Shown in pieces: positions 1 to 64,000 of a stretch of DNA of 64,000 bases. Each line of letters opens with the position of its first letter. Within the stretch, counting starts at the first letter, position 1. Both the position numbers and the translations under genes were made by a program. The notes below the pieces were generated by a model. It did not search any database and had not been told where the DNA came from. It saw only the letters and a program-made list of their open reading frames with translations. Source of the DNA: Phenylobacterium sp. (GTDB lineage: Bacteria; Pseudomonadota; Alphaproteobacteria; Caulobacterales; Caulobacteraceae); NCBI RefSeq assembly GCF_030698145.1, contig NZ_JAUYNW010000080.1, positions 85,554-149,553 of the forward strand. Direction: 5' to 3'.

Positions 1-549
1 CCCGCGTTGCGGGTGGACACGGCCTGGGACCTTGGGATCGACGACTACACGGCCATCTGGTTCTTCCAGCAGGTGGGACGCGAGGTCCGCGCCATCGACT
101 ATTTCGAGACTTCGGGCGAGGGGCTGCAGTCCATCGTGCGCGAGGCGATCGCGGCCAAGCCCTATGTCTATGGAACCCACTACCTGCCGCATGACGTGAT
201 GGTGCGCGAACTGGGGGCGGGGGGCCGTTCGCGGTTCGAGACCCTGGGCGGGCTGGGGGTCTCGCCGATCAGCGCGGGGGTGGCGGGCGACCCGGAGGAC
301 CGGATCAACGCCTCGCGCCAGATGATCCCGATGACCTGGTTCGACGCGGAGAAGTGCGCGGTCGGGTTGGAGCGGCTGCGGGCCTACCGCAAGCGCTGGA
401 GCCGGGCGACCTCGAGCTATGCGGGGCCGCTGCACGACGCGGCGAGCCATGGGGCGGACGCGTTCGGCGAGTTCGCGGTCAACCGGCGGGGGGTGGCGAC
501 GCCGCGACCCCGGCCGCCGCGCGGCGAAGGCCTGAGTTGGATGGGATGA
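1..549 (+). CDS. Phage terminase large subunit, C-terminal nuclease part (partial)
   Basis: The frame is open from base 1, so the gene begins left of the window. The ORF track start at base 7 is an internal TTG. The first residues read VDTAWDLGIDDYTAIWFFQ, the acidic-motif region of the RNase H-like nuclease domain of TerL proteins, and a HYLPHD motif follows. TerL packages DNA into the procapsid: its N-terminal ATPase (not seen here) drives translocation and this domain cuts the concatemer. The last 30 residues are basic and Pro/Arg rich. The stop overlaps an ATG of the next frame (ATGA), although the next gene probably starts slightly later. Confidence 0.85.
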   Translation, partial: PALRVDTAWDLGIDDYTAIWFFQQVGREVRAIDYFETSGEGLQSIVREAIAAKPYVYGTHYLPHDVMVRELGAGGRSRFETLGGLGVSPISAGVAGDPEDRINASRQMIPMTWFDAEKCAVGLERLRAYRKRWSRATSSYAGPLHDAASHGADAFGEFAVNRRGVATPRPRPPRGEGLSWMG

Positions 550-584
550 GGCGCCCCCGACCAACGATTGAAGAGGAGATGTGG

Positions 585-1337
585 ATGGCCGACCCGGCGA
601 TGAGAGCCAAGGCGTGGCTTCGCAACCAGTGGAACGGGTTCGTGGCGGCTGACGCCGGCATGCGGCGGACGGAGCTGGCGGCCCAGGAGGAGATGCGCGC
701 GCAGATCGTCGCGAAGCTCGACATTCCGCGTCTGAGCCTGGACGAGCGGCGGGCGATGGTGGGCGCGCCGCGGAAGGATCGACCATCGGAGATCCCACTG
801 CGGGGGCCGGTGGACCCGCGCCCGAAGGCGACGCCCGATCCCTATTTCGGCGCCCGCGCGGAGGATTTCGCTGGCAACGAGACCTGGGCCTTTCCCGGCG
901 GGTCCTACTATGAGTGGAACCGGAAGGCGCCGGGGCAGGGCGATGGGCGTTTCGGGAAGGGGTTTCGCTTCAAGAATGGCATCCCGCGACGTCATGATGG
1001 GGTGGACATCACCATGCCTGAGGGGACGCCCGTCTACGCGGATCGGGATGGGCGGGTACTCTATTCTGGTGACGTAAAGGACTACGGCCTGATGATCGAC
1101 GCTGGCCCGGACTCCGCCGGGAAGAGTCGCTATGCCCACCTCTCGCAGTCGTTTGTGAAACCTGGTCAACAGGTGAAAAAGGGTGAGGTGATCGGCCGCA
1201 GCGGCCGATCGGGGAACCTTGACGCGGAAGCTGCGTCGCACCTCCACTATGAGCGGTTCATGGACGGGCGGCTCGTGGATCCGTACCGGTTGTTCCGCTA
1301 TGGCGAAGCCTCGCCAAACTATCGCTCCAAGCCTTGA
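585..1337 (+). CDS. M23-family (LytM) peptidoglycan peptidase of the prophage
   Basis: The ATG at 585 was chosen because AGAGGAG lies about six bases upstream; in-frame ATGs at 546 and 579 are alternatives. The product is about 250 aa. The N-terminal 100 residues are charged and unassigned. The C-terminal half is a LytM/M23 domain with zinc motifs HDGVDI and HLHYE and the lysostaphin-like stretch PEGTPVYADRDGRV. M23 enzymes cleave peptide cross-links in peptidoglycan. No signal peptide is seen. A structural-operon location between terminase and portal, with a separate M15 endolysin downstream, suggests a virion-associated lysin used during DNA entry, but that is inference. It could alternatively act in lysis. 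Confidence 0.85.
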   Translation: MADPAMRAKAWLRNQWNGFVAADAGMRRTELAAQEEMRAQIVAKLDIPRLSLDERRAMVGAPRKDRPSEIPLRGPVDPRPKATPDPYFGARAEDFAGNETWAFPGGSYYEWNRKAPGQGDGRFGKGFRFKNGIPRRHDGVDITMPEGTPVYADRDGRVLYSGDVKDYGLMIDAGPDSAGKSRYAHLSQSFVKPGQQVKKGEVIGRSGRSGNLDAEAASHLHYERFMDGRLVDPYRLFRYGEASPNYRSKP

Positions 1338-1389
1338 CGTTCGCTATTTGTTCGACCAACCATAGTTTGACCATCGAGCGGAGGCGAGC
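1334..1389 (+). promoter_or_regulatory. Candidate promoter for the exported small protein
   Basis: A TTGACG hexamer overlaps the stop codon of the M23 gene and is followed by a locally AT-rich stretch (TTCGCTATTTGTTC, CCATAGTTTG). TTGACG matches the -35 element of alphaproteobacterial housekeeping promoters. No -10 stands out at standard spacing, so this is weak. It would fit a cargo gene with its own promoter. Confidence 0.25.
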
Positions 1390-1908
1390 GTGCGGCGGCA
1401 TTTGATTCTAGCCTTGGCCATCAGCGCGATCGGAGCCTCGGCGTTAGCGGCGGAGACGCCCTACTTCTGTCCGCCGCCCTATTGGCCAGCAGGCCGGACG
1501 CCGGGCCTGGAGATCGGAGACCTACTCGGGACGATGACGGGCCGAGTGCCGAAATCGTCCGGGTGTTATGACCCTCGCCGCGTGGTGTGCGCGTTCCGAG
1601 ACAAGCATGGCTACACGAACCATTTCGGCTCCAACGACGCGGATGGCGTGGAGGAGCGCGTTCTGCTCAGCAAGGTCGCGCTGCGGGCGCAAGCCGCACA
1701 GCTTCCCTTCGGCGTGCTGTGGACAGACAGCCGGGCGACCGTGAAGCGGCGGCTGAAGGTTATTCAGCGGCCCGGCTGGTCGCACGAGGATAGCGACACA
1801 ATCTCCACCAGCACGTGCGGCAGCCCACAGAGCGATTCCATGTATACCACCTTCAAGTTCGACCGTGCGGGGCGGTTGATCTCGATGGAGCAGAGCATTC
1901 AAGTCTAG
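1390..1908 (+). CDS. Exported hypothetical protein (possible prophage cargo gene)
   Basis: A GTG start follows a purine-rich GAGCGGAGGCGAG. The 172-aa product begins with a Sec signal peptide, MRRHLILALAISAIGASALAA, with likely cleavage after ALAA. The mature part has several cysteines and is predicted periplasmic. I recognise no family. It sits between the M23 gene and the portal, where structural genes are expected, and its 5' flank is AT-rich. This fits a moron (an accessory gene expressed from the lysogen), possibly altering the envelope. That is inference from position and the signal peptide only. Confidence 0.6.
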   Translation: MRRHLILALAISAIGASALAAETPYFCPPPYWPAGRTPGLEIGDLLGTMTGRVPKSSGCYDPRRVVCAFRDKHGYTNHFGSNDADGVEERVLLSKVALRAQAAQLPFGVLWTDSRATVKRRLKVIQRPGWSHEDSDTISTSTCGSPQSDSMYTTFKFDRAGRLISMEQSIQV

Positions 1909-2048
1909 ACTGCCTGCCCGGGGGGGTTGCCTAAACCGTCGCCCATTCGATGTTTGCGGCGTCTCGTGAAGCTTGACCGCCGCGACTAGTGCGACCGAAC
2001 ATCCGTATAACCCGAAACCTCCGCGCCTGCCGCGGAGCCGGAGACCCC

Positions 2049-3950
2049 ATGTCCGAAGACATCCTGAAAGACGCCCGCGCGGCGTTCGATCTCGCGCGCG
2101 AGCACGAGGCGGAGAACCGGCGCGAGGCGCTGGACGATATCCGCTTCGCCCGGCTGGGCCAGCAGTGGCCCGACAAGGTGCGCCGCGACCGGGAGTTGGA
2201 CGGGCGGCCCTGCCTGACCATCAACCGGCTGCCGGCCTTCATCCGCCAGGTGGTCAACGACGCGCGGCAGAACAAGCCGTCCATCGTCTGCCATCCGGTG
2301 GACAGCGGCGCCGATCCGGAGACCGCCGAGATCTTCAACGGCCTGATCCGCAATATCGAGCAAAGCTCGGACGCCGAGGTGGCCTACGACACCGCCCTCG
2401 ACTTCGCGGTGACCGGCGGGTTCGGCTATTTCCGCATCAACACCCGCTACGCCCGGGACGACGCCTTCGACCAGGACCTGGTCATCGAGCGGGTGAGCAA
2501 CCCGTTCTCGATCTATGGCGACCCGGCCTCGAGCGCGGCGGACTCGGCCGACTGGAACACGGCCTTCGTGGTCGACACCCTTTCGAAGGCCGAGTTCGAG
2601 GCGCGGTGGAAGGGCGCCGATCCGATGGACTGGACCACCGACGCCTATGGCGGGCTGGGCGGGCCCTGGATCGAGGGCGACCGGGTGATGATCGCCGAAT
2701 ACTGGCGGCGCGAGGCGGTGACCCGCTCGATCGTGGCGCTGTCGGACGGACAGGTGATGGAGCTCAGCGCCTATGAGGCCCAGAAGGGCCTGTTCGACAC
2801 GCTTGGGGTGAAGGTGGTCGGGCGGCCGCGGTCGGTGGCCGGCCACAAGGTGATCCAGCGGATCATGACCGGCGGCGAGGTGCTGGAGACCGTCGACTGG
2901 GCGGGCAAGTACATCCCCATCGTGCCGGTCTATGGCGAGGAGCTGCACGTGGACGGGCGGCGCGTGCTGCGCAGCCTGGTGCGCGACGCCAAGGACCCGC
3001 AGCGGATGTTCAACTACTGGCGCACGACCTCGACCGAGCTGGTGGCTCTGGCGCCCAAGGCGCCGTTCATCGGGCGCAAGGGGGCGTTCGAGACCGACGC
3101 GGTGAAATGGGCCACGGCCAACGTCCAGACCCACGCCTATATCGAATATGACGGGCCCGAGCCGCCGATGCGCCAGCCGTTCTCCGGCGTGCCGGCTGGG
3201 GCGCTGCAGGAGGCGCTGAACGCCAGCGACGACATGAAGTCGATCATGGGGCTGCACGACGCCAGCCTGGGCGCGCGGAGCAACGAGACGTCCGGCCGCG
3301 CGATCATGGCGCGGCAAAGGGAAGGGGATGTCTCGACCTTCCACTATATCGACAATCTGAGCCGGGCGATCCGGCACGCGGGGCGGATCCTGATCGACCT
3401 GATCCCCAAGGTCTATTCGACGCCGCGGGTGCTGCGGGTGCTGGGCCCAGGCGGGGAGGCGAGGCTGGCGCCGGTGAACCAGCAGTTCTCGGCCGACGCC
3501 GCCGACGCGGCTGGCCAGGTGAAGAAGATCGAGAAGATCTACGACCTGGGGGCGGGCAAGTACGACCTGACCGTCCGCGCGGGGCCGAGCTTCACCAGCC
3601 GTCGGGAAGAGGCGGCGACCCAGATGATCGAGTTGATCCGCGCCTATCCGCCGGCGGCGCCGATGATCGGCGACCTGCTGGCGCGAAACCTCGACTGGCC
3701 CGGCGCCGATGAGATCGCCGAGCGGCTGGGCGCCATGCTGCCCGCGCAGATGAAGGGGAGCTCGCCCGAGGCCGAGGCCGCCAAGGGCCAGATCGCCAAG
3801 CTCGCCCAGGCCCTGCAGGCCGCCGGCGCCAAGATCGCGGCCCTGGAGCAGGATCGCGGCCACGAAGCCCGGAAGCTGGAGATCGAGGCCTTCGAGGCCG
3901 AGACCAACCGGATGCGCGCCTTGGGCCAGGCGGAGACACGGCGTGGCTGA
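2049..3950 (+). CDS. P22-like phage portal protein
   Basis: The ATG at 2049 (MSEDILKDARAAFDLA) is preferred over the upstream in-frame start at 1989 because GGAG lies just upstream and the extension looks non-native. The product is about 633 aa. DIRFARLGQQWP, RPCLTINRLPAFIRQVVND and ARQNKP in the N-terminal third are characteristic of the P22 portal family, whose members are generally 600-750 aa. The dodecameric portal forms the DNA channel at one capsid vertex, docks terminase during packaging and later carries the tail adaptor. The C-terminal 70 residues are predicted helical and charged. Confidence 0.88.
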   Translation: MSEDILKDARAAFDLAREHEAENRREALDDIRFARLGQQWPDKVRRDRELDGRPCLTINRLPAFIRQVVNDARQNKPSIVCHPVDSGADPETAEIFNGLIRNIEQSSDAEVAYDTALDFAVTGGFGYFRINTRYARDDAFDQDLVIERVSNPFSIYGDPASSAADSADWNTAFVVDTLSKAEFEARWKGADPMDWTTDAYGGLGGPWIEGDRVMIAEYWRREAVTRSIVALSDGQVMELSAYEAQKGLFDTLGVKVVGRPRSVAGHKVIQRIMTGGEVLETVDWAGKYIPIVPVYGEELHVDGRRVLRSLVRDAKDPQRMFNYWRTTSTELVALAPKAPFIGRKGAFETDAVKWATANVQTHAYIEYDGPEPPMRQPFSGVPAGALQEALNASDDMKSIMGLHDASLGARSNETSGRAIMARQREGDVSTFHYIDNLSRAIRHAGRILIDLIPKVYSTPRVLRVLGPGGEARLAPVNQQFSADAADAAGQVKKIEKIYDLGAGKYDLTVRAGPSFTSRREEAATQMIELIRAYPPAAPMIGDLLARNLDWPGADEIAERLGAMLPAQMKGSSPEAEAAKGQIAKLAQALQAAGAKIAALEQDRGHEARKLEIEAFEAETNRMRALGQAETRRG

Positions 3951-3968
3951 GGGCCAAATGTTCGTGGT

Positions 3969-4526
3969 TTGTTCTTGACTTTCGCACGGGATTTTGCGAG
4001 GATTGCGTCATTGGAGAGAAGTGCGGCCGCGCCGCCACACGGCGCGACGGTCGAGGTTCGAACCTACGACGCCTTCCTATCGAAGGACGGAAGGGGTCCC
4101 GACCACGCCTTCCTGGTCGTCACAGACCATCGCACCGGCGAGCAGAGGGTGCTTCGGGGCGGGCCGGAGTTCTCACGCGGCCTGCCTCGCGTCACCGCCG
4201 AGATGCGGCCTTGGTCGCAAAGCCGCGAACGGGCGGTGCTGGACCGCGGGAAGGCGGTGACCACCCTGGCCAAGACTTGGCTGCCGCAGGCCGACGGGCA
4301 AGACCTGTTCCGTCGCGGGGAGGCGCTCACCGACGCCTACGCCAAGGCCGCCCCCCGATACGGGCCGTTGTCGAACTCCAACAGCGTCGCTCAGGGCGGC
4401 TATCGGATGATGACGGGGCGCCGTTTCGCCGATTCCCAGCTCTGGGGAGCGGACACGGTCCTGCCGACGGAGCTTCGGCCCCGCCGGGATTCGAGAACGC
4501 CGCCGACGCTGAGCCGACGCCCTTGA
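3969..4526 (+). CDS. Phage protein of unknown function between portal and scaffold
   Basis: The 185-aa frame opens with a TTG; the exact start is uncertain. A region DHAFLVVTDHRTGEQRVLRGGPE is followed about 80 residues later by YGPLSNSNSVAQGG. A His-containing strand combined with an NSNSVA-type segment recalls a family of small domains I have seen in phage and polymorphic-toxin contexts, possibly with a papain-like fold. I see no catalytic cysteine in the expected place, so activity cannot be claimed. The position suggests a head or procapsid component, or an ejected protein. The C-terminus is Arg/Pro-rich. Confidence 0.6.
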   Translation: MFLTFARDFARIASLERSAAAPPHGATVEVRTYDAFLSKDGRGPDHAFLVVTDHRTGEQRVLRGGPEFSRGLPRVTAEMRPWSQSRERAVLDRGKAVTTLAKTWLPQADGQDLFRRGEALTDAYAKAAPRYGPLSNSNSVAQGGYRMMTGRRFADSQLWGADTVLPTELRPRRDSRTPPTLSRRP

Positions 4527-4573
4527 ACCGCCGCCGCACCGCCGTCGGGCGGCCGCCCAACCCTGAGGACAGC

Positions 4574-5377
4574 ATGCAAACGGAAGACGCGATCAACTCG
4601 ACGGCGGAGCTCGAGCTCGCCCCTGACCCTACCGCGGACCTTGAGGACGACGCCGAGGAGATCGAACACGAGGGCCAAGCCTACAGGATCCCGCGCGCGC
4701 TGAAGGGCGCGTTCCTGATGAACGCGGACTACACGCGCAAGACCCAGGAGCTGGCGGAGCATCGCCGGGCGCTGGAGCGCGACCGGCAGGGCCTGGCCCA
4801 GCGCCTGGAGACGGCCCACGCCACCGTGGAGGAACGCGCGCGGCTGACGGCCATCGAAGACCAGATGGCCGATTTCGCGGCCATCGACTGGGAGACGCTC
4901 GGCGAAGAGGATCCCCAGACCGCCCAGGCGCTGTGGTCGCGCTATGAGGACTTCGGCCACGCCCGTGACCGCTATGTCTGGTCGCTGTCGCAGCGCGAGC
5001 ACCACGGCCGCGCCCAGGCCGAACGGGAGGTGGCCGAGCAACTGGCCGAGACCGGCCGGGTGCTGTCCGCGGAAATCGAGGGCTGGTCTCCGGACGTGGC
5101 GTCCAAGCTGGTGGAATACGCCGGCGCGTTCGGCGTGACCCTGGACGAACTGCGCGAGGTGGCCGACCCGCGACTGTGGAAGATCCTGCATCGGGCCCAT
5201 GCGGGCGACGAACTGGCCAAGCAGCACCAGACCGCCAAGCAGGCCGAGCAGCTGCAATCGGTCCGTCCGGCGATCCAGGTGAGCGGCGGCGGCGCGGCCG
5301 CCGGCGGCGTTCGTGACGAGCTGGGCGCCGGGGAGTGGATGCGGCGCCGCAACGAGCATGTTCTGAAGGGGCGCTGA
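4574..5377 (+). CDS. Phage scaffolding protein
   Basis: The ATG at 4574 has GAGG five bases upstream; the much longer ORF in the track is an in-frame extension through the preceding gene. The 267-aa product has an acidic N-terminus (DLEDDAEEIEHEG), a long predicted helix/coiled coil rich in Glu, Arg and Ala (about residues 55-200), a Gly/Ala linker and a short basic end (WMRRRNEHVLKGR). That layout, and a position directly before the coat gene, is typical of P22-type scaffolds. These direct coat assembly into a procapsid, with the basic C-terminus binding coat, and then leave. Assignment rests on context and composition, not on a sequence signature. Confidence 0.75.
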   Translation: MQTEDAINSTAELELAPDPTADLEDDAEEIEHEGQAYRIPRALKGAFLMNADYTRKTQELAEHRRALERDRQGLAQRLETAHATVEERARLTAIEDQMADFAAIDWETLGEEDPQTAQALWSRYEDFGHARDRYVWSLSQREHHGRAQAEREVAEQLAETGRVLSAEIEGWSPDVASKLVEYAGAFGVTLDELREVADPRLWKILHRAHAGDELAKQHQTAKQAEQLQSVRPAIQVSGGGAAAGGVRDELGAGEWMRRRNEHVLKGR

Positions 5378-5584
5378 CCCCACGGCCGACAAGGCCCTCC
5401 CATCTCACGGCGCACGACCAACCCGCTTGGACGTCGACGCGCCTTCGCCCGCCCCGCGCGGGCAGCTCGTCGCTCTGGCCCAGCGCCAGGACGGCGCCGA
5501 GCCGGTCTCCCTCCCATTCCGCGCGGCTTTCCCGAGGCTCGAGCGAGCCCGGAAGCCCTCGCGCGGCCAATCTCGAAGGACCTC
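5378..5584. other. Intergenic region between scaffold and coat genes
   Basis: These 207 bases contain no credible gene. The frames crossing it are Arg/Pro-rich GC artefacts. It probably carries the 5' untranslated leader of the coat gene; AAGGACCTC just before the ATG at 5585 supplies the ribosome binding site. Confidence 0.5.
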
Positions 5585-6760
5585 ATGCCCAATACGCTTC
5601 TCTCCCCCACGTCGGTGACCCGCGAGGCGCTGCGCGTGCTGCATCAGAAACTGAACTTCGTGGGCTCCATCACCCGCGAATACGACGACAGCTTCGCCCG
5701 CCAGGGCGCCAAGGTCGGCGACACCCTGAAGGTGCGCCTGCCCAACCAGTACACGGTGCGCAGCGGCTCGACGCTGGCCGCGCAGGACACGACCGAGACC
5801 GCCGTGGACCTGAAGGTCCAGACCCAGAAGGGGGTGGACCTGAACTTCACCTCGGTGGACCTGACCCTGTCCCTGGACGACTTCTCCGAGCGCGTCCTGG
5901 AGCCGGCCATGTCGGTGCTGGCGGCCAATATCGAGGCCGACGCCATGGGCATGTACAAGGACGTCTGGAACCAGGCGAACAACCACGGGGCCCCGGCGAA
6001 CTTCAAGAAGATCCTCGATGGCCGCAAGATCCTGGTGGACAACCTGGCGCCGCTGGCCGGCCGGACCTGCAACCTGAACACCCAGGACAATGTCGACCTG
6101 GTCGATGCGCTGAAGGGCCTGTTCAACGACCGCGCGACGATCTCCAAGCAGCACCGCGAGGGCTTCATGGGCCGGACCGCCGGGTTCGACTTCATGGAGA
6201 ACACGCTGTGGCCGTCGCACACCCGCGGCGCCCAGGCGGGCTATCTGGTCAATGGCGCCGGCCAGAGCGGCGCGTCGCTGATCGTGGACACCGGGACGGG
6301 CGCGGGTGGGATCGGCGACGTCTTCACCATCAGCGGCGTCTTCCGCGTGCATCCCGAGACCAAGCTGTCGACGGGGGTGCTGCAGCAGTTCGTGCTGACC
6401 GGCGTGCACGGTTCGGGGGCGACCAGCCTGGCGATCAGCCCGGCCATCGTCACCACCGGAGCGGGCCAGAACGTGAGCGCCGCCCCGGCCGACAACGCGC
6501 CAATCGCCTTCGCCGGGACCGCCTCGGCGGCGACAGGCACGTCGCTCGCCTACCACAAGAGCGCCTTCGCCTTCGCCACCGCCGACATGGTGATGCCGCG
6601 CGGGGTCGACTTCGCTGCGCGTGAGGTCTTCGACGGCGTCTCGATGCGGATCGTGCGCCAGTACGACATCAACAGCGACAAGTTCCCGTGCCGGCTGGAT
6701 GTCCTCTACGGCTTCAAGACCCTGCGCCCGCAGCTCGCCTGCCGGCTGGCCAACAACTAG
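5585..6760 (+). CDS. Major capsid protein, P22 coat-protein-like
   Basis: The ATG at 5585 follows AAGGACCTC at good spacing. The 391-aa product has features of the P22 coat family: an N-terminal helix (VTREALRVLHQKLNFVGSITREYDD), KVGDTLKVRLPNQYTVRSG, LNFTSVDLTLSLDDFSERVLEPA, and an inserted Gly/Ser/Thr-rich beta domain (about residues 225-320) before a conserved end (RLDVLYGFKTLRPQLACRLAN). It forms the icosahedral shell. Location right after the scaffold supports the call. Confidence 0.88.
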   Translation: MPNTLLSPTSVTREALRVLHQKLNFVGSITREYDDSFARQGAKVGDTLKVRLPNQYTVRSGSTLAAQDTTETAVDLKVQTQKGVDLNFTSVDLTLSLDDFSERVLEPAMSVLAANIEADAMGMYKDVWNQANNHGAPANFKKILDGRKILVDNLAPLAGRTCNLNTQDNVDLVDALKGLFNDRATISKQHREGFMGRTAGFDFMENTLWPSHTRGAQAGYLVNGAGQSGASLIVDTGTGAGGIGDVFTISGVFRVHPETKLSTGVLQQFVLTGVHGSGATSLAISPAIVTTGAGQNVSAAPADNAPIAFAGTASAATGTSLAYHKSAFAFATADMVMPRGVDFAAREVFDGVSMRIVRQYDINSDKFPCRLDVLYGFKTLRPQLACRLANN

Positions 6761-6823
6761 GCCTCATCCCCCGGGAGCCGGTTCGCCGGCTCCCACCCAT
6801 CCCCGACAACTCAAGGAGGTCCA

Positions 6824-7054
6824 ATGGACGCCAGCCAGGTTTCCAGCGACATGGAGGTCGTCACCCCCAGCGACGCCGCCGCGTGCCACGCGGTGGGCTT
6901 CGTCTTCACCGGGGGCGACTGCGCGATCGAGACCGGGCGTGGCCGGACCGTGGTCATCCCCGCCGCCTTCGCCGGCGTGGTTTTCCCGCAGGCGATCAGC
7001 AAGGTGAAGCTCACCGGCACGACCGCCTCGTCCGTCATCGTCTTCCGGGGCTGA
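6824..7054 (+). CDS. Small phage head protein (decoration-like, unassigned)
   Basis: A near-perfect Shine-Dalgarno, AAGGAGGTCC, precedes the ATG, implying high expression. The 76-aa product is predicted almost all beta (HAVGFVFTGGDCAIETGRGRTVVIP). It lies directly after the coat gene, where decoration or head-stabilisation proteins are commonly encoded. I do not recognise the family; the role is inferred from size, position and ribosome binding site strength. Confidence 0.6.
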   Translation: MDASQVSSDMEVVTPSDAAACHAVGFVFTGGDCAIETGRGRTVVIPAAFAGVVFPQAISKVKLTGTTASSVIVFRG

Positions 7055-7103
7055 CCTCCAGCCACCCAGACAGCCAAGTCCATCTCTCCTGGAGGCGCCC
7101 ACG

Positions 7104-7724
7104 ATGGCCATCTCAACCTATTCGGAGCTGCGCGGCGCCATCGCCGACTGGCTCGAGCGATCGGATCTGCTCGAGCGGACCGCCGACTTCATCCGGCTGG
7201 CGGAGTCGCGCCTGGATCGCGTGCTGCGCCTGCGCCACATGGAGGCCGATCACGCGCTCGCCGTCCCAGGCGGCGCGCGAACCCTGGCCTTGCCGGAAGG
7301 CTTTCGCGAGCCGGTGGCGCTGTGGATCGATCGGCCAGGCGGGCGCGAACCGATGCGCTTTGTCGACGCGGCGGTGCTGGCCGTGACGCACGCATCCGGC
7401 GAGCCGCGGGCCTGGACCATCGACGGGGACCACCTGGCGTTCGATCGCCCGTGGGCCCAGGCGTGCGACCTCACGCTGAGGATGCTGGGGCGCCTGGCGC
7501 TCTCCGAGACGACACCCACCAACGCCGTGTTGCGCGACTATCCCGACCTCTATCTGTTCGGTTCGCTGATGGAGGCCGCGCCCTATCTGCGCGACGCCGA
7601 GCTGCTGTCGCTGTTCGCGGCGCGGTTCGAGGCGGCGCTGGTCGAGGTGCGGGCAAAGGAGTCGCGCCACCGTTCGCTCGCCCGGCTGTCGGTGGAGCCC
7701 GCGCTCGCCGCGATCGGCGCCTGA
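7104..7724 (+). CDS. Phage head-tail adaptor protein (gp4-like)
   Basis: ATG start behind CTGGAGGCG. The 206-aa product opens with MAISTYSELRGAIADWLERSDLLERTADFIRLAESRLDRVLRLRHME, a pattern I recognise from podoviral adaptor proteins, which bind under the portal after packaging and seat the tail. The remainder mixes helix and strand and ends in a helical segment (LFAARFEAALVEVRAKESRHRSLARLS). Gene order (coat, small head protein, adaptor) agrees. Confidence 0.75.
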   Translation: MAISTYSELRGAIADWLERSDLLERTADFIRLAESRLDRVLRLRHMEADHALAVPGGARTLALPEGFREPVALWIDRPGGREPMRFVDAAVLAVTHASGEPRAWTIDGDHLAFDRPWAQACDLTLRMLGRLALSETTPTNAVLRDYPDLYLFGSLMEAAPYLRDAELLSLFAARFEAALVEVRAKESRHRSLARLSVEPALAAIGA

Positions 7725-7727
7725 GCC

Positions 7728-7967
7728 ATGACCCCGATCAGTCCCGAGACGCCACCGGCGCTGCGCGCCCTGCTGGCGGAGCTGGCCGAGGTGGTGCGCG
7801 CCTGGCGCGCGCCCGGCGCCCCGAGCTCTCTCTACGCCTGCGACGCCGACCAACTGCCGGACGCGGGCGACTGGCCCAACGGCCTGGTGCTGGTCTCCGA
7901 CCTCAACATCCTCGCCCATTCGGACGGATCAAGCTGGATCCGCCAAGACACGGGAGCCGCGATCTAG
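7728..7967 (+). CDS. Small phage protein, unassigned
   Basis: Three bases after the adaptor stop, a 79-aa frame reads an amphipathic helix (PPALRALLAELAEVVRAWRA) followed by a short beta-rich segment (GLVLVSDLNILAHSDGSSWIRQDTGAAI). The C-terminal WIRQDTG pattern resembles trimeric fibre or tail-tip modules, suggesting a structural protein translated together with its neighbours. Function is not recognised. Its stop directly abuts the next ATG. Confidence 0.6.
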   Translation: MTPISPETPPALRALLAELAEVVRAWRAPGAPSSLYACDADQLPDAGDWPNGLVLVSDLNILAHSDGSSWIRQDTGAAI

Positions 7968-8651
7968 ATGCCATCGTCCTACACCCCGCGCCTTCGCCTG
8001 GAGATGCAGGCGGCCGGCGAGAACCTGAACACCTGGGGCGCGCCCAAGCTCAACACGGTGATCAACCGGATCGACTATTCGATCGCGGGCCTGGCGAGCA
8101 TCGCGCTCACCGGGGACCACGTCCTGACCAGCTCGAACACCGCCGATGACGAGGCGCGCTCCGCGATCCTGAAGTTCACCGGGACGGGCGGTTTCACGGT
8201 GACCATCCCCTCGGTGAGCAAGGTCTACCAGGTGTGGAACGCCTCCGCCGGGGCCCTGACCCTGACGACCGGGGCGGGCGCGACGGTGGAGGTGGCCAGC
8301 GGCGAAGCGGCGCTGGTGATCTGCGATGGGAGCAATGTGAAGGCGGTGAAGGCCACTGACTTCGGCGGCGCCAGGTTGATCAATCTGGGCGACCCCACCG
8401 ACGCGCAGGACGCGGCGACGAAGGCCTATGCGGATGCGCTGGCGTTCAACGATGTCGCCCTGCCGGGCCAGGGTCCGGGAACCGCCGGACACTACGTCAA
8501 GTCGGACGGAACGAACGCTGGTTGGGCCGCGCCCCTGATCTCCGACATCGACGGCTACGCCGCCGATCAAGCCGTTCGCCATGCGGCCACGCAGGCGGCG
8601 GCCGAAGCGTCCTCAAAGGCGCTCGCCATCGCTTTCGCAGCAGCTCTCTGA
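7968..8651 (+). CDS. Phage tail/fibre protein
   Basis: The 227-aa product starts immediately after the previous stop. The N-terminus, LRLEMQAAGENLNTWGAPKLNTVINRIDYSIAGLASIALTGDH, is a recurring opening of phage fibre/tail proteins. The middle is a beta-rich Ser/Thr/Gly domain. The segment ARLINLGDPTDAQDAATKAYAD is a classic fibre-repeat motif. The C-terminus is an Ala-rich helix. It is most likely a fibre shaft or virion-attachment protein, with the specificity domain in the next genes. Confidence 0.75.
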   Translation: MPSSYTPRLRLEMQAAGENLNTWGAPKLNTVINRIDYSIAGLASIALTGDHVLTSSNTADDEARSAILKFTGTGGFTVTIPSVSKVYQVWNASAGALTLTTGAGATVEVASGEAALVICDGSNVKAVKATDFGGARLINLGDPTDAQDAATKAYADALAFNDVALPGQGPGTAGHYVKSDGTNAGWAAPLISDIDGYAADQAVRHAATQAAAEASSKALAIAFAAAL

Positions 8652-8658
8652 GGATCTC

Positions 8659-9069
8659 ATGCCCACGACGCCGAACTCCATCATCACGCCCCAGGCCATC
8701 AAGAGCGCGACCGCCGCGTGCACCACTGCGAACACCACATACTCGTCTTCGCCGACCAACACCCAGGTGCTGATCACGGCCGGCGCCAATGGCGCCCGCG
8801 TGACGCGGATATCCGCCATTCCCCTGGAGAACGTCGGCGACACGCAGCTTCAGTTGTTTCGAGACGGCGACGGGACTGGAGCCGCCAAGCGGTTCTTCAA
8901 CAGCGCGAAGATGCTGGCCTACACGATGGCCCAGACCACCGCCGCGACGCCGACGGAGTTCGCCTATTCCGATCTCAGTCCGCTGTTCCTGGCGTCTGGG
9001 GAAAAGGTCTATGCAGCCATCGGCCAGACGAAGAACATCACCTTCAACGCCGAGTGGGCGGACTACTGA
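8659..9069 (+). CDS. Phage structural protein, probable fibre/tail accessory
   Basis: The ATG at 8659 has GAGGA just upstream; the ORF-track start at 8581 lies inside the preceding gene. The 136-aa product is Thr/Ala/Asn-rich and predicted beta (AGANGARVTRISAIPLENVGDTQLQLFRDGDGTG). It has no signal peptide or TM. Its ATG-TGA junction with the glycine-rich gene downstream (TGATG) suggests coupled translation. No specific family is recognised; the fibre cluster implies a virion component. Confidence 0.6.
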   Translation: MPTTPNSIITPQAIKSATAACTTANTTYSSSPTNTQVLITAGANGARVTRISAIPLENVGDTQLQLFRDGDGTGAAKRFFNSAKMLAYTMAQTTAATPTEFAYSDLSPLFLASGEKVYAAIGQTKNITFNAEWADY

Positions 9070-9827
9070 TGCGGGGGGTACGCGGGCTGGAGTCGCGCCC
9101 CGGTCTCAGCGGCCTCCATGCACACGCACTTGTCCGCCGCGGACAAGTCCTGAAGGGGGCCAAGCAGAGAAACGCGCACATTATCGCACTACCCGGCGAC
9201 GCCAATTTTGCGGCCCCAGCATCAGGTTGGTACGACGTACTTCTCTACGGTCCTGGCGGGATGGGCGGATCGTCGGCCGGCACGGCGGCATCTGGAGGCG
9301 GTGGCGGTGGCGCGGCTCTAAAGCGCATCTGGCTTAGGGCTGGCGAAGTCGTGACCTACACCGTCGCTGTCTCGGGCGCTTCAACCACCGCTGCCGTTGC
9401 GGGACGATTTGCGTTCTCAGCTACCAGTGGAGGGGCAGGCGCAACAGGATTTGTACTCGGTGGAGCGGGCGGTCTTGGACTCGGCGGCGACGTTAATCGC
9501 TCAGGAGGTGCTGGCGAGGGCACAATGAACCCCGACGGTGATCCCAGCACAGAGGATGGGATTGGTGTCCTGCCGACGGCGGGCGAATTGGGTGGCTCAG
9601 GCGGAGTCGGCCCCTCTGGCGCAGGTGTTGGCGCATATGCCGGCGGGGGCGGGGGGGGAGGCGCGGGCTTCCGGGACATGTTGCCAAGCCTAGTTGGCGA
9701 CGGCGGGTCTGGTTACGGCGACTATCCTATGTCTGCGCCCGGCGGAGGGGGATACGGAGTCGTGAGTGGTGGCGGTCCTGGGGCAACTGGCGCGAACGGT
9801 GCAATTGCAATCATCTACGCCAGATAG
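9069..9827 (+). CDS. Glycine-rich tail-fibre tip / adhesin candidate
   Basis: The start codon overlaps the previous stop (TGATG). The 252-aa product has an ordered N-terminal third (HIIALPGDANFAAPASGWYDVLLYGPGG) followed by many Gly runs (GGGGGGAA, GGGGGGGAG, GGGGYG). Sandwiched Gly-rich motifs of this sort form polyglycine-II helical bundles in T-even-like gp38 adhesins and related receptor-binding proteins. I infer a receptor-recognition tip. Base composition is lower in GC than in the head genes (63-65% in two lines counted), consistent with an exchangeable specificity cassette. Confidence 0.65.
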   Translation: MRGVRGLESRPGLSGLHAHALVRRGQVLKGAKQRNAHIIALPGDANFAAPASGWYDVLLYGPGGMGGSSAGTAASGGGGGGAALKRIWLRAGEVVTYTVAVSGASTTAAVAGRFAFSATSGGAGATGFVLGGAGGLGLGGDVNRSGGAGEGTMNPDGDPSTEDGIGVLPTAGELGGSGGVGPSGAGVGAYAGGGGGGGAGFRDMLPSLVGDGGSGYGDYPMSAPGGGGYGVVSGGGPGATGANGAIAIIYAR

Positions 9828-10512
9828 CCGCTGCCGAGGCTCTAATCGCGTCCGAGCACCCTTCGGGATTCTCAGCTATCAGGTGATGTCCGCCGCGTAC
9901 TACCGTCAAGCTTGCCCGATCAACAACCATCGGCCGATCCTCCTGCCGTAGAAGGCTTGGAAGGGACTTAGGCGCTCGGACGTCTAAGAGGCTGTCGCCA
10001 GCAACTATGTGAACCGGAACAAGCTGATCTTCGAGAAGATACTGGTACGAACCACGGAAGGTGGCGTTCACGGCCGCGGCGAGATTGTTGTCCACAATGT
10101 GCCGAAGCGGCCAGATGTCGCCCTCTAGAAAGGGGTCGAGAGCAACGACGCCAGCGAGGCATGTCGGCGGCTTGCGCCCCATGGCTAGTCCAACGACGCC
10201 CCCGAGCGACTCCCCCACGAAAAGCACTCTCCTTCCAACAAGCGTGGCCTGGAGCGCTTCGGAATACGCAGCCGCGAACACCTCCACTGACACCTCGGAT
10301 AGAGCCGGAGCATTGTTGTGCTTTGGGAGGCACGCCAAAATCACATCAAAGTCGGTCAGCAGCGCCGTAAGTGGTTGAAGTTGCGCCAGCGCACGTGTGG
10401 CGCCGTGAAGGATGACCACGAGTGGGCGATCGCCTCGCAGCTCCCCCGCATGGAAGTGAACCACACCGTTGCTGGTCGGCACGCGCACTAGCTGCATTCG
10501 CCCTATTTGCAT
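9811..10512 (-). CDS. Alpha/beta hydrolase encoded antisense within the tail-fibre locus
   Basis: The 233-aa product has an alpha/beta-hydrolase layout: oxyanion-region LVVILHGATRAL, nucleophile elbow VGESLGG (Ser nucleophile), an Asp-bearing VVALDPFLEGD / IVAGDSLLDVR region, and a final GGHHLIAE for the catalytic His. No signal peptide. It overlaps the end of the glycine-rich gene by 17 bases and is the only clear minus-strand gene inside the structural module. GC by count is 53-58% in two lines versus about 67% in head genes. It may be a lysogen-expressed esterase modifying a surface polymer, or a chance insertion. Substrate unknown. Confidence 0.8.
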   Translation of the reverse strand: MQIGRMQLVRVPTSNGVVHFHAGELRGDRPLVVILHGATRALAQLQPLTALLTDFDVILACLPKHNNAPALSEVSVEVFAAAYSEALQATLVGRRVLFVGESLGGVVGLAMGRKPPTCLAGVVALDPFLEGDIWPLRHIVDNNLAAAVNATFRGSYQYLLEDQLVPVHIVAGDSLLDVRAPKSLPSLLRQEDRPMVVDRASLTVVRGGHHLIAENPEGCSDAIRASAAAIWRR

Positions 10513-10541
10513 GGCCGATCGCCGGTCGCCAAGGAGGCATC

Positions 10542-12317
10542 TTGCGGATACCGATCGAATTTCCAGTCGGCCTCAACGGCGACGACACCACTTTCGCGGC
10601 AACCGGTCGGTGGGCCGACGCCTCGAATGTGCGCTTTCACCGAGGGAGGCCCCAGGTCATCGGTGGGTGGGAAAGTCTCGCCAGCGATCCGTTGACTGGC
10701 CTGTGCCGGGCGGCCCTGGCCTGGACGGATCGCACGTCCAGCCTGGATATCGCCTTTGGCACCCACTCGAACCTGCAGGTCTGGGTCGGCGGCGGGCTCC
10801 ATGACATCACGCCGGGCCTGGCCCGCGCCTCGGCGCGGCTGGGTGCAAATCCGCTGTCCGTGTCCAACGCATCGACGGTGATCACCGTCGCGCACGTCGC
10901 TCACGGTCTGGCCACGGGTGACAGCGTCATGATTTCGGGATCGTCCCTGGTCGGCGGGGTCACGCCCTCAGGGCTCTACTCTCTTACGGTGACCGGCCCC
11001 CACGCCTACGCCATCACCCATGGGTCCGCGGCGACCTCGACCGCCGTGGGCGGCGGATCCGCCGTCGTCAGCGCGCCGCAGAACACCTTCTCGATGGGGT
11101 CAGTCGATGGCGCCGGCGGCGCCGGCTATGGCACCGGGTCCTACTCCACCGGCGACTATTCCGAGCCCTCCACGGCCGACTACTTCCCCCGCACCTGGGC
11201 GCTGGCGGCCTGGGGGGAGAACCTGTTGGCCAATCCGCGCGGCGGGGCGATCCACGCCTGGACCAACGACACCATGGTCATGGCCGCGCCGCTGGCCAAT
11301 TCGCCGCGCCAGGTCACCCACATGCTGGTCGCGCCCCAGGACCAGGTGTTCGCCCTGGGGTGCAACGAAGAGGTCTCCGGCGCCTTCAACCCACTCTGCA
11401 TCCGTCATTCCTCCGTGCGGAACAGCACGGTCTGGAACACCGCGGCGAACACCACCGCCCGCGAGTACATCCTGCCTGGGGGCGGAAGGATCGTGGCCGG
11501 ACGGGTGGTCGGCCCGTACCTGCTGGTCTGGACGACCCACGCGCTGTTCCTGGGAACCTTCGTGGGCGCGTTGGGGCAGCCCTGGCGGTTCGATCGCGTG
11601 GGCGAGAAGTGCGGCTTGATCGGGCCGAACGGCGCAGTGGTCGTGGGGCAGGGGGCCTACTGGCTCGGTCCGGACCTACAATTCTATCGCTACCTCCTGG
11701 GGGGCGCCCCGGAACCGCTCGCCTGCCCAATCCACCAGGACTTCGCCGACAACCTGGCGCCATCGCAGGGCGACAAGGTCGTGGCGTCGTCCATCTCGGC
11801 GTTCAGCGAGATCCGGTTCGACTATCCCGACGCCCGAGACGGGTCTGAGAACAGCCGCTACCTGTCGCTGTCGCTGGCTGACGGCGCCTGGTCGAGGGGG
11901 GTCATGGCGCGAACGGCGATGGTCGACGCGGGCCCGGCGCAGCATCCCATCGGGGTGGATCCTGTGGGCCAGGTCTATTGGCACGAGCGCGGCGCCAGCG
12001 CCGACGGCGGTCCATTCTCCTGGTTCGTCGAGACGGCGGACCAGCACCTGGACGAGGACGTCACGGCCATGGTTCGCGGCCTGTGGCCCGACATCAAGGA
12101 CCAGCAGGGCCCGGTGGCCGTGACGGTCATCAGCCGCTTCCAGCCGCAGGGGGAGGAGCGCGTCTACGGTCCCTATCTGATGGCGCCCGGCGAAGACCGG
12201 ATCGATATCCGCGCAACCGGCAGGCTCTTCCGGATGCGGCTCTCGGGTGGGTCGTCGCCGACCGCCTGCCGGATCGGCAAGCCGGTGTTCGATATCGCCG
12301 TCGCCGGCCGGCGATAG
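10542..12317 (+). CDS. Large phage tail protein (nozzle / DNA-stabilisation-like)
   Basis: The TTG at 10542 was chosen because a perfect AAGGAGG lies four bases upstream and the frame upstream is antisense to the hydrolase. The 591-aa product begins LRIPIEFPVGLNGDDTTFAATGRWADASNVRFHRGRPQVIGGWESL, a signature I associate with podoviral tail proteins following the adaptor (P22 gp10- or nozzle-like). The body is beta-rich with repeated Trp/Tyr strands, compatible with a propeller or barrel. It probably forms the tail tube below the adaptor. The exact family is inferred. Confidence 0.7.
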   Translation: MRIPIEFPVGLNGDDTTFAATGRWADASNVRFHRGRPQVIGGWESLASDPLTGLCRAALAWTDRTSSLDIAFGTHSNLQVWVGGGLHDITPGLARASARLGANPLSVSNASTVITVAHVAHGLATGDSVMISGSSLVGGVTPSGLYSLTVTGPHAYAITHGSAATSTAVGGGSAVVSAPQNTFSMGSVDGAGGAGYGTGSYSTGDYSEPSTADYFPRTWALAAWGENLLANPRGGAIHAWTNDTMVMAAPLANSPRQVTHMLVAPQDQVFALGCNEEVSGAFNPLCIRHSSVRNSTVWNTAANTTAREYILPGGGRIVAGRVVGPYLLVWTTHALFLGTFVGALGQPWRFDRVGEKCGLIGPNGAVVVGQGAYWLGPDLQFYRYLLGGAPEPLACPIHQDFADNLAPSQGDKVVASSISAFSEIRFDYPDARDGSENSRYLSLSLADGAWSRGVMARTAMVDAGPAQHPIGVDPVGQVYWHERGASADGGPFSWFVETADQHLDEDVTAMVRGLWPDIKDQQGPVAVTVISRFQPQGEERVYGPYLMAPGEDRIDIRATGRLFRMRLSGGSSPTACRIGKPVFDIAVAGRR

Positions 12318-12339
12318 GGCGTCTTCGCGAGCTTTGATC

Positions 12340-12696
12340 ATGATCGACCTCTGGATGCTCTGCCGAGGATGGCTGCTGCCTGCATTGCTGCCGGAAGACG
12401 GAGGAGAGGCTGAGCTGGTCGCCGAGATCGCGGCCGGCCGGGTGCGGCTCTGGGTCGGAGAAGCCTGCGCCCTGGCCACCGAGCTGGCGTCGGAGGGCGA
12501 CGGGACCTGCCTGCACATCTGGCTCGGCGGCGGTGATCTACAGGGCATCCTGGCGCTGCGGCCCGGCTTGGAGGCCTACGCGCGGGGCCTGGGCTGCCGC
12601 AGCGTGACGATCGATGGACGACCGGGATGGAGCCGGGTGTTGCGTGGCCACGGCTACGTGCGCGCCGGCGGTGAACTGAGAAGGACGCTCCGATGA
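12340..12696 (+). CDS. Small phage protein, GNAT-like fragment or internal virion protein
   Basis: The ATG at 12340 was chosen over the upstream in-frame start, which lies inside the tail gene. The 118-aa product reads MIDLWMLCRGWLLPALLPEDGG, then strands (RVRLWVGEACALATEL, CLHIWLGGG) and a helix-strand end (LEAYARGLGCRSVTIDGRPGWSRVLRGHGYV). The last part resembles the C-terminal motif of GNAT acyltransferases. Comparable proteins occur in podoviral tail clusters, with unknown role. The stop overlaps the next start (ATGA). Confidence 0.55.
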   Translation: MIDLWMLCRGWLLPALLPEDGGEAELVAEIAAGRVRLWVGEACALATELASEGDGTCLHIWLGGGDLQGILALRPGLEAYARGLGCRSVTIDGRPGWSRVLRGHGYVRAGGELRRTLR

Positions 12697-13802
12697 GCAA
12701 GAGAAAGTCGACGACACAGTCGTCTCAATCCAACCTGTCTACCACGACGCCAATCAATCCAGACTGGGTCCAGCATACGGCTCAGAGCCTGAATCAGGGT
12801 GTGCAGCGCATCGGCGGCCTCGACCCCTATTCGCTGGTCGCCCCGGTGACGGGCCTCGAGACACAGGCCGCCCAGGGGGCGTCCAGTCTTGGCAGGGGCT
12901 TCGGCGGCGGTGGAACGGACGCCGTCGGCGGCGACGCCTGGTTCGCGAAGCTGCTGTCAGGGCCAACGCCCGCCGCCTCGTCCGCCAGCCTGCTGGACAA
13001 TCTTCGGGCCTACTACAACCCCTTCAAGGACCAGGTCACCGGCGCGGCCATGGCCGACTTTGACGCGGACGCCGGGCGGACCAGAGCGGCGCAGGACCTG
13101 GCGCTGGCCGGCGCCTCGGCGTTCGGCGGTTCGGGCGCGGCGTTGACGCAGTCGATGACCGAGGGCGAACTGGCGCGAGCGCGCAGCAGCCAGCTTTCCA
13201 GGCTGCTCTCGGAGATGTTCAGCACCAGCGCGGGCCTGGCTGGGCAGGACGCCCAACGCCGCCAGGACGCGTCGATCGCCAATGCGCAACTGGCGCAGGC
13301 CGACAATCAGTGGCGCAGCCAGACCGCCCTGGCGCGGGACGATGGCGCGCGCTCCAACGTCGCGGCCCAGGCGGCCCTGGGCGCCCAGCTGCGGGGCGTC
13401 GACCAGGCGACCCGCAACGCGCCGCTGTCGCTGCTGGGCTCACAGATCGACATGTTCTCGGGCCTGCCGCTGTCGCTGTTCCAGGGCCAGACCACGAGCT
13501 CGTCGGGGACCGGGAGCTCGAAGTCGACGCAGACCGGCAGCGTCTTGGACACCGTGGGTCAGCTCGCTCAGATCGCCCAAGCCGCCGCGGCTTTGAAGGC
13601 TTCGGATCGGCGGTTGAAGCGAGACATCCATCGTCTTGGCCACCGCGCCGACGGGCTGAGCGTCTATCTCTACCGCTATCTCTGGTCGCCGCTCTGGCAG
13701 ATCGGGGTGATGGCGCAAGAGGTGTTGAAGGTCACTCCGGCAGCCGTCGTGCGCCATCCGAGCGGATTCCTGATGGTCGATTACAGCAAGCTGGGAGCCT
13801 GA
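12693..13802 (+). CDS. Phage virion protein with C-terminal intramolecular chaperone (S74) domain
   Basis: ATGA overlap with the previous gene. The 369-aa product has a Ser/Thr-rich N-terminus, a long Ala/Gln-rich helical middle (about residues 80-240: AAQDLALAGASAFGGSGAALTQSM, SIANAQLAQADNQWRSQ), a Ser/Thr linker, and from about residue 305 the domain SDRRLKRDIHRLGHRADGLSVYLYRYLWSP...IGVMAQEV. That last domain is the endosialidase-type chaperone, which trimerises the protein and then releases itself by autocleavage just before the SDRRLK region. The helical middle resembles internal or ejection proteins more than a classic fibre. Confidence 0.8.
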   Translation: MSKRKSTTQSSQSNLSTTTPINPDWVQHTAQSLNQGVQRIGGLDPYSLVAPVTGLETQAAQGASSLGRGFGGGGTDAVGGDAWFAKLLSGPTPAASSASLLDNLRAYYNPFKDQVTGAAMADFDADAGRTRAAQDLALAGASAFGGSGAALTQSMTEGELARARSSQLSRLLSEMFSTSAGLAGQDAQRRQDASIANAQLAQADNQWRSQTALARDDGARSNVAAQAALGAQLRGVDQATRNAPLSLLGSQIDMFSGLPLSLFQGQTTSSSGTGSSKSTQTGSVLDTVGQLAQIAQAAAALKASDRRLKRDIHRLGHRADGLSVYLYRYLWSPLWQIGVMAQEVLKVTPAAVVRHPSGFLMVDYSKLGA

Positions 13803-13803
13803 C

Positions 13804-14190
13804 ATGACCTTTGGGTTCAAGGCGTTTCGCCAGAGCATGTTTCCGAACGCCGAGTTCGGCCAAAGAGTCGCCCAGGCGGCTCCTCTCAGCATCATGTCGG
13901 AGACGCCCGCCGCGTGGACGCCGGATCGGCCGGTGTTCAACCCGGGCCTCAGCTACAAGCCGCCCTCGAAGTTCGAAGCCTATTGGGGCACGCCGCTGGA
14001 GCGAACCGGTAAGACTCGGGCCGAGCACCTTGGCGAGATCGGATCGCTCCTGAGAGACCGAGACGAACACTACATTCCCGCCCCGTCGGTCGACCTCTCG
14101 CCGCCGGCCACGCCCACACTGACGGGACGGGGCGGAAGCTCAGGCGCTTCCGACGTTCTTGCGCGCGTTCGGGCGCGCTATGGCCTGTGA
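13804..14190 (+). CDS. Phage protein of unknown function
   Basis: The 128-aa product begins one base after the previous stop (MTFGFKAFRQSMFPNAEFGQRV). It is low in predicted structure and rich in Pro, Ser and Gly, with a terminal helix (ASDVLARVRARYGL). No signal peptide, TM or motif. Its place between the S74-domain protein and the lysis genes suggests a minor virion protein. A GTG start of the next gene overlaps its stop. Confidence 0.5.
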   Translation: MTFGFKAFRQSMFPNAEFGQRVAQAAPLSIMSETPAAWTPDRPVFNPGLSYKPPSKFEAYWGTPLERTGKTRAEHLGEIGSLLRDRDEHYIPAPSVDLSPPATPTLTGRGGSSGASDVLARVRARYGL

Positions 14191-14543
14191 CCGCGTCCAC
14201 ATCCCTGGACTCCCTGCATCAGGCCCAGATCCTGACCCTGCGCCAGATCGGCGACAACGTCGCGGCCCAGACCCAGCGGCTGGAGGGGTTGACCGCCAAG
14301 GTGGATGACGTGCGCGAGCGGCTGGTTCGCCTGGAAGCCCAGGAAGCCGGAAAGCTGGTTGAGGGCCTGCGCGGCGATCTCAAGGCGGCGCTGGCGCGGA
14401 TCGACACCCTGGAGTCTCAGCGGGACCGAGTGGTCGGGGTGGCCGCGTTCTGGGCGTGGCTTGTACGCAGCGGGCCGTGGCTAGCCGCGGGCGCCGCGGC
14501 TTTTCTCGCCGGCATGGGTTGGCGCGCTGGTGGTGGCCGGTGA
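14187..14543 (+). CDS. Coiled-coil protein with one C-terminal TM, holin candidate
   Basis: A GTG overlaps the preceding stop. The 118-aa product has a long heptad-like helix (about residues 10-80: LTLRQIGDNVAAQTQRLEGLTAKVDDVRERLVRLEAQ) followed by a hydrophobic segment (VVGVAAFWAWLVRSGPWLAAGAAAFLAGMGW) and a short basic tail. Single-TM proteins with a preceding coiled coil often sit directly before endolysins and are annotated as holins or holin-like. Topology and position support a lysis role, but no family signature is seen. The endolysin starts 44 bases downstream. Confidence 0.6.
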   Translation: MTASTSLDSLHQAQILTLRQIGDNVAAQTQRLEGLTAKVDDVRERLVRLEAQEAGKLVEGLRGDLKAALARIDTLESQRDRVVGVAAFWAWLVRSGPWLAAGAAAFLAGMGWRAGGGR

Positions 14544-14587
14544 CCGGCCAGAGATCCTGACAAGCGCAAGAAGCAAGGAGGTCAGAC

Positions 14588-15040
14588 ATGCCGACAAGGC
14601 TTTCGCCGCATTTCACGGTGGAGGAGCTCACCGCGACGCAACATCGCCGGTTGGACAATACGCCGTCGCCAGCGGTGCTTGAAAATCTGCGCCGTACGGC
14701 GGAGCGGATGGAACAGGTACGCAGCCTGCTGGGAGACCGGGTGATCACCGTGTCGAGCGGCTATCGTTCACCCGCGGTCAACCGTGCGGTCGGCGGCGCG
14801 AAAACTAGCGCGCATTTGTCGGGGCTGGCGGTCGACTTCAACTGCCACGCTTTTGGCTCGCCGGCCGAGGTCTGCGAGGCGATCGCACGATCCAGCATCA
14901 CCTTCGACCAGCTAATCGAGGAAGGTCGTTGGGTCCATTTGAGCGCTGATCCTCGAGGGCGACGCCAGGTGCTGACCAAGCGCAAAAACGGCGGCTATCG
15001 GGCAGGTTTGGGTCGTGATCCTCCGACGCCGGGCCTCTGA
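14588..15040 (+). CDS. Endolysin, M15-family peptidase (D-Ala carboxypeptidase-like)
   Basis: ATG preceded by AAGGAGGT. The 150-aa product has the M15_3 layout: LSPHFTVEEL near the N-terminus, VSSGYRSPAVNRAVGGAKTSAHLSGLAVDF (zinc ligands His and Asp in SAHLSGLAVDF), and WVHLS carrying the last His. These zinc peptidases cleave peptide stems of peptidoglycan, and phage versions act as endolysins. No signal peptide is present, so it would need the holin candidate upstream for export. It is the last clear gene of the prophage block. Confidence 0.85.
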   Translation: MPTRLSPHFTVEELTATQHRRLDNTPSPAVLENLRRTAERMEQVRSLLGDRVITVSSGYRSPAVNRAVGGAKTSAHLSGLAVDFNCHAFGSPAEVCEAIARSSITFDQLIEEGRWVHLSADPRGRRQVLTKRKNGGYRAGLGRDPPTPGL

Positions 15041-15069
15041 CGGACCACGCACGCTTGAGCGATCCTAGC

Positions 15070-15648
15070 TTATCGCTGGTCACCTGCAACGCCGACCCGA
15101 CGGACCAGGGTCCGTACGTAGTCGCCGACATCCTGGGGCCAGGACGCGGTCAGATCGTCGAAGCGCGCATAGTCCTTGGCGTAGAATGCGCGACTGGCTT
15201 CCTCGAAATCCGGCAAGTCGCCAGCCAGGGCAAACATCACGCGGTGAACCGCCTCCTGAGCCTGTCGGCTATCGGCGGGCGCCGCCCGCCGCGCGTCTTC
15301 GACGAGGCGCCGCAAGGCCGCCGAGGCGCCGCCTGGCTGCGCGGCCAGCCATTCCCAGTGCCGGGGGAGGAGGGTGACCTCGCGGGCGATGACGCCAAGC
15401 TTGGGACGTCCGCGGCTTGTCGGCTTGGCGGGTTCGGGCGCCTCCTGCGCCGCCAGCCGCGCCAGGACGTCGGCCAGCTCGCCGCGCAGGTCGAGTTCGG
15501 CCGTATGGCCCGTCGCATCCTCGAAGACCAGCAGGTGGGTGGCGTCAGCATCGAAGGCCGCCTTGACGGCAGGGGCGACGTCGGCGAGCGAACCCGACGC
15601 CACCCGCAGCTTCCCGACGAAGGCGGTAAAGGGTCCGAGACGGGCCAT
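15070..15648 (-). CDS. DUF2239 family protein
   Basis: The 192-aa product opens TAFVGKLRVASGSLADVAPAVKAAFDADATHLLVFEDATGHTAELDLRG, the recognisable start of DUF2239. A Lys/Arg-rich GRPKLGVIAREVTLLPRHWEWLAAQPGGASAALRRLVEDAR follows, resembling a compact DNA-binding-like helical unit. Function unknown. It lies convergent to the endolysin and next to tRNA-Thr. It may be host sequence at the prophage boundary, since the family is chromosomal in many proteobacteria, or a passenger. The ATG is well placed but no strong ribosome binding site is evident. Confidence 0.75.
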   Translation of the reverse strand: MARLGPFTAFVGKLRVASGSLADVAPAVKAAFDADATHLLVFEDATGHTAELDLRGELADVLARLAAQEAPEPAKPTSRGRPKLGVIAREVTLLPRHWEWLAAQPGGASAALRRLVEDARRAAPADSRQAQEAVHRVMFALAGDLPDFEEASRAFYAKDYARFDDLTASWPQDVGDYVRTLVRRVGVAGDQR

Positions 15649-15807
15649 GTGCGCTCCAGCCGAACGACGGCTACCCTGCCGTCATGTGGCCTTAAATAAT
15701 ACCCGGATATAATTTGATCAAGCACGCAAGACCCATCACGCCGAGAGGCGCATATCGACGGACGATGTCGAAGGATCTCGCGCTCTCTCCCTTTGGCGGG
15801 GAAAGAG

Positions 15808-15882
<75 letters not shown>

Positions 15883-15988
15883 GAAAAGACGAGGCGCGGG
15901 CTATAGCCAAAGCCTGGGCCCGCGTGAAGCCTAAAAGCGTCGAAAGGCGTCTTGACGCGGCGGCGGCCTCGTCGCACCCCAGTTTTGC

Positions 15989-16129
15989 ATGGAAAAACCT
16001 GGAAAAACGGTCGTCGAGGAACGCGAGGCCAAACTCGCCGCGGCGCTTCGCGCAAATCTGCGCCGACGCAAGGGAGGTGGGCGAGTCGCAGCGCCACCGA
16101 AGCCGTCTGAACCGGATGCGGCCTCGTAG
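15989..16129 (+). CDS. Conserved small protein (46 aa) upstream of murA
   Basis: Not in the supplied ORF track. Reading ATG at 15989 to TAG at 16127-16129 gives MEKPGKTVVEEREAKLAAAL, then RANLRRRKGGGRVAAPPKPS and EPDAAS. The EREAKLAAALRANLRRRK core is a short amphipathic basic helix that I recognise as a recurring tiny protein next to murA in alphaproteobacteria. Function unknown. The frame is the only sensible content of the 338-base gap between tRNA-Thr and murA. It ends about 90 bases before the murA TTG. No strong Shine-Dalgarno is visible. Confidence 0.65.
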   Translation: MEKPGKTVVEEREAKLAAALRANLRRRKGGGRVAAPPKPSEPDAAS

Positions 16130-16220
16130 CGCGCCCGGCTTTGCGCCGCCCGCCGCGCAGGCTAGATAGCGGCGACGGCTCTGGCGCGCGCGGCGCGCCG
16201 ACCACGGTTGAGGGACGAGA

Positions 16221-17509
<1,289 letters not shown>

Positions 17510-17510
<1 letters not shown>

Positions 17511-17944
17511 TGATGCGCACCGCTGAAGCCCCGCGCCTGCGCCTGTTGGCCGAAGACGCCGATGACCTGACGGTGATCGCCGCGGCGCTGCAGGACGCCG
17601 TCTGCAAGATCGGCGATATCGCCTACGACGCCAAGGCTCGTCGCCTGACCCTGGGCGTCAACCGCTACCGCTGGGAAGGACCCGGGGGCGAGCGCGTGCG
17701 CAGCGGTCTGCAGATCGGTTCGGTGCTCACCGTTCAAACCCGCAAACTGCGTCGAACCGCCAAGGCCGCGGTGGTGGAGTTGCTCACGCTTGGGTTCGAG
17801 GCCGGGGACGCGCCTGGCGGCGTCTTGAGCCTGACGTTTGCGGGCGGCGGAGACCTGCGGGCCACGGTCGAATGCGTCGACGCGGTGCTGGCCGACGTCT
17901 CCGCCCCCTGGCCGACCCCGCGCACCCCGACGCATGAAGCCTGA
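17510..17944 (+). CDS. DUF2948 family protein
   Basis: An ATG overlapping the murA stop gives a 144-aa product: LRLLAEDADDLTVIAAALQDAVCKIGDIAYDAKARRLTLGVNRYRWE. This is the typical DUF2948 start and is almost always found between murA and hisD in alphaproteobacteria. No signal peptide or TM; probably a cytosolic alpha/beta protein of unknown function. Translational coupling to murA suggests joint expression. Confidence 0.85.
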
Positions 17945-17953
17945 CACGCCATA

Positions 17954-17971
17954 GCCTTGCGCGGGCAAGGC
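17954..17971 (+). promoter_or_regulatory. Small hairpin upstream of hisD
   Basis: GCCTTGC and GCAAGGC form a 7-bp stem with a four-base loop in the 44-base gap between the DUF2948 gene and hisD. No T-run follows, so it is not a standard terminator. CCGCTAATAG next to it resembles a -10 element. Weak evidence. Confidence 0.25.
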
Positions 17972-17988
17972 CGCTAATAGAGCGCGCC

Positions 17989-19272
17989 ATGCGCCGTTTC
18001 CAATTCTCCGATCCCAACTTCGAAACCGCCTTCGCCGCCTTCGTCGAAGAGCGCCGAGAAACGCCCGAGGACGTGGATGTCGCGGTCCGCGACGTCTTGT
18101 CAGCCGTTCGGGCCGAGGGCCTGACCGCGGTGTTGCGCTATGGGCGGCTGTTCGATCGCGCCGAGGTCGACGAGACCAACATCCGGGTGACGATCGACGA
18201 GATCGAGGAGGGCGCGGCCAAGTGTCCTCAGGAGGTGCGCGACGCCATCGCCTTCGCCGCGGGGCGCATCCGCAGCTACCACGAACGTCAGCGGCCGGCC
18301 GACGCGTGGTTCACCGATGATGCGGGCGTCCAACTCGGCTGGCGCTGGACGCCCATCGAGGCGGTGGGCGTCTATGTCCCCGGCGGCCGCGCCGCCTATC
18401 CCTCCACCGTGCTCATGAACGCCGTTCCGGCCTTCGTGGCCGGCGTCGACCGCATCGCCATGGTCACGCCGCCCGGTCGGCTGCAGCCCGCCGTGCTGGC
18501 GGCGGCGAAGGAGGCCGGAATCACCGAGATCTGGCGCGTCGGCGGCGCCCAGGCGGTCGCGGCCCTGGCCTACGGCGCCGGGCCGATCCGCCCGGTGGAC
18601 AAGATCGTCGGCCCAGGCAACGCCTACGTGACCGCCGCCAAGCGCCGGGTCTATGGCACGGTGGGCATTGACGCCCTGGCCGGCCCGTCCGAGATCGTCG
18701 TGGTGGCGGACGCCGCGAACAATCCCGAGTGGATCGCCGCCGACCTGCTCTCCCAGGCCGAACACGATCCGGCCGCCCAAGCCATCCTGATCACCGATGA
18801 CGCCGCCTTCGCAGACCAAGTTGTCGCCGCTCTCCAGCGACAGCTGGCGAGCCTGACGACAGGCGAGGATGCCGCCGCGTCTTGGCGCGACCATGGCGCG
18901 GTGGTGATCGCGCCGCTGGATGAGGCGCCGGCGCTGGTCGATCTCATCGCCCCAGAGCACGTGGAATTCGCCCTGGACACCCCCGAGCGCCTGGCCGATC
19001 GCGTGCGCCACGCCGGCGCGATCTTCCTCGGCCGCCACGCGCCGGAAGCGATCGGCGACTATGTGGCAGGCTCCAACCACGTGCTGCCGACCAGCCGCGC
19101 GGCGCGATTTTCCTCGGGCCTGTCGCTCTACGACTTCATCAAGCGCACCTCGATCGTCAAATGCGATGAGGTGGCGTTCGCGGCGCTCGGACCCGCGACT
19201 GTGGCCCTGGCCGACGCCGAGGGTCTTCCCGCCCACGCGCGCTCGGCCGCGATTCGCCTGGGCCGCGGCTGA
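17989..19272 (+). CDS. hisD: Histidinol dehydrogenase
   Basis: A 427-aa cytosolic enzyme that oxidises L-histidinol to L-histidine in two NAD-dependent steps, using zinc. Family motifs: VPGGRAAYPSTVLMNAVPA, VGGAQAVAALAYGAGPIRPVDKIVGPGN, AGPSEIVVVADAANNPEWIAADLLSQAEHD, IAPEHVEF (catalytic Glu/His pair) and SNHVLPTSRAARFSSGLSLYDF. Length fits the 420-440 aa norm and all expected blocks are present. Other his genes are not in the window, so the pathway is dispersed in this genome. Confidence 0.95.
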   Translation: MRRFQFSDPNFETAFAAFVEERRETPEDVDVAVRDVLSAVRAEGLTAVLRYGRLFDRAEVDETNIRVTIDEIEEGAAKCPQEVRDAIAFAAGRIRSYHERQRPADAWFTDDAGVQLGWRWTPIEAVGVYVPGGRAAYPSTVLMNAVPAFVAGVDRIAMVTPPGRLQPAVLAAAKEAGITEIWRVGGAQAVAALAYGAGPIRPVDKIVGPGNAYVTAAKRRVYGTVGIDALAGPSEIVVVADAANNPEWIAADLLSQAEHDPAAQAILITDDAAFADQVVAALQRQLASLTTGEDAAASWRDHGAVVIAPLDEAPALVDLIAPEHVEFALDTPERLADRVRHAGAIFLGRHAPEAIGDYVAGSNHVLPTSRAARFSSGLSLYDFIKRTSIVKCDEVAFAALGPATVALADAEGLPAHARSAAIRLGRG

Positions 19273-19405
19273 GGTCGGTCGCCGAAGCTGAACAGTTCCT
19301 GTCAGCGGCGTTCCGGCGCCCGTTCAGGAAAGCCCGTCTAGGGTGCCTCTCATCGGGGCCGCAGGGCCTTGGGAAAGACACTCAAAGAAAGACGGAGACC
19401 ACCCC

Positions 19406-20047
19406 ATGCCTACTTCCAACACCTCGAAGCTGATGCGCGGCGCCATTGTGGCGAGCCTCGCGGGCGTGCTGGCGGCCGGCGCCGTCTCGAGCGCCAACGC
19501 TCAGCAGTATCGCGCCCCGACCGGCGGCGGTGTCGGCTCCATCGTGAGCTGCGACGCGCCGGGCGGCAAGCAAGCTGGCGGCGCTCTGATCGGCGCGTTG
19601 CTGGGTGCGGCCGCGGGCTCGAACCTGGCCAAGAACGACCGCGGCACGGGCACCGCCATCGGCGCCGTCGCCGGCGCGGCGACGGGCTCCTATGTCGGCT
19701 GCAAGATGCAGCGCGACGCCCAGACCCAGACCGCCTACGGCCAACCCTACGCTCAGCCGGCGACCTATGTTCAGAACGGCTATCGCCTGAACCGCAACCT
19801 GGCTCCGGCCCGATATGTCCGTGACGGCGGCGGCTTCGTCGCCACCTCGACGCTGAACCTGCGTGCGGCGCCGACCACGGGCTCGGCCCGGGTCGGCAGC
19901 CTGCGGGCTGGCGAGAGCTTCCAGGCCCTGGCCCGGGTGCGCGGCAGCGAGTGGATCCTGGTGGGTCGCGGGGGCGTCGGCGTGGGCTATGTCCACGGCG
20001 CCTATGTCCAGCCGGCCGGCTATCAGCAGGCGAGCTACGGCTACTAA
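19406..20047 (+). CDS. Exported glycine-zipper / SH3-domain envelope protein
   Basis: The ATG at 19406 was chosen because the signal peptide starts right after it (LMRGAIVASLAGVLAAGAVSSANAQ). The 213-aa product has a glycine-zipper segment at about residues 60-95 (GALIGALLGAAAGSNLAKNDRGTGTAIGAVAGAATGSYVGC), a Gln/Tyr-rich linker, and a C-terminal bacterial SH3 domain (VATSTLNLRAAPTTGSARVGSLRAGESFQALARVRGSEWILVG). SH3b domains commonly bind peptidoglycan and glycine zippers insert in or pack against membranes, so an envelope-stabilising role is plausible. A strong terminator follows; it appears monocistronic. Confidence 0.75.
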   Translation: MPTSNTSKLMRGAIVASLAGVLAAGAVSSANAQQYRAPTGGGVGSIVSCDAPGGKQAGGALIGALLGAAAGSNLAKNDRGTGTAIGAVAGAATGSYVGCKMQRDAQTQTAYGQPYAQPATYVQNGYRLNRNLAPARYVRDGGGFVATSTLNLRAAPTTGSARVGSLRAGESFQALARVRGSEWILVGRGGVGVGYVHGAYVQPAGYQQASYGY

Positions 20048-20081
20048 GACCCAGGTCTGCCTTCATCGGAGACAGGCTTGA

Positions 20082-20113
20082 GCCCTCGGCGCAACCGCGC
20101 CGGGGGCTTTTTT
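20082..20113 (+). terminator. Rho-independent terminator after the SH3-domain gene
   Basis: GCCCTCGGCGC and GCGCCGGGGGC form a GC-rich stem around a short AACC-type loop, followed directly by six T residues. It lies 35 bases after the stop codon. Confidence 0.85.
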
Positions 20114-20206
20114 CTTGGCCCTGAACCCGGTTGGCGGCATTGAGCAGGATGACGTTAGGGGTTGGTTTGCAATAAACCTCGACGCAAGCCTTCACCAACC
20201 GAGCCC

Positions 20207-20686
20207 ATGGCCGCCGACGATCGCACCCATCAGCGCCTGCAGTCCGTAGAGATCGACGAGGAATCCCTCGCCGCGGTCTCGCGCGACCAGGAGCAGGAAC
20301 GCCAGATCGCGATCTTCGACCTGCTGGAGGAGAACCACTTCTTCCCCGAGGGCGCGGAGAGCGGTCCCTATGACCTGCGCATGGGCCTGATCGAGAACCG
20401 CCTGGTCCTCGACGTCACCGGCCCCGCCTACGAAAAGCGCCACATCCTGTCGCTCTCGCCGTTCCGTAGTCTGATCAAGGACTACTTCATGATCTGCGAG
20501 AGCTACTACCAGGCCATCCGCAACTCGACGCCCCAGCAGATCGAGGCCTTGGACATGGGCCGGCGCGGTCTCCACAACGAGGCCTCCGAGCTGCTGCGCA
20601 CCCGGCTGTCGGGCAAGATCGAGACCGATCTCGACACGGCGCGCCGGCTTTTCACCCTGATCTGCGCCCTGCACTGGCGGGGCTAG
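20207..20686 (+). CDS. UPF0262 family protein
   Basis: The ATG at 20207 gives 159 aa; the longer track start adds an unconserved extension. [40 protein letters not shown] and [24 protein letters not shown] are characteristic of UPF0262, an alphaproteobacterial family of about 160 aa with unknown function. No membrane segment. The next gene starts five bases after the stop, and this UPF0262/LMW phosphatase/infA/maf order is common in Caulobacterales and Rhizobiales. Confidence 0.85.
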
Positions 20687-20691
20687 GGCGG

Positions 20692-21153
20692 ATGGTCGAT
20701 GACGCCGTACGCGCGCCTCTGCCCGGGGCTGTGCTGTTCGCCTGCAATTTCAACCGCGTCCGCTCCCCCATGGCAGAAGCCCTGCTGAAACGCGCCCTGG
20801 GCGACCGGATCTACGTGGACAGCTGCGGCCTGCGGCGGGAAGCGACCGAGACTGGAGAACGCGTCGATCCCTTCGTCCAGGCGGTGATGGCGGAGATCTC
20901 CTGCGATCTCGTCGCCCACAGCTCCAAGACCTTCGACGATCTCGAGGACGACAGCTTCGACCTGGTCGTCTCGCTGACCCCGGAGGCCCAGCACCGCGCG
21001 GTTGAGATGACGCGCGGTCGGGCGGCCGAGATCGAGTACTGGCCGACCTTCGATCCAACCCTGTCCGACGGCTCGTGGGCGACCCGGATGGCCGCCTATC
21101 GCGAGGTTCGCGACGCCCTGGCCGCCAGGATCGCGGAGCGTTTCGGCCGCTAG
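20692..21153 (+). CDS. Low-molecular-weight protein tyrosine phosphatase-like protein
   Basis: The 153-aa product has the P-loop C-X5-R at Cys18-Arg24 (VLFACNFNRVRSPMAEAL) and a downstream Asp-Pro (TFDPTLSDG) able to act as general acid, the arrangement of LMW-PTPs and arsenate-reductase relatives. The loop CNFNRVRS differs from the usual C-T-G-N-I-C-R-S and lacks the second Cys, so substrate preference is uncertain. Cytosolic. It follows the UPF0262 gene by five bases and is probably co-transcribed with it. Confidence 0.8.
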   Translation: MVDDAVRAPLPGAVLFACNFNRVRSPMAEALLKRALGDRIYVDSCGLRREATETGERVDPFVQAVMAEISCDLVAHSSKTFDDLEDDSFDLVVSLTPEAQHRAVEMTRGRAAEIEYWPTFDPTLSDGSWATRMAAYREVRDALAARIAERFGR

Positions 21154-21280
21154 AATCCCTCCGAACTCAGGCTAGCCTTCGATTGGCCGAGCGCGTAAAG
21201 CGCATCATAATTGGCGCTACGGCTCGCCCGACTCATCGCGCGCGCCACCCGCTTGGTCGTCGGTCAGTTTGGGAGCCTGC

Positions 21281-21499
21281 ATGGCGAAAGAAGAGCTTTT
21301 GGAGTTTCCGGGTACGGTGAGTGAAGTCCTGCCCAACGCCACATTCCGGGTGAAACTTGAGAACGACCACGAGATCATCGCCCACACCGCGGGCAAGATG
21401 CGCAAGAACCGCATCCGCGTCTCGGCCGGCGACAAGGTCCTTATCGAGATGACGCCCTATGACCTCACCAAGGGCCGCATCACGTTCCGCGTCCGCTAG
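21281..21499 (+). CDS. infA: Translation initiation factor IF-1
   Basis: A 72-aa single OB-fold protein: [20 protein letters not shown], then [32 protein letters not shown]. It binds the ribosomal A site with IF-2 and IF-3 during initiation. Length and every conserved block match. The ATG is preferred to a start 12 bases upstream because MAKEE is the universal N-terminus. Confidence 0.97.
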
Positions 21500-21516
21500 G
21501 ACGACGATTGTCACAC

Positions 21517-22098
21517 ATGAAAATGCAGCGCCTGGTGCTCGCCTCCGCAAGTCCTAGGCGGCTTGATCTCCTGCGCCAGATCGATCTGGCGCCCGACGCG
21601 GTCGACGCCGCCGAGATCGATGAAACCCCCCTCAAGTCCGAGACGCCGCGCCTGACGGCCCTGCGCCTGGCTTGCGCCAAGGCCGCGGCCGTGGCCGCCA
21701 AGCAGCCCGGCGCATTCGTCCTGGCCGCCGACACCGTGGTGGCGGTCGGCAGCCGCATCCTGCCCAAGGTCGAGACCGAGGCCGAGGGGCGAAGGTGCCT
21801 GGAGTTGTTGTCGGGCCGCGCCCACCGGGTGTTGACCGGCGTCGCGGTCCAGGCTCCGGACGGCCGTCTTGTCAGCCGCCTGGTCGAGAGCCGCCTGCAC
21901 TTCAAGCGGCTAACCCCGACCGAGATCGACGACTATCTGAAGAGCGGGGAGGGCGTCGGCAAGGCCGGCGGCTACGCGATCCAGGGCCGGGCGGGCGCCT
22001 TCGTCATGGCGATCCAGGGCTCCTATCCCGCGGTGGTTGGACTGCCGCTCTACGAGACCGTAAACCTGCTGACAGGTCTGGGATTTGGGCGGCGATGA
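21517..22098 (+). CDS. maf: Maf-family nucleoside triphosphate pyrophosphatase
   Basis: The product of about 193 aa has all Maf blocks: LVLASASPRRLDLLRQ (substrate loop), AADTVVAVGSRILPK, ELLSGRAHRVLTGVAV and GKAGGYAIQGRAGAFVMAIQGSYPAVVGLPLYE. Maf enzymes hydrolyse non-canonical or modified nucleotides (dTTP/UTP or m7GTP) and some members affect septation. I place the start at ATG 21517; TTG 21508 and ATG 21523 are possible. It lies 17 bases after infA and overlaps the next gene by four bases (ATGA), so infA-maf-RNase-yacG is one transcription unit. Confidence 0.9.
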   Translation: MKMQRLVLASASPRRLDLLRQIDLAPDAVDAAEIDETPLKSETPRLTALRLACAKAAAVAAKQPGAFVLAADTVVAVGSRILPKVETEAEGRRCLELLSGRAHRVLTGVAVQAPDGRLVSRLVESRLHFKRLTPTEIDDYLKSGEGVGKAGGYAIQGRAGAFVMAIQGSYPAVVGLPLYETVNLLTGLGFGRR

Positions 22099-23132
22099 GC
22101 GAACGGCGTCTCTACCTGGATCGTGGCGTCGGCGAAACGAGGGGCGTGGTGACGCTCGACGGGCGGCCTGAGCGGCTGCTGATCGCCCGCGACGGCGATA
22201 CGTCCGCGGTCAAGCTGGGCGCGCGCTACGTCGGGCGGGTGCGCAAGGTGGAGGCCGCCTTCGCTTCGGCTTTCGTCGACCTGGGCGGGGTCGAGGCCCT
22301 GTTGTCCTTCAAGCCGGAAGCGCGGCCCGTGGAAGGCCAGTCCCTCGAGGTCGATGTCCGGACCGAGCCGCGCGCCGGCAAGCTCGCCACCGTGCGCGCC
22401 ATCGGCGCGGGGGAGGGCGCGCCCCGCCTGCTGACCCAGGCGCCCGGGCTCGCCGAACAGCTCGCCGCCTTCGCCCGCAATGTCCAGCTCGTCGAGGGCC
22501 GCGAGGCCCGCCGTGCGGCCGACGAGGCCGAAGCCGACGCGCTGGAGATCGTCCATCCGCTGCCGGGCGGCGGGACCCTGGCCATCGAGCCGACCCGGGC
22601 CCTGGTCGCCATCGACGTCGATATCGGCGAGCGCAAGGGCCAGGACGCCAAGCGCGTCACCCGCCAGGCCAATCTCACAGCCCTCGCCGTCGCCGGACGG
22701 CTGTTGCGCCTGAAGAGCCTCGGCGGCATCGTGGTGATCGACCTCGTCGGCCGTGGCCACGATGGAAACGCCCTGATGACCGCCGCTCGCGCCGCCTTCG
22801 CCCCCGACAATCCCGGTGTCGCTATCGGCCCGGTGGGCCGGTTCGGCACCATGGAGCTGACCGTGCCGCGCCGGGCCCCGCCGATCGCCGAGCTGCTTTG
22901 CGACGCCAAGGGCCGGCTCACCGATCTCACCTTGGCCCTACGCCTGATCCGCGCCATCGAGAACGAGGGGGCGGCCCAGCCGGGCGCCCGACTCACTGCG
23001 CTCTGCGCGCCTGAGATCGCCGCCGCGGCCCAGCCGCTGGCCGCGGGCCTGGCGGGCCGCATCGGTGCGCGCTTCGAGATTCGCCCCGACGCGGCGCATC
23101 CTCGCGAACGCTTTGACGTGAGCGGCCGATGA
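22095..23132 (+). CDS. Short ribonuclease E/G family protein
   Basis: An ATGA overlap with maf sets the start; 345 aa against about 490 in E. coli RNase G. An S1-like N-terminal part ([29 protein letters not shown]) is followed by a catalytic domain with two Asp-bearing blocks, [14 protein letters not shown] and [15 protein letters not shown], corresponding to the magnesium ligands of RNase E/G. The zinc-link cysteines that tetramerise RNase E and the small C-terminal domain are absent. It probably processes rRNA or mRNA in the cytosol. A separate zinc protein, YacG, overlaps its 3' end. Confidence 0.8.
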
Positions 23133-23293
23133 GCGCCTGTCCCGTCTGCGGCAAGCCGGCCCAGCCGGACTATCGCCCCTTCTGCTCGAAACGCTGCGCC
23201 GACGTTGACCTGCATCGCTGGTTGAAGGGCGGTTACGCCATCCCGGTCGTGGACGACGACGAAGGCCCCGACAGCGAAGACCCGGAAGACTAG
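23129..23293 (+). CDS. yacG: YacG-type zinc ribbon protein, DNA gyrase inhibitor family
   Basis: Missing from the ORF track because it is 54 aa. The ATG at 23129 overlaps the RNase stop (ATGA). The translation opens [20 protein letters not shown] and continues [20 protein letters not shown]. The CPVC and CSKRC cysteines form a four-Cys zinc site, and [13 protein letters not shown] is the family signature. E. coli YacG binds GyrB and blocks gyrase binding to DNA; in this chain with maf and RNase E/G the physiological role is unsettled. The acidic tail ([13 protein letters not shown]) is typical. Confidence 0.92.
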
Positions 23294-23357
23294 CGACCTC
23301 GCTGGACAGCCGCGAAAGCCTCTTCTATAGACGCTGCTCCCGCGTCGGCGGGACTAG

Positions 23358-23433
23358 GCCTGGGTAGCTCAGTTGGTAGAGCAGCGGATTGAAAATCCGC
23401 GTGTCGGTGGTTCGAATCCGCCCCCAGGCACCA
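23358..23433 (+). tRNA. tRNA-Phe (anticodon GAA), with encoded CCA
   Basis: GCCTGGGTAGCTCAGTTGGT to GGTTCGAATCC...CCCAGGCACCA folds as a complete cloverleaf. GCCTGGG pairs with CCCAGGC in the acceptor, and the loop ATTGAAAATC gives anticodon GAA. It lies 64 bases after yacG. Confidence 0.96.
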
Positions 23434-23645
23434 CTCACTCCGTCATTTCGCCAAAAGGCGCGAACGGCCTCCGCATCGTCGCGGTCCATCCGGTCACCGA
23501 CGAACTGGTTGCCTTCCTGAAATCGCGGCGACCGACCCTGTGGCCGTTCTGATACGGTCGTGCAGCAAGCCGGTCACTGCCGATTGACAAGGCTTCACAA
23601 CACACCCTTTCATCGCGGTTTCACGCGTCAGGAAATGGGTTTCTG

Positions 23646-25652
23646 GTGACGAGCCGCCCCGCTGAGCCCGTCGGAACACTGGCCACCGCCCTGGCCCACG
23701 CCGCGCGTCTCCTGCCTTCGAATCCGGACCTCGCCGAGGCGCAATCGCGCGAGATCCTCAAGGTCGCGCCGCAACACCCCGACGCGGTGACCCTGCTGGC
23801 CGCGGCTCTGCGCCGCCAGGGCCGGTCGGGCGCGGCGCTGGAGGTGCTGGGGCCTGCGGCCGAGGCGCGCCCGGACCTCGCCCAGCTCCAGTTCGAGACC
23901 GCCCTGGCGCGGATGGCGCTGGGCGATGGGCCCGCGGCCATCATCGCCCTGAACCGCGTCGTGGCCCTCGCCCCCGACCACGCCCAGGCCTGGCGCGCGC
24001 TGGGCGACCAGCTCACCCTGGCCGACCGGCATGAAGAGGCCGACGCGGCCTATGCCCGCCACATCAAGGCCTCCACCCGCGACCCGCGGCTGATCGAGGC
24101 CGCCACCGCCCTGTGCGACAACAGGCTCGCGGTGGCCGAACGCCTGCTGCGCACCTTCCTCAAGGCCCATCCGACCGACGTCGGCGCGATCCGCATGCTG
24201 GCGGAGGCCGGCCTGCGGCTCGGACGCTACGACGACGCCGAGGCCCTGCTGGCCCGCGCCCTCGAACTGGCCCCCAGCTTCGCCGCCGCGCGCCAGAACT
24301 ACGCCACGGTCCTCTATCGCCAGAACAAGGCCGCCCAGGCCATCGTCCAGGTCGACCTGCTGCTGGCCGACGACCCGCGCAATCCCGGCCACCGCAATCT
24401 GAAGGCCGCCGCCCTGGGGCGCATCGGCGAGTATGACGCCGCCATCGAATGCTATGGCGGGGTGCTGGCGGACTATCCCGGCCAACCCAAGGTCTGGATG
24501 AGCTACGGCCATTCCCTGAAGACGGTGGGGCGCCAGGCCGAGGCGGTCGAGGCCTACCGCCGCAGCCTCGCCATCGAGCCAGGCCTGGGCGAGGCCTATT
24601 GGAGCCTGGCCAATCTCAAGACCGTGAAGTTCACCGACGCCGACGTGGCGGCGATGGAGAGCCAGCTCCAGCGGCTCGATCTCTCGGACGACGACCGCTT
24701 CCACCTGCATTTCGCCCTGGGCAAGGCGCTGGAGGACGCGGAGCGCTACGAGGAATCCTTCGGCCACTACGACCAGGGCGCGGCGCTGCGCCGGGCGGGG
24801 CTGGACTACGACGCCGAGGAGACCTCGCGCCACGTGGCCCGCTCCAAGGTGGCCTTCACCGGCGAGTTCTTCGCCGAGCGCGCGGGGCGGGGCAGTCCGG
24901 CGCCGGACCCGATCTTCATCGTTGGTCTGCCGCGCTCGGGCTCCACCCTGATCGAGCAGATCCTGGCCAGCCATTCGGCGGTGGAAGGCACCCAGGAACT
25001 GCCCGACATCATCGCCATGGCCCGCCGTCTCGGCGGCCCGGACAAGGCCTATCCCGAGAACCTCGCCGATCTCGACGCGGCCCAGGTGCGGGAACTGGGC
25101 GAGGAGTTCCTGGCCCGCACCCAGGTGCATCGCAAGCTCGGCCGGCCGTTCTTCATCGACAAGATGCCGAACAACTTCGCCCACGCCGGGCTGATCGCCC
25201 TGATCCTGCCGAACGCCAGGATCATCGACGCGCGCCGCCATCCGCTGGGCTGCTGCTTCTCGGGCTTCAAGCAGCACTTCGCTCGCGGCCAGGCCTTCAG
25301 CTACAGCCTCTCCGACATCGGCCGCTACTATGCCGACTATGTGGCCCTGATGGCCCATTTCGACGCCATACTGCCGGGCCGGATCCATCGGGTCATCTAT
25401 GAGGAGATGGTCGCCGATCCGGAGGCCCAGGTCCGCCGCCTGCTCGACTATTGCGGCCTGCCGTTCGAGGACGGCTGCCTGCGCTTCTATGAGAACGACC
25501 GCGCCGTGCGCACCGCTAGTTCCGAGCAAGTGCGCCGGCCGATCTTCGCCGACGCCACCGATCACTGGCGCAATTACGAACCCTGGCTGGGCCCGCTGAA
25601 GGCCGAGTTGGGCGCGGTTCTGGAAGCCTATCCCGCCGCGCCCGCGCCTTGA
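23646..25652 (+). CDS. TPR-repeat sulfotransferase family protein
   Basis: GTG start; 668 aa. About residues 10-400 are tandem tetratricopeptide repeats (such as AALRRQGRSGAALEVLGPAAEARPDLAQLQFETALARMALG and WMSYGHSLKTVGRQAEAVEAYRRSLAIEPGLGEAYWSLANLK). From about residue 420 a sulfotransferase domain follows, with the PAPS 5'-phosphosulfate loop IVGLPRSGSTLIEQILASH and a later KQHFARGQAFSYSLSDIGRYYADY region. The TPR part presumably recruits a protein or polymer acceptor for sulfation. The acceptor is unknown. The nearby TonB-dependent receptor is a frequent neighbour of this architecture in Caulobacterales and sphingomonads. Confidence 0.88.
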   Translation: MTSRPAEPVGTLATALAHAARLLPSNPDLAEAQSREILKVAPQHPDAVTLLAAALRRQGRSGAALEVLGPAAEARPDLAQLQFETALARMALGDGPAAIIALNRVVALAPDHAQAWRALGDQLTLADRHEEADAAYARHIKASTRDPRLIEAATALCDNRLAVAERLLRTFLKAHPTDVGAIRMLAEAGLRLGRYDDAEALLARALELAPSFAAARQNYATVLYRQNKAAQAIVQVDLLLADDPRNPGHRNLKAAALGRIGEYDAAIECYGGVLADYPGQPKVWMSYGHSLKTVGRQAEAVEAYRRSLAIEPGLGEAYWSLANLKTVKFTDADVAAMESQLQRLDLSDDDRFHLHFALGKALEDAERYEESFGHYDQGAALRRAGLDYDAEETSRHVARSKVAFTGEFFAERAGRGSPAPDPIFIVGLPRSGSTLIEQILASHSAVEGTQELPDIIAMARRLGGPDKAYPENLADLDAAQVRELGEEFLARTQVHRKLGRPFFIDKMPNNFAHAGLIALILPNARIIDARRHPLGCCFSGFKQHFARGQAFSYSLSDIGRYYADYVALMAHFDAILPGRIHRVIYEEMVADPEAQVRRLLDYCGLPFEDGCLRFYENDRAVRTASSEQVRRPIFADATDHWRNYEPWLGPLKAELGAVLEAYPAAPAP

Positions 25653-25658
25653 GCGCCG

Positions 25659-25679
25659 GCCGCCCGCGAAACGGGCGGC
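25659..25679 (+). terminator. GC-rich hairpin after the TPR-sulfotransferase gene
   Basis: GCCGCCCG and CGGGCGGC form a perfect 8-bp stem with loop CGAAA, six bases after the stop. There is no T-run, so termination is possible but not certain. Confidence 0.45.
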
Positions 25680-25765
25680 GAGGTCGCCAGACGCGCCGCG
25701 GGGCGGGGAGACGTTGACGAGGACCTGGCCCTGAGAGGCCATGGCCCAAATGAGGGGAGACCGAG

Positions 25766-28105
25766 ATGAGTCGAACGACAACGCACGCGAGGCGGGCCTG
25801 GCCACGCCTGCTGCTGGCCACCACCATGCTCACCGCCATGGGCGCGAGCGGGGCCGTGGCCCAGGAGCTGGAGGAGGTCGTGGTCACCGCGCAGAAGCGG
25901 GAAGAGAATCTGCAGAGCATTCCGGTCAGCATTCAGGCCATCGGCGAGCAGAAGTTGGACGAACTGCAGGTCGCCGACTTCACCGACTTCGTGAAGTTCC
26001 TGCCCAGCGTCGCTTTCCGGACCGGGGGGCCGGGCTTCACCAACATCTATATGCGCGGCGTCGCCAGCGGCGAGAACAGCAACCACTCCGGGCCCCTGCC
26101 CAGCGTCGGCGTCTATCTGGATGAGCAGCCGGTGACGACCATCACCGGCCCGCTGGACATCCACGTCTATGACATGGCCCGCATCGAGGCCCTGGCCGGG
26201 CCTCAGGGCACGCTCTACGGCGCCAGCTCCCAGGCCGGCACCATCCGCTACATCACCAACAAGCCGGAAATCGGCCATTGGGAGGGCGGCTACGACGTCG
26301 AGGTCAACCAGGTCGACGACGGCGGCCCGGGGTTCGGGGTCGAAGGCTTCGTCAACATCCCGGTGTCCGACAAGATGGCCGTGCGCCTGGTCGGCTGGCA
26401 CCAGCATGACGGCGGCTATGTGGACAATGTCGCGGGGACCCGCACCTTCCCGACCTCTGGCGTCACCATCAACAACGCCGCCCAGGCCGAGGAGGACTAC
26501 AACGACGCCGACACCACCGGCGCTCGCGCGGCCCTACGGATCGACCTGGACGACAACTGGACAATCAGCCCAACGATCATGGCCCAGGAGACCAAGGCCA
26601 ACGGCCTGTTCGCCTACGATCCGGCGGTCGGCGACCTGAAGGTCACGCACTTCTATCCGGAATCGATCAAGGACCGCTGGTATCAGGCGGCCCTGGCGAT
26701 CCAAGGCACGGTGGCCAATCTCGATCTGGTCTATGCCGGCGCCTACATGAAGCGGAACATCGACACCCAGTCGGACTATTCCGACTACTCGTTCTTCTAC
26801 GACACCCTGTTCGGCTACGGCGCCTACATCACCGACGACGCCGGCGCCTTCATCAACCCGTCCCAGTACATCCAGGGCAAGGACCGCTTCACCAAGGAAA
26901 GCCACGAGTTCCGGCTTTCCACCCCGGCCGGCGCGCGGGTTCGGCTGGTCGGGGGCCTGTTCTACCAGCGCCAGACCCACAACATCGAGCAGCGCTACAA
27001 GATCGACAACCTGGCCGCCGCCACCGAGGTGCCTGGCTGGTCCGACACCCTGTGGCTGACCAAGCAGCTTCGGGAGGATGTCGATTCGGCGGTCTTCGGC
27101 GAGCTGACATACGACGTCACCGACAAGCTGACCGGCACCGTCGGCGTGCGCGGCTTCAAGTCGGAGAACTCGCTCAAGGGCTTCTTCGGGTTCGGCCTGG
27201 GCTACAGCTCTGGCACTGGGGTCGGCGGCTGCTTCGGACCTCCGGTAGTGTCCGGCGGCCCCTGCACCAACCTCAACAAGACCACCGAGGAGACCGGCTA
27301 CACCTACAAGGTCAACCTGACCTACAAGATCGATGAAGACCGCATGGTCTACGGCATCGTCTCCACCGGCTTCCGTCCTGGCGGGATCAACCGGCGCGGC
27401 ACCCTGGCCCCCTACGAGTCGGACTTCCTCACCAACTACGAGGCGGGCTGGAAGACCACCTGGCTCAACAACCGGCTGCGCTGGAACGGGGCGGTGTTCT
27501 ACGAGACCTGGGAAGACTTCCAGTTCTCGTTCCTGGGCGCCAACGGCCTGACCGAGATCAAGAACGCCGGCCAGGCGAAGATGACCGGGGTGGAATCCGA
27601 CATCAACTGGCTGGTGGGCGATGGCCTGACGATCTTCGGCTCGGCCGCCTATATCGACGCCAAGCTCGACGAGAACTACTGCGGCACGGTCGACGCTTCT
27701 GGCAAGGCGATCACCAACTGCGCCGTCCCGCAGGCGCCGGACGGGACCCAGCTACCGATCACGCCGAAGCTGAAGGCCAATCTTAGCGCCCGCTACGAGT
27801 GGGATGTCGGCGACATGCGCGCCCATGTGCAGGGCTCGGCGGTCTATCAGAGCCGCGCCTGGACCGATCTGCGGGTCGCCGAGCGGGCCATCGTCGGTGC
27901 GCTTCCGTCCTACGCCACCTTCGACTTCACGGCCGGGGTCGAGGGCGATGGCTGGACCATCGAGGGCTATATGAAGAACGTCACGGACGAGCGCGGCAAT
28001 GTCAGCCGCTTCGCTCAGTGCGCCACCTCGGTCTGCGGCGCACAGACTTATATCGTGCCCAACCGGCCAAGGACCTTTGGTATCCGGTTCGGACAGAAGT
28101 TCTAG
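25766..28105 (+). CDS. TonB-dependent outer-membrane receptor
   Basis: The 779-aa product has a long signal peptide ending VAQ, then a TonB box-like segment (LEEVVVTAQKREENLQSIPVSIQAIGEQ), the plug domain (ALAGPQGTLYGASSQAGTIRYITNKP), and a beta-barrel with a typical end (VPNRPRTFGIRFGQKF). Such receptors import scarce ligands using proton-motive force relayed by ExbB/ExbD/TonB, whose genes lie about 8 kb downstream. The EEVVVTAQKREE opening is the common class of alphaproteobacteria rather than a siderophore-specific one. Ligand not determinable. Two Cys-flanked loops occur (CFGPPVVSGGPC, CGTVDASGKAITNC). Confidence 0.93.
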   Translation: MSRTTTHARRAWPRLLLATTMLTAMGASGAVAQELEEVVVTAQKREENLQSIPVSIQAIGEQKLDELQVADFTDFVKFLPSVAFRTGGPGFTNIYMRGVASGENSNHSGPLPSVGVYLDEQPVTTITGPLDIHVYDMARIEALAGPQGTLYGASSQAGTIRYITNKPEIGHWEGGYDVEVNQVDDGGPGFGVEGFVNIPVSDKMAVRLVGWHQHDGGYVDNVAGTRTFPTSGVTINNAAQAEEDYNDADTTGARAALRIDLDDNWTISPTIMAQETKANGLFAYDPAVGDLKVTHFYPESIKDRWYQAALAIQGTVANLDLVYAGAYMKRNIDTQSDYSDYSFFYDTLFGYGAYITDDAGAFINPSQYIQGKDRFTKESHEFRLSTPAGARVRLVGGLFYQRQTHNIEQRYKIDNLAAATEVPGWSDTLWLTKQLREDVDSAVFGELTYDVTDKLTGTVGVRGFKSENSLKGFFGFGLGYSSGTGVGGCFGPPVVSGGPCTNLNKTTEETGYTYKVNLTYKIDEDRMVYGIVSTGFRPGGINRRGTLAPYESDFLTNYEAGWKTTWLNNRLRWNGAVFYETWEDFQFSFLGANGLTEIKNAGQAKMTGVESDINWLVGDGLTIFGSAAYIDAKLDENYCGTVDASGKAITNCAVPQAPDGTQLPITPKLKANLSARYEWDVGDMRAHVQGSAVYQSRAWTDLRVAERAIVGALPSYATFDFTAGVEGDGWTIEGYMKNVTDERGNVSRFAQCATSVCGAQTYIVPNRPRTFGIRFGQKF

Positions 28106-28124
28106 CCGTTGAGAGACGCTATAG

Positions 28125-28161
28125 CCTCCCCGCGGCGCGCCCGTTGCGCGCCGCGGGGAGG
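28125..28161 (+). promoter_or_regulatory. Perfect 16-bp inverted repeat abutting the regulator start codon
   Basis: CCTCCCCGCGGCGCGC, loop CCGTT, then GCGCGCCGCGGGGAGG: sixteen uninterrupted pairs, mostly G-C. The ATG of the TetR gene follows with no gap, and the only Shine-Dalgarno-like sequence (GGGGAGG) is the last part of the right arm. It could end the receptor transcript (no T-run) or hide the regulator ribosome binding site. Confidence 0.7.
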
Positions 28162-28791
28162 ATGAAGCCCTTGGCCAGGACACCACAGTTTTCGCGGGAG
28201 GCCGCCGACGTCCGGCGACGGGCGCTGGTCGAGGCCGTGCTGGCCAGCCTCGCCGAGCGGGGCCTTGGCGCGGTGTCGGTGCGCGACGTCGCCGCCCGCG
28301 CCGGGGTCTCGCCCGGTCTCGTTCGCCATCATTTCGGCAGCTTCGGCGCCCTGCTCGTCGAAGCCTATCGCCATGTGGTCCAACGCGTGGACGATCACAT
28401 AGACGTCGCCCTGGCCGGGGCGGGGGACGACCCCGACGCCCGGCTGGCGGCCTTCATCGCGGCCAGCTTCTCGCCGGCCATTGTCGATCGCGACCTGCTG
28501 TCGGCCTGGCTCGGCTTCTGGGGCCTGGTGCGCAGCGACCCCGAAGCCGCCGCGCTGCATGCCGAAACCTACGCCGCCTATCGCGGCCGGATCGAAGGCC
28601 TGCTGGCGGCCGCGGGCCGGGCGCGGGACAGGGCGCTCGACGTCCGCGCCGGGGGCCTCGGCCTCTCGGCCATGCTGGACGGGCTCTGGCTCGAGCTTTG
28701 CCTCGATCCCGCGACCTTCACCCCGGCCGAGGCCACGCGCCTGGCCGGCGACTGGACCGCCCGCTTCCTGGAGGGCGCAGGCGCGGACTAG
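28162..28791 (+). CDS. TetR/AcrR-family regulator, BetI-like
   Basis: The 209-aa product has an N-terminal HTH at about residues 20-65 (ALVEAVLASLAERGLGAVSVRDVAARAGVSPGLVRHHFGSFGALL) and a helical ligand domain of BetI type (DRDLLSAWLGFWGLVRSDPEAAALHAETYAAYRGRI). The G-L-V-R-H-H-F recognition helix and LSAWLGFW are typical of BetI and close relatives, which respond to choline or related quaternary amines. The start is uncertain: ATG 28162 touches the hairpin, while TTG 28171 has GGAGG at ideal spacing. It precedes the Rieske operon in the same direction and probably controls it. Confidence 0.82.
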   Translation: MKPLARTPQFSREAADVRRRALVEAVLASLAERGLGAVSVRDVAARAGVSPGLVRHHFGSFGALLVEAYRHVVQRVDDHIDVALAGAGDDPDARLAAFIAASFSPAIVDRDLLSAWLGFWGLVRSDPEAAALHAETYAAYRGRIEGLLAAAGRARDRALDVRAGGLGLSAMLDGLWLELCLDPATFTPAEATRLAGDWTARFLEGAGAD

Positions 28792-28812
28792 CCCTTGCGT
28801 GGTCGACTTTGT

Positions 28813-28826
28813 TATACGAGTGTATA
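28813..28826. promoter_or_regulatory. Candidate operator upstream of the Rieske oxygenase gene
   Basis: TATAC-GAGT-GTATA is a perfect 5-bp inverted repeat in the 60-base gap between the BetI-like regulator and the oxygenase gene, in a locally AT-rich spot likely to overlap the promoter. The dyad spacing is compatible with a TetR-type operator. Confidence 0.4.
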
Positions 28827-28851
28827 GCAACGCAAACGTGGGGACGCTGCG

Positions 28852-29976
28852 ATGAGTCCAGAGGCCCACAGCCTCCCAGCCTGGATCTACAGCGATCCCG
28901 GTTTCTTCGAGCGCGAGCGCGACACCCTCTTTCGCACGGCTTGGCAGGTGGTGTGCCACGTCAACGACGTGCCCAACCCCGGCGACTACCAGACCCTCGA
29001 CTTCCTGGGCGAGCAGGTGCTGGTCCTGCGGGGAAACGACGGTGTGGTGCGCGGCTTCCACAACGCCTGCCGCCATCGCGCGGCGCGGCTTGCCGACGGC
29101 TCGCACGGCAATTGCGGCCACCGGCTGGTCTGCCCCTATCATGCCTGGAGCTACGGCCTCGACGGCCGGCTGCTGCGCACCCCGCCCTGGCAGGGCTTCA
29201 GCGACCTCGATCTCTCTCAGCACGGTCTGGCGCCGGTGGAACAGGAGATCTTCCTGGGCTTCGTCTTCGTCCGCTTCGCGCCCGGTCTGCCCAGCGTCGC
29301 GCAGATGATGGCGCCGTATCTGGACGAACTGGCGCCTCATAGCTTCGAGAGCCTCGTCCCCCAGGGCCGGGTCACCCTGAGGCCGCGCTCAGTCAACTGG
29401 AAGAACGTGGCCGACAACTATGCCGACGGCATGCATATCCCGGTCGCCCATCCGGGCCTCACCCGGCTGTTTGGCCCCACCTACGCCATGGAGGCCCAGC
29501 CCTGGGTCGACAAGCTGTGGGGCGAGGTGACCGAGGCGCCGTCGTCCAACTGGTCCGAGCGGGGCTACCAGGCCCTGCTGGCGTCCTTCGACCACCTGCC
29601 GGCCGGGCAGCGACGCCGCTGGAGCTATTACAAGCTGTGGCCGAACCTCGCCTTCGACGTCTATCCCGACCAGGTCGACTTCATGCAGTTCATCCCGGTC
29701 TCGCCGAAGGAGACCCTGATCCGCGAGATCTCCTACGCCCGGCCCGACGCGCGCCGCGAGGCCAAGGCCGCGCGATACCTCAACTGGCGCATCAACCGCC
29801 AGGTCAACGCCGAGGACACGGTGCTGATTCAGCGGGTCCAGGACGGCATGGGCTCCTCGTCCTATGTCAGCGGCCCACTGTCGCCCGACGAGGTCTGCCT
29901 GGCGAGCTTCGCGCGCCGGCTGAAGGCCGACATCCCCGAAGCGGCCCTGCCGCACCCTCCTGCCAAGGCGGCCTGA
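28852..29976 (+). CDS. Rieske non-heme iron oxygenase, alpha subunit
   Basis: The 374-aa product carries a Rieske [2Fe-2S] site, Cys73-x-His75 and Cys94-x2-His97 (NACRHRAARLADG, LVCPYHAW), and a mononuclear iron site in NWKNVADNYADGMHIPVAHPGL (His195, His200; the Asp ligand is expected downstream). Size and spacing fit single-component-alpha oxygenases that hydroxylate or demethylate aromatic acids or quaternary amines. The BetI-like regulator upstream hints at a betaine- or carnitine-like substrate, but that is inference. An FAD oxidoreductase gene follows one base after the stop. No dedicated ferredoxin reductase is next to it. Confidence 0.9.
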   Translation: MSPEAHSLPAWIYSDPGFFERERDTLFRTAWQVVCHVNDVPNPGDYQTLDFLGEQVLVLRGNDGVVRGFHNACRHRAARLADGSHGNCGHRLVCPYHAWSYGLDGRLLRTPPWQGFSDLDLSQHGLAPVEQEIFLGFVFVRFAPGLPSVAQMMAPYLDELAPHSFESLVPQGRVTLRPRSVNWKNVADNYADGMHIPVAHPGLTRLFGPTYAMEAQPWVDKLWGEVTEAPSSNWSERGYQALLASFDHLPAGQRRRWSYYKLWPNLAFDVYPDQVDFMQFIPVSPKETLIREISYARPDARREAKAARYLNWRINRQVNAEDTVLIQRVQDGMGSSSYVSGPLSPDEVCLASFARRLKADIPEAALPHPPAKAA

Positions 29977-29977
29977 C

Positions 29978-31588
29978 ATGGCGAGCGAACGCGACATCCT
30001 GATCGTCGGCGGCGGCCACAACGGCCTGGTCTGCGCGGCCTATCTGGCCAAGGCCGGCCTCAAGGTCACGGTGCTGGAGCGGCGGCACGTGGTCGGCGGC
30101 GCGGCGGTGACCGAGGAGTTCCATCCCGGCTTCCGCAACTCGGTGGCCAGCTACACCGTCTCCCTGCTCAATCCGAAGGTCATCGCCGACCTGGAGCTCC
30201 ATCGCCACGGTCTGAAGATCGTCGAGCGCAAGGTCTCGAACTTCCTACCCGTGCCGGGCGGCTACCTGGCCACCGGCGAGGGCCGCACCAAGTCCGAGGT
30301 CGCCAAGTTCTCGCAAAAGGACGCCGATCGCCTCGACGCCTATGGCGACCGCCTGGAGGCCATCGCCGACGTTCTGCGCGATCTGGTCCTGCAGACCCCG
30401 CCCAACCTCGTCGAGGGCGGCCTGGCCCAGGCCATCCCGGAGTTGCTGAAGAGCGCCAGTCTGGGCCGCAAGCTCAGCCACCTGGACATGACCGCCAAGC
30501 GCGATCTGCTGGCCCTGTTCGCCCAATCCGCCGGCGACTGGCTGGACGGCTGGTTCGAGAGCGATCCGATCAAGGCGGTCTACGGCTTCGACGGGGTGGT
30601 CGGGAACTACGCCAGCCCCTACACGCCGGGCTCCGCCTATGTCCTGCTGCACCACGTGTTCGGCGAGGTGAACGGCAAGAAGGGCGCCTGGGGTCACGCC
30701 ATCGGCGGCATGGGCGCCATCACCCAGGCCATGGCCGCCTGCTGCCGCGAGCGCGGCGTCGAGATCCGCACCGATGTGGCTGTCGCCGAGATCCTGGTCG
30801 AGAAGGGCCGCGCCGTGGGCGTGGTCACCGAGAAGGGCGAGACCCTCCGCGGCCGCGCCGTGGTCTCCAACCTCAATCCCAAGCTCCTGTTCGGCAAGTT
30901 GGTCGACCGGTCCTTCCAGCCGGCCGACTTCGCCGAGCGCATCGACCGCTACCGCAGCGGTTCGGGCACCTTCCGCATGAACGTGGCGCTGTCGAAGCTG
31001 CCGGACTTCACCTGCCTGCCGGGCCCTGGCGATCACCTCACCGCCGGCATCATCATCGCGCCGAGCCTCGCCTATATGGAGCAGGCCTATGCCGACGCCC
31101 GCGCCCATGGCTGGTCCAAGGCGCCGATCGTCGAGATGCTGATTCCGTCCACCCTCGACGACAGCCTGGCGCCGCCCGGCCAGCACGTGGCCAGCCTGTT
31201 CTGCCAGCACGTCTCGCCGACCCTCTCCGGCGGCCGTTCGTGGGACGACCATCGCGAAGAGGTCGCCGACCTGATGATCGCCACGGTCGACGCCCAGGCG
31301 CCGGGCTTCGCCGCCTCGGTGGTCGGCCGCCAGGTCTTGTCGCCGCTCGATCTAGAGCGCACCTTCGGCCTGAGCGGGGGCGACATCATGCACGGCAATC
31401 TCAGCCTGGATCAGATGTTCTCCGCGCGTCCCGTGCTGGGCGCGGGCGACTACCGCACGCCGATCGCCGGCCTCTATCAATGCGGGGCAGGGACCCATCC
31501 CGGCGGCGGCGTCACCGGCGCGCCGGGCCACAACGCCGCCCGCGAGATCATCAAGGACGCCCGCCGGGGCCGGCTCCGCGCCGCATGA
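29978..31588 (+). CDS. FAD-dependent oxidoreductase, phytoene desaturase / PYROXD2-like
   Basis: The 536-aa product begins with a dinucleotide-binding fold (RDILIVGGGHNGLVCAAYLAKAGLKVTVLERRHVVGGAAVTEEFHPGF) and ends with the family motif YQCGAGTHPGGGVTGAPGHNAAREI, both typical of PYROXD2-type proteins in the phytoene desaturase superfamily. These oxidise or isomerise lipophilic or amine substrates using FAD; bacterial substrates are mostly unknown. It is one base after the Rieske gene and overlaps the transporter gene by four bases (ATGA), so the three act in one pathway. It is not an obvious reductase partner for the Rieske protein. Confidence 0.88.
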   Translation: MASERDILIVGGGHNGLVCAAYLAKAGLKVTVLERRHVVGGAAVTEEFHPGFRNSVASYTVSLLNPKVIADLELHRHGLKIVERKVSNFLPVPGGYLATGEGRTKSEVAKFSQKDADRLDAYGDRLEAIADVLRDLVLQTPPNLVEGGLAQAIPELLKSASLGRKLSHLDMTAKRDLLALFAQSAGDWLDGWFESDPIKAVYGFDGVVGNYASPYTPGSAYVLLHHVFGEVNGKKGAWGHAIGGMGAITQAMAACCRERGVEIRTDVAVAEILVEKGRAVGVVTEKGETLRGRAVVSNLNPKLLFGKLVDRSFQPADFAERIDRYRSGSGTFRMNVALSKLPDFTCLPGPGDHLTAGIIIAPSLAYMEQAYADARAHGWSKAPIVEMLIPSTLDDSLAPPGQHVASLFCQHVSPTLSGGRSWDDHREEVADLMIATVDAQAPGFAASVVGRQVLSPLDLERTFGLSGGDIMHGNLSLDQMFSARPVLGAGDYRTPIAGLYQCGAGTHPGGGVTGAPGHNAAREIIKDARRGRLRAA

Positions 31589-32814
31589 GCCAGGGGCGCG
31601 ACAGCGCGGCCCGGGGCCTGGGCCCCTTCGCGGCGACCTTCCTGGTGGCCGGCAACATGATCGGTTCCGGCGTCTTCCTGCTGCCGGCCTCGCTGGCGGC
31701 CATCGGCAGCGCCAGTGTCATCGGCTGGGCGGCGGCCTCGGTGGGCGGCCTGGTCCTGGCCCTGGTCTTCGCCCTGCTGGGGATCATGCGGCCGGACGTG
31801 AACGGCCTGGTCCGCTACCCCGCCGACGGACTGCACCGCGTATTCGGCTTCGTCTCCTGGAGCGCCTACTGGGTCGCCGCCTGGGTGGGCAATGTCGCCA
31901 TCGCCATCGCCGCGGTGGGGTATCTGGCGGTGTTCCTGCCGGGCCTGATCGGGCCGTTGGCGACCCTGGCGACCACGCTCGTCATCATCTGGGTGATGGT
32001 GGCGGCCAATCTCTGGGGCCCGCGGATCGTCGTCTGGCTCGCGGCCTCGACCCTGATGATCGGGCTTATCCCGATCCTGGCCGCCATCGCCCTGGGAATC
32101 CTCAACTTCGATCCTGAAATCTTCTGGGGTTCGTGGAACGTCAGCGGCGAGCCGCTCAGCCGCGTGGTGCCCGGATCCCTGGTGATGATCTTCTGGGCCT
32201 TCATGGGCCTGGAGAGCGCCAGCGTGGCCGCCGCAGCCGTCGACAATCCCAAGCGCAATCTGCCGATCGCCGCCCTAGGCGGCGTGGCCCTGGCCTCGCT
32301 GGTCTACACCACCGCCACCGCCGCGGTGATGGGGGTGATCCCGGCCGAGCGGCTGGCCGCCTCCACCGCGCCCTTCGCCGACATGGTCGCCATCGCCGCG
32401 GGCCCCGTCGCGGGCGCGGTCGTGGCCGCGTGCGCGCTCGCAAAGACCCTGGGCACCCTGGGTGGCTGGGTGCTGGTCGCCGCCGAGGCCGGCCGCACCG
32501 GGGCCGCCAGCGGCTACCTGCCCAAGGCCCTCTCCACCCGGGGCGTGCGCGTCACGCCGGTGCGCGACATCCTGCTGGTGGGCGCGCTGATGTCGCTGGC
32601 GGCGCTGGCCACCCTGTCGCCGACCCTCACCAAACAGTTCAACGACCTGATCAACGCCTCGGTGCTGCTGATCCTACTCGTCTACATCCTCTGCGCCCTG
32701 GCGCTCGCGCGGTTCGCCTCGGGTATCGAGAACCCTGCGCGCCGCTGGGCCACCCGCGCCGTCGGTCTCGGCGCGGCGGCCTTCTGTGTCTGGATGATCG
32801 TGGCCTCACTATAG
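31585..32814 (+). CDS. APC-superfamily amino acid/amine transporter
   Basis: The ATG at 31585 overlaps the oxidoreductase stop. The 409-aa product has about 12 membrane helices. The N-terminal LGPFAATFLVAGNMIGSGVFLLPASLA carries the G-S-G-V-F unwound helix-1 motif of APC transporters, and FWAFMGLESASVAAAAVDNPKRNLP (helix 6) matches the arginine/agmatine-putrescine exchanger group. It is likely the inner-membrane importer or exchanger for the substrate handled by the two oxidising enzymes upstream. A basic amino acid or polyamine is the family expectation. Confidence 0.9.
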   Translation: MSQGRDSAARGLGPFAATFLVAGNMIGSGVFLLPASLAAIGSASVIGWAAASVGGLVLALVFALLGIMRPDVNGLVRYPADGLHRVFGFVSWSAYWVAAWVGNVAIAIAAVGYLAVFLPGLIGPLATLATTLVIIWVMVAANLWGPRIVVWLAASTLMIGLIPILAAIALGILNFDPEIFWGSWNVSGEPLSRVVPGSLVMIFWAFMGLESASVAAAAVDNPKRNLPIAALGGVALASLVYTTATAAVMGVIPAERLAASTAPFADMVAIAAGPVAGAVVAACALAKTLGTLGGWVLVAAEAGRTGAASGYLPKALSTRGVRVTPVRDILLVGALMSLAALATLSPTLTKQFNDLINASVLLILLVYILCALALARFASGIENPARRWATRAVGLGAAAFCVWMIVASL

Positions 32815-32885
32815 AGTGGCGAGAGCCGGACATGGCCCTCATGCGGTCGGCGCTCGGCGTCGACCGCCAACATAGGAGACGTCCG

Positions 32886-33305
32886 ATGCCGATGACCGCC
32901 CTCGAAGGCTGGCATGACTATATGAAGACCCATGATCACGCGGCGCTGCGGGCGCTGCTGCATCCCGAAGTCGTGTTCGAAAGCCCCGTCGTGCACACGC
33001 CGCAGCGCGGGCGTGAGATCACGCTCAAGTACTTGGCTGGGGCCAGCAACGTGCTGGGCGGTCCCGGCTTCAGGTATGTCGGCGAGTGGCGCAGCGACAA
33101 CGGCGCGGTGCTGGAGTTCGTGAACGAGGTCGAGGGGATCACGATCAATGGCGTCGACATCATCACCTTCAACGACGACGGAAACCTGATCACCCATTTC
33201 AAGGTGATGGTGCGCCCGCTCAAGGCGATCAACCTGCTGCACCGCCTGATGGGCGAGCAACTGGCGATGGCCGCAAGCCCTAGCGCGCCGCCGCCACGCT
33301 CTTGA
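32886..33305 (+). CDS. NTF2/SnoaL-like fold protein
   Basis: The ATG at 32886 has AGGAGAC upstream and is preferred over an in-frame ATG at 32832. The 139-aa product reads MTALEGWHDYMKTHDHAALRALLHPEVVFESPVVHTPQRGREITLKYL, then the paired strands of an NTF2-like cone (GFRYVGEWRSDNGAVLEFVNEVEGITINGVDIITFNDDGNLITHFKVMVRP). Such proteins are small isomerases, hydrolases or ligand-binding proteins; no catalytic set can be assigned. It may be the last gene of the Rieske operon (71 bases downstream of the transporter). Its 3' end overlaps the convergent M20 gene by 26 bases. Confidence 0.8.
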   Translation: MPMTALEGWHDYMKTHDHAALRALLHPEVVFESPVVHTPQRGREITLKYLAGASNVLGGPGFRYVGEWRSDNGAVLEFVNEVEGITINGVDIITFNDDGNLITHFKVMVRPLKAINLLHRLMGEQLAMAASPSAPPPRS

Positions 33306-34689
33306 TCAGCCGGTAGTCGAACTCCACCGCCTCGCTGAAGGCCTTGGTGGAGATCCGCTCGTCCCGGCCGTGGGCGCGGTTGTCATCTATGTCGCCCCAG
33401 ATCGCGCCGACCGCGTAGCTCGGCATGCCCACGGCGCGGGTATAGAGGCTGTCGGTGGCGCCCAGGTCCATGTGCGGCGCGACCGGTACGCTGGGCCACA
33501 TGCCCTGGACCACCTTGGTGAAGCGCGCCATCAGAGCCGCGTCGTAGGGCGAATCCCGCGCCGGGGCGGCCGGAGAAATGACGCTCACGGCGATCCGCTG
33601 ATCGGCCAGCACCTCGACCAGCTTGGCGCGCACCTCAGCCTCGCTGTCGGTCGGCATCATCCGACACTGGATGACGGCCCGGGCGCGCTGGGGCAGGGCG
33701 TTCTCCGCGTGGCCGCCCGACAGGCCCGTAGCCACGCATGTGGTCCGCAGCCGCGCATTGCGCGCCGGAGTGGCGCTCAGGCGCTCGGCGGCGGCCAGGT
33801 CGGTCGGCTGCTTGGATACGGCCAGCATGTCGGCGGTCGCCTGGCCGCTCTCGAGCGCCGCGGCGGTGGCGAAATAGCCTCGCGTCGTGGGGGTGGTCAC
33901 CACGGGGAACTTGAAGCCCTCGATGCGGGCCAGGCCCTTGGCCAGCCTGTAGATCGCGTTGTCGGGCTCCGGGATCGAGGAGTGGCCGCCCTTGTTGGTC
34001 GCCTCGAGCTGGAAGGTGACATAGACCTTCTCGCTGGTCTGGACCCCGTAGGACAGCCGCTGGTCGCCGCGCAGCGATCCGCCGCCCCCGTCGCTGTTGA
34101 TCACCAGGGCCGCGTCCACCAGTGGGCGCTGGGCCTTCAACAACCACTCGACGCCGTTGGCGTCGCCGCTCTCCTCGTCGCTGGTGAAGGCGAAGATCAT
34201 GTCGCGGGCTGGGATGAAGCCCTCCCGCTTGGCGCGGATCAGGCCGGCCAGCAGGGCGGCGATCTCGCCCTTCATGTCCTGCACGCCGCGGCCGTAAAGC
34301 CAGCCGTCCTTCTCGGTGAGGGCGAAGGGCTCGACCGTCCAGTCCTCGCGCTTGGCCTCGACCACGTCCAGGTGGCTGATCCACAGCACGGGCTTGGCCT
34401 TGGCCGCCTTGGCCCGAAGCCGCACCAGCACCTGTCCCTGGGTCGGATGGCCGGGAATCGTCAGCACCGTGACGTCTGTGGAGGCGAATCCCGCCGCCAG
34501 CATCCGCTTCTGGATCGCTTCGGCCGCGGGGAGGGTGCCTTGGTCGTGCACCGTGTTGATGGCGATGAGCTCACCCAGGATCTCGCGGGCCAGGGTTAGG
34601 TTCGCCGCCGGCGGGGTCTGGGCCCGGGCCGAGGCGCCGAGCAGAGCCGCGGCGCAGAGCCCCGCGCCCAGGAGTTTTCCGTAGGTCAT
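33280..34689 (-). CDS. Exported M20-family metallopeptidase
   Basis: The ATG at 34689 was chosen because GGTGGGG lies six bases upstream. The product of about 469 aa has a signal peptide (YGKLLGAGLCAAALLGASARAQ). M20 zinc motifs: SHLDVV, GRGVQDMKGE (bridging Asp), TSDEESGD (Glu-Glu) and a late AHGRDERI His. A dimerisation lid domain lies between about residues 200 and 310. It is predicted periplasmic and likely a di-/carboxypeptidase of the ArgE/CPG2/PepV superfamily. The region before its start contains a 35-bp tandem repeat whose units duplicate its own ribosome binding site. Confidence 0.88.
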   Translation of the reverse strand: MTYGKLLGAGLCAAALLGASARAQTPPAANLTLAREILGELIAINTVHDQGTLPAAEAIQKRMLAAGFASTDVTVLTIPGHPTQGQVLVRLRAKAAKAKPVLWISHLDVVEAKREDWTVEPFALTEKDGWLYGRGVQDMKGEIAALLAGLIRAKREGFIPARDMIFAFTSDEESGDANGVEWLLKAQRPLVDAALVINSDGGGGSLRGDQRLSYGVQTSEKVYVTFQLEATNKGGHSSIPEPDNAIYRLAKGLARIEGFKFPVVTTPTTRGYFATAAALESGQATADMLAVSKQPTDLAAAERLSATPARNARLRTTCVATGLSGGHAENALPQRARAVIQCRMMPTDSEAEVRAKLVEVLADQRIAVSVISPAAPARDSPYDAALMARFTKVVQGMWPSVPVAPHMDLGATDSLYTRAVGMPSYAVGAIWGDIDDNRAHGRDERISTKAFSEAVEFDYRLIKSVAAAR

Positions 34690-34696
34690 CACCATC

Positions 34697-34833
34697 CCCA
34701 CCGTTCACGCACCCGTCCCAGGTGCTGGGCCCCACCGTTCCCGCGCCCGTCCCCGGGCGCAGGGCCCCACCGTTCACGCGCCCGTCCCCGGGCGCAGGGC
34801 CCCACCGTTCACGCGCCCGTCCCGGGCGCAGGG
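34697..34833. repeat. Four tandem copies of a ~35-bp repeat upstream of the M20 gene
   Basis: Units begin CCCACCGTTCACGCGCCCGT and end CGGGCGCAGGGC, at 34697-34730, 34731-34765, 34766-34800 and 34801-34833. Lengths are 34, 35, 35 and 33. The two central copies differ at one base. Each contains a GCGCCCG...CGGGCGC dyad. Unit length is not a multiple of three and there are no spacers, so it is neither coding nor CRISPR. Confidence 0.9.
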
Positions 34834-34970
34834 AGTGTGGGTGGGCGGCTGGAGCCTGTCCACGCCCGACGTGTCACAGAAGAGACGAAGTCTGCAGCGA
34901 GGATGCCGATCCAAGGCGGGGGCCAAACCAAACACTAAGGGCGCGGCGTCTCGTGGCCCCGGAGACCACG

Positions 34971-35714
34971 ATGCCGCCGGACGATCCGCCCAGCCCCTAC
35001 GCGCCCGCCAACAACCCCTGGGGTCGCCAGCCCCAGCCGGTTTTCCGCATTGGCCCCCTACCGAAAACGCCCGCCCGCCCGCCCGAGCCTCGGACATTGC
35101 CGCCGGCCCCGGCTTATGTCGCGCCGATGCCGTCGCCTTCCGGACGCCCGGGGATCCTTGCCGGATCGCTCGTCCCCACGCCGACGAGGCCCGCGGCGCC
35201 CGAGCCTGCGCCGCGTGCGCCAGCTGCCCCGGTGGAAGCCGTCGAACCAGCCGCCCTCGCATCTACGCCGCCGCGCGCCATCCGAGAGCAGGCTAGGGTC
35301 GCGTCAAACAGGCGGGCGTGGCTGGCCGTGGGGGCGGGCGGGCTGGCGATCGCCGCCGCGACGGCCGTGGTGATGCTGGCGGCCCGCCAGGGCTCCGTGG
35401 CGGCGGTCCGCGTGGCCGCGCCTGCGCCCGTGGTGGCCCCGGCCGCCGCCGCTCCCACGCCCGCCATCGCGACGCTCCCGGCGCCCATGCGCCAACCCCC
35501 GGCGCGAGCCGCCACAGCTACGCGCGTCCGCGCCGCCGTCGGGCCACGCTCGCCCCCGCCGATCCCGATAGTCCCGCCGCCCCTGACGCCGCCGCCAGTG
35601 GGGGCCGAACCGGTTGCCCCGGTCCCCGTCGTTCCGCCGTCCGGCCCCGTCATCCTCGCTCCGCCGCCCGACCCGGAGGCGCCTATGAGCACCCGGACGA
35701 CCGACGACCGCTAG
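34971..35714 (+). CDS. Pro/Ala-rich single-TM protein of unknown function
   Basis: The ATG at 34971 (GGAG upstream) is preferred to the longer frame that runs through the repeats. The 247-aa product has a Pro-rich N-terminal half (about 105 residues, PPSPYAPANNPWGRQPQPVF), one membrane helix (AWLAVGAGGLAIAAATAVVMLAA), and a Pro/Ala/Val-rich C-terminal half (PPPIPIVPPPLTPPPVG). Disordered arms on both sides of one helix suggest a periplasm-spanning or scaffold protein. Low complexity in a high-GC genome makes homology hard to judge; the strand and start are supported by the clean TM. Confidence 0.55.
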   Translation: MPPDDPPSPYAPANNPWGRQPQPVFRIGPLPKTPARPPEPRTLPPAPAYVAPMPSPSGRPGILAGSLVPTPTRPAAPEPAPRAPAAPVEAVEPAALASTPPRAIREQARVASNRRAWLAVGAGGLAIAAATAVVMLAARQGSVAAVRVAAPAPVVAPAAAAPTPAIATLPAPMRQPPARAATATRVRAAVGPRSPPPIPIVPPPLTPPPVGAEPVAPVPVVPPSGPVILAPPPDPEAPMSTRTTDDR

Positions 35715-36367
35715 AGCTTGTTCTGTAACGCCTGAGTGACTGCAGAGCGGTTCGCGGGCCTCACGGTTGAGGTATGTCCCGCGGGACACGCCTGGCCGGG
35801 ACGCGCCAGCGAGTCGGTGAACGCGGGTTGACTTGGCCCGGAGCGGCGCCCATCTGCGATCCATGAGCAGGGCGCGACCGAAATTCGGGCGCCGCGCCGC
35901 TGAATCGGATCGGGCCGCGGGTTATTTCGAAACCCGCGTTCTATCATTCGTGCTGCAATGCAGCATATGGCGCCATCTAGAAGTAGAAAAACGCCCGGTA
36001 TTACTTGCTACGTCGATTGTGCATTGCAGCATAGTATCGAGTAACGAGGTATCCGCCCCGTCGCACCCCTGAGCATCACCCCTTGACGCCCCGAATAGGG
36101 GTTGCCAAAGGACCCCTGCCGCACGTCTAACATGGCGGTTAAGACTTCAGATTGCCTTCGGGGAAACTGGTGTCGCTCCCGCCTTCGGAACGTCACGCTT
36201 CACGGGTTCGTTGAAGAGTTGGCGTAACGGGTCGGGCGCAGCGAAAGCGGCTCTGGCGTTTTGTCCGGCGGTTACCGGACGGGCGGCGGGCTTTAACTAG
36301 GGTGGAGACGCTCTCGCGCGACGACCCTCGGTCCAAACGTGCTAGACCAATCAGGAACTGGCGACAG
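35715..36367. other. 653-base gene-free, AT-enriched regulatory region before exbB
   Basis: No credible gene. GC by count is 48-50% in lines 35941 and 36001, far below the coding average. It contains the palindrome TGCTGCAATGCAGCA and a near copy 54 bases later, a hairpin CCCC-GAATA-GGGG with TTGACG at 36083, and a long leader before the exbB ATG. This is probably the promoter and leader of the exbB-exbD-tonB operon. I see no recognisable Fur box. Confidence 0.6.
35951..35965. promoter_or_regulatory. Palindrome TGCTGCAATGCAGCA with a near copy downstream
   Basis: TGCTGCA-A-TGCAGCA is a perfect 7-bp dyad. TGCATTGCAGCATA at 36020-36033 matches TGCAATGCAGCATA (35954-35967) at 13 of 14 positions. 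Two similar sites 66 bases apart in an AT-rich upstream region look like protein-binding sites. Confidence 0.45.
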
Positions 36368-37267
36368 ATGCTCGACAACAAACGACTGACCCCTTTCATC
36401 GCTCTCATTGGCGCGGTTGCGCTGATGGCGAGCGTGCCGGCGTTCGCGCAGGAAGCCGCCCCGGCCGCTCCCGCTGCTGACGCCGCCGCCGCGGCTCCGG
36501 CCGCTGATGCCGCCGCGGCTCCCGCCGCGGACGCTGCGGCTCCCGCCGCCGACGTCGCCCCCCCGACCATCGAGCATGCCGGTTCGTTGACCGTCGTGCA
36601 GATGTTCCTCGACGCCCAACCCGTCGTGAAGGTCGTGATGATCGGCCTGATCCTGGCCTCCATCCTCTCGTGGACTCTCTTGGTCACGAAGATGATCGAG
36701 TTCAGCTCGCTGAACAAAGCCTCGGACGCCTTCGTTGAAGCCTTCCGCGGCGCCAAATCGATCAACGACATGGGCCGGATCGCGATGTCCGACGAATTCG
36801 AAGGCAACCCGCTGGCCGACATGGCCGCCGCGGCCGCCCAAGAAGTCGAACTCTCGCGTCAAGCGGGTCTCGCCGTCACCGGCGCGCACCGTGAAACCAC
36901 GATCCACCGGGCGGAAGCCGCAGTCAGCGCGGTCCAGTCCAACCTCTCCAAGCGCCTGTCCAGCGGCATGCAGTTCCTGGCCTCGGTCGGTTCGTCCGGT
37001 CCGTTCATCGGTCTGTTCGGCACCGTCTACGGGATCATGAACTCGTTCATCGGGATCGCGAACACCAACACGACCAACCTGGCCGTCGTCGCCCCCGGCA
37101 TCGCCGAGGCGCTGCTGGCCACCGGTATCGGCCTGTTCGCCGCCATCCCGGCGGTTATCTTCTACAACTACTTCCAGACCCGCATCTCGGCTTACGGCGC
37201 GCGGACGGACGGGTTTGTGGCTGAACTGATGAACGCCATTTCCCGGCAGCTCGACAAAGGAGCCTAA
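36368..37267 (+). CDS. exbB: ExbB proton-channel subunit of the TonB energising complex
   Basis: The 299-aa product belongs to the MotA/TolQ/ExbB family. It has an N-terminal signal-like segment ending FAQ, an Ala/Pro/Asp linker (about residues 29-62, repeats of APAADAAA), then three TM helices (VVKVVMIGLILASILSWTLLVTKM; FLASVGSSGPFIGLFGTVYGIMNSF; ALLATGIGLFAAIPAVIFYNYF) with the conserved GPFIGLFGTVYGIM block. ExbB pentamers with ExbD convert proton-motive force into TonB movement. An N-terminal extension of this type is common in alphaproteobacteria. exbD starts five bases after its stop. Confidence 0.94.
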   Translation: MLDNKRLTPFIALIGAVALMASVPAFAQEAAPAAPAADAAAAAPAADAAAAPAADAAAPAADVAPPTIEHAGSLTVVQMFLDAQPVVKVVMIGLILASILSWTLLVTKMIEFSSLNKASDAFVEAFRGAKSINDMGRIAMSDEFEGNPLADMAAAAAQEVELSRQAGLAVTGAHRETTIHRAEAAVSAVQSNLSKRLSSGMQFLASVGSSGPFIGLFGTVYGIMNSFIGIANTNTTNLAVVAPGIAEALLATGIGLFAAIPAVIFYNYFQTRISAYGARTDGFVAELMNAISRQLDKGA

Positions 37268-37272
37268 CCGCC

Positions 37273-37701
37273 ATGGGCGCCAAACTCTCAGGTTCTGGGG
37301 GTGGACGGCACTCGGTAGATGCGATGAGCGAAATCAACGTGACGCCCTTCGTGGACGTCATGTTGGTGCTCCTGATTATCTTCATGGTCGCGGCGCCCAT
37401 GGCCGCCGTGACTGTGGAGGTTACTCTTCCGCCCGCTACCGCCAAGCCATCGACCAACCCTCCCAAGCCGGTCTACATCAGTATCCAGCCGGGCGGCAGC
37501 ATCTACCTCGGGGACAGCAAGACCGATCTGTCGGCTCTGGGCGACGATCTGCGGACCAACATCGGAAAGCGCAACCCGGAGAAGGAACGCATCTTCATCC
37601 GCGCCGACAAGAACGTCCTCTACGGGGACTTCATGGGCGTGATGAACATGCTTCAGGACAACGGGTTCTACAGCGTGGCCCTCATTGGCCTTGAAGAGTG
37701 A
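37273..37701 (+). CDS. exbD: ExbD subunit of the TonB energising complex
   Basis: The 142-aa product has a short cytosolic N-terminus (MSEINVTPFVDVMLVLLIIFMVAAP), whose TM carries the protonatable Asp in PFVDVMLVLLIIFMV, and a periplasmic domain ending DNGFYSVALIGLEE. That Asp relays protons inside the ExbB pentamer. Length matches ExbD/TolR. It is co-transcribed with exbB and tonB; only one exbD is present, whereas some alphaproteobacteria have two. Confidence 0.94.
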   Translation: MGAKLSGSGGGRHSVDAMSEINVTPFVDVMLVLLIIFMVAAPMAAVTVEVTLPPATAKPSTNPPKPVYISIQPGGSIYLGDSKTDLSALGDDLRTNIGKRNPEKERIFIRADKNVLYGDFMGVMNMLQDNGFYSVALIGLEE

Positions 37702-37713
37702 GGGGCGTGACGA

Positions 37714-38412
37714 ATGGCTGAAACCACCGACACGACCCATCACCGCAGCGTCTTTGATGAGCCGGTCAAGAAGCGGAACACTGGCGTCACCATCGCCATT
37801 GTCCTCTCCGTGATCGTCCACACGGGTCTCATCGCCTATCTCTACAAGTCGAAGTTCGAGCCGAAGTACAAGGAGTACTCGGATGACGTGACGGACGTGG
37901 CGCTGATCAAGCCCGCGCCGCCGCCGCCTCCGCCGCCTCCGCCTCCGCCTCCGAACACGCCGCCGCCGCCGCCGCCGAAGCTGCAACCGCGGCCTCCGGT
38001 GAACGTGCCGGCCGACATCCCGACGATCCCCCCTCTGCCGGTCCCGCCGGTCGAGAAGCGGATCGAAGCTCCGGAGCCCCCGCGGGCTGCGCCTCCGACC
38101 CCGCCGCGCCCGTCGGTCATCACGAACCCCGACTGGCTGCGTCGTCCCAGCGGCGAAGACATGGCCCGGTACTACCCGGACCGCGCCACGCGGATGTCTG
38201 TTGAAGGTCGCGCGACCCTGTCGTGCTCCGTCACGGCGAAAGGCACGCTTGAAGGCTGCTCGGTGGTTTCCGAGGATCCGGCCGACATGGGCTTCGGTGA
38301 CTCCGCGATGCGGTTGACCAAGCTCTTCAAGATGCGCCCGAAAACTCAGGACGGCGCGCCTGTCGAAGGCGGCACGGTCCGGATCCCGATCCGGTTCAAC
38401 CTTCCCAAGTAG
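37714..38412 (+). CDS. tonB: TonB protein
   Basis: The 232-aa product has a cytosolic N-terminus, one TM anchor (VTIAIVLSVIVHTGLIAYLY), a Pro-rich spacer (PPPPPPPPPPPPNTPPPPPPKLQPRPP) and a C-terminal TonB domain (YYPDRATRMSVEGRATLSCSVTAKGTLEGCSVVSEDPADMGFGDSAMRLTKLFKMRP). The C-terminal domain binds TonB boxes of outer-membrane receptors such as the one encoded at 25.8 kb. Start 12 bases after exbD, with a strong terminator after it. Confidence 0.93.
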   Translation: MAETTDTTHHRSVFDEPVKKRNTGVTIAIVLSVIVHTGLIAYLYKSKFEPKYKEYSDDVTDVALIKPAPPPPPPPPPPPPNTPPPPPPKLQPRPPVNVPADIPTIPPLPVPPVEKRIEAPEPPRAAPPTPPRPSVITNPDWLRRPSGEDMARYYPDRATRMSVEGRATLSCSVTAKGTLEGCSVVSEDPADMGFGDSAMRLTKLFKMRPKTQDGAPVEGGTVRIPIRFNLPK

Positions 38413-38440
38413 GGGACGGCGTCGACCTCGACCAAAGAAC

Positions 38441-38474
38441 AAACCCCGGCGGCGCGAGCCTCCGGGGTTTTTTC
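38441..38474 (+). terminator. Rho-independent terminator of the exbB-exbD-tonB operon
   Basis: AAACCCCGG and CCGGGGTTT form a 9-bp stem around GCGGCGCGAGCCT-like loop sequence, followed by a T-rich run (TTTTTTCTTT). It lies 29 bases after the tonB stop. Confidence 0.88.
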
Positions 38475-38551
38475 TTTGTCTGGACAGCCTCATGGCCGGC
38501 TCGGCGCTTGATCGATCCGCCCCGCGCGACTAGAACGGCGCCTCGCGATGC

Positions 38552-38628
38552 GCCGCCTTAGCTCAGTTGGTTAGAGCGCTAGATTGTGGATCTAGAGGTC
38601 CTCGGTTCGAGCCCGAGAGGTGGTACCA
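38552..38628 (+). tRNA. tRNA-His (anticodon GTG), no encoded G-1, A73
   Basis: GCCGCCTTAGCTCAGTTGGT to CTCGGTTCGAGCCCGAG, ending AGGTGGTACCA. The anticodon loop TTGTGGA gives GTG. The acceptor 5' strand GCCGCCT pairs with AGGTGGT, the discriminator is A, and the base before G1 is C. So the usual extra G at -1 is not encoded and there is no opposing C73, the atypical tRNA-His known from some alphaproteobacteria. Confidence 0.95.
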
Positions 38629-38664
38629 TCGCGGCGCCCCCGGAATGCCGGGTTCCCAACATCC

Positions 38665-41600
38665 CTAGAGGCTCAGATTGAGCAGCGCCGGGTCACCGCC
38701 CTGGGCGGTGATGTTGACACTGACCGCGCGCTCGATCGCGTAGCGGGTCAGCGCATTGGGCCCGCCCGCCTTGGGGCCGGTGCCCGACAGGCCTTCCCCG
38801 CCGAAGGGCTGGACGCCCACCACCGCCCCGATGATCGAGCGATTCACATAGGCGTTGCCGGACGGGACCAGGTTGCGGACCTGGGCGGCGAAGGCGTCGA
38901 TCCGCGAGTGGACCCCCAGGGTCAGGCCATAGCGCGAGGCCGCCAGCTCGCCCGCGACCTTGGCGAGGTCGGCCGGGTGGTAGCGCACCACGTGCAGCAC
39001 CGGTCCGAACACCTCGCGCTCCAGGAAGCCTGCGGACGGGATCTCGGCCAGGACCGGCCCGAAGAAGGTCCCGCCCTGGGGCGCCTCCAACTGGTGCAGG
39101 ACCTTGGCCTCACGCTGCAGGCGCGCCAGGTGGGCGGTGAGCGCCCCGTGGGCCTCGGCGTCGATCACCGGGCCGACGTCGGTGGCCGCGTCGGTCGGGT
39201 CGCCCAGCACCAGGGCGTCCATGGCCCCCCTGATCCCCTCGATCAGCATGTCGGCGGTGTCGGTGGGGAGGAACAGGATCCGCAGGGCCGAGCAGCGCTG
39301 GCCGGCCGAGCCGAAGGCCGAGGCGATCACGTCGTCCACCACCTGCTCCTTGAGCGCGGTGGTGTCGACGAACATGCCGTTCAGGCCCCCGGTCTCGGCG
39401 ATGAACGGCACGATCGGGCCTTCACGGCCGGCCAGGGCCTGGTTGATCCGCCGCGCGGTGTCGGTGCCGCCGGTGAAGGCCACGCCGTCGCAGCTAGGAT
39501 GGCTGGTGAGCGCGACGCCGACGGTTTCGCCCCGTCCCGGCGTGAGCGCCAGCAGCCCCTGCGGCAGGCGCGCCTCGTGGAACAGCTTCACGGCTTCGGC
39601 GGCGATCAGCGGCGTCTGTTCGGCGGGCTTGGCCACCACGGCGTTGCCGGCGGCCAGGGCCGCGGCGATCTGGCCGGTGAAGATTGCCAGCGGGAAGTTC
39701 CAGGGACTGATGCAGACGAAGACGCCGCGGCCGTGCAGCTCCAGCGTATTGGTCTCGCCGACCGGCCCTTTCAGGGTCTCGGGACCGCCGAACCGGGTCT
39801 GGGCCAGATGGGCGTAGTAGCGGCAGAAGTCGGCGGCCTCGCGCACCTCCGCCACGCCATCGGCCAGGGTCTTGCCGGCCTCGCGGGCGCAGATGGCGAT
39901 CAGTCGGTCGCGATTGGCTTCCAGGATGTCGCCCATCGCTCGCAAGACCTCGGCGCGGCGGTAGCCGCCGAGCGCGTCCCACGCGGGCTGCGCGGCTCGA
40001 GCGGCCGCGAAGGCCGCTTCGATGTCGGCCGCCGAGGCTTCGCTGGCCTTGCCGACCACTTCGGCGTTGGCGGCGGGGCTGCGTAGCGGCTGGGGCTCGA
40101 TCCCGGCGCGCTGCTTGCCCCCGATCAGCGGCCCGGCCGATAGGGGCTCCAGCGCTCGGGCCGTGGCGGTGAGGCGCGCGGCTTCGTCGGGGATCGAAAG
40201 GTCGATCCCCAGGGAGTTCTTGCGTTCCGCCCCATAGATGTCGAGTGGACGCGGGATCTTCGGATGCGGACCGATCCCAGCCTTCTCCACGGCGGCGATC
40301 GGATCGACCACCACGTCCTGGGCGGGCACCCGCTCGTCGAGCAGGGCATGGACGAAGGAGGTGTTGGCGCCGTTCTCCAACAGGCGTCGCACCAGATAGG
40401 GCAGCAGGTCCTCATGCCCTCCGACCGGGGCATAGGTACGCACCACCGCGCCCGCATGCAGGTCGTCGGCGGCCTTGTAGAGCGCCTCGCCCATGCCGTG
40501 CAGGCGCTGGAATTCGATCTTGACGCCGGCCTGCGCGGCCATGGCGTGGACCGCCGCCAGGGTGTGGGAGTTGTGGGTGGCGAACTGGGCGTAGAGGTTC
40601 GGCGCGGCCTCGATCAGGGTGCGCGCGCAGACCAGATAGGAGAGGTCCGTCGCCGCCTTGGTGGTGAACACCGGATAGTCGGGCCGGCCACCGACCTGGG
40701 CGCGCTTGATCTCGCTGTCCCAATAAGCGCCCTTGACCAGCCGCACCATCAGCCGACGGCCGCTGCCGCGCGCGATCTCGGCCACCCGCTCGACGGCCAG
40801 CCGCGCGCGCTTCTGGTAGGCCTGGACGGCAAGGCCGAGACCCTGCCATTCACCCAGCTCCGGCTCGCGGGCCAGGCGGTCCAGCAGCTTCAGCGACAGG
40901 GTCAGCCGGTCGGCCTCCTCGGCGTCGATGGTGAAGTTGATGTCGTGCCGAGCCGCGATCAGCGCCAGGCGCATGGCGCGCGGATAGAGCTCGCTCCAGA
41001 CTTGGTGCTCATGGGTGGCCTCATAGCGCGGGCAGAGCGCCGAGAGCTTCACCGAGACCCCGTGGCCGGCCTCGGGCCCCGCGCCCTTGGACGCCTTGCC
41101 CACGGCCTCCAGGGCGTCGGCATAGGCCTGCTCGTACCGCGCCGCGTCCGCCGACGTGCGCGCGCCCTCGCCCAGCATGTCGAAGGAGCAGACCTGCCCC
41201 TCCTTGCCGGCCCGCTTGAGAGCCGCCTCGATGGTCCGGCCCAGGACGAACTGTTCGCCCATGATGCCGATGGCCTGGGCCACGGCCTTGCGCACCACCG
41301 GCTCGCCGATCCGCTCCACCAGGCGCTTGAGGAATCCGGGAAGGTCGCTTCGGACCTCGTCGTCCACCTCGACCAGCTTGCCGGTCAGCATCAGGCCCCA
41401 GGTGGAGGCGTTGACGAACAGGCTGTCGGATTGGCCCAGGTGACTGGCCCAGTCGGCGCCACCGATCTTCTCGGCGATCAGCCGGTCGCGGGTGTCCTGA
41501 TCGGGGGTGCGCAGCAGGGCTTCGGCCAGGCACATCAACGCCAGGCCCTCGCGGGTGCCGAGGCTGAACTCCTGCAGGAAACTCTCGACCACCCCCTGGC

Positions 41601-41763
41601 GGTTGGCCGACTTGCGCGCCGCGCGCACCAGGTCCTCGGCCTCGGCGCGCACCGCCGCCCTCTGTTCACGCGAGAGAGGTTGTGCGGCCAGCAGGGCCGT
41701 CACCGCGTCGGTCTCGTCGCGATACTTGGCGGAAAGGTCGTCGAGCGCGGTCCAGGAGGTCAT
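38665..41763 (-). CDS. putA: Bifunctional proline dehydrogenase / P5C dehydrogenase
   Basis: The 1032-aa product joins an FAD proline dehydrogenase (about residues 60-480; RGSGRRLMVRLVKGAYWDSEIKRAQ, YAQFATHNSHTLA) and an NAD P5C dehydrogenase (about 540-1010; ISPWNFPLAIFTGQIAAALAAGNAVVAKPAEQTPLIA, FIAETGGLNGMFV, nucleophile Cys in GSAGQRCSALRI). It oxidises proline to glutamate with channelled intermediate. It lacks the N-terminal ribbon-helix-helix DNA-binding domain of E. coli PutA (1320 aa), so it cannot autorepress and control probably comes from the divergent Lrp-type gene. The ATG is followed by MTSWTALDDLSAKYRDETDAV. Confidence 0.95.
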   Translation of the reverse strand: MTSWTALDDLSAKYRDETDAVTALLAAQPLSREQRAAVRAEAEDLVRAARKSANRQGVVESFLQEFSLGTREGLALMCLAEALLRTPDQDTRDRLIAEKIGGADWASHLGQSDSLFVNASTWGLMLTGKLVEVDDEVRSDLPGFLKRLVERIGEPVVRKAVAQAIGIMGEQFVLGRTIEAALKRAGKEGQVCSFDMLGEGARTSADAARYEQAYADALEAVGKASKGAGPEAGHGVSVKLSALCPRYEATHEHQVWSELYPRAMRLALIAARHDINFTIDAEEADRLTLSLKLLDRLAREPELGEWQGLGLAVQAYQKRARLAVERVAEIARGSGRRLMVRLVKGAYWDSEIKRAQVGGRPDYPVFTTKAATDLSYLVCARTLIEAAPNLYAQFATHNSHTLAAVHAMAAQAGVKIEFQRLHGMGEALYKAADDLHAGAVVRTYAPVGGHEDLLPYLVRRLLENGANTSFVHALLDERVPAQDVVVDPIAAVEKAGIGPHPKIPRPLDIYGAERKNSLGIDLSIPDEAARLTATARALEPLSAGPLIGGKQRAGIEPQPLRSPAANAEVVGKASEASAADIEAAFAAARAAQPAWDALGGYRRAEVLRAMGDILEANRDRLIAICAREAGKTLADGVAEVREAADFCRYYAHLAQTRFGGPETLKGPVGETNTLELHGRGVFVCISPWNFPLAIFTGQIAAALAAGNAVVAKPAEQTPLIAAEAVKLFHEARLPQGLLALTPGRGETVGVALTSHPSCDGVAFTGGTDTARRINQALAGREGPIVPFIAETGGLNGMFVDTTALKEQVVDDVIASAFGSAGQRCSALRILFLPTDTADMLIEGIRGAMDALVLGDPTDAATDVGPVIDAEAHGALTAHLARLQREAKVLHQLEAPQGGTFFGPVLAEIPSAGFLEREVFGPVLHVVRYHPADLAKVAGELAASRYGLTLGVHSRIDAFAAQVRNLVPSGNAYVNRSIIGAVVGVQPFGGEGLSGTGPKAGGPNALTRYAIERAVSVNITAQGGDPALLNLSL

Positions 41764-41868
41764 GGGTTCAGCCTTGTGGGTTCTATTGTCCGGCGTACCG
41801 CTTGTGTTATCGAATGTCCTACGGAGATATGGTCACATTGCCGCACAAATTCATAAATCGGGGCCTAC

Positions 41869-42339
41869 ATGCCGAACGACGTACAGTTGGACGATGTCGA
41901 CCGCCGCCTGCTGCGGGTCCTGCAGCGCGACGGGCGGATCAGCAACCTCGACCTGGCTCAGCAATGCCACCTTTCGCCGTCGGCCTGCTCGGACCGGGTC
42001 CGCCGGCTCAAGGACCGCGGCGTCATCCTGCGATACTCGGCCCTGCTGGACCCCAAGGCCATCGACCGGGCGCTGCTGATCTTCGTCGAGGTCCAGCTGG
42101 ACCGGACGACCGGCGACACTTTCACCCAATTCGCCCAGGCCGCGCAGCGTAGTCCCGAAATCCTCGAATGCCACATGGTGGCGGGCGGCTTCGACTATCT
42201 GATCAAGGCCCGGGTGCGCGACATGGAAGCCTATCGCAGCTTCCTGGGCGACGTCCTGGTGCGGATGCCTGGCGTGCGGGAGACCCGGACCTACGCCGTG
42301 CTGGAAGAGGTGAAGTCGGTCACCGAACTGCCGGTCTGA
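41869..42339 (+). CDS. Lrp/AsnC-family regulator, PutR-like
   Basis: The 156-aa product has the Lrp HTH (LDDVDRRLLRVLQRDGRISNLDLAQQCHLSPSACSDRVRRLKDRGVI) and an RAM ligand domain (ILECHMVAGGFDYLIKARVRDMEAYRSFLGDVLVRMPGVRETRTY). It is divergent from putA across 105 bases. The arrangement matches PutR/PrdR-type proline-responsive activators of putA in alphaproteobacteria. The intergenic region is AT-enriched (AATTCATAAATC, TTATCGAATG) and probably holds its sites. The ligand is inferred from context. Confidence 0.9.
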   Translation: MPNDVQLDDVDRRLLRVLQRDGRISNLDLAQQCHLSPSACSDRVRRLKDRGVILRYSALLDPKAIDRALLIFVEVQLDRTTGDTFTQFAQAAQRSPEILECHMVAGGFDYLIKARVRDMEAYRSFLGDVLVRMPGVRETRTYAVLEEVKSVTELPV

Positions 42340-42406
42340 GGTTCCGACGGCCCAACGGTGCGCTAGGCTGTAGATTGTGGAGACGGGCGCCGCCCCGGAG
42401 CACGTC

Positions 42407-43006
42407 ATGCAACGCAGGCCAACCCTCGCCGTCTTGGGATTTCGTCCCCACACCTACTGGACCGCGGTCGTCGCTCTCGCGGGCGATCCGAGTGCGCCAC
42501 AGGTGATCGAGCGGCGGCGGATCGTCTTCGCCAACGGCCACGAACGCTTCGCCTATCACCAGGCCGCGGAGGTCGATGCGGCCAAGGCCGAGGCCTTCAT
42601 CGAAGGCATCCGGACAGCGACGGCGGCGAACGTGGCGCATGAGATCGGAAACCTGATCGCCGACCTGCAGCGCGACGGCGTCAACGTTCGCCGAGCGGTG
42701 GCGCCGACCGGAACTGCAAGGCTTCCCGAGACGCTCGAGGACATTCTGCGGGCGCATGCGCGCATGCATGCCGCCGAGGGGGTCTTCTATCGCGATGTCG
42801 TCGCGGCGGGGTGCACGGCCCTGGGGCTGCAGGTCCACCGGGTCGTTGAGCGCGACCTGCCTCGCCTGGTCTGCGACCTAGTGGGCGTCGATGAGCCCGC
42901 GCTTGAGGCGCGCCTCAAGGAGATCGGGGCGTCGCTCGGCCCGCCGTGGAGCGAGGACTACCGATTGGCGACTCAAGCCGCCTGGCTGCATCTCGACGAG
43001 CCTTAG
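42407..43006 (+). CDS. Hypothetical protein
   Basis: The ATG at 42407 with GGAG six bases upstream is preferred to the GTG at 42377. The product is about 199 aa: RRPTLAVLGFRPHTYWTAVVALAGDPSAPQVIERRRIVFANGHERFAYHQAAEVDAAKAEAFIEGIRTATAANVAHEIGNLIADL. The alternation looks like an RNase H-like or actin-like small fold (strands, then a helix over residues 50-85), but no catalytic residues can be named. No signal peptide or TM. It sits between the Lrp gene and a convergent dehydrogenase gene. Coding character is good because the opposite strand gives only a GC artefact. Confidence 0.65.
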   Translation: MQRRPTLAVLGFRPHTYWTAVVALAGDPSAPQVIERRRIVFANGHERFAYHQAAEVDAAKAEAFIEGIRTATAANVAHEIGNLIADLQRDGVNVRRAVAPTGTARLPETLEDILRAHARMHAAEGVFYRDVVAAGCTALGLQVHRVVERDLPRLVCDLVGVDEPALEARLKEIGASLGPPWSEDYRLATQAAWLHLDEP

Positions 43007-43008
43007 GG

Positions 43009-43902
43009 TCAGTACCCGGATTGGTATGACACCAGCCCGAGGACCGGCTCGCCGGCCCGGAAGCGGGCGATGTTCTCGGCGATCCGTAGGGCGCCGCTGG
43101 CCGGGTCGGTGATCGCCGCGGCGTGGGGCGTGAGGGTGATCTTCGGGTGACGCCAGAAGGGATGCTCGGCGGGCAGGGGCTCCAGCGCGAACACGTCGAG
43201 GACGGCATGGCTGAGCTGGCCGGAGTCCAGGGCCGGGATCAGTTCGGCCTCAACCAGGTGCCCGCCGCGTCCGACATTGATGATCGCCGCGCCGGGACGC
43301 ATCCGGGCGAAGGTGGCCTGAGACAGGATCCCGCGCGTTTCCTGGGTCAGCGGCAGCAGGTTCACGACGATCTCACTCTCGGCCAACAGCGTGTCCAGGT
43401 CGCCGCTTCGGCGCGTCCAGCGCGAGACCAGAAAACCTAGATTAACCAAAATCTTGCCACAGTATCTTCCCATCTCTCCATAACCCAGAAGTCCGACCTT
43501 CCGCGCGGTGGTCGGCGGTTGCGGCAGCTTCCTCCAGACGCCCAGCGCCTGCTGTGCGGCATAGGCCGGCGCCTGGCGGTGGAGGGCCAGAACATGGCCG
43601 GCCACCGCCTCGGCCATCTGGGCGGCGAGGGTCGGATCGATCAGCCGGGCGAGGGGCACGTGGCGGGGCAGGGCGGGATCGGCCATCAGGCCGTCGATCC
43701 CGGCCCAGGCCGACTGGATGAACCTCAGGTTCGGCAGGGTCGCGAGCTGGCCCTGCGGCGGATTGGCGACCACGGCGATATCGGCCGCGCCGGGATCGTC
43801 CGGCGGACCCAAGGTGACCGGTTCGCCCAGCGCCTGCTCCAGCAGGTCGCGCCACAGTTCGGTCGCGTCGGGGTCAAGGCGCGACAGGAAAGGGATCGTC
43901 AT
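43009..43902 (-). CDS. D-2-hydroxyacid dehydrogenase, GhrA-like
   Basis: The 297-aa product has the family order: catalytic-domain N-terminus, a Rossmann region with GYGEMGRYCGKILVNLGFLVSRWTRR, LLPLTQETRGILSQATFARMRPGAAIINVGRGGHLVEAELIPAL, Arg/Glu/His catalytic context (LDVFALEPLPAEHPFWRHPKITLTPHAAAIT), and a GhrA-type C-terminus. It probably reduces glyoxylate or hydroxypyruvate with NADPH. A 60-base patch covering the Rossmann motif is only 40% GC with uncommon codons, unlike the rest of the gene. Divergent from an M20 gene across 53 bases. Confidence 0.87.
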   Translation of the reverse strand: MTIPFLSRLDPDATELWRDLLEQALGEPVTLGPPDDPGAADIAVVANPPQGQLATLPNLRFIQSAWAGIDGLMADPALPRHVPLARLIDPTLAAQMAEAVAGHVLALHRQAPAYAAQQALGVWRKLPQPPTTARKVGLLGYGEMGRYCGKILVNLGFLVSRWTRRSGDLDTLLAESEIVVNLLPLTQETRGILSQATFARMRPGAAIINVGRGGHLVEAELIPALDSGQLSHAVLDVFALEPLPAEHPFWRHPKITLTPHAAAITDPASGALRIAENIARFRAGEPVLGLVSYQSGY

Positions 43903-43955
43903 CGACTCTCCTCCAGCCTTGCGCGGAGACGCCGTTCGGCGCGAGGCTCGCGCGC

Positions 43956-45203
43956 ATGAAACTGGATTCTTCCGACGCCGCCATCCTTGACGCTCTCGCC
44001 GGCCAGGAGGCCGACCTGATCGGCCGCGCCATCGACTGGTGCGCGATCGGCTCGGGCAGCCGCAATCTTCCAGGCCTCGAGGCCCAATGCGCCGTGTTCC
44101 AGGGCGTGCTCGCCGACCTGCCGGGCCAGGTCGAGCCCCTGGCCCTGGCCGACAGCCACGAGGTCGCCGCCGACGGCGAGCTCAAGGCCCAGCGTCACAC
44201 CCCCGCCTTGCGGCTGACCGTGCGCCCCGAGGCTCCGGTCCAGGTGGTGCTCACCGGCCACTACGACACGGTCTATCCGGCCGAGAGCGGCTTCACCAAG
44301 GTGGTCACTCGCGCCGACGGGGCGCTGAACGGCCCGGGCATCGCCGACATGAAGGGCGGCATCAGCGTCATGCTGGCGGCGCTGGCGGCCTTTGAGCGCC
44401 ACCCGGCCCGCGAAAGCCTCGGTTACCGCGTCCTGCTTTCGCCCGACGAGGAGATCGGCTCCCTGGCCTCTGCGCCGCACCTGGCTGAACTCGCCCGGGG
44501 GGGTCATGTGGGCCTGACCTACGAACCGGCCATGGGGGGCGGAGCGCTCGCCGCCCAGCGCAAGGGCTCCGGCAACTTCCACGTGGTGGTGAAGGGCCGC
44601 GCCGCCCATGCCGGACGCGACTTCGACAAGGGCCGCAACGCCATCGCGGCGGCCGCCGACCTCGCCACACGCCTGGTCGCCGCCAATGGCCGGCGTGAGG
44701 GCGTGACCCTCAATGTCGCACGCATCGACGGCGGTGGGCCGCTGAACATGGTGCCCGATCGGGCCGTGGTGCGCTTCAACGTCCGCCTGCCCGACCGCGA
44801 GGCCGGGGATTGGGCGCTCAAGTTCGTGCAGGACTGCGTCGCCGCCACCGCCTCTGACGGCATCGAGGCGCAGCTGCACGGCGGCTTCACTCGGCCCGCC
44901 AAGCCCTTCACACCCGCCCAGCAGCAGCTGTTCGGAGCGGTGAAGGAGGCCGGCGCCCTGCTCGGTCAGGAGATCACCTGGGCCTCGTCCGGCGGGGTCT
45001 GCGAGGGCAACAACCTGTTCGCCGCCGGCCTGCCCAATGTCGACACCCTGGGCGTCCGGGGCGGCGACATCCACAGCGAGGCCGAGCACGCCTGGCCCGA
45101 GAGCTTCGTCGAACGCGCCCAACTCTCCGCCCTGATCCTCGCCAAGCTGGCCACAGGCGACATCCCGGCCGCCCAGATCAAGGCCGCGATGGGGCAGGGG
45201 TGA
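43956..45203 (+). CDS. M20-family amidohydrolase, candidate succinylglutamate desuccinylase substitute
   Basis: The 415-aa cytosolic product (no signal peptide) carries M20 zinc motifs: TGHYDTVY, GPGIADMKGG (bridging Asp), LSPDEEIGS (catalytic/ligand Glu pair), HAGRDFDKGRNAI lid-domain His, and a final HSEAEH. It resembles carboxypeptidase G2, ArgE and DapE-type enzymes that remove N-acyl groups or C-terminal glutamate. It lies next to astA, astD and astB, while no AstE is seen. Hydrolysis of N-succinylglutamate is therefore an attractive proposal, but the substrate is inferred from context. It overlaps the Lrp gene convergently by 26 bases. Confidence 0.85.
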   Translation: MKLDSSDAAILDALAGQEADLIGRAIDWCAIGSGSRNLPGLEAQCAVFQGVLADLPGQVEPLALADSHEVAADGELKAQRHTPALRLTVRPEAPVQVVLTGHYDTVYPAESGFTKVVTRADGALNGPGIADMKGGISVMLAALAAFERHPARESLGYRVLLSPDEEIGSLASAPHLAELARGGHVGLTYEPAMGGGALAAQRKGSGNFHVVVKGRAAHAGRDFDKGRNAIAAAADLATRLVAANGRREGVTLNVARIDGGGPLNMVPDRAVVRFNVRLPDREAGDWALKFVQDCVAATASDGIEAQLHGGFTRPAKPFTPAQQQLFGAVKEAGALLGQEITWASSGGVCEGNNLFAAGLPNVDTLGVRGGDIHSEAEHAWPESFVERAQLSALILAKLATGDIPAAQIKAAMGQG

Positions 45204-45669
45204 CCGGCGTCCCGCGATAGGGCTTGGCGTCCTTCATCAGGATGTGGCTGGCGATCTTGTCGACCCCCAGGCCTTCCTGCAGTAGACGGTCGGCCAGTTC
45301 GCCCCAAGCGCGCACGTCAGGCGCCACCACCTTGATCAGGTAGTCGAAGGACCCCGAGACCTGGGCGGCTTCCACCACCTCGGGGATCTCGGCCAACACC
45401 GCCTCGAAGGCTAGCAGATCGGCGGGACGGTGGCTCTTCAGCGTCACCTCCCCATAGACCGTCACCGTCGGACGTATCCGCTCGATGTCCAGGCGAGCGT
45501 GATAGCCCTGGATCAGGCCGTCGGCTTCCAGCCGCCGGACCCGCGCCAGGCAGGCGCTCGCCGACAGCGCCACCTGCTGGGCCAGGGCCTGGTTGGTGAT
45601 GCGGCCGTCGGCCTGCAGAATCGCCAGGATTTTCAGGTCCAGTCGGTCGAGAGCAGAATATCCGTCCAA
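45178..45669 (-). CDS. Lrp/AsnC-family regulator of the ast region
   Basis: A 163-aa product from a TTG start (no ATG is available upstream in frame): YSALDRLDLKILAILQADGRITNQALAQQVALSASACLARVRRLEADGLI (HTH), then EVVEAAQVSGSFDYLIKVVAPDVRAWGELADRLL (RAM domain). It is divergent from astA across about 113 bases, so it probably controls the ast genes, likely with arginine or ornithine as effector by analogy. It overlaps the end of the M20 hydrolase gene, suggesting the two evolved as one locus. Confidence 0.85.
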   Translation of the reverse strand: MDGYSALDRLDLKILAILQADGRITNQALAQQVALSASACLARVRRLEADGLIQGYHARLDIERIRPTVTVYGEVTLKSHRPADLLAFEAVLAEIPEVVEAAQVSGSFDYLIKVVAPDVRAWGELADRLLQEGLGVDKIASHILMKDAKPYRGTPVTPAPSRP

Positions 45670-45782
45670 GGTCGTGTTTCACCGCATGATCTGCGGCACG
45701 ACCCCCGGTCTTCCGCCGCCCATTTCGCGCAAACCCTAGCACAATAAGCCGCTTGAGCTTCGATCATTCTGCGGAGGACAAC

Positions 45783-46793
45783 ATGGTCGCCACCGGCGTC
45801 GTCATCCGTGCCGCGGTATCCCAAGACCTGGAAGCCCTGCTGGCGCTCGCCAAGACGGCCGGCCTGGGCATGACCAACCTGCCACCCTGCCGCGACAAGC
45901 TGGCCGCCCTGCTGGCCGGCAGCGCCGCGGCCTTCGCTGGCGCGCGCGGCCACAGCCAGATGCTGCTGGTCTTGGAGCATGGCGGCGAAGTGGTTGGCAC
46001 CGGCTGCATCTTCCCCAGCGTCGGCGGCGACTGGCCGTTCTATTCCTACCGCATCGGCCGCATCCGGCAGGCCTCTCAAGCTCTCGGCAAGACCGTCGAG
46101 AACACCCTGCTGACCCCGGTTAACGACTATGACGGCTCGGCCGAGGTGGGCGGCCTGTTCGTACGCCCCGGCCTGCGCGGTGTGGCCGGCGGACGGCTGA
46201 TGGCGCGCAGCCGCTATCTGTTCATGGCCGACCATCGCGACTGGTTCGGCGACCGCGTGGTCTCCGAGTTGCGCGGCTATCAGGACGAGGACGGGACCTC
46301 GCCGTTCTGGGAAGCCGTGGGCAAGCGCTTCTACGGCCTGGAGTTCTCCGAGGCCGACAAGATCAGCGTCGGGCCGGGCAAGCAGGTCATCGCCGACCTG
46401 GGCCCAAAATATCCGATCTATCTCAACCTGCTGTCGCCGGAGGCCGCCGCCAGCGTCGGCCAGTGCCATCCCGACGGCCTGCGCGCCCAGGCCCTGCTGA
46501 TGGAGGAAGGCTTCCGTTTCGAAGGCTGCGTCGACATCTTCGACGGCGGCCCGACCATGGTGGCCGATATCGACGCCCTGAAGGCCGTGCGCGAGAGCCG
46601 GGTCTCGACGGTCCGCACCATCGGCCCCTGCGAGGATGGCCCCGAGATGCTGGTCGCGTCCGGCCACGCCGCCGGGTTTCGAGCCTCGCGCGGCCGGATT
46701 TGGGCGAGCGACGACGGCGTCACCCTGCCGCCGGAGCTGGCCCAGATGCTCAATGTTCAAGTCGGAGACCGCGTGCGTCATGTCGAATTCTGA
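45783..46793 (+). CDS. astA: Arginine N-succinyltransferase
   Basis: The ATG at 45783 has GGAGG five bases upstream; the ORF track begins at an upstream TTG. The 336-aa product is a GNAT-fold AstA: VIRAAVSQDLEALLALAKTAGLGMTNLPPCRDKL, YDGSAEVGGLFVRPGLRGVAGGRLMARSRYLFMADHRDWFGDRVVSELRG, FWEAVGKRFYGLEFSEADKIS. It transfers succinyl from succinyl-CoA to arginine, the first step of the AST route to glutamate. Family length is about 340 aa. astD begins 14 bases before its stop. Confidence 0.95.
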   Translation: MVATGVVIRAAVSQDLEALLALAKTAGLGMTNLPPCRDKLAALLAGSAAAFAGARGHSQMLLVLEHGGEVVGTGCIFPSVGGDWPFYSYRIGRIRQASQALGKTVENTLLTPVNDYDGSAEVGGLFVRPGLRGVAGGRLMARSRYLFMADHRDWFGDRVVSELRGYQDEDGTSPFWEAVGKRFYGLEFSEADKISVGPGKQVIADLGPKYPIYLNLLSPEAAASVGQCHPDGLRAQALLMEEGFRFEGCVDIFDGGPTMVADIDALKAVRESRVSTVRTIGPCEDGPEMLVASGHAAGFRASRGRIWASDDGVTLPPELAQMLNVQVGDRVRHVEF

Positions 46794-48189
46794 GATCGTC
46801 TCCACCGATCCCTGCGCCGGCGAAGTGGTTTGGCGCGGCCCGGCGGCCTCCGCCTCCGAGGTCGACGCGGCGGTGGCCCGTGCGCGCAAGGGCTTCGCGG
46901 CCTGGTCGGCGACGCCGCTGGAGGAGCGCTGCCGCATTGCGCGCGCCTTCGCCGACCTGGCCCGCAACCGGCGCGAGGACATCGCCCGCCTGATCAGCCG
47001 CGAGACCGGCAAGCCGTTCTGGGAGACCCTGACCGAGGCCGACACCGTCTCGGCCAAGATCGAGGTCTCCATCCGCGCCCAGGCCGAGCGGGCTGGGGAA
47101 CGGACGGGGGAGGCGGCCGGCGCGCGCGCGCGCCTGGCCCACAGGCCGCACGGCGTGCTGGCGGTGGTCGGGCCGTTCAACTTCCCCATGCACCTGCCCA
47201 ACGGCCACATGGCGCCGGCCCTGCTGGCCGGCAACGCCGTCATCTTCAAACCAAGCGAGAAGACCCCCGCCAGCGGCCTGATGCTGGTCGAACTGTGGCG
47301 CGAGGCCGGCGTGCCAGCCGACGTCCTGCAGGTGCTGACCGGGGCGGCGGAGACCGCCAAGGCGCTGGTCAGCCACGAGGCGGTGGACGGCGTGCTGTTC
47401 ACCGGCGGGGTCGGCGCCGGCAAGGCGATCCACATGGCGCTGGCCGACCAGCCGCAGAAGATCGTGGCCCTGGAGCTGGGCGGCAACAATCCGCTGGTCG
47501 CCTGGGACGTGGCCGACGCCGAGAGCGCCGCCCACCTGATCGTCCAGTCGGCCTATGTCTCGGCCGGCCAGCGCTGTTCCTGCGCCCGGCGGCTGATCGT
47601 GCCCCAGGGCGCGGCGGGCGACGCCGTCGTCGAGGCGCTGACCGCGCTCATCGACCGCATCAAGGTCGGCGCGCCGTTCGAGGACCCGCAGCCCTTCATG
47701 GGCCCGGTGATCGACCTGGCCTCGGCCAAGAGCCTGCTGCTGGCCCAGCAACGCCTGGGCGGGACCGTGATCCGTGAACTGGCGCCCACCACCCCCGACC
47801 GGTCCTACCTGACCCCGGGCCTGGTTGATGTCACCGGCCTCGAGGTTCCCGACAGCGAGAACTTCGGACCCCTGCTGCAGCTCATCCGCGCGCCCGATTT
47901 CGACGCCGCCATCGCCACGGCCAACGCCACCCGCTTTGGCCTGGCCGCGGGTCTGCTCAGCGACGACGAGGGCCTCTATCGCAGGTTCTGGAGCGAGGCC
48001 CGCGCCGGGATCGTCAACTGGAACCGGCCGACCACCGGGGCCGCCGCCACCGCGCCGTTTGGCGGGCCGGGGCTCTCGGGCAACCATCGCCCCAGCGCCT
48101 ACTACGCCGCCGACTACTGCGCCTATCCGGTGGCCAGCCTGGAGGCCGACACCACCCAGTTCCGGATCGGCACGGGCCTGGCGGCGTGA
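46780..48189 (+). CDS. astD: Succinylglutamate-semialdehyde dehydrogenase
   Basis: The ATG at 46780 ([18 protein letters not shown]) overlaps astA by 14 bases; an ATG 27 bases upstream is possible. The product of about 469 aa is an aldehyde dehydrogenase: [35 protein letters not shown] (NAD site), [15 protein letters not shown] (general-base Glu), [19 protein letters not shown] (nucleophile Cys). It oxidises N-succinylglutamate semialdehyde, the fourth AST step. Length is slightly below the 485-490 aa typical of AstD. astB overlaps its stop (GTGA). Confidence 0.93.
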
Positions 48190-49475
48190 CCCGCGATCCC
48201 GCGACGACGGTCGAGGTCAATTTCGACGGCCTGGTCGGGCCGACCCACAACTATGCGGGCCTCTCGCCGGGCAATGTCGCCTCGCAGAGCAATTTCGGCG
48301 AGACGGCCTTTCCCCGCGCCGCGGCCCTGCAGGGCCTGGCCAAGATGCGCGCGGTCATGGACCTGGGCCTCACCCAGGGCTTCCTGCCCCCGCCGCTGCG
48401 GCCCGCCGCCGAGGCCTTGCGGCCGTTCGGCTTCGATGGTTCGGACGACGAGGTCCTGGCGGCCGCCGCCCGCGACGACCTGGCCCTGTTCCGCGCGGTC
48501 TGCTCGGCGTCCAGCATGTGGCGCGCCAACGCCGCCACCGTTCTGGCCGCGCCCGACACCGCCGACGGCCGCGTCCACCTGGTGACCGCCAACCTTGCCG
48601 GGATGCTGCACCGGAGCTTCGAGGGGCCCGAGACCCACGCGCTGCTGCGCAGGGTGTTCCGGGACGAGGCGTGCTTCGCCGTCCACGGGCCGCTGCCGTC
48701 AGCTCGCCATTTTGGCGACGAGGGCGCGGCCAACCACATGCGCTTGGCTGACGGCCATGGCGTGGCCGGCGTCAACGTCTTCGCCCACGGGGAACACCGT
48801 GGCGGCGCGTTCCCCGAACGCCAGAGCCGCCGCGCCAGCGAGGCTGTGGCCAGGTTGGGCGGGCTTGAAGCGCCGATCTACGCCCTGCAGAACGCCGCCG
48901 CCGTCCAGGCCGGCGCCTTCCACAACGACGTGGTCGCGGTCGCCAACGAGACGGTGCTGCTGACCCATCCCCAGGCCTTAGACGACGCCCAGGGTCTCTA
49001 CGCCGCCCTGCAGGCCCGCCTGCCCAGCCTGCACGTGGTGGAGACCCAGGGCGTCAGCCTGGAGGACGCCATCGGCTCCTACCTGTTCAACTCCCAACTC
49101 GTGACCCTGCCGGACGGCGCCATGGCGCTCATCCTGCCTGTCGAGGCTCGCGAGAACGCACGGGTCTGGGCCGAGGTCGAGCGGATCGTCGCCGCCAACA
49201 ATCCAATCTCGCGGGCGGTGGTGGTCGATGTGCGTGAAAGCATGCGCAACGGTGGCGGCCCGGCCTGCCTGCGGCTGCGCGTTCCGGTGGACGAGGCGGC
49301 CCGGGCCGGGATCGATCCGGGTTTCCTGCTGGACGAGGCGCGCTGGGAACGGCTGGCCCACACGGTGGAGGCCCATTGGCCCGAGGCTATCGCGCCTAAG
49401 GACCTCACCGATCCGGCCCTATGGGCTCAGGCCCGCGCGGCCCACGCCGCGCTCGAGCAGGCCATTGGCGTCTAG
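48186..49475 (+). CDS. astB: N-succinylarginine dihydrolase
   Basis: GTG start overlapping the astD stop; 429 aa. Motifs: [26 protein letters not shown] at the N-terminus, [41 protein letters not shown] (catalytic His), and [16 protein letters not shown] with the nucleophile Cys. It converts N-succinylarginine to succinylornithine, 2 NH3 and CO2. The order astA-astD-astB without astC or astE differs from E. coli astCADBE. Its stop overlaps the convergent DUF6356 gene by three bases. Confidence 0.95.
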
Positions 49476-49729
49476 ATCGAATACGACCAGGTCTCGGCCT
49501 GGCCGCGGATGTCGTCCTGGGGCGTGATGCGGCGACGCGCGGTCATCTGGGCGTGCAGGCGCTGGATGCACAGGCTCGCGGTCTTCTCGAACCAGAAGGG
49601 GAAGACGGCGTGGATCAGGCACGCCAGCCCGGCCGCGACCATCTCCGCCCCAAAGCCCCCGGCGTGGCCCAGGTGCTCGACATAGGTCTCGCCCACCTCG
49701 CTTGGGTGCCGATTGAACGCGTCCAGCAT
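49472..49729 (-). CDS. DUF6356 family small protein
   Basis: The ATG at 49729 is chosen because AGGAGGGCGAG precedes it. The 85-aa product reads [66 protein letters not shown]. The opening and the [15 protein letters not shown] segment are those of DUF6356, small proteins of alphaproteobacteria with one hydrophobic helix and unknown function. The ORF-track start at 49783 adds 18 residues without a comparable ribosome binding site. Convergent with astB, divergent from the next Lrp gene. Confidence 0.75.
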
Positions 49730-49813
49730 CTCGCCCTCCTGGATTATCGACCGAAGATTGCCGCGAGCCGGCGAGAAAGACATTGTCTCGTTCGCCGCCC
49801 AGGCGGCAGAATG

Positions 49814-49828
49814 GAGAACATCATTCTC
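49814..49828. promoter_or_regulatory. Inverted repeat GAGAA-CATCA-TTCTC upstream of an Lrp gene
   Basis: A perfect 5-bp dyad with a five-base spacer, centred about 25 bases before the GTG start of the Lrp-type gene. Lrp/AsnC proteins bind dyads of about this size and often autoregulate, so this is a plausible operator. Confidence 0.4.
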
Positions 49829-49845
49829 ATCAGGCGGCCCATGAC

Positions 49846-50310
49846 GTGTCAGACGTTCTCCTTGATCCGATAGATCGGCGAATCCTCCGCGAGCTCCAGG
49901 CCGACGCCACCATCCCCGTCGCCGAGCTGGCCGAGCGGGTGGGGCTGTCCCAGACGCCCTGCTGGAAACGGGTCAAGCGGCTGACCGACGAGGGGGTGAT
50001 CGAGCGCCGCGTCGCTCTGCTGGCGCGCGAGAAGCTGGACCTCGGACTGGTGGTCTTCGTATCGATCAAGACCAGCCATCACGACGAGGCCTGGATCGCG
50101 GCCTTCGGCAAGGGGGCCGCGGCCCTGCCCGAGGTGGTGGAGTTCTACCGCATGGCCGGCGAAACCGATTATCTGCTGAAGGTGGTGGTCTCCGACATCG
50201 CCGCCTATGACCGCTTTTACAAACGCCTGATCGCCACCGCGCCGCTGAACGACGTCTCCTCCGCCTTCGCCATGGAGCAGATCAAGTTCACCACCGCCCT
50301 GCCGCTCTGA
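49846..50310 (+). CDS. Lrp/AsnC-family regulator
   Basis: The GTG at 49846 is the best start (VSDVLLDPIDRRIL); the ORF track extends upstream into the palindrome region. The product is about 154 aa: HTH LDPIDRRILRELQADATIPVAELAERVGLSQTPCWKRVKRLTDEGVI and RAM domain VVEFYRMAGETDYLLKVVVSDIAAYDRFYKRLI. The T-P-C-W-K-R recognition helix is typical of the subgroup controlling amino acid catabolism. The next gene begins three bases after its stop, so the regulator is the first gene of an operon with the acyl-CoA synthetase and ornithine cyclodeaminase genes. Confidence 0.9.
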   Translation: MSDVLLDPIDRRILRELQADATIPVAELAERVGLSQTPCWKRVKRLTDEGVIERRVALLAREKLDLGLVVFVSIKTSHHDEAWIAAFGKGAAALPEVVEFYRMAGETDYLLKVVVSDIAAYDRFYKRLIATAPLNDVSSAFAMEQIKFTTALPL

Positions 50311-50313
50311 GGG

Positions 50314-51714
50314 ATGATGAACCTCTACGACCTGCTCGCCGCCCGCTTTCCCGACGACCGGACCAAGCCCGCCTTCCTGCTGGCCGACGGAACCGCCATC
50401 TCTTACGGCGCCTTCGAGGACGACGTCGCGCGCACGGCGGCCCTGCTGATCGAGCATGAGGTCGAGCCCGGCGACCGCATCGCCCTGCAGTCGGAAAAGA
50501 GCGTCGCGGCGGTGGCCGTCTATCTGGCGACCCTCAAGGTCGGCGCGGTCTTCCTCCCGCTCAACACCGCCTATACCGAGACCGAGGTCGACTACTTCCT
50601 CGACGACGCCGAGCCGGTGCTGTTCGTCGAGGACGCCGAGGCCTTCGTCGCCGACGCCCGCTCACGCGAGCCATTGAACGAGACCGTGGCCCGCGAGGAC
50701 GCCGACCTGGCCTCGATCATTTACACCTCCGGCACCACGGGCCGTTCGAAGGGGGCCATGCTCAGCCATGGGAACCTGGCGGCCAACGCCCTGGCCCTGC
50801 ACGAGATCTGGGGCTTCACGCCGGACGACGTCCTGCTGCACGCCCTGCCGATCTTCCACGTCCACGGCCTGTTCGTGGCCCTGCACTGCGCCTTCCTGTC
50901 GGGCGCGCCCATGGTCTGGCTGCCGAAGTTCGATGACGTCCAAGTGCTGTCGGGGCTGGAAACGTCCACCGTGATGATGGGGGTGCCGACCTTCTACACC
51001 CGGCTGCTGGCCAATCCCGCCTTCACCCGCCAGCGCGCCCAGCACATGCGCCTGTTCGTCTGCGGCTCCGCGCCGCTGCTGGAATCGACCTTCGCCGAGT
51101 TCGAGGCCCGGACGGGCAAGCGCATCCTCGAGCGCTACGGCATGAGCGAGGCGGTGATCATCACCTCCAACCCGCTGCACGGCGATCGCATCGCCGGCAG
51201 CGTCGGCTATCCGCTGCCGGGCGTCGACCTGCGAATCGGCGGCGGCGAGGCGACCGGCGTCATCGAGATCAGGGGCCCCAGCGTCTTCGCCGCCTATTGG
51301 CGGATGCCGGAAAAGACCGCCGAGGAGTTCACCGCCGATGGTTATTTCCTCACCGGCGACGTGGGCCGGCAGGACCCCGACGGCCGGGTCTGGATCTCCG
51401 GCCGGGCGAAGGACCTGATCATCTCGGGCGGCTTCAACGTCTATCCCAAGGAGATCGAGCTGGTCTTCGACGAGCTGCCCGGCGTCATCGAGAGCGCGGT
51501 GGTGGGCGTGCCCCACCCCGACTTCGGCGAGGCGGTGGTGGCCGTGGTGATGGGGCAGGGGGACGAGGCGGCGATGATCGCCACGGCGCGCGAGAAGCTC
51601 GCCGCCTTCAAGGCGCCCAAGCGGGTGTTCTTCGTCGCCGAGCTGCCCCGCAACGCCATGGGCAAGGTGCAGAAGAACCTGCTGCGCGACACTTATGCCG
51701 AGACTTTCGCCTAA
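50314..51714 (+). CDS. AMP-binding acyl-CoA synthetase, malonyl-CoA synthetase (MatB)-like
   Basis: The 466-aa product has ANL-family motifs: IIYTSGTTGRSKGAMLSHGN (P-loop-like A3), ALPIFHVHGLFVALHCAFL, ERYGMSEAVI (A5), GYFLTGDVGRQDPDGRVWISGRAKDLIISGGFNVYPKEIE (A7-A8) and NAMGKVQKNLLR (A10 Lys). HALPIFHVHGLFVAL and VGYPLPGVDLRI resemble MatB, which makes malonyl-CoA from malonate. At 466 aa it is slightly shorter than MatB (about 500). Its location between an Lrp regulator and ornithine cyclodeaminase is unusual, so the natural acid may differ. Confidence 0.85.
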   Translation: MMNLYDLLAARFPDDRTKPAFLLADGTAISYGAFEDDVARTAALLIEHEVEPGDRIALQSEKSVAAVAVYLATLKVGAVFLPLNTAYTETEVDYFLDDAEPVLFVEDAEAFVADARSREPLNETVAREDADLASIIYTSGTTGRSKGAMLSHGNLAANALALHEIWGFTPDDVLLHALPIFHVHGLFVALHCAFLSGAPMVWLPKFDDVQVLSGLETSTVMMGVPTFYTRLLANPAFTRQRAQHMRLFVCGSAPLLESTFAEFEARTGKRILERYGMSEAVIITSNPLHGDRIAGSVGYPLPGVDLRIGGGEATGVIEIRGPSVFAAYWRMPEKTAEEFTADGYFLTGDVGRQDPDGRVWISGRAKDLIISGGFNVYPKEIELVFDELPGVIESAVVGVPHPDFGEAVVAVVMGQGDEAAMIATAREKLAAFKAPKRVFFVAELPRNAMGKVQKNLLRDTYAETFA

Positions 51715-52652
51715 TGCGCCTGATCGACCGCGAAGAGGTGGCCGCCCGGCTCACCTACGAGGTCGCCATCCCCATCGTGCGCGAGGCGATGATCGCGCTC
51801 TCGGCGGGGACCACGCGCCAGCACCTTCGCTCGATCATCCCGCTGGCGCAGGGGCGGATGTTCGGGATCATGCCCGGCGCCATGGGCGAGACCGCGCCGT
51901 TCGGCGCCAAGCTGATCAGCGTGTTTCCCGACAATTTCGCCAAGGGCGTCCAGTCCCACCAGGGCGTGGTGGTGCTGTTCGATCCCGACAGCGGCGCGCC
52001 GGTCTGCGTGGTCCATGCCGGCGAGATCACCGCCATCCGCACCGCCGCAGCCAGCGCCGTGGCCACCGACGCGCTCGCCAGACCCGAGGCCTCGCGCCTG
52101 ACCCTGCTGGGCTATGGAGAACAGGCCGCCACCCATGCCCGGGCCATCGCCAAGGTCCGCGCCTTGAGCGCCATCCATGTCTGGGGCCGCGACGCCGGCC
52201 GTCGCGAGGCCTTCGCCGCCAAGATGGGCGCCGAGCTTGGCCTGCCGGCGACGGCCCATGCCGAGGTCGAGGCCGCCGTCGCCCAGGCTGACATCATCTG
52301 CACCCTGACCCCTTCCGCCGAGCCCATTCTCAAGGGCGCCTGGGTGGCGCCGGGGACGCACCTGAACCTGGTCGGCTCCAGCTACGCCGGCCCCGTCGAG
52401 GTCGACAGCGACCTGGTGGTCCGCGCCCGCTTCATCGCCGACAGCCGCGAGGGCGTGCTGCGCCAGGGCGCCGAGTTCCTGCGCGCCAAGGCCGCCGGCC
52501 TGATCGGCGACGACCATATAGCGGCCGAGATCGGCGAGGTGCTGTCGGGCAAGGTCGCGGGCCGACGCTCCGCAGATGAGATCACGGCCTACAAGTCCCT
52601 GGGCCACGTGGTCCAGGACCTGGCCACCGCCTGGGCGCTCTACTCGGCCTAG
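51714..52652 (+). CDS. Ornithine cyclodeaminase / mu-crystallin family enzyme
   Basis: The ATG overlaps the synthetase stop by one base (TAATG). 312 aa. AKLISVFPDNFAKG holds the substrate-binding Lys, EITAIRTAAASAVATDALARPEA the conserved Arg, LLGYGEQAATHARAIAKV the NAD fold, and LVGSSYAGPVEVDSDLV the catalytic Asp. The family converts L-ornithine to L-proline and ammonia with tightly bound NAD, or reduces cyclic imines. In a region holding AST genes and putA, ornithine-to-proline is the simplest reading. A ketimine or pyrroline-2-carboxylate reductase role cannot be excluded. Confidence 0.88.
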   Translation: MRLIDREEVAARLTYEVAIPIVREAMIALSAGTTRQHLRSIIPLAQGRMFGIMPGAMGETAPFGAKLISVFPDNFAKGVQSHQGVVVLFDPDSGAPVCVVHAGEITAIRTAAASAVATDALARPEASRLTLLGYGEQAATHARAIAKVRALSAIHVWGRDAGRREAFAAKMGAELGLPATAHAEVEAAVAQADIICTLTPSAEPILKGAWVAPGTHLNLVGSSYAGPVEVDSDLVVRARFIADSREGVLRQGAEFLRAKAAGLIGDDHIAAEIGEVLSGKVAGRRSADEITAYKSLGHVVQDLATAWALYSA

Positions 52653-53689
52653 GACGCCTCGTCGGGCGGGTCCTGGTCCTTCGCGGCCCTCAGCGCGCGC
52701 GGGCTGGACCCGGTCCAGCGCTTGAAGGCGCGCGAGAAGGCGGCCGGATCTGAAAAGCCCACGAGATAGGCCGTCTCGTTCACCGAGACCCGGCGGCCGC
52801 TGAGATAGTGCAGGGCCAGCTTGTGGCGCAGGTCATCCAGCACCTGCTCGTAGGTCACGCCCTCGGCCTTCAGCTTGCGGAAGAGGGTCTGGCGGCTGAC
52901 CCCCATCTTGCTGGCGACCCTGTCCATGCCGGCGTCGCCGGTGTGCAGCACCATCATCAACAGGCTCTCGACCTTGCCCTGGATCGACTTCGAGCTCTCC
53001 AGGCTCTTGAGTTGCGCATCGGCATGCTCGTTCAGGATCCCGAAGACGTAGCGCGGCAGGCGCTCGACCCTGTGAGTTGCCCAGGCCTCGTCGATCAGGA
53101 TGGCGTTCTGGGTGCTCCCGAACACCACCGGCGCCTGGAAGATGCGTTCGTACTCCGCGCCATAGCCCGGATCGGCATGGGTGACATGCACCTCCCGCAC
53201 ATAGGGCGCGTCGAGCAGCCGTCGCGGCGCGCAGATCATCTGGGCGAAGGCCGACTCGGTGAGTTCGGGAAAATCGTTGGGGTTCGCGCGGTTGTCTATC
53301 AGCCAGTAGACGCCCCGCTCCTGCGTGACGGCGAAGCGATCGCCGGACCCCACATTGTCGGTCTCCACGATCAGGCGCACGAAGCGGTTCAGCTGCTTGA
53401 AGGCCTCGATCATGGTCTCGGAAGCCTGGCCGATCAGGCCGATGATCGAGATCTTGGCGATGTCCACCGCCTCGCCGTAGTGGAGCGCCAGGGCCGGGTC
53501 GTTGCTGAGTTCCTTGGCCGCGCGCATCAGGGCCACGTACTTCACGAACGGAATGCGGTTTTCCTGGTCCTCGAGGTCCTTCAGGTCGATGCACGACCGC
53601 TCGGCCAGCGCCCTGCGGCTGGCGCCCTTCGACACGGCCAGGTCCAGCAGGCCGCGCGCGAAGCCCGCCCCGACGGTCAGCTCAGCCAT
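52649..53689 (-). CDS. AraC-family regulator with N-terminal arabinose-binding-like domain
   Basis: The 346-aa product has an N-terminal domain of the type found in OruR/ArgR-like AraC proteins (ALAERSCIDLKDLEDQENRIPFVKYVALMRAAKELSNDPALALHYGE) and two C-terminal HTH motifs (DRVASKMGVSRQTLFRKLKAEGVTYEQVLDDLRHKLALHYLSGRRVSVNETAYLVGFSDPAAFSRAFKRWTG). It is convergent with the ornithine cyclodeaminase gene, overlapping by four bases. In Pseudomonas OruR controls ornithine use, and a related role would fit, but this is inference from context. Confidence 0.9.
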   Translation of the reverse strand: MAELTVGAGFARGLLDLAVSKGASRRALAERSCIDLKDLEDQENRIPFVKYVALMRAAKELSNDPALALHYGEAVDIAKISIIGLIGQASETMIEAFKQLNRFVRLIVETDNVGSGDRFAVTQERGVYWLIDNRANPNDFPELTESAFAQMICAPRRLLDAPYVREVHVTHADPGYGAEYERIFQAPVVFGSTQNAILIDEAWATHRVERLPRYVFGILNEHADAQLKSLESSKSIQGKVESLLMMVLHTGDAGMDRVASKMGVSRQTLFRKLKAEGVTYEQVLDDLRHKLALHYLSGRRVSVNETAYLVGFSDPAAFSRAFKRWTGSSPRALRAAKDQDPPDEAS

Positions 53690-53856
53690 GGTTTCGGCGC
53701 CTCATGGTTTCCGATCCCGCTCTCATCCTTAGAGGCCGCTGACCCCTGTTTTGGATGCAAGCCCCCCTGCAACTTGCGGTCAGGTTTTTGATACGAGCCG
53801 TCATGGCCATCACCGCTCCCATGGCTAGGCTCGGTTCAGCGTTTGGTGGGTGATGC

Positions 53857-54702
53857 ATGACGGCGGTTGTTGCGACGGGCGGGTTGGGGGCGAGTTCCGC
53901 CGCGGACAAGGCCTTGCAGGCTTCGGCGGCGTTCTGGTTCGTGACGGCCGTGATCGGCCAGTGGGCGTTCCTCTACTATATCGCCGCCTTCTACGGACCC
54001 TCGACATTCTCCGGTGATTTCCAGGCCTGGGGAAAGAACACCCTGCTCTCCGGGGGCTACAGGCCCGGCGACACGGTGGGCAACCTGACCTTCGCCGCCC
54101 ACGCCCTGCTGGCGGGGATCATCGCCTTCGGCGGGGCCCTGCAGCTCGTGCCTCAGGTCCGGGCCCGCGCGCCCGCATTCCACCGCTGGAACGGCCGGGT
54201 GTTCCTGCTGACCGCCAGCGGCCTCAGCCTGGCGGGGTTCTACCTGGTCTGGGTCCGCGGCACGGGCAGCGGCCTGGTCAGCTCGATCGCCATCAGCATC
54301 AACGGCCTGCTCATTCTGGGCTTCGCGGCCCTGGCCTGGCGCGCGGCACGGGCGCGGGCCTTCGCCGTCCATCGCCGCTGGGCGATGCGCCTCTACCTGG
54401 TGTCGAACGCCCAATGGTTCATGCGGGTCGGCTTCTTCGCCTGGTTCATGGTCAGCCGTCCGCTGGCGGTGAAGGGCCTGGACGGCGCCTTCTTCATCGC
54501 CTGGTCCTTCGGCTGCTACCTCGTGCCGCTCGCGGTCCTGGAGCTCTACCTGCGCGCCAAGGACGGCGCCGGGCCGAGCGGGCGCTTCGCCATGGCCGGC
54601 GGCCTCTTCGTGCTCACCGCGCTCATGGGCGTCGGAATGGTGGGCTTCACAATCTTCTCGCAGCGCATCCTGTCGGGCGCGCCGGTCGGGCTTCCGGGGT
54701 AA
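53857..54702 (+). CDS. DUF2306 domain membrane protein
   Basis: The 281-aa product has about seven predicted TM helices. AFLYYIAAFYGPSTFSGDF, TFAAHALLAGIIAFGGALQLVPQVRARAPAFHRWNGRVFLLTASG and VHRRWAMRLYLVSNAQWFMRVG are DUF2306 signatures. The conserved His residues (AHALLAG, HRWNGR, HRRWAMR) resemble heme or quinone ligation in membrane proteins, though function is unproven. It is the first of three adjacent membrane-protein genes; the next begins seven bases after its stop. Confidence 0.83.
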   Translation: MTAVVATGGLGASSAADKALQASAAFWFVTAVIGQWAFLYYIAAFYGPSTFSGDFQAWGKNTLLSGGYRPGDTVGNLTFAAHALLAGIIAFGGALQLVPQVRARAPAFHRWNGRVFLLTASGLSLAGFYLVWVRGTGSGLVSSIAISINGLLILGFAALAWRAARARAFAVHRRWAMRLYLVSNAQWFMRVGFFAWFMVSRPLAVKGLDGAFFIAWSFGCYLVPLAVLELYLRAKDGAGPSGRFAMAGGLFVLTALMGVGMVGFTIFSQRILSGAPVGLPG

Positions 54703-54709
54703 GCGCACC

Positions 54710-55426
54710 ATGTCGCCACTGATGATGATCCATATCACCGCCGGCGGCCTGGGCCTGCTGTCGGGCTTCGGCGCACTCGCCTTCCGCAAGGGCGAGCCCC
54801 TGCACCGGGCGGTCGGGACCCTGTTCTTCGGCGCCATGCTGTTCATGTCGGGGCTGGGCGCGATCCTGGCCGTCTTCCTGCCCAACCGGCCCACCGTCCT
54901 CATCGGCCTGCTCACCTTCTACCTGGTGGCCACGGCCTGGGCGACGGTCCGGCGCGAGGAGGGGCGCATCGGCCGCTTCGAGGTCGGCGCGGCGCTGGCC
55001 GTGATCGGCGTGGCCGCGGCGCTGTTCATCGCCGGATGGGTGGCGACCCAGAGCCCCAAGGGGCGAATGGATCAGATTCCCAATCAGGTGATCTTCGTCT
55101 TCGCGACGGTGGCCACAATCGCCGCGGCCACGGATCTGCGGATGATCCGGCGCGGCGGGGTTACCGGCGCGCCGCGCATCGCCCGGCACCTCTGGCGCAT
55201 GTGCGTCGCCCTGCTGATCGCCACGACGTCGTTCTTCCTCGGACAGCAGAAGGTCATGCCCGAGGTCCTTCAGGGCTCACCGATCCTGTTCGTCCCGATC
55301 GTGGCCTCGCTCGGCCTGTTCACCTTCTGGATGCTGCGGGTCAAGTTCACCAACGCGTTCAAGCCCGAGGCGACCGCCCTTGGGGAAACGCCGAGAGGCA
55401 GGGCCGCATGGCTGTTCTTGAGCTAG
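54710..55426 (+). CDS. Multi-pass membrane protein, DUF2306-related, first tandem paralogue
   Basis: The 238-aa product has about seven TM helices. HITAGGLGLLSGFGALAFRKGEPLHRAVGTLFF at the N-terminus resembles the His-bearing DUF2306 core, and RIARHLWRMCVALLIATTSFFLGQQKVMPEVLQGSPILFVPIV near the C-terminus is shared with the next gene. Conserved His residues (HI, LHR, RH) could bind a cofactor. Function unknown. It overlaps the following gene, so they are translated together. Confidence 0.75.
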   Translation: MSPLMMIHITAGGLGLLSGFGALAFRKGEPLHRAVGTLFFGAMLFMSGLGAILAVFLPNRPTVLIGLLTFYLVATAWATVRREEGRIGRFEVGAALAVIGVAAALFIAGWVATQSPKGRMDQIPNQVIFVFATVATIAAATDLRMIRRGGVTGAPRIARHLWRMCVALLIATTSFFLGQQKVMPEVLQGSPILFVPIVASLGLFTFWMLRVKFTNAFKPEATALGETPRGRAAWLFLS

Positions 55427-56136
55427 CCGCCGACGCGCCCTGGATCGCCCGTGCGGCCGCCGCCTCGGCCCTGGTCCTCCACATCGGCGGCGGCGGCCTG
55501 GGCCTGGTCTCCGGCGCGGTGGCCGTGACCGTCCGCAAGGGCGAGCGCCTGCACCGGGCGGCGGGGACCGTGTTCTTCGTCTCCATGCTGACCATGTCCG
55601 GGATCGCCGGGCCGGTGTCCGTCATGATGGGCGACCGGGTCAACATCGTCGCCGCCGTGCTCACCTTCTACCTGGTGCTGACGGCCTGGATGGCGGTCCG
55701 GCGCAAGGAAGGCGAGACGGGCCTGTTCGAGATCGGCGCGCTGCTCGCCGTCATCGGCGTCACGGTGGCCGGCGTCGCCTTCATCTTCGAGGCGGCGGCC
55801 AGCCCGACGGGCATGATCGACGGCCAGCCGCCTCAGGCCAACTACATCTTCGCCTTCGTCGGAGGGATCGCCGCAATCTCGGATCTCAGCGTGATCCTGC
55901 GGGGCGGGGTATCCGGACCCCAGCGTATCGCGCGGCATCTCTGGCGCATGTGCTTCGCCCTGTTCATCGCCGCGGGTTCGCTGTTCCTCGGACAGCCGCA
56001 GGTCTTTCCCGAGGCCATCCGGCAATCGCCGATCCTGTTCGGGCCACCCCTGGCGACCCTGGTCCTGCTGGTCTTCTGGATGCTCCGGGTCAGGCTGACC
56101 AGGGCGTTCCGGCCGGCGGTCGAGAGCCCCGCCTAG
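55408..56136 (+). CDS. Multi-pass membrane protein, second tandem paralogue
   Basis: The ATG at 55408 overlaps the previous stop by 19 bases. The 242-aa product aligns along its length with its neighbour: HIGGGGLGLVSGAVAVTVRKGERLHRAAGTVFF, LTFYLVLTAWMAVRRKEGETGLFEIGALLAVIGV, RIARHLWRMCFALFIAAGSLFLGQPQVFPEAIRQSPILFGPPLA. The pair arose by tandem duplication. The N-terminal 20 residues are extra. Possible roles are membrane electron carrier or heterodimer with its paralogue; neither is demonstrated. Confidence 0.78.
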   Translation: MAVLELAADAPWIARAAAASALVLHIGGGGLGLVSGAVAVTVRKGERLHRAAGTVFFVSMLTMSGIAGPVSVMMGDRVNIVAAVLTFYLVLTAWMAVRRKEGETGLFEIGALLAVIGVTVAGVAFIFEAAASPTGMIDGQPPQANYIFAFVGGIAAISDLSVILRGGVSGPQRIARHLWRMCFALFIAAGSLFLGQPQVFPEAIRQSPILFGPPLATLVLLVFWMLRVRLTRAFRPAVESPA

Positions 56137-56253
56137 GCCTTAGCAGCATACAGTGACCGCTACGGTATTGACGCTTGGAATCTGTATGACTTTCATGCGG
56201 TTTCAAAAAAAATCGCCAACATAGACAATAGGTTACCACAACCCGAGACGCGT

Positions 56254-57312
56254 TCAGCGCGCGGGCTCCAGGCTGGCGATATAGGCCGCGATCAGGGCCA
56301 CGCCCTCGTCATGGACCAGGGAGCGGCTGAGCTCGGGCATCATGACGCCGGGCTCGGTCGACTTCATCCGGTGCAGCAGGATCGAGGCGGCCGGATCGCC
56401 CGGCGCGATGGAGACCTCCAGCCCGCCCGAACCGCGACCGGCGGCCACCGGCCGCTTGCCGACGCCGCGGGCGGCGGGGCGGGTCTCCTCGACGTCGAGG
56501 AACAGGCCCGAATTGGAGGCCATGCCCCGGGCGTTGTGGCAGTGGGCGCAGTTGGCGTCGAGATAGGCCTCGGCGCGCGCCGCCAGCGGCGCGGCCACAT
56601 CGTCCCAGACCGCGGTGCGCGGCGCCTTGGCCGGGGCCGGGGCGCCGGTCAGCATGCCGGTCCGGCTCCAGTGGGCCAGCTGGTTCTCGCGCCCGGCGGC
56701 GTAGGCGAAGGCGCCGTTGAGGTTGCGCGCCTTGGGGCCCAGCGGCGAGATCTCGCCGGCCACCGCGTGGCATTCCTTGCACTGGTTCACATTGGGCACG
56801 GCGTAGTCGACCCGCCTGGTCCGGCCTGCCGTGTCGATGAAGCCCACGTCCAGCCGGGCCCCGGCCCGCTTGAGCGTGGCCAGGGTCTGTTCGTCGTTCC
56901 AGACATAGGCCAGCGCCGCCCAGCCGTCGGCCTTGCGGATCAGCAGCCGGGTCTCGAGGAAGCGGATCTTTTCCTTCGGCCGGCGCAGGTCGGCGGGGTA
57001 GGCGAAGGTCTTGACCAGGGTCGCGCCCACCGGGAACTCGAACGCCCCGGCGGCCGTGTAGGTCGCGGCCTTGCCCGGCGGCAGGAACACGAAGCGGAAC
57101 TTCTCGGCATAGTCGCTGAACAGCGGGGTGTTGAGGGCGTAGGGCGTCACCCGACCGTTGGGCGCGCGCGCGCCCTCATCGACGAACAGCCGGTAGGCGT
57201 CGAGGGTCTGGGCCGGCGCCTCGGCCAGCAGGGCGTCCAGGGCGACGGGCGGGGCCTGGGGCGCCGCCCCCAGCAACAGGGCCGCCGCCGCGATGGCGGC
57301 CAGGGGTCTCAA
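56254..57312 (-). CDS. SO2930-family diheme c-type cytochrome
   Basis: The 352-aa product starts at a TTG overlapping the stop of the beta-helix gene (TTGA). Signal peptide MRPLAAIAAAALLLGAAPQAPP. Two heme c sites: CKECH (about residue 180) and CAHCH (about residue 258). LDAYRLFVDEGARAPNGRVTPYALNTPLFSDYAEKFRFVFLPPG is the distinctive SO2930-family N-terminus, and PGVMMPELSRSLVHDEGVALIAAYI closes it, with a Met near heme 2. Periplasmic electron carrier or oxidase. It is translationally coupled with the beta-helix gene upstream, a conserved pairing. Confidence 0.88.
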   Translation of the reverse strand: MRPLAAIAAAALLLGAAPQAPPVALDALLAEAPAQTLDAYRLFVDEGARAPNGRVTPYALNTPLFSDYAEKFRFVFLPPGKAATYTAAGAFEFPVGATLVKTFAYPADLRRPKEKIRFLETRLLIRKADGWAALAYVWNDEQTLATLKRAGARLDVGFIDTAGRTRRVDYAVPNVNQCKECHAVAGEISPLGPKARNLNGAFAYAAGRENQLAHWSRTGMLTGAPAPAKAPRTAVWDDVAAPLAARAEAYLDANCAHCHNARGMASNSGLFLDVEETRPAARGVGKRPVAAGRGSGGLEVSIAPGDPAASILLHRMKSTEPGVMMPELSRSLVHDEGVALIAAYIASLEPAR

Positions 57313-58514
57313 GGGACCAGCTTGGCCTGCTCGGCGGGCAGGACCACGGCCTTGGGCTCCTCGATCACCGCGTCGCCAAGGGTCGGCGAGATCTTGGGAT
57401 TGGCCTCCATGAGGGCGCCCGGCTTCGGAAGATTGAGATTGACCACCGGGCCGTCGGTCAACCGCACCCGGACCGCCTCGCTGCCGGGCCAGGTCACCAC
57501 CCCGTCCCAGATCACCGGCGGCACGGTCCCGCCCAGCGCCTTGGCCAGGATCGCCCCGCCAGGGAAGGCTGGCGCCCAGGCGTTGCGGCCGAGCCGGTTG
57601 TTCCGCACCACGATGTCGCGGGGCAGGGGGTTGTAGGTCTTGTCGTCGAACGTCTGGCTATAGGCGATGAGGATCACCGCGGCGCTGCCGTTGCCGTCGA
57701 TCTCGTTGTCGAAGACGTGGACGTTCTTGTTGGCCATCAGCATGACACCGGTGCCCATCGGCACATTGGCGACGATATTGCCCTTGGGCGCGAAGTTCGG
57801 CGTGTCGTTGTCGATCACCTTGTTGCGGAAGATGCGAGTGGAATGACCGCCCATCTGCGGCAGGTTCGGCAGGTCGAACACCAGGATGCCCCCGGTGTTG
57901 TGGGTCGCGACATTGTCGAAGACGTCGGCGTTCATCGAGTTCTCGATCTCGATCCCGGCGACGTTGAACTCCGCGGTCGAGTTCTTGACGATGATGTTCT
58001 TCGACTGGCCAACATAGATGCCGGCGTCGGAGGCGCCGCGCACCGTCACCCTGTCGATCAGCACATTGGTCGAGGAGACCGGATAGACCCCATAGGCGCC
58101 GTTGGTCTCCTTCGGCCCGCCGGTCCATTCGACCACGACATTGAGGAAACTGATCTGGTCGGAGCCCTTGGACTTGATGCCGTCGCCCTTGGTGTCCTGC
58201 AGGGAGAAGTCGCGCACCGTGACCCGGTCGGACGTGATCAGCAGGCCTTCGCCCGCGCCCTTCTGGCCGGCGAAGGAGAGGACCGTCTCGCCCGGCCCCG
58301 CGCCCTTCACGGTGACGCCGTCGATGTCCAGCGAGAGGCCGTCGGTGAAGTCGTAGCGCCCGGCGGCCAGGTCGACGACGTCGCCCGGCTTGGCGTCGAG
58401 CAGGGCGGTCTGGACGCGCTCCTGGGCGTTCGGCCCCGGTCCGACCGCGAGGGTCTTGGCCTGGGCGGAGCCGGCCGCCAGCACGGCGGCGAGCGTGATG
58501 GCGAGCGATCTCAT
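57309..58514 (-). CDS. Exported parallel beta-helix domain protein
   Basis: ATG with GGGAGGAC upstream; 401 aa. Signal peptide MRSLAITLAAVLAAGSAQA, then NOSD/pectate-lyase-like right-handed beta-helix coils (GDVVDLAAGRYDFTDGLSLDIDGVTVKGAG, RVTVRDFSLQDTKGDGIKSKGSDQISFLNVVVEWTGG, NVLIDRVTVRGASDAGIYVGQSKNIIVKNSTAEFNVAGIEIENSMNADVFDNVATHNTGGILVF). No catalytic lyase motif is evident. It is the first gene of the pair with the SO2930 diheme cytochrome. Function unknown; carbohydrate binding is a guess. Confidence 0.85.
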   Translation of the reverse strand: MRSLAITLAAVLAAGSAQAKTLAVGPGPNAQERVQTALLDAKPGDVVDLAAGRYDFTDGLSLDIDGVTVKGAGPGETVLSFAGQKGAGEGLLITSDRVTVRDFSLQDTKGDGIKSKGSDQISFLNVVVEWTGGPKETNGAYGVYPVSSTNVLIDRVTVRGASDAGIYVGQSKNIIVKNSTAEFNVAGIEIENSMNADVFDNVATHNTGGILVFDLPNLPQMGGHSTRIFRNKVIDNDTPNFAPKGNIVANVPMGTGVMLMANKNVHVFDNEIDGNGSAAVILIAYSQTFDDKTYNPLPRDIVVRNNRLGRNAWAPAFPGGAILAKALGGTVPPVIWDGVVTWPGSEAVRVRLTDGPVVNLNLPKPGALMEANPKISPTLGDAVIEEPKAVVLPAEQAKLVP

Positions 58515-58669
58515 GGCGTCCTCCCGGCGGCGTCTGACGCGCCCCCTTGTGGCCGCAGGCTAGGTTGTCGCCGTTCAGTTGGCGAGCGCAATAAATCGGC
58601 GGGGTTGCGCAGGAAATGGGCGGTGATCAGGCCGATGGAGTTTGGCGCTGCGCTAGACCGGCGCAGCCG

Positions 58670-59668
58670 TCATTGCGGGAGCGTAGACCGGCCACGGCAC
58701 CAGGGCTTCGATGTCGTGCAGTCGTCAAGGACTCCGGCGGAGGTCTCTCCATGGCGTGCGATATCCCTCTGTATGTCGCGCCACTCCGGTCTCAGCTCAG
58801 ACCATGGAGCAGGCCGCCACGCTTCCTCAATGCGCTCCGCAGCTACACGCTCTTCGACGGTCAGCCTGCTCCAGGCGAGGTCGCGCCGCGGCGCGAACCT
58901 CACAGGGGCCCGAGCCGCCAGGCGCGAGAGCCACAGATGAACCTCGGTCGGGCTCTGGCCGTAGTCGTATGAGGACCCGCCCGCCAACACCTCCTGGCAG
59001 AAGCTGGAGTCGGTTCGCGCGCAGAGCTCCATCAGCCGTCGCGCCAGGGGAAGGTTGGCCGGGTACTGATGCACGTCGCCGGCGATGTAGGTCGCGACGC
59101 TGATGATGCCCCACATGTTGCCCCCCTCGGCCGCCCTGCCGGCGAACGCCAGCGCAATCGCCCGGTTCGCCTGAACCTGCTCGATCGAGCCATCGCCCCT
59201 CTGGTGCCAATACCATCGGACAAGTTCGTCGTGAGCGAGCGGATCGCCGAGCTGGGACGCGCGGGTCACAAGGCTCAGCCACCGCGCCCAGTCGTCAGGC
59301 GACGAGCCGTCGCGCAGATCGGAGGCCAGGCGCATCATGGCCTCGCTGCTGCCGCGAGCCGCCAGGGGTTCAAGCACCAGCCGGCGACCCTCACGATGGG
59401 CGCGCAGAAGGTCCTCCAGGTGAGCGTCGGCATCTTCGGCCCCGGACTTGGGGGGCTCTTGGTCAATCGCAAAAAGGCTTGCCGTATGCGCCGCTTCGAG
59501 GGGGCGGAGCGCATCCTCCACCTCTGCGCGTTGGCGTTTGAGATCATCGAGGTGACTCGGCGCCTGCCGCGCCAAACCATCAGCCTGCGGGCGTAGCGCA
59601 GGCTCCGGCGCGCCCGGCGTGGCGCAGCCTGCAACCAAGCTCACGAACAGCATCGCGATAACGCGCAT
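58670..59668 (-). CDS. Lipoprotein with SEL1-like repeats
   Basis: The ATG at 59668 gives a lipoprotein signal, MRVIAMLFVSLVAGCATPG, with the lipobox Cys in LVAGC; the 27 residues before it in the ORF track are not native. The product is about 332 aa. Helical pairs resembling SEL1/TPR-like units run from about residue 95 to 250 (AARGSSEAMMRLASDLRDGSSPDDWARWLSLVTRASQLGDPLAHDELVRWY; RAIALAFAGRAAEGGNMWGIISVATYIAGDVHQYPANLPLARRLMELCARTDSSFCQEVLAGG). Probably outer-membrane-anchored facing the periplasm. Function not recognised. Confidence 0.75.
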   Translation of the reverse strand: MRVIAMLFVSLVAGCATPGAPEPALRPQADGLARQAPSHLDDLKRQRAEVEDALRPLEAAHTASLFAIDQEPPKSGAEDADAHLEDLLRAHREGRRLVLEPLAARGSSEAMMRLASDLRDGSSPDDWARWLSLVTRASQLGDPLAHDELVRWYWHQRGDGSIEQVQANRAIALAFAGRAAEGGNMWGIISVATYIAGDVHQYPANLPLARRLMELCARTDSSFCQEVLAGGSSYDYGQSPTEVHLWLSRLAARAPVRFAPRRDLAWSRLTVEERVAAERIEEAWRPAPWSELRPEWRDIQRDIARHGETSAGVLDDCTTSKPWCRGRSTLPQ

Positions 59669-59804
59669 CGCACTTCCCGCGCCGCCACGTGCGCCGCGCC
59701 TCCAGGTTGCACCTGGGGATACTGAACATCGATACGGCCGGCGCAACAAGTTCGGCTGGCCGCCCTGACGGATGTCGCGTCATAGGTCAGCCCGGGCGCA
59801 GGGC

Positions 59805-59829
59805 CTCCTCCTCCCGCGAGGGGAGAAGG
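59805..59829. repeat. REP-like palindromic element (short)
   Basis: CCTCCTCCTCCCGCGAGGGGAGAAGG is an imperfect inverted repeat just downstream of the aldo-keto reductase stop. It resembles the CTCCCC...GGGGAG arms of the larger elements at 61.6 and 63.9 kb. Confidence 0.5.
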
Positions 59830-59844
59830 GGCGCTGCGTCATGG

Positions 59845-60834
59845 CTACGCGTCGACCAGGGTCATGCCGCGTTCGTCGTAGCGGGTTCCCTGGACCTTGT
59901 CGGCCAGGCCGTCGAGGCTGGCGGTCTCGGCGGGGGTGAGCTGCAGCTCGGCGGCCTTGAGGTTGCCCTCGAGGTTGGCGAGCTTGGTCGTGCCGGGGAT
60001 CACCACCACGTTGGGCTTGGTGGCCAGCACCCAGGCGAGCGCGATCTGCGAGGGGGTGGCGCCCCGCGCCTTGGCCAGGCGCTCGATCTCGTCGACGAGG
60101 GCGATGTTGGCGCCATAGGCGTCGCCCTGGAAGCGCGGTGAGACCACGGCGCGGTAGTCCTGGCCCTGCGGACGCACCTCACGGCTGAAGGCGCCGGTCA
60201 GCATGCCCCGGCCGAGCGGCGAATAGGCCACCACGCTCACCCCGGTCTCCCAGCAGTGGGGCAGGACCTCGCGCTCGATGTCGCGGGTGAAGATCGAATA
60301 CTCCCACTGGACCGCGGCGATGGGATGGACCGCCTGGGCGCGGCGCAGGGTCTCGGCGTTGACCTCGGAGAGGCCGATCGCGCCGATCTTGCCCTCGGCC
60401 ACCAGCTTGGCCATGGCCCCGACGGTCTCCTCGATCGGCAGGGCCGGGTCCTTGCGGTGCAGGTAGTAGAGGTCGACGTGGTCGGTCTTCAGCAGGCGCA
60501 GGGACTGCTCGATGGCCCGGCGCATATTGGCCTCCGAGCCGTCAACTCCGGTCACGGTGCGGGTGGCGAGGTTGCCCACCGGGCCGAACTTGGTGGCGAT
60601 GAAGGCCTGGTCGCGGCGGTCGTGGAACGCCTCGCCCAGCAGTTCCTCGTTGGCGCCGAAGCCGTAGAGCTCGGCGGTGTCGAAATGGTCGACGCCGCGC
60701 TCGAGGGCGGCGTGCAGCAGCTTGACGGCTTCGGTCTTGTCCATGGGCTCGCCATAGGCGACGGACATGCCCATGCAGCCGAGACCGATGGCGTTCACTT
60801 GACGGCCGGTACGGCCGATTTCACGACGGATCAT
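59845..60834 (-). CDS. Aldo/keto reductase
   Basis: The ATG at 60834 (MIRREIGRTGRQVNAIGLGCMGMSVAYGEPMDKTEAVKLL) has GGAGCTCCCC upstream; the ORF track begins earlier. 329 aa. AKR tetrad: Asp in DHFDTAELYGFGANEELLG with Tyr in AELYG, Lys in FIATKFGPVG, and His in YLHRKD. NADPH-dependent carbonyl reductase, closest in look to the AKR11/AKR13-type GLGCMGMS group. It lies 108 bases downstream of a TetR gene in the same direction, with a TetR-type dyad shared with that regulator in the gap. Confidence 0.93.
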   Translation of the reverse strand: MIRREIGRTGRQVNAIGLGCMGMSVAYGEPMDKTEAVKLLHAALERGVDHFDTAELYGFGANEELLGEAFHDRRDQAFIATKFGPVGNLATRTVTGVDGSEANMRRAIEQSLRLLKTDHVDLYYLHRKDPALPIEETVGAMAKLVAEGKIGAIGLSEVNAETLRRAQAVHPIAAVQWEYSIFTRDIEREVLPHCWETGVSVVAYSPLGRGMLTGAFSREVRPQGQDYRAVVSPRFQGDAYGANIALVDEIERLAKARGATPSQIALAWVLATKPNVVVIPGTTKLANLEGNLKAAELQLTPAETASLDGLADKVQGTRYDERGMTLVDA

Positions 60835-60874
60835 GGGGAGCTCCGTTCTGTCGAGATGGGGTATGGGGGAGGTG

Positions 60875-60892
60875 TGTGAGCGTTCACTCACA
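60875..60892. promoter_or_regulatory. TetR-type operator upstream of the aldo/keto reductase gene
   Basis: TGTGAG-CGTTCA-CTCACA has perfect 6-bp arms and matches the palindrome TGTGAGCAT-ATGCTCACA at the regulator start in its outer arms (TGTGAG, CTCACA). It lies about 40 bases before the reductase start. Confidence 0.7.
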
Positions 60893-60942
60893 TCGTCTTA
60901 TAGGCCCCGCCCCGGGCCGGCGTCAAGCTGGAATACCGATGT

Positions 60943-61512
60943 TCAGGCGCGCCAGGCGTCCACGACGGCGTCGGCGGCCATGTCCAGCTCGGCGTCGCTC
61001 CAGGCCCGGCCCTTGATCTCGCTTTTGACCATGTAGCCGACCGGGCCGAAGAACAGGTTCGACAGGATGTCGGTCGGCAGGCTCTTGAACACGCCCGCCG
61101 CCACGCCGGCGTCGCGCAGGCGGGTGAGGGCCGCGCCGATGCGTTCGTGGGCCGCTCCGCCTTCGCGTTCCGACAGGGCGGACTCGGCGAAGCGCTGGCC
61201 GAAGGTGAAGGCCTCGGTGTCGGAGCGATAGGCGTTGAGCAGGGTCAGCCACAGCCGCTTCAGGCGCTCGGTGGGCGGCCCGTCGCCGTCCCCGGCCTCG
61301 GAGATGGCGGTGAACACCTCGCCCTTCAGCCGGCGATAGGCCTCGATCAGCAGGTCGTCCTTGCTGGGGAAGTGACGGTAGAGCGTGCCCTCGGCGACCC
61401 CGGTCTCCGCGGCGATCGCCGCGGTGGTGGCCGCGCCCATGCCGTCCCGGGCCACGATCTTCAGCGCCGCGCGCAGAAGGCGATCCTTGGTGCTGAGAGT
61501 GTCTGTGAGCAT
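60943..61512 (-). CDS. TetR/AcrR-family regulator
   Basis: The ATG at 61512 gives 189 aa; the long ORF-track extension continues through repeats and is not native. HTH at about residues 8-52: KDRLLRAALKIVARDGMGAATTAAIAAETGVAEGTLYRHFPSKDDLLIEAYRRLKG. The C-terminal domain binds a small ligand (VFKSLPTDILSNLFFGPVGYMVKSEIKGRAWSDAELD). Its start codon lies inside an 18-bp perfect palindrome, so autorepression by blocking initiation is likely. The same arm sequence precedes the aldo/keto reductase gene just downstream. Confidence 0.9.
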   Translation of the reverse strand: MLTDTLSTKDRLLRAALKIVARDGMGAATTAAIAAETGVAEGTLYRHFPSKDDLLIEAYRRLKGEVFTAISEAGDGDGPPTERLKRLWLTLLNAYRSDTEAFTFGQRFAESALSEREGGAAHERIGAALTRLRDAGVAAGVFKSLPTDILSNLFFGPVGYMVKSEIKGRAWSDAELDMAADAVVDAWRA

Positions 61513-61521
61513 ATGCTCACA
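61504..61521. promoter_or_regulatory. 18-bp perfect palindrome overlapping the TetR start codon
   Basis: TGTGAGCAT-ATGCTCACA is a perfect dyad whose centre contains the CAT/ATG of the regulator start. Its TGTGAG/CTCACA arms recur upstream of the aldo/keto reductase gene. Two sites next to a TetR gene and its neighbour are strong evidence for its operator. Confidence 0.75.
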
Positions 61522-61558
61522 CGTCGGGGTTCGAGGAGCGCGTGTCAAGTTCATCTCT

Positions 61559-61694
61559 TCCTCCCACATCGCGAAGCGAATGGGGGAGGGGGACCATCCG
61601 CAAGGATGGTGGAGGGGGCGAAACTGGGTGCTGAGCTTGAGGCCGCCCCCACCACCACCTTCGGCGGTCCCCCGCCCCCGTAAACGGGTGAGGA
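61559..61694. repeat. Pair of inverted REP-like elements
   Basis: The first element (61559-61619) runs TCCTCCCACATCGCGAAGCG to GGATGGTGGAGGGGGC. The second (61644-61694), read on the minus strand, runs TCCTCACCCGTTTACGGGGG to GGTGGTGGTGGGGGC. They share the GGGGGAGGGGGACC-type core and ends, so they are inverted copies of one dispersed palindromic repeat. No gene is present between the TetR and HhH genes (191 bases). Confidence 0.75.
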
Positions 61695-61703
61695 AAAGTG
61701 AGC

Positions 61704-61895
61704 TCAGGGCTTGAAGGCCAAACCCTTGGAGGCCAGCGCGTTCCTGAGCGCGCCCAGGGCGTTGGGGCCCATGCCGTGCAGGGCCGCGATCTGCGCCTCG
61801 GTCCGTTCGGTGAGGTCTTCGAGATGGACGACACCGGCGCCGGCCAGGGCGCGCTGGGCCGGCTTGGCGAGCTTCGGCAGGTCTGTCCGGGTCAT
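61704..61895 (-). CDS. Small helix-hairpin-helix protein
   Basis: 63 aa: KLAKPAQRALAGAGVVHLEDLTERTEAQIAALHGMGPNALGALRNALASKGLAFKP. This is a RNA-polymerase-alpha-CTD-like / HhH unit in which LHGMGPNALGALRNAL is the G-x-G hairpin that contacts the DNA backbone. Similar stand-alone proteins are annotated as DNA-binding or HhH proteins of unknown function. The ATG follows a purine-rich stretch. It is divergent from the monooxygenase gene across 139 bases. Confidence 0.75.
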   Translation of the reverse strand: MTRTDLPKLAKPAQRALAGAGVVHLEDLTERTEAQIAALHGMGPNALGALRNALASKGLAFKP

Positions 61896-62034
61896 GGCTG
61901 GCCTCCGATGAGACGGGGTCCAGAGAGCAGTGGCGCACCCTCATTCCGTACTCTATCTTCGAAGATAGATCACCCCTGGGACGCACCACGGGACAGGCAT
62001 TCCAAGTCTACGATTTTCGATCGAGGTCTACTTC

Positions 62035-63846
<1,812 letters not shown>

Positions 63847-63866
63847 GGGAACGAGGGGTTCAGATC

Positions 63867-63897
63867 CTCCCCCAGCGCGCAGCGCGATTTGGGGGAG
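63867..63897. repeat. REP-like hairpin next to the IS110 transposase end
   Basis: CTCCCCCA, inner GCGCGCAGCGCGATT, then TGGGGGAG. The 8-bp arms are perfect. It resembles the elements at 59.8 and 61.6 kb and lies nine bases from the transposase stop codon. Confidence 0.7.
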
Positions 63898-63906
63898 CAA
63901 CCGTAG

Positions 63907-64000
63907 TTAGGCTGGCGCATGTCTCCAGTCTGTGTTGTCGCGGATCATGGCGTTGAGGGTGACGAGGAGCCGTCGCATGCAGGCGGTGAGGGCGAGCTTT
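63907..64000 (-). CDS. IS110-family transposase, C-terminal end (partial, runs off the window)
   Basis: Not in the ORF track. Reading the minus strand from the window end gives KLALTACMRRLLVTLNAMIR, then DNTDWRHAPA and a stop. KLALTACMR-LL--LNAM-RD-T-W is the conserved C-terminal tail of IS110/IS1111 transposases, the DEDD-type recombinases guided by bridge RNAs. The rest lies beyond 64,000, so integrity cannot be judged. The short 3' flank abuts a REP-like palindrome, a known target preference of this family. Confidence 0.85.
   Translation of the reverse strand, partial: KLALTACMRRLLVTLNAMIRDNTDWRHAPA

Follow-up and report, generated by a model that had tools for sequence, protein, structure and literature searches.

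The antisense hydrolase gene and its neighbours

The window, that is, the whole 64,000-nucleotide stretch of Phenylobacterium DNA that was analysed, carries a cluster of phage-type structural genes followed by murA (Table 1). Between the genes for a Gly-rich protein and a nozzle-like protein, an intact open reading frame with an ATG start runs on the opposite strand. Its stop lies within the 3′ end of the Gly-rich gene, giving a 17-bp overlap, and 29 bp separate its start from that of the nozzle-like gene, whose ribosome-binding site sits in this gap; this is the placement that the original prediction had described.

Table 1. Positions of the hydrolase gene, the slot that holds it, and the surrounding features of the window.
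Feature	Position	Strand	Remark
Portal protein (phrog_156)	2049..3950	+	
Head scaffolding protein	4574..5377	+	
Major head (coat) protein (phrog_283)	5585..6760	+	
Tail-fibre-like protein	7968..8651	+	
Conserved small protein	8659..9069	+	Usual left slot border; ATGA overlap with Gly-rich gene
Gly-rich putative receptor-binding/adhesin protein, 252 aa	9069..9827	+	Weak Gly_rich_2 match, below cut-off
Hypervariable slot: Gly-rich gene and antisense cargo	9070..10541		Slot survey, pairwise comparison
Alpha/beta-hydrolase (Abhydrolase_6), 233 aa	9811..10512	-	Nucleophile S102, H209; no evident signal peptide
Nozzle-like/packaged-DNA stabilisation-type virion protein (phrog_3287)	10542..12317	+	Right slot border; TTG start, AAGGAGG upstream
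Virion structural protein with C-terminal Peptidase_S74 chaperone	12693..13802	+	
Endolysin-like protein	14588..15040	+	
tRNA-Thr(ggt)	15808..15882	-	Right edge of element
murA	16221..17510	+	Conserved chromosomal neighbour of element in most congeners

Length alone is no proof of a gene in this GC-rich window, where antisense reading frames of up to 625 amino acids occur inside real genes. That the hydrolase frame is a real gene follows from its homology and from the third-position-dominated change in a homologous slot gene. The hydrolases of two related slots, L048 and L049, differed at 60, 24, and 137 sites of codon positions 1, 2, and 3, respectively (dN 0.21, dS saturated), and this purifying pattern is as expected of a maintained protein.

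The protein matched Pfam Abhydrolase_6 above the curated cut-off of 26.3 (30.8 bits, 6e-7), and both the serine of the predicted GESLGG elbow (S102) and the histidine H209 were invariant across eight aligned homologues, in agreement with the predicted alpha/beta-hydrolase. Candidates for the catalytic acid were D/E126 and the Asp of VAGD, neither strictly conserved in the eight-sequence alignment. An AF2 model of moderate confidence (mean pLDDT 72.5) adopted the canonical alpha/beta-hydrolase fold, and a Foldseek search with the model against PDB gave matches that were strong (top E 2.6e-11) but, as far as a predicted structure can tell, generic, among them a feruloyl esterase (7dq9), a thioesterase (3qit), and a lactonase. 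Such matches would suit an enzyme of general metabolism or detoxification, or of an intracellular anti-phage defence unrelated to the surface. We consider either role very unlikely, as PADLOC returned no defence-system match for the window hydrolase, by which a known defence system was rejected as its identity, and as the slot position and co-cargo described below point towards glycans.

The Pfam search detected neither a CE4 nor an SGNH domain in the window hydrolase, so that a polysaccharide deacetylase identity (CE4 or SGNH esterase) was rejected, and inspection of its hydropathy revealed no hydrophobic N-terminal signal. Deacylation of a surface polymer, the function first proposed for it, is therefore unlikely. 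The gene has a GC content of 60.1%, with 63% at codon position 3, compared with 68.6% for the whole window, and its base composition is thus foreign-looking; the 53-58% GC given earlier from sampled lines applies to most 60-base lines of the gene, the full range being 53-68%. Between positions 9000 and 11000, a sigma-70-type promoter scan, which alphaproteobacterial promoters may escape, found none, and a terminator scan gave nothing beyond chance level.

A hypervariable slot exchanged among related elements

Scans of viral contigs, genome contigs, and INPHARED phages with the single hydrolase sequence gave no matches, because slot hydrolases are only about 30% alike. Relatives were gathered by walking outward from the nozzle-like gene as a handle. 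This gene was found in 49 of 101 Phenylobacterium genomes and the coat gene in 44, which suggests that roughly half of the genomes searched carry a P22-like, probably resident element; further nozzle relatives came from other family members and from 28 viral contigs. The named genome contigs place the element lineage in Phenylobacterium/Caulobacteraceae.

The survey covered 66 slots, a sample that includes some near-duplicates and contig edges. The slot spans from the conserved small gene (or the fibre gene) to the nozzle gene, mostly over about 0.55-4 kb, the longest being one degraded case of 9.7 kb. Nearly always it is opened by a plus-strand Gly-rich gene, with the cargo after it. Among relatives the 5′ end of the Gly-rich gene is conserved and its body swapped, and its product is probably a receptor-binding protein. 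Cargo types recognised by Pfam were alpha/beta-hydrolases, GT4 glycosyltransferases, TPR proteins matching Glyco_transf_9, methyltransferases of the FkbM and other kinds, and a hexapeptide transferase. All recognised cargo, present in 43 of the 66 slots, consisted of glycan-type enzymes or hydrolases; the other 23 slots were without recognised cargo, and most of those kept the Gly-rich gene. When each family was counted once per slot, 54 cargo occurrences lay on the minus strand versus 8 on the plus strand; all 8 were methyltransferases, which counts against the cassette model proposed below.

The survey rejected the model of the hydrolase as a lone antisense insertion, which the original prediction had favoured: the gene is one of several alternatives in a hypervariable cassette, and it changes hands along with the adhesin body. 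The broader expectation that the antisense gene is accessory, foreign-looking, and associated with a gene of the receptor-binding type was borne out by the survey and by GC content. Adhesins linked to hydrolases were of more than one type, so there is no simple one-to-one adhesin/cargo code, and one adhesin type per cargo type is unsupported for hydrolases; the general adhesin-cargo association (p = 0.0005) was partly driven by related sets.

Exchange could be followed between close relatives. Slots L049 and L050 are 98.6% identical on either side; the match breaks off at about codon 20 of the Gly-rich gene and is taken up again two bases ahead of the nozzle start. In L049 the Gly-rich body differs and a hydrolase is present, whereas L050 has no hydrolase, and there the Gly-rich gene extends into the nozzle start. 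The pair thus displays what marks a moron, namely, an accessory late-cluster insertion missing in a close relative. Similar left breakpoints, about 120-260 bases past the left slot border, occurred in L056/L058, L086/L092, L174/L092, and L062/L057, and in L056/L058 the exchange was limited to the Gly-rich body and adjacent cargo, leaving the distal glycosyltransferases unchanged. These breakpoints indicated that the exchanged unit is the adhesin body with its neighbouring enzyme.

Hydrolases occurred in nine slots (that of the window and L048, L049, L055, L062, L075, L084, L162, and L163), and in all nine they were antisense; a conserved antisense position in relatives was the check that the original prediction had proposed. 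The hydrolase started 20-29 bp from the nozzle start in the window, L048, L049, L062, and L163; in L055 and L075 a glycosyltransferase stands between the two, and in L162 a truncated L163-type hydrolase adjoins an L048-type hydrolase, the latter interrupted too. In a maximum-likelihood tree of the slot members and 37 chromosomal relatives, slot hydrolases were polyphyletic, with 6 changes of slot label, at least five of them forced by well-supported branches. A single ancient acquisition was thereby rejected; the same enzyme type has been recruited repeatedly to the same place and orientation. The outcome that would have refuted the original prediction, homologues that are all plain chromosomal genes unconnected with phages, did not come about. 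At L107 (8228-9866) and L109 (9096-10247), hydrolases akin to the slot types form divergent pairs next to serine recombinases and helix-turn-helix genes, and L109 joins both hydrolase types that stand in tandem in slot L162.

Since the segment that is exchanged carries both adhesin and cargo, the hydrolase might be a neutral passenger that homologous recombination brings in with adhesin variants and that has no role in the element, and both its foreign base composition and the damaged pair of L162 would agree with this. However, at least five independent acquisitions, always antisense and mostly intact, together with the third-position-dominated divergence and a co-cargo confined to glycan-type functions, make a neutral passenger highly improbable.

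The element that carries the slot

The structural cluster is of the P22 type, comprising portal, scaffold, coat, and an Sf6-like small terminase. The element, about 22 kb in total, extends over window positions ~1-15800 and locus L198 (G000:C54, ~78.9k-101.3k) and is followed at its right end by tRNA-Thr and then murA. Its left end, in L198 just left of the window, has minus-strand genes including an S24-type repressor; the statement that every other prophage gene is on the plus strand thus holds inside the window but not beyond it. The left part also encodes a TacA-like antitoxin (PF08681) and a GNAT acetyltransferase (L198, 14514-15298), a probable toxin-antitoxin pair.

Where element and murA shared a contig, they lay less than 20 kb apart in most genomes, the exceptions being G098, G256, and G074; murA was located with a probe that derived from the window only in part (79% identity to the window murA), served no other purpose, and missed some genomes. 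Despite being an exception, G098 has the same left flanking genes as the window's genome. Within 30 kb of the element, no match to the tyrosine or serine recombinase families (PF00589, PF07508) was found in 14 of 15 genomes. The exception was G074, with a tyrosine integrase (G074:C1:2087580-2088068) about 7 kb beyond the nozzle gene towards murA; here, 74 kb separate the element from murA, and the integrase possibly marks a second island adjoining the element. Element distances correlated with those of an unlinked host gene, AlaRS (Mantel r of 0.46 for coat, n = 40; 0.66 for portal, n = 22; 0.74 for nozzle, n = 31; each p = 0.001), with clear exceptions in both directions and some clear exchanges. 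The dN/dS of the coat gene was 0.03-0.26.

The usual site beside murA, the absence of an integrase nearby, and the partial co-divergence with hosts fit, as far as sequence comparison goes, a long-resident and perhaps domesticated element with some exchange; a narrow-host-range phage with a fixed site could lie behind the same pattern. These features make the earlier label of prophage perhaps too simple, and we regard the phage-derived locus as a candidate resident or domesticated particle element of Phenylobacterium. In G148 the coat gene was not detected, and the hydrolase and GT4 reading frames are still open, which favours a benefit to the host. With G148 included, three elements, L075 (of G148), L102 (G136), and L103 (G184), come from genomes in which the coat gene was not detected; some of their nozzle genes are damaged, and the GT4 cargo is kept; L075 keeps its hydrolase besides GT4, and L103 is cut by a contig end. 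A bolder view, which we offer only tentatively, is that of a non-mobile, long-resident P22-like particle system, gene transfer agent-like or kin-directed, in which a swappable module of adhesin and surface-glycan enzyme would set specificity. Each lineage would then alter both the binding of its particles and its own surface, and the antisense hydrolase would be a self-masking variant.

Proposed glycan tailoring and comparison with known systems

Some hydrolase homologues outside the slot lie within surface-glycan loci. Hydrolase and GT4 occur together in slot L075 and also, with the same GT4, in the chromosomal loci L113, L187, L183, and L192; the GT4 of L113 and L187 is homologous to the slot GT4, and both loci have genes resembling, by sequence, glucose-1-phosphate cytidylyltransferase and CDP-glucose dehydratase, besides an RTX protein and type I secretion (T1SS) genes. 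At L111 a Bac_transf sugar transferase adjoins the hydrolase homologue, and at L112 methyltransferase, FkbH-like, ACP-like, and MaoC genes are near it. With the limited probe set used, many chromosomal homologues had no recognisable glycan neighbour.

Given that the slot exchanges a probable receptor-binding gene and changing sugar-modifying enzymes together, we propose, with a probability of roughly 0.6, that the hydrolase is an interchangeable item of a moron-like cassette that tailors host glycans and is linked to a Gly-rich receptor-binding protein in a P22-like element. The data suggest that the element modifies the surface sugars of the cell that carries it, probably to mask the receptor. 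The Gly-rich protein would be read with the late genes, and the mostly antisense cargo enzymes would have expression of their own, apart from the late operon, as long as the element is silent. As the hydrolase has no hydrophobic N-terminal signal, we infer that it may be a cytoplasmic esterase or thioesterase that takes an acyl donor or an acylated sugar precursor as its substrate. Through its activity, the surface glycan to which the linked adhesin binds (O-antigen or similar) would be decorated differently, and the changed glycan would mask the carrier, reducing adsorption of its own or related particles. The idea of lysogenic conversion in the original prediction is likewise plausible on sequence grounds, fitting the glycan-modifying nature of the other cargo in the same slot.

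The main rival holds that the cassette enzymes modify the particle itself, glycosylating, methylating, or deacylating the adjacent Gly-rich adhesin, and therefore travel with it. The swapping of adhesin body and proximal cargo as a unit speaks for it, as do the TPR-glycosyltransferases, which look akin to enzymes that glycosylate proteins, among them FlmG of Caulobacter flagellin (PMC7591256), and the GT4 genes adjoining RTX and secretion genes in L113 and L187. Nevertheless, antisense orientation would decouple the enzymes from late virion synthesis, most slots without recognised cargo (23 of 66 in all) still have the Gly-rich gene, G148 has kept its cargo although its coat gene was not detected, and FkbM methyltransferases and a hexapeptide transferase would suit sugars better than proteins. 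We thus judge modification of the adhesin unlikely. If tailoring of host glycans holds true, a single locus couples the binding target of a particle with an enzyme that may alter this target on the producer, and co-evolution of receptor binding and receptor masking becomes testable in near-isogenic pairs of the L049/L050 type.

In P22-like phages a moron, with sieA in P22, adjoins the tailspike, and gtrABC conversion genes are carried as well (PMC2629481); gtrABC of P22 is expressed from the prophage in exclusion (PMC10883804). The Phenylobacterium cassette resembles the P22-like moron, which lies between the late operon and the tailspike, in being a variable late-cluster insert beside a receptor-binding gene, in company with P22-type portal, coat, and terminase genes. 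It differs in that its cargo consists of hydrolases, GT4, TPR-GT9, and FkbM enzymes, is mostly antisense, and is swapped with the adhesin body; independent expression, usual for P22-like morons, is only proposed here. Serotype conversion of O-antigen by temperate phages (for example SfIV, PMC3851460) likewise relies on phage-borne glycan-tailoring enzymes, but neither gtrABC nor an O-acetyltransferase was recognised in the Phenylobacterium element, and the predicted hydrolase could take off or divert acyl groups instead of attaching them. An esterase-type enzyme is also linked to receptor binding in temperate Klebsiella phages (PMC13123978), where the virion fibre itself contains an SGNH-type esterase domain, whereas the Phenylobacterium enzyme is a separate, cytoplasmic-looking, antisense alpha/beta-hydrolase. 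With alphaproteobacterial gene transfer agents (PMC10883770, PMC9632790) the element shares a resident structural cluster, integrase-free vicinity, and partial host co-divergence; unlike them, it has structural genes of the P22-like kind, along with an S24-type repressor and an Sf6-like small terminase. Thus, morons beside receptor-binding genes and prophage glycan conversion (PMC2629481), as well as esterases within receptor-binding proteins (PMC13123978), are already known, whereas an antisense glycan-enzyme cassette exchanged with the adhesin body, into which alpha/beta-hydrolases were recruited several times, and its location in a resident P22-like element of Phenylobacterium are new within the literature searched.

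Follow-up and report, generated by a model that had tools for sequence, protein, structure and literature searches.

Bacterial intergenic minisatellites, or VNTR loci, consist of short non-coding units that follow one another head-to-tail at one locus, where they have expanded in a particular lineage, and such loci are defined by their variation between strains. Mycobacterial MIRU elements are tandem units ahead of genes, dispersed over many loci, and in Moraxella catarrhalis repeats are known from the leader of uspA2. Tandem repeats between promoter and start codon have been described in Moraxella (PMC4679880), and marine Beggiatoaceae carry TAACTGA direct repeats, with a 7-nt unit, in 169 sets over the genome (PMC4679880). 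It is also well known that repeats in promoters change expression (PMC3899988). Here we describe an array of four units directly ahead of a gene for an M20/M25/M40 peptidase in a 64-kb window, the whole stretch of 64,000 nucleotides of a Phenylobacterium genome that was analyzed. The array is a further case of a kind that is already known.

The array shares with VNTR loci the short head-to-tail units, the non-coding position and the lineage-specific expansion at one locus. Whereas those loci are defined by strain variation, the Phenylobacterium array was compared here through one genome per species. In the uspA1/uspA2 leaders of M. catarrhalis the repeat tract likewise stands between promoter and start codon, the promoter in our case having a presumed position; those tracts are poly-G or made of short units and their phase variation has been shown, whereas ours is made of 35-bp hairpin units and is known from sequence alone. 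The Beggiatoaceae repeats resemble the array in being tandem direct repeats near start codons that overlap the place of the ribosome binding site, and differ from it in unit length and in number, ours having one locus and a dyad unit of 35 nt. As in MIRU elements, tandem units stand before a gene, and in some units a short GTG...TGA frame overlaps the GTG of the next; the difference lies in the many loci of MIRU against one here and in unit B, which breaks the GTG/TGA chain. A chain of leader peptides through GTGA overlaps, as suggested by units D and C, was therefore rejected, being broken at unit B (GGGAAC); the lack of a clear Shine-Dalgarno sequence ahead of each GTG also disfavors it.

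Tandem repeat analysis (TRF) returned a single strong array for the window, spanning 34696-34833 with a period of 35, 4.0 copies, 92% matches and a score of 227. The tandem array of about 35-bp units reported in the initial annotation is thus real, its start (34697) having been placed one base off. Scores for periods of at least 15 peaked at 86 in 20 Markov-1 random sequences of 64 kb with matching dinucleotide composition, and the array is therefore not due to chance. The background of arrays was surveyed over 464 kb of the source genome and 375 kb of the relative G051; in the former, all other arrays whose period is not a multiple of three scored at most 66, apart from one 166-bp repeat. This 166-bp repeat (L099:348-694, contig C94) has 2.2 copies and many CTCCCCC/GGGGGAG dyads, and resembles a dispersed repeat of intergenic regions.

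Read on the minus strand, the units lie head-to-tail in the order D, C, B, A, with D farthest from the M20 gene and A nearest to it, and the gene-proximal end of the array is 6 bp upstream of the conserved M20 ATG (Table 1). With at least three head-to-tail copies, a unit within about 10-100 bp and a score above chance, the array is a tandem minisatellite. All four units share the 3' end GAACGGTGGGG. A GCGCCCG/CGGGCGC dyad had been assigned to every copy. A dyad is indeed present in all four; the exact form is found only in B, C and D, and unit A holds the variant GCACCTG/CGGGTGC, in which one pair is altered on both sides and another is altered to a T-G wobble.

Table 1. Coordinates of the array, its units and the neighboring features in the window.
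Feature	Position	Strand	Description
M20/M25/M40 peptidase gene	33280..34689	-	Pfam PF01546 5e-29, PF07687 4e-12
GGTGGGG (end of unit A) and ATGGTG spacer	34690..34702	-	Shine-Dalgarno place; aligned with GAGGG(G)A and CAGTC of the relatives; weak match
Unit A, gene-proximal	34696..34729	-	34 bp, CCCAGCACCTGGGACGGGTGCGTGAACGGTGGGG; dyad GCACCTG-GGA-CGGGTGC; end GAACGGTGGGG
Unit B	34730..34764	-	35 bp, CCCTGCGCCCGGGGACGGGCGCGGGAACGGTGGGG; dyad reaches 10 pairs through GTGAAC to GGGAAC
Unit C	34765..34799	-	35 bp, CCCTGCGCCCGGGGACGGGCGCGTGAACGGTGGGG; dyad GCGCCCG-GGGA-CGGGCGC
Unit D, gene-distal	34800..34833	-	34 bp, CCCTGCGCCCGGGACGGGCGCGTGAACGGTGGGG; dyad GCGCCCG-GGA-CGGGCGC
Conserved upstream block	34834..34900	-	GCAGACTT.GTC..TTCTRTGAC ... 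GTGGACAGGC ... CCCACACT; alignment with G051 and G076
Divergent Pro/Ala-rich protein gene	34971..35714	+	tblastn 46-49% identity, E ~1e-57; same place in both relatives

By BLAST, the array sequence occupies a single place in its own genome, and the dyad 18-mer occurs elsewhere in the genome at control level, 13 times as compared with 15 for a reversed control. The array is therefore not a dispersed repeat family, and a REP- or MIRU-like intergenic repeat was rejected on these results. A search of 299 genomes of the family with the array gave 14 weak matches of 22-58 nt besides its own locus. Only the match in G051 is the orthologous leader; the remaining ones look like GC-rich chance matches. 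Rfam held no relevant family, the only match being a sub-threshold one to a miRNA model, outside the array.

The conserved start of the M20 gene is the ATG at 34689 (MTYGKLLG...), as fixed by alignment with the relatives, in which GGTGGGG-ATGGTG-ATGACCTACGG of the window stands opposite GAGGGGA-CAGTC-ATGGGTTACGG of G076. Four candidate in-frame starts lie within 15 bp on the minus strand (GTG GGG ATG GTG ATG, 34687-34701); among them only the last ATG is conserved in the relatives, and the in-frame GTG and ATG just upstream are not. The N-terminus, judged by eye, is signal-peptide-like, and the peptidase is probably exported or secreted. The product of the divergent gene has a probable membrane segment and no Pfam match. 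Its frame is open on the plus strand through most of the array (34722-34970), giving a spurious-looking ORF of 330 aa, and automatic annotation may place the start of this gene too far upstream. An ExbB-like gene follows; its Ala/Pro-rich N-terminal part contains repeats of about 21-24 bp, in multiples of three, at 36457-36554, which are coding and hence unlike the leader array in kind. The conserved block outside the array is presumed to be a promoter or leader region. It has no match to the sigma-70 consensus, and a scan for sigma-70 promoters and terminators found none. Part of the array itself could fall within the promoter.

An M20 gene whose protein is 86% identical occurs in only two of 101 genomes of the genus, G051 and G076, the latter a Phenylobacterium MAG (NZ_JAUYOJ010000093.1); the next-best M20 genes in the genus are at most 70% identical and have unrelated upstream sequence. 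Both relatives retain the divergent gene and the conserved block GTGGACAGGC...CCCACACTC. The distance from CCCACACTC to the ATG is 39 and 41 nt in the two relatives as compared with 143 nt here, and the excess of 102-104 nt matches three units (34+35+35=104). Exactly one unit-length segment lies between CCCACACTC and the ATG in G051 and in G076. In the alignment, the single unit of G051 reads ACCTGGGGCGGGCGCGTCGAGG where unit A has ACCTGGGACGGGTGCGTGAACGG; unit A has kept the CCTGGG of the relatives, and neither relative has the same dyad in its unit. These comparisons used single-unit alignments; MAFFT on the full array matched the relatives to unit D and opened gaps arbitrarily.

Since both nearest relatives have one copy between conserved flanks, a single copy is the simplest ancestral state, with expansion in the present lineage, and the array may most simply be read as a single-copy leader segment that went from one to four. 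The single copies found at this place, with conserved flanks, in G051 and G076 point to an origin by local duplication. The claim of a multiplied leader segment beside the M20 gene is borne out, and copy number is not identical in all relatives: one genome per species being compared, it is four against one and one between species.

Units B, C and D look recent, because they differ from one another by at most one substitution and one loop base; four or five substitutions separate unit A from them. Most of the substitutions that distinguish the copies improve the pairing of the dyad, one change being two-sided. Read by parsimony, the ancestral stem would have contained one A-C mismatch along with a T-G wobble. 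The mismatch would have been mended by C to T in unit A and by A to G in units B, C and D, where the wobble would have been turned to C-G. The single change in unit B lengthens the stem to ten pairs. Compared with randomly placed substitutions in a post hoc test, the gain in pairing gave p<1/3000 for the parsimony ancestor and p = 0.002-0.004 for an alternative ancestor with G at the ambiguous place. The test is only suggestive because register and ancestor were picked after viewing the data. The changes fit template switching at a quasipalindrome, together with hairpin-driven slippage, or selection for the hairpin. In E. coli, quasipalindromes are known hotspots of template-switch mutation (PMC7202029).

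The initial annotation took the units for copies of the ribosome binding site. GGTGGGG at the end of unit A does stand at the Shine-Dalgarno place of the relatives, but it is a weak Shine-Dalgarno sequence. The best 9-mer within a unit pairs with the anti-SD at about -6 kcal/mol, and the best terminal match, GGATGGTGA, reaches -9.8 kcal/mol through bases that lie beyond the unit. Downstream of the inner copies comes CCCTGCGCC, with no start codon at a usable SD distance; these copies are thus not extra working ribosome sites and would be decoys at most. An effect of copy number on transcript folding had also been proposed. The predicted cost of opening the SD region drops from 6.7 kcal/mol at one unit to 3.9 at two, and then stays at 3.7-4.5 kcal/mol up to six units (4.0 at four, 3.8-4.5 at five or six). 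Since the cost is flat beyond two copies, an action through folding has little support past the first duplication. In the predicted folds the GGTGGG end pairs with the 5' CCC of the unit in A, C and D. The fold energies of single units, compared with shuffles, have z values of -0.8 to -1.5, with unit B at -2.9.

Could the array be a selected regulatory leader, whose stacked hairpins and repeated GGTGGGG tune M20 translation or mRNA stability with copy number as the dial, in the manner of 5'-leader repeats of phase-variable genes? Its place directly upstream of the start codon, the improvement of the dyad between copies and the pairing of the GGTGGG end would suit such a leader, and there are precedents in the promoter-to-start-codon repeats of Moraxella (PMC4679880) and in promoter repeats that alter expression (PMC3899988). 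We consider it the leading alternative but unlikely, as predicted accessibility hardly changes between two copies and six, the relatives do with one unit that lacks the same dyad, and single-unit fold energies are unremarkable except for B. A peptidase of an environmental species is moreover not a typical contingency gene. A selected dial of this kind, in which the four hairpin/GGTGGGG units act on translation or mRNA stability of an exported peptidase, with strain-variable copy number and a hairpin kept by selection, seems quite improbable.

An assembly artefact or a wrong copy number would be conceivable in a 147-contig draft of 90.8% completeness and 5.1% contamination, given that assembly often collapses or expands short tandem arrays. 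The units, however, are distinct (A differs from the other three, B by a single base, and the loop length is 3 or 4), the array is about one short-read length and hence resolvable, and collapse would hide copies rather than create distinct ones, which makes an artefact very unlikely. Palindromic units about 35 bp apart between divergent genes also recall an operator array, in which a dimeric regulator bound to the 7-bp-arm dyad would control both the M20 and the divergent genes; with a dyad that is neither conserved in the two relatives nor above control elsewhere in the genome, we find this highly improbable. The plus frame that is open through the array from 34722 almost certainly does not make it an N-terminal extension of the divergent protein: neither the length of the units nor that of the flank indels between relatives is divisible by three, and similarity to the relatives begins at residue 2 of the protein read from ATG 34971.

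The array is probably a young minisatellite that arose by replication slippage at a hairpin, followed by template switching within an imperfect palindrome. After the split from the nearest sequenced relatives, a hairpin-forming 34/35-bp piece of the M20 leader, spanning the dyad and the weak Shine-Dalgarno region, would have been tandemly duplicated to four. Slippage at the hairpin is the likely route of duplication, and template switching inside the imperfect palindrome may then have perfected the dyads, although selection for the hairpin would be expected to yield the same improvement. The array is most likely transcribed within a longer 5' leader of stacked hairpins, in which only the last copy would stand at the start codon. 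The effect on expression would probably be mild, through a longer and more structured leader, altered mRNA stability or promoter spacing.

The expansion is probably an ordinary kind of feature, and it would be relevant to gene regulation only with a copy number that turns out to vary and to influence expression. The locus is a clean, polarised example, from one to four, of a multiplied gene leader in which most mutations between copies sharpen the palindrome, and it can serve as a small case of how slippage at hairpins and template switching act in a GC-rich bacterium.
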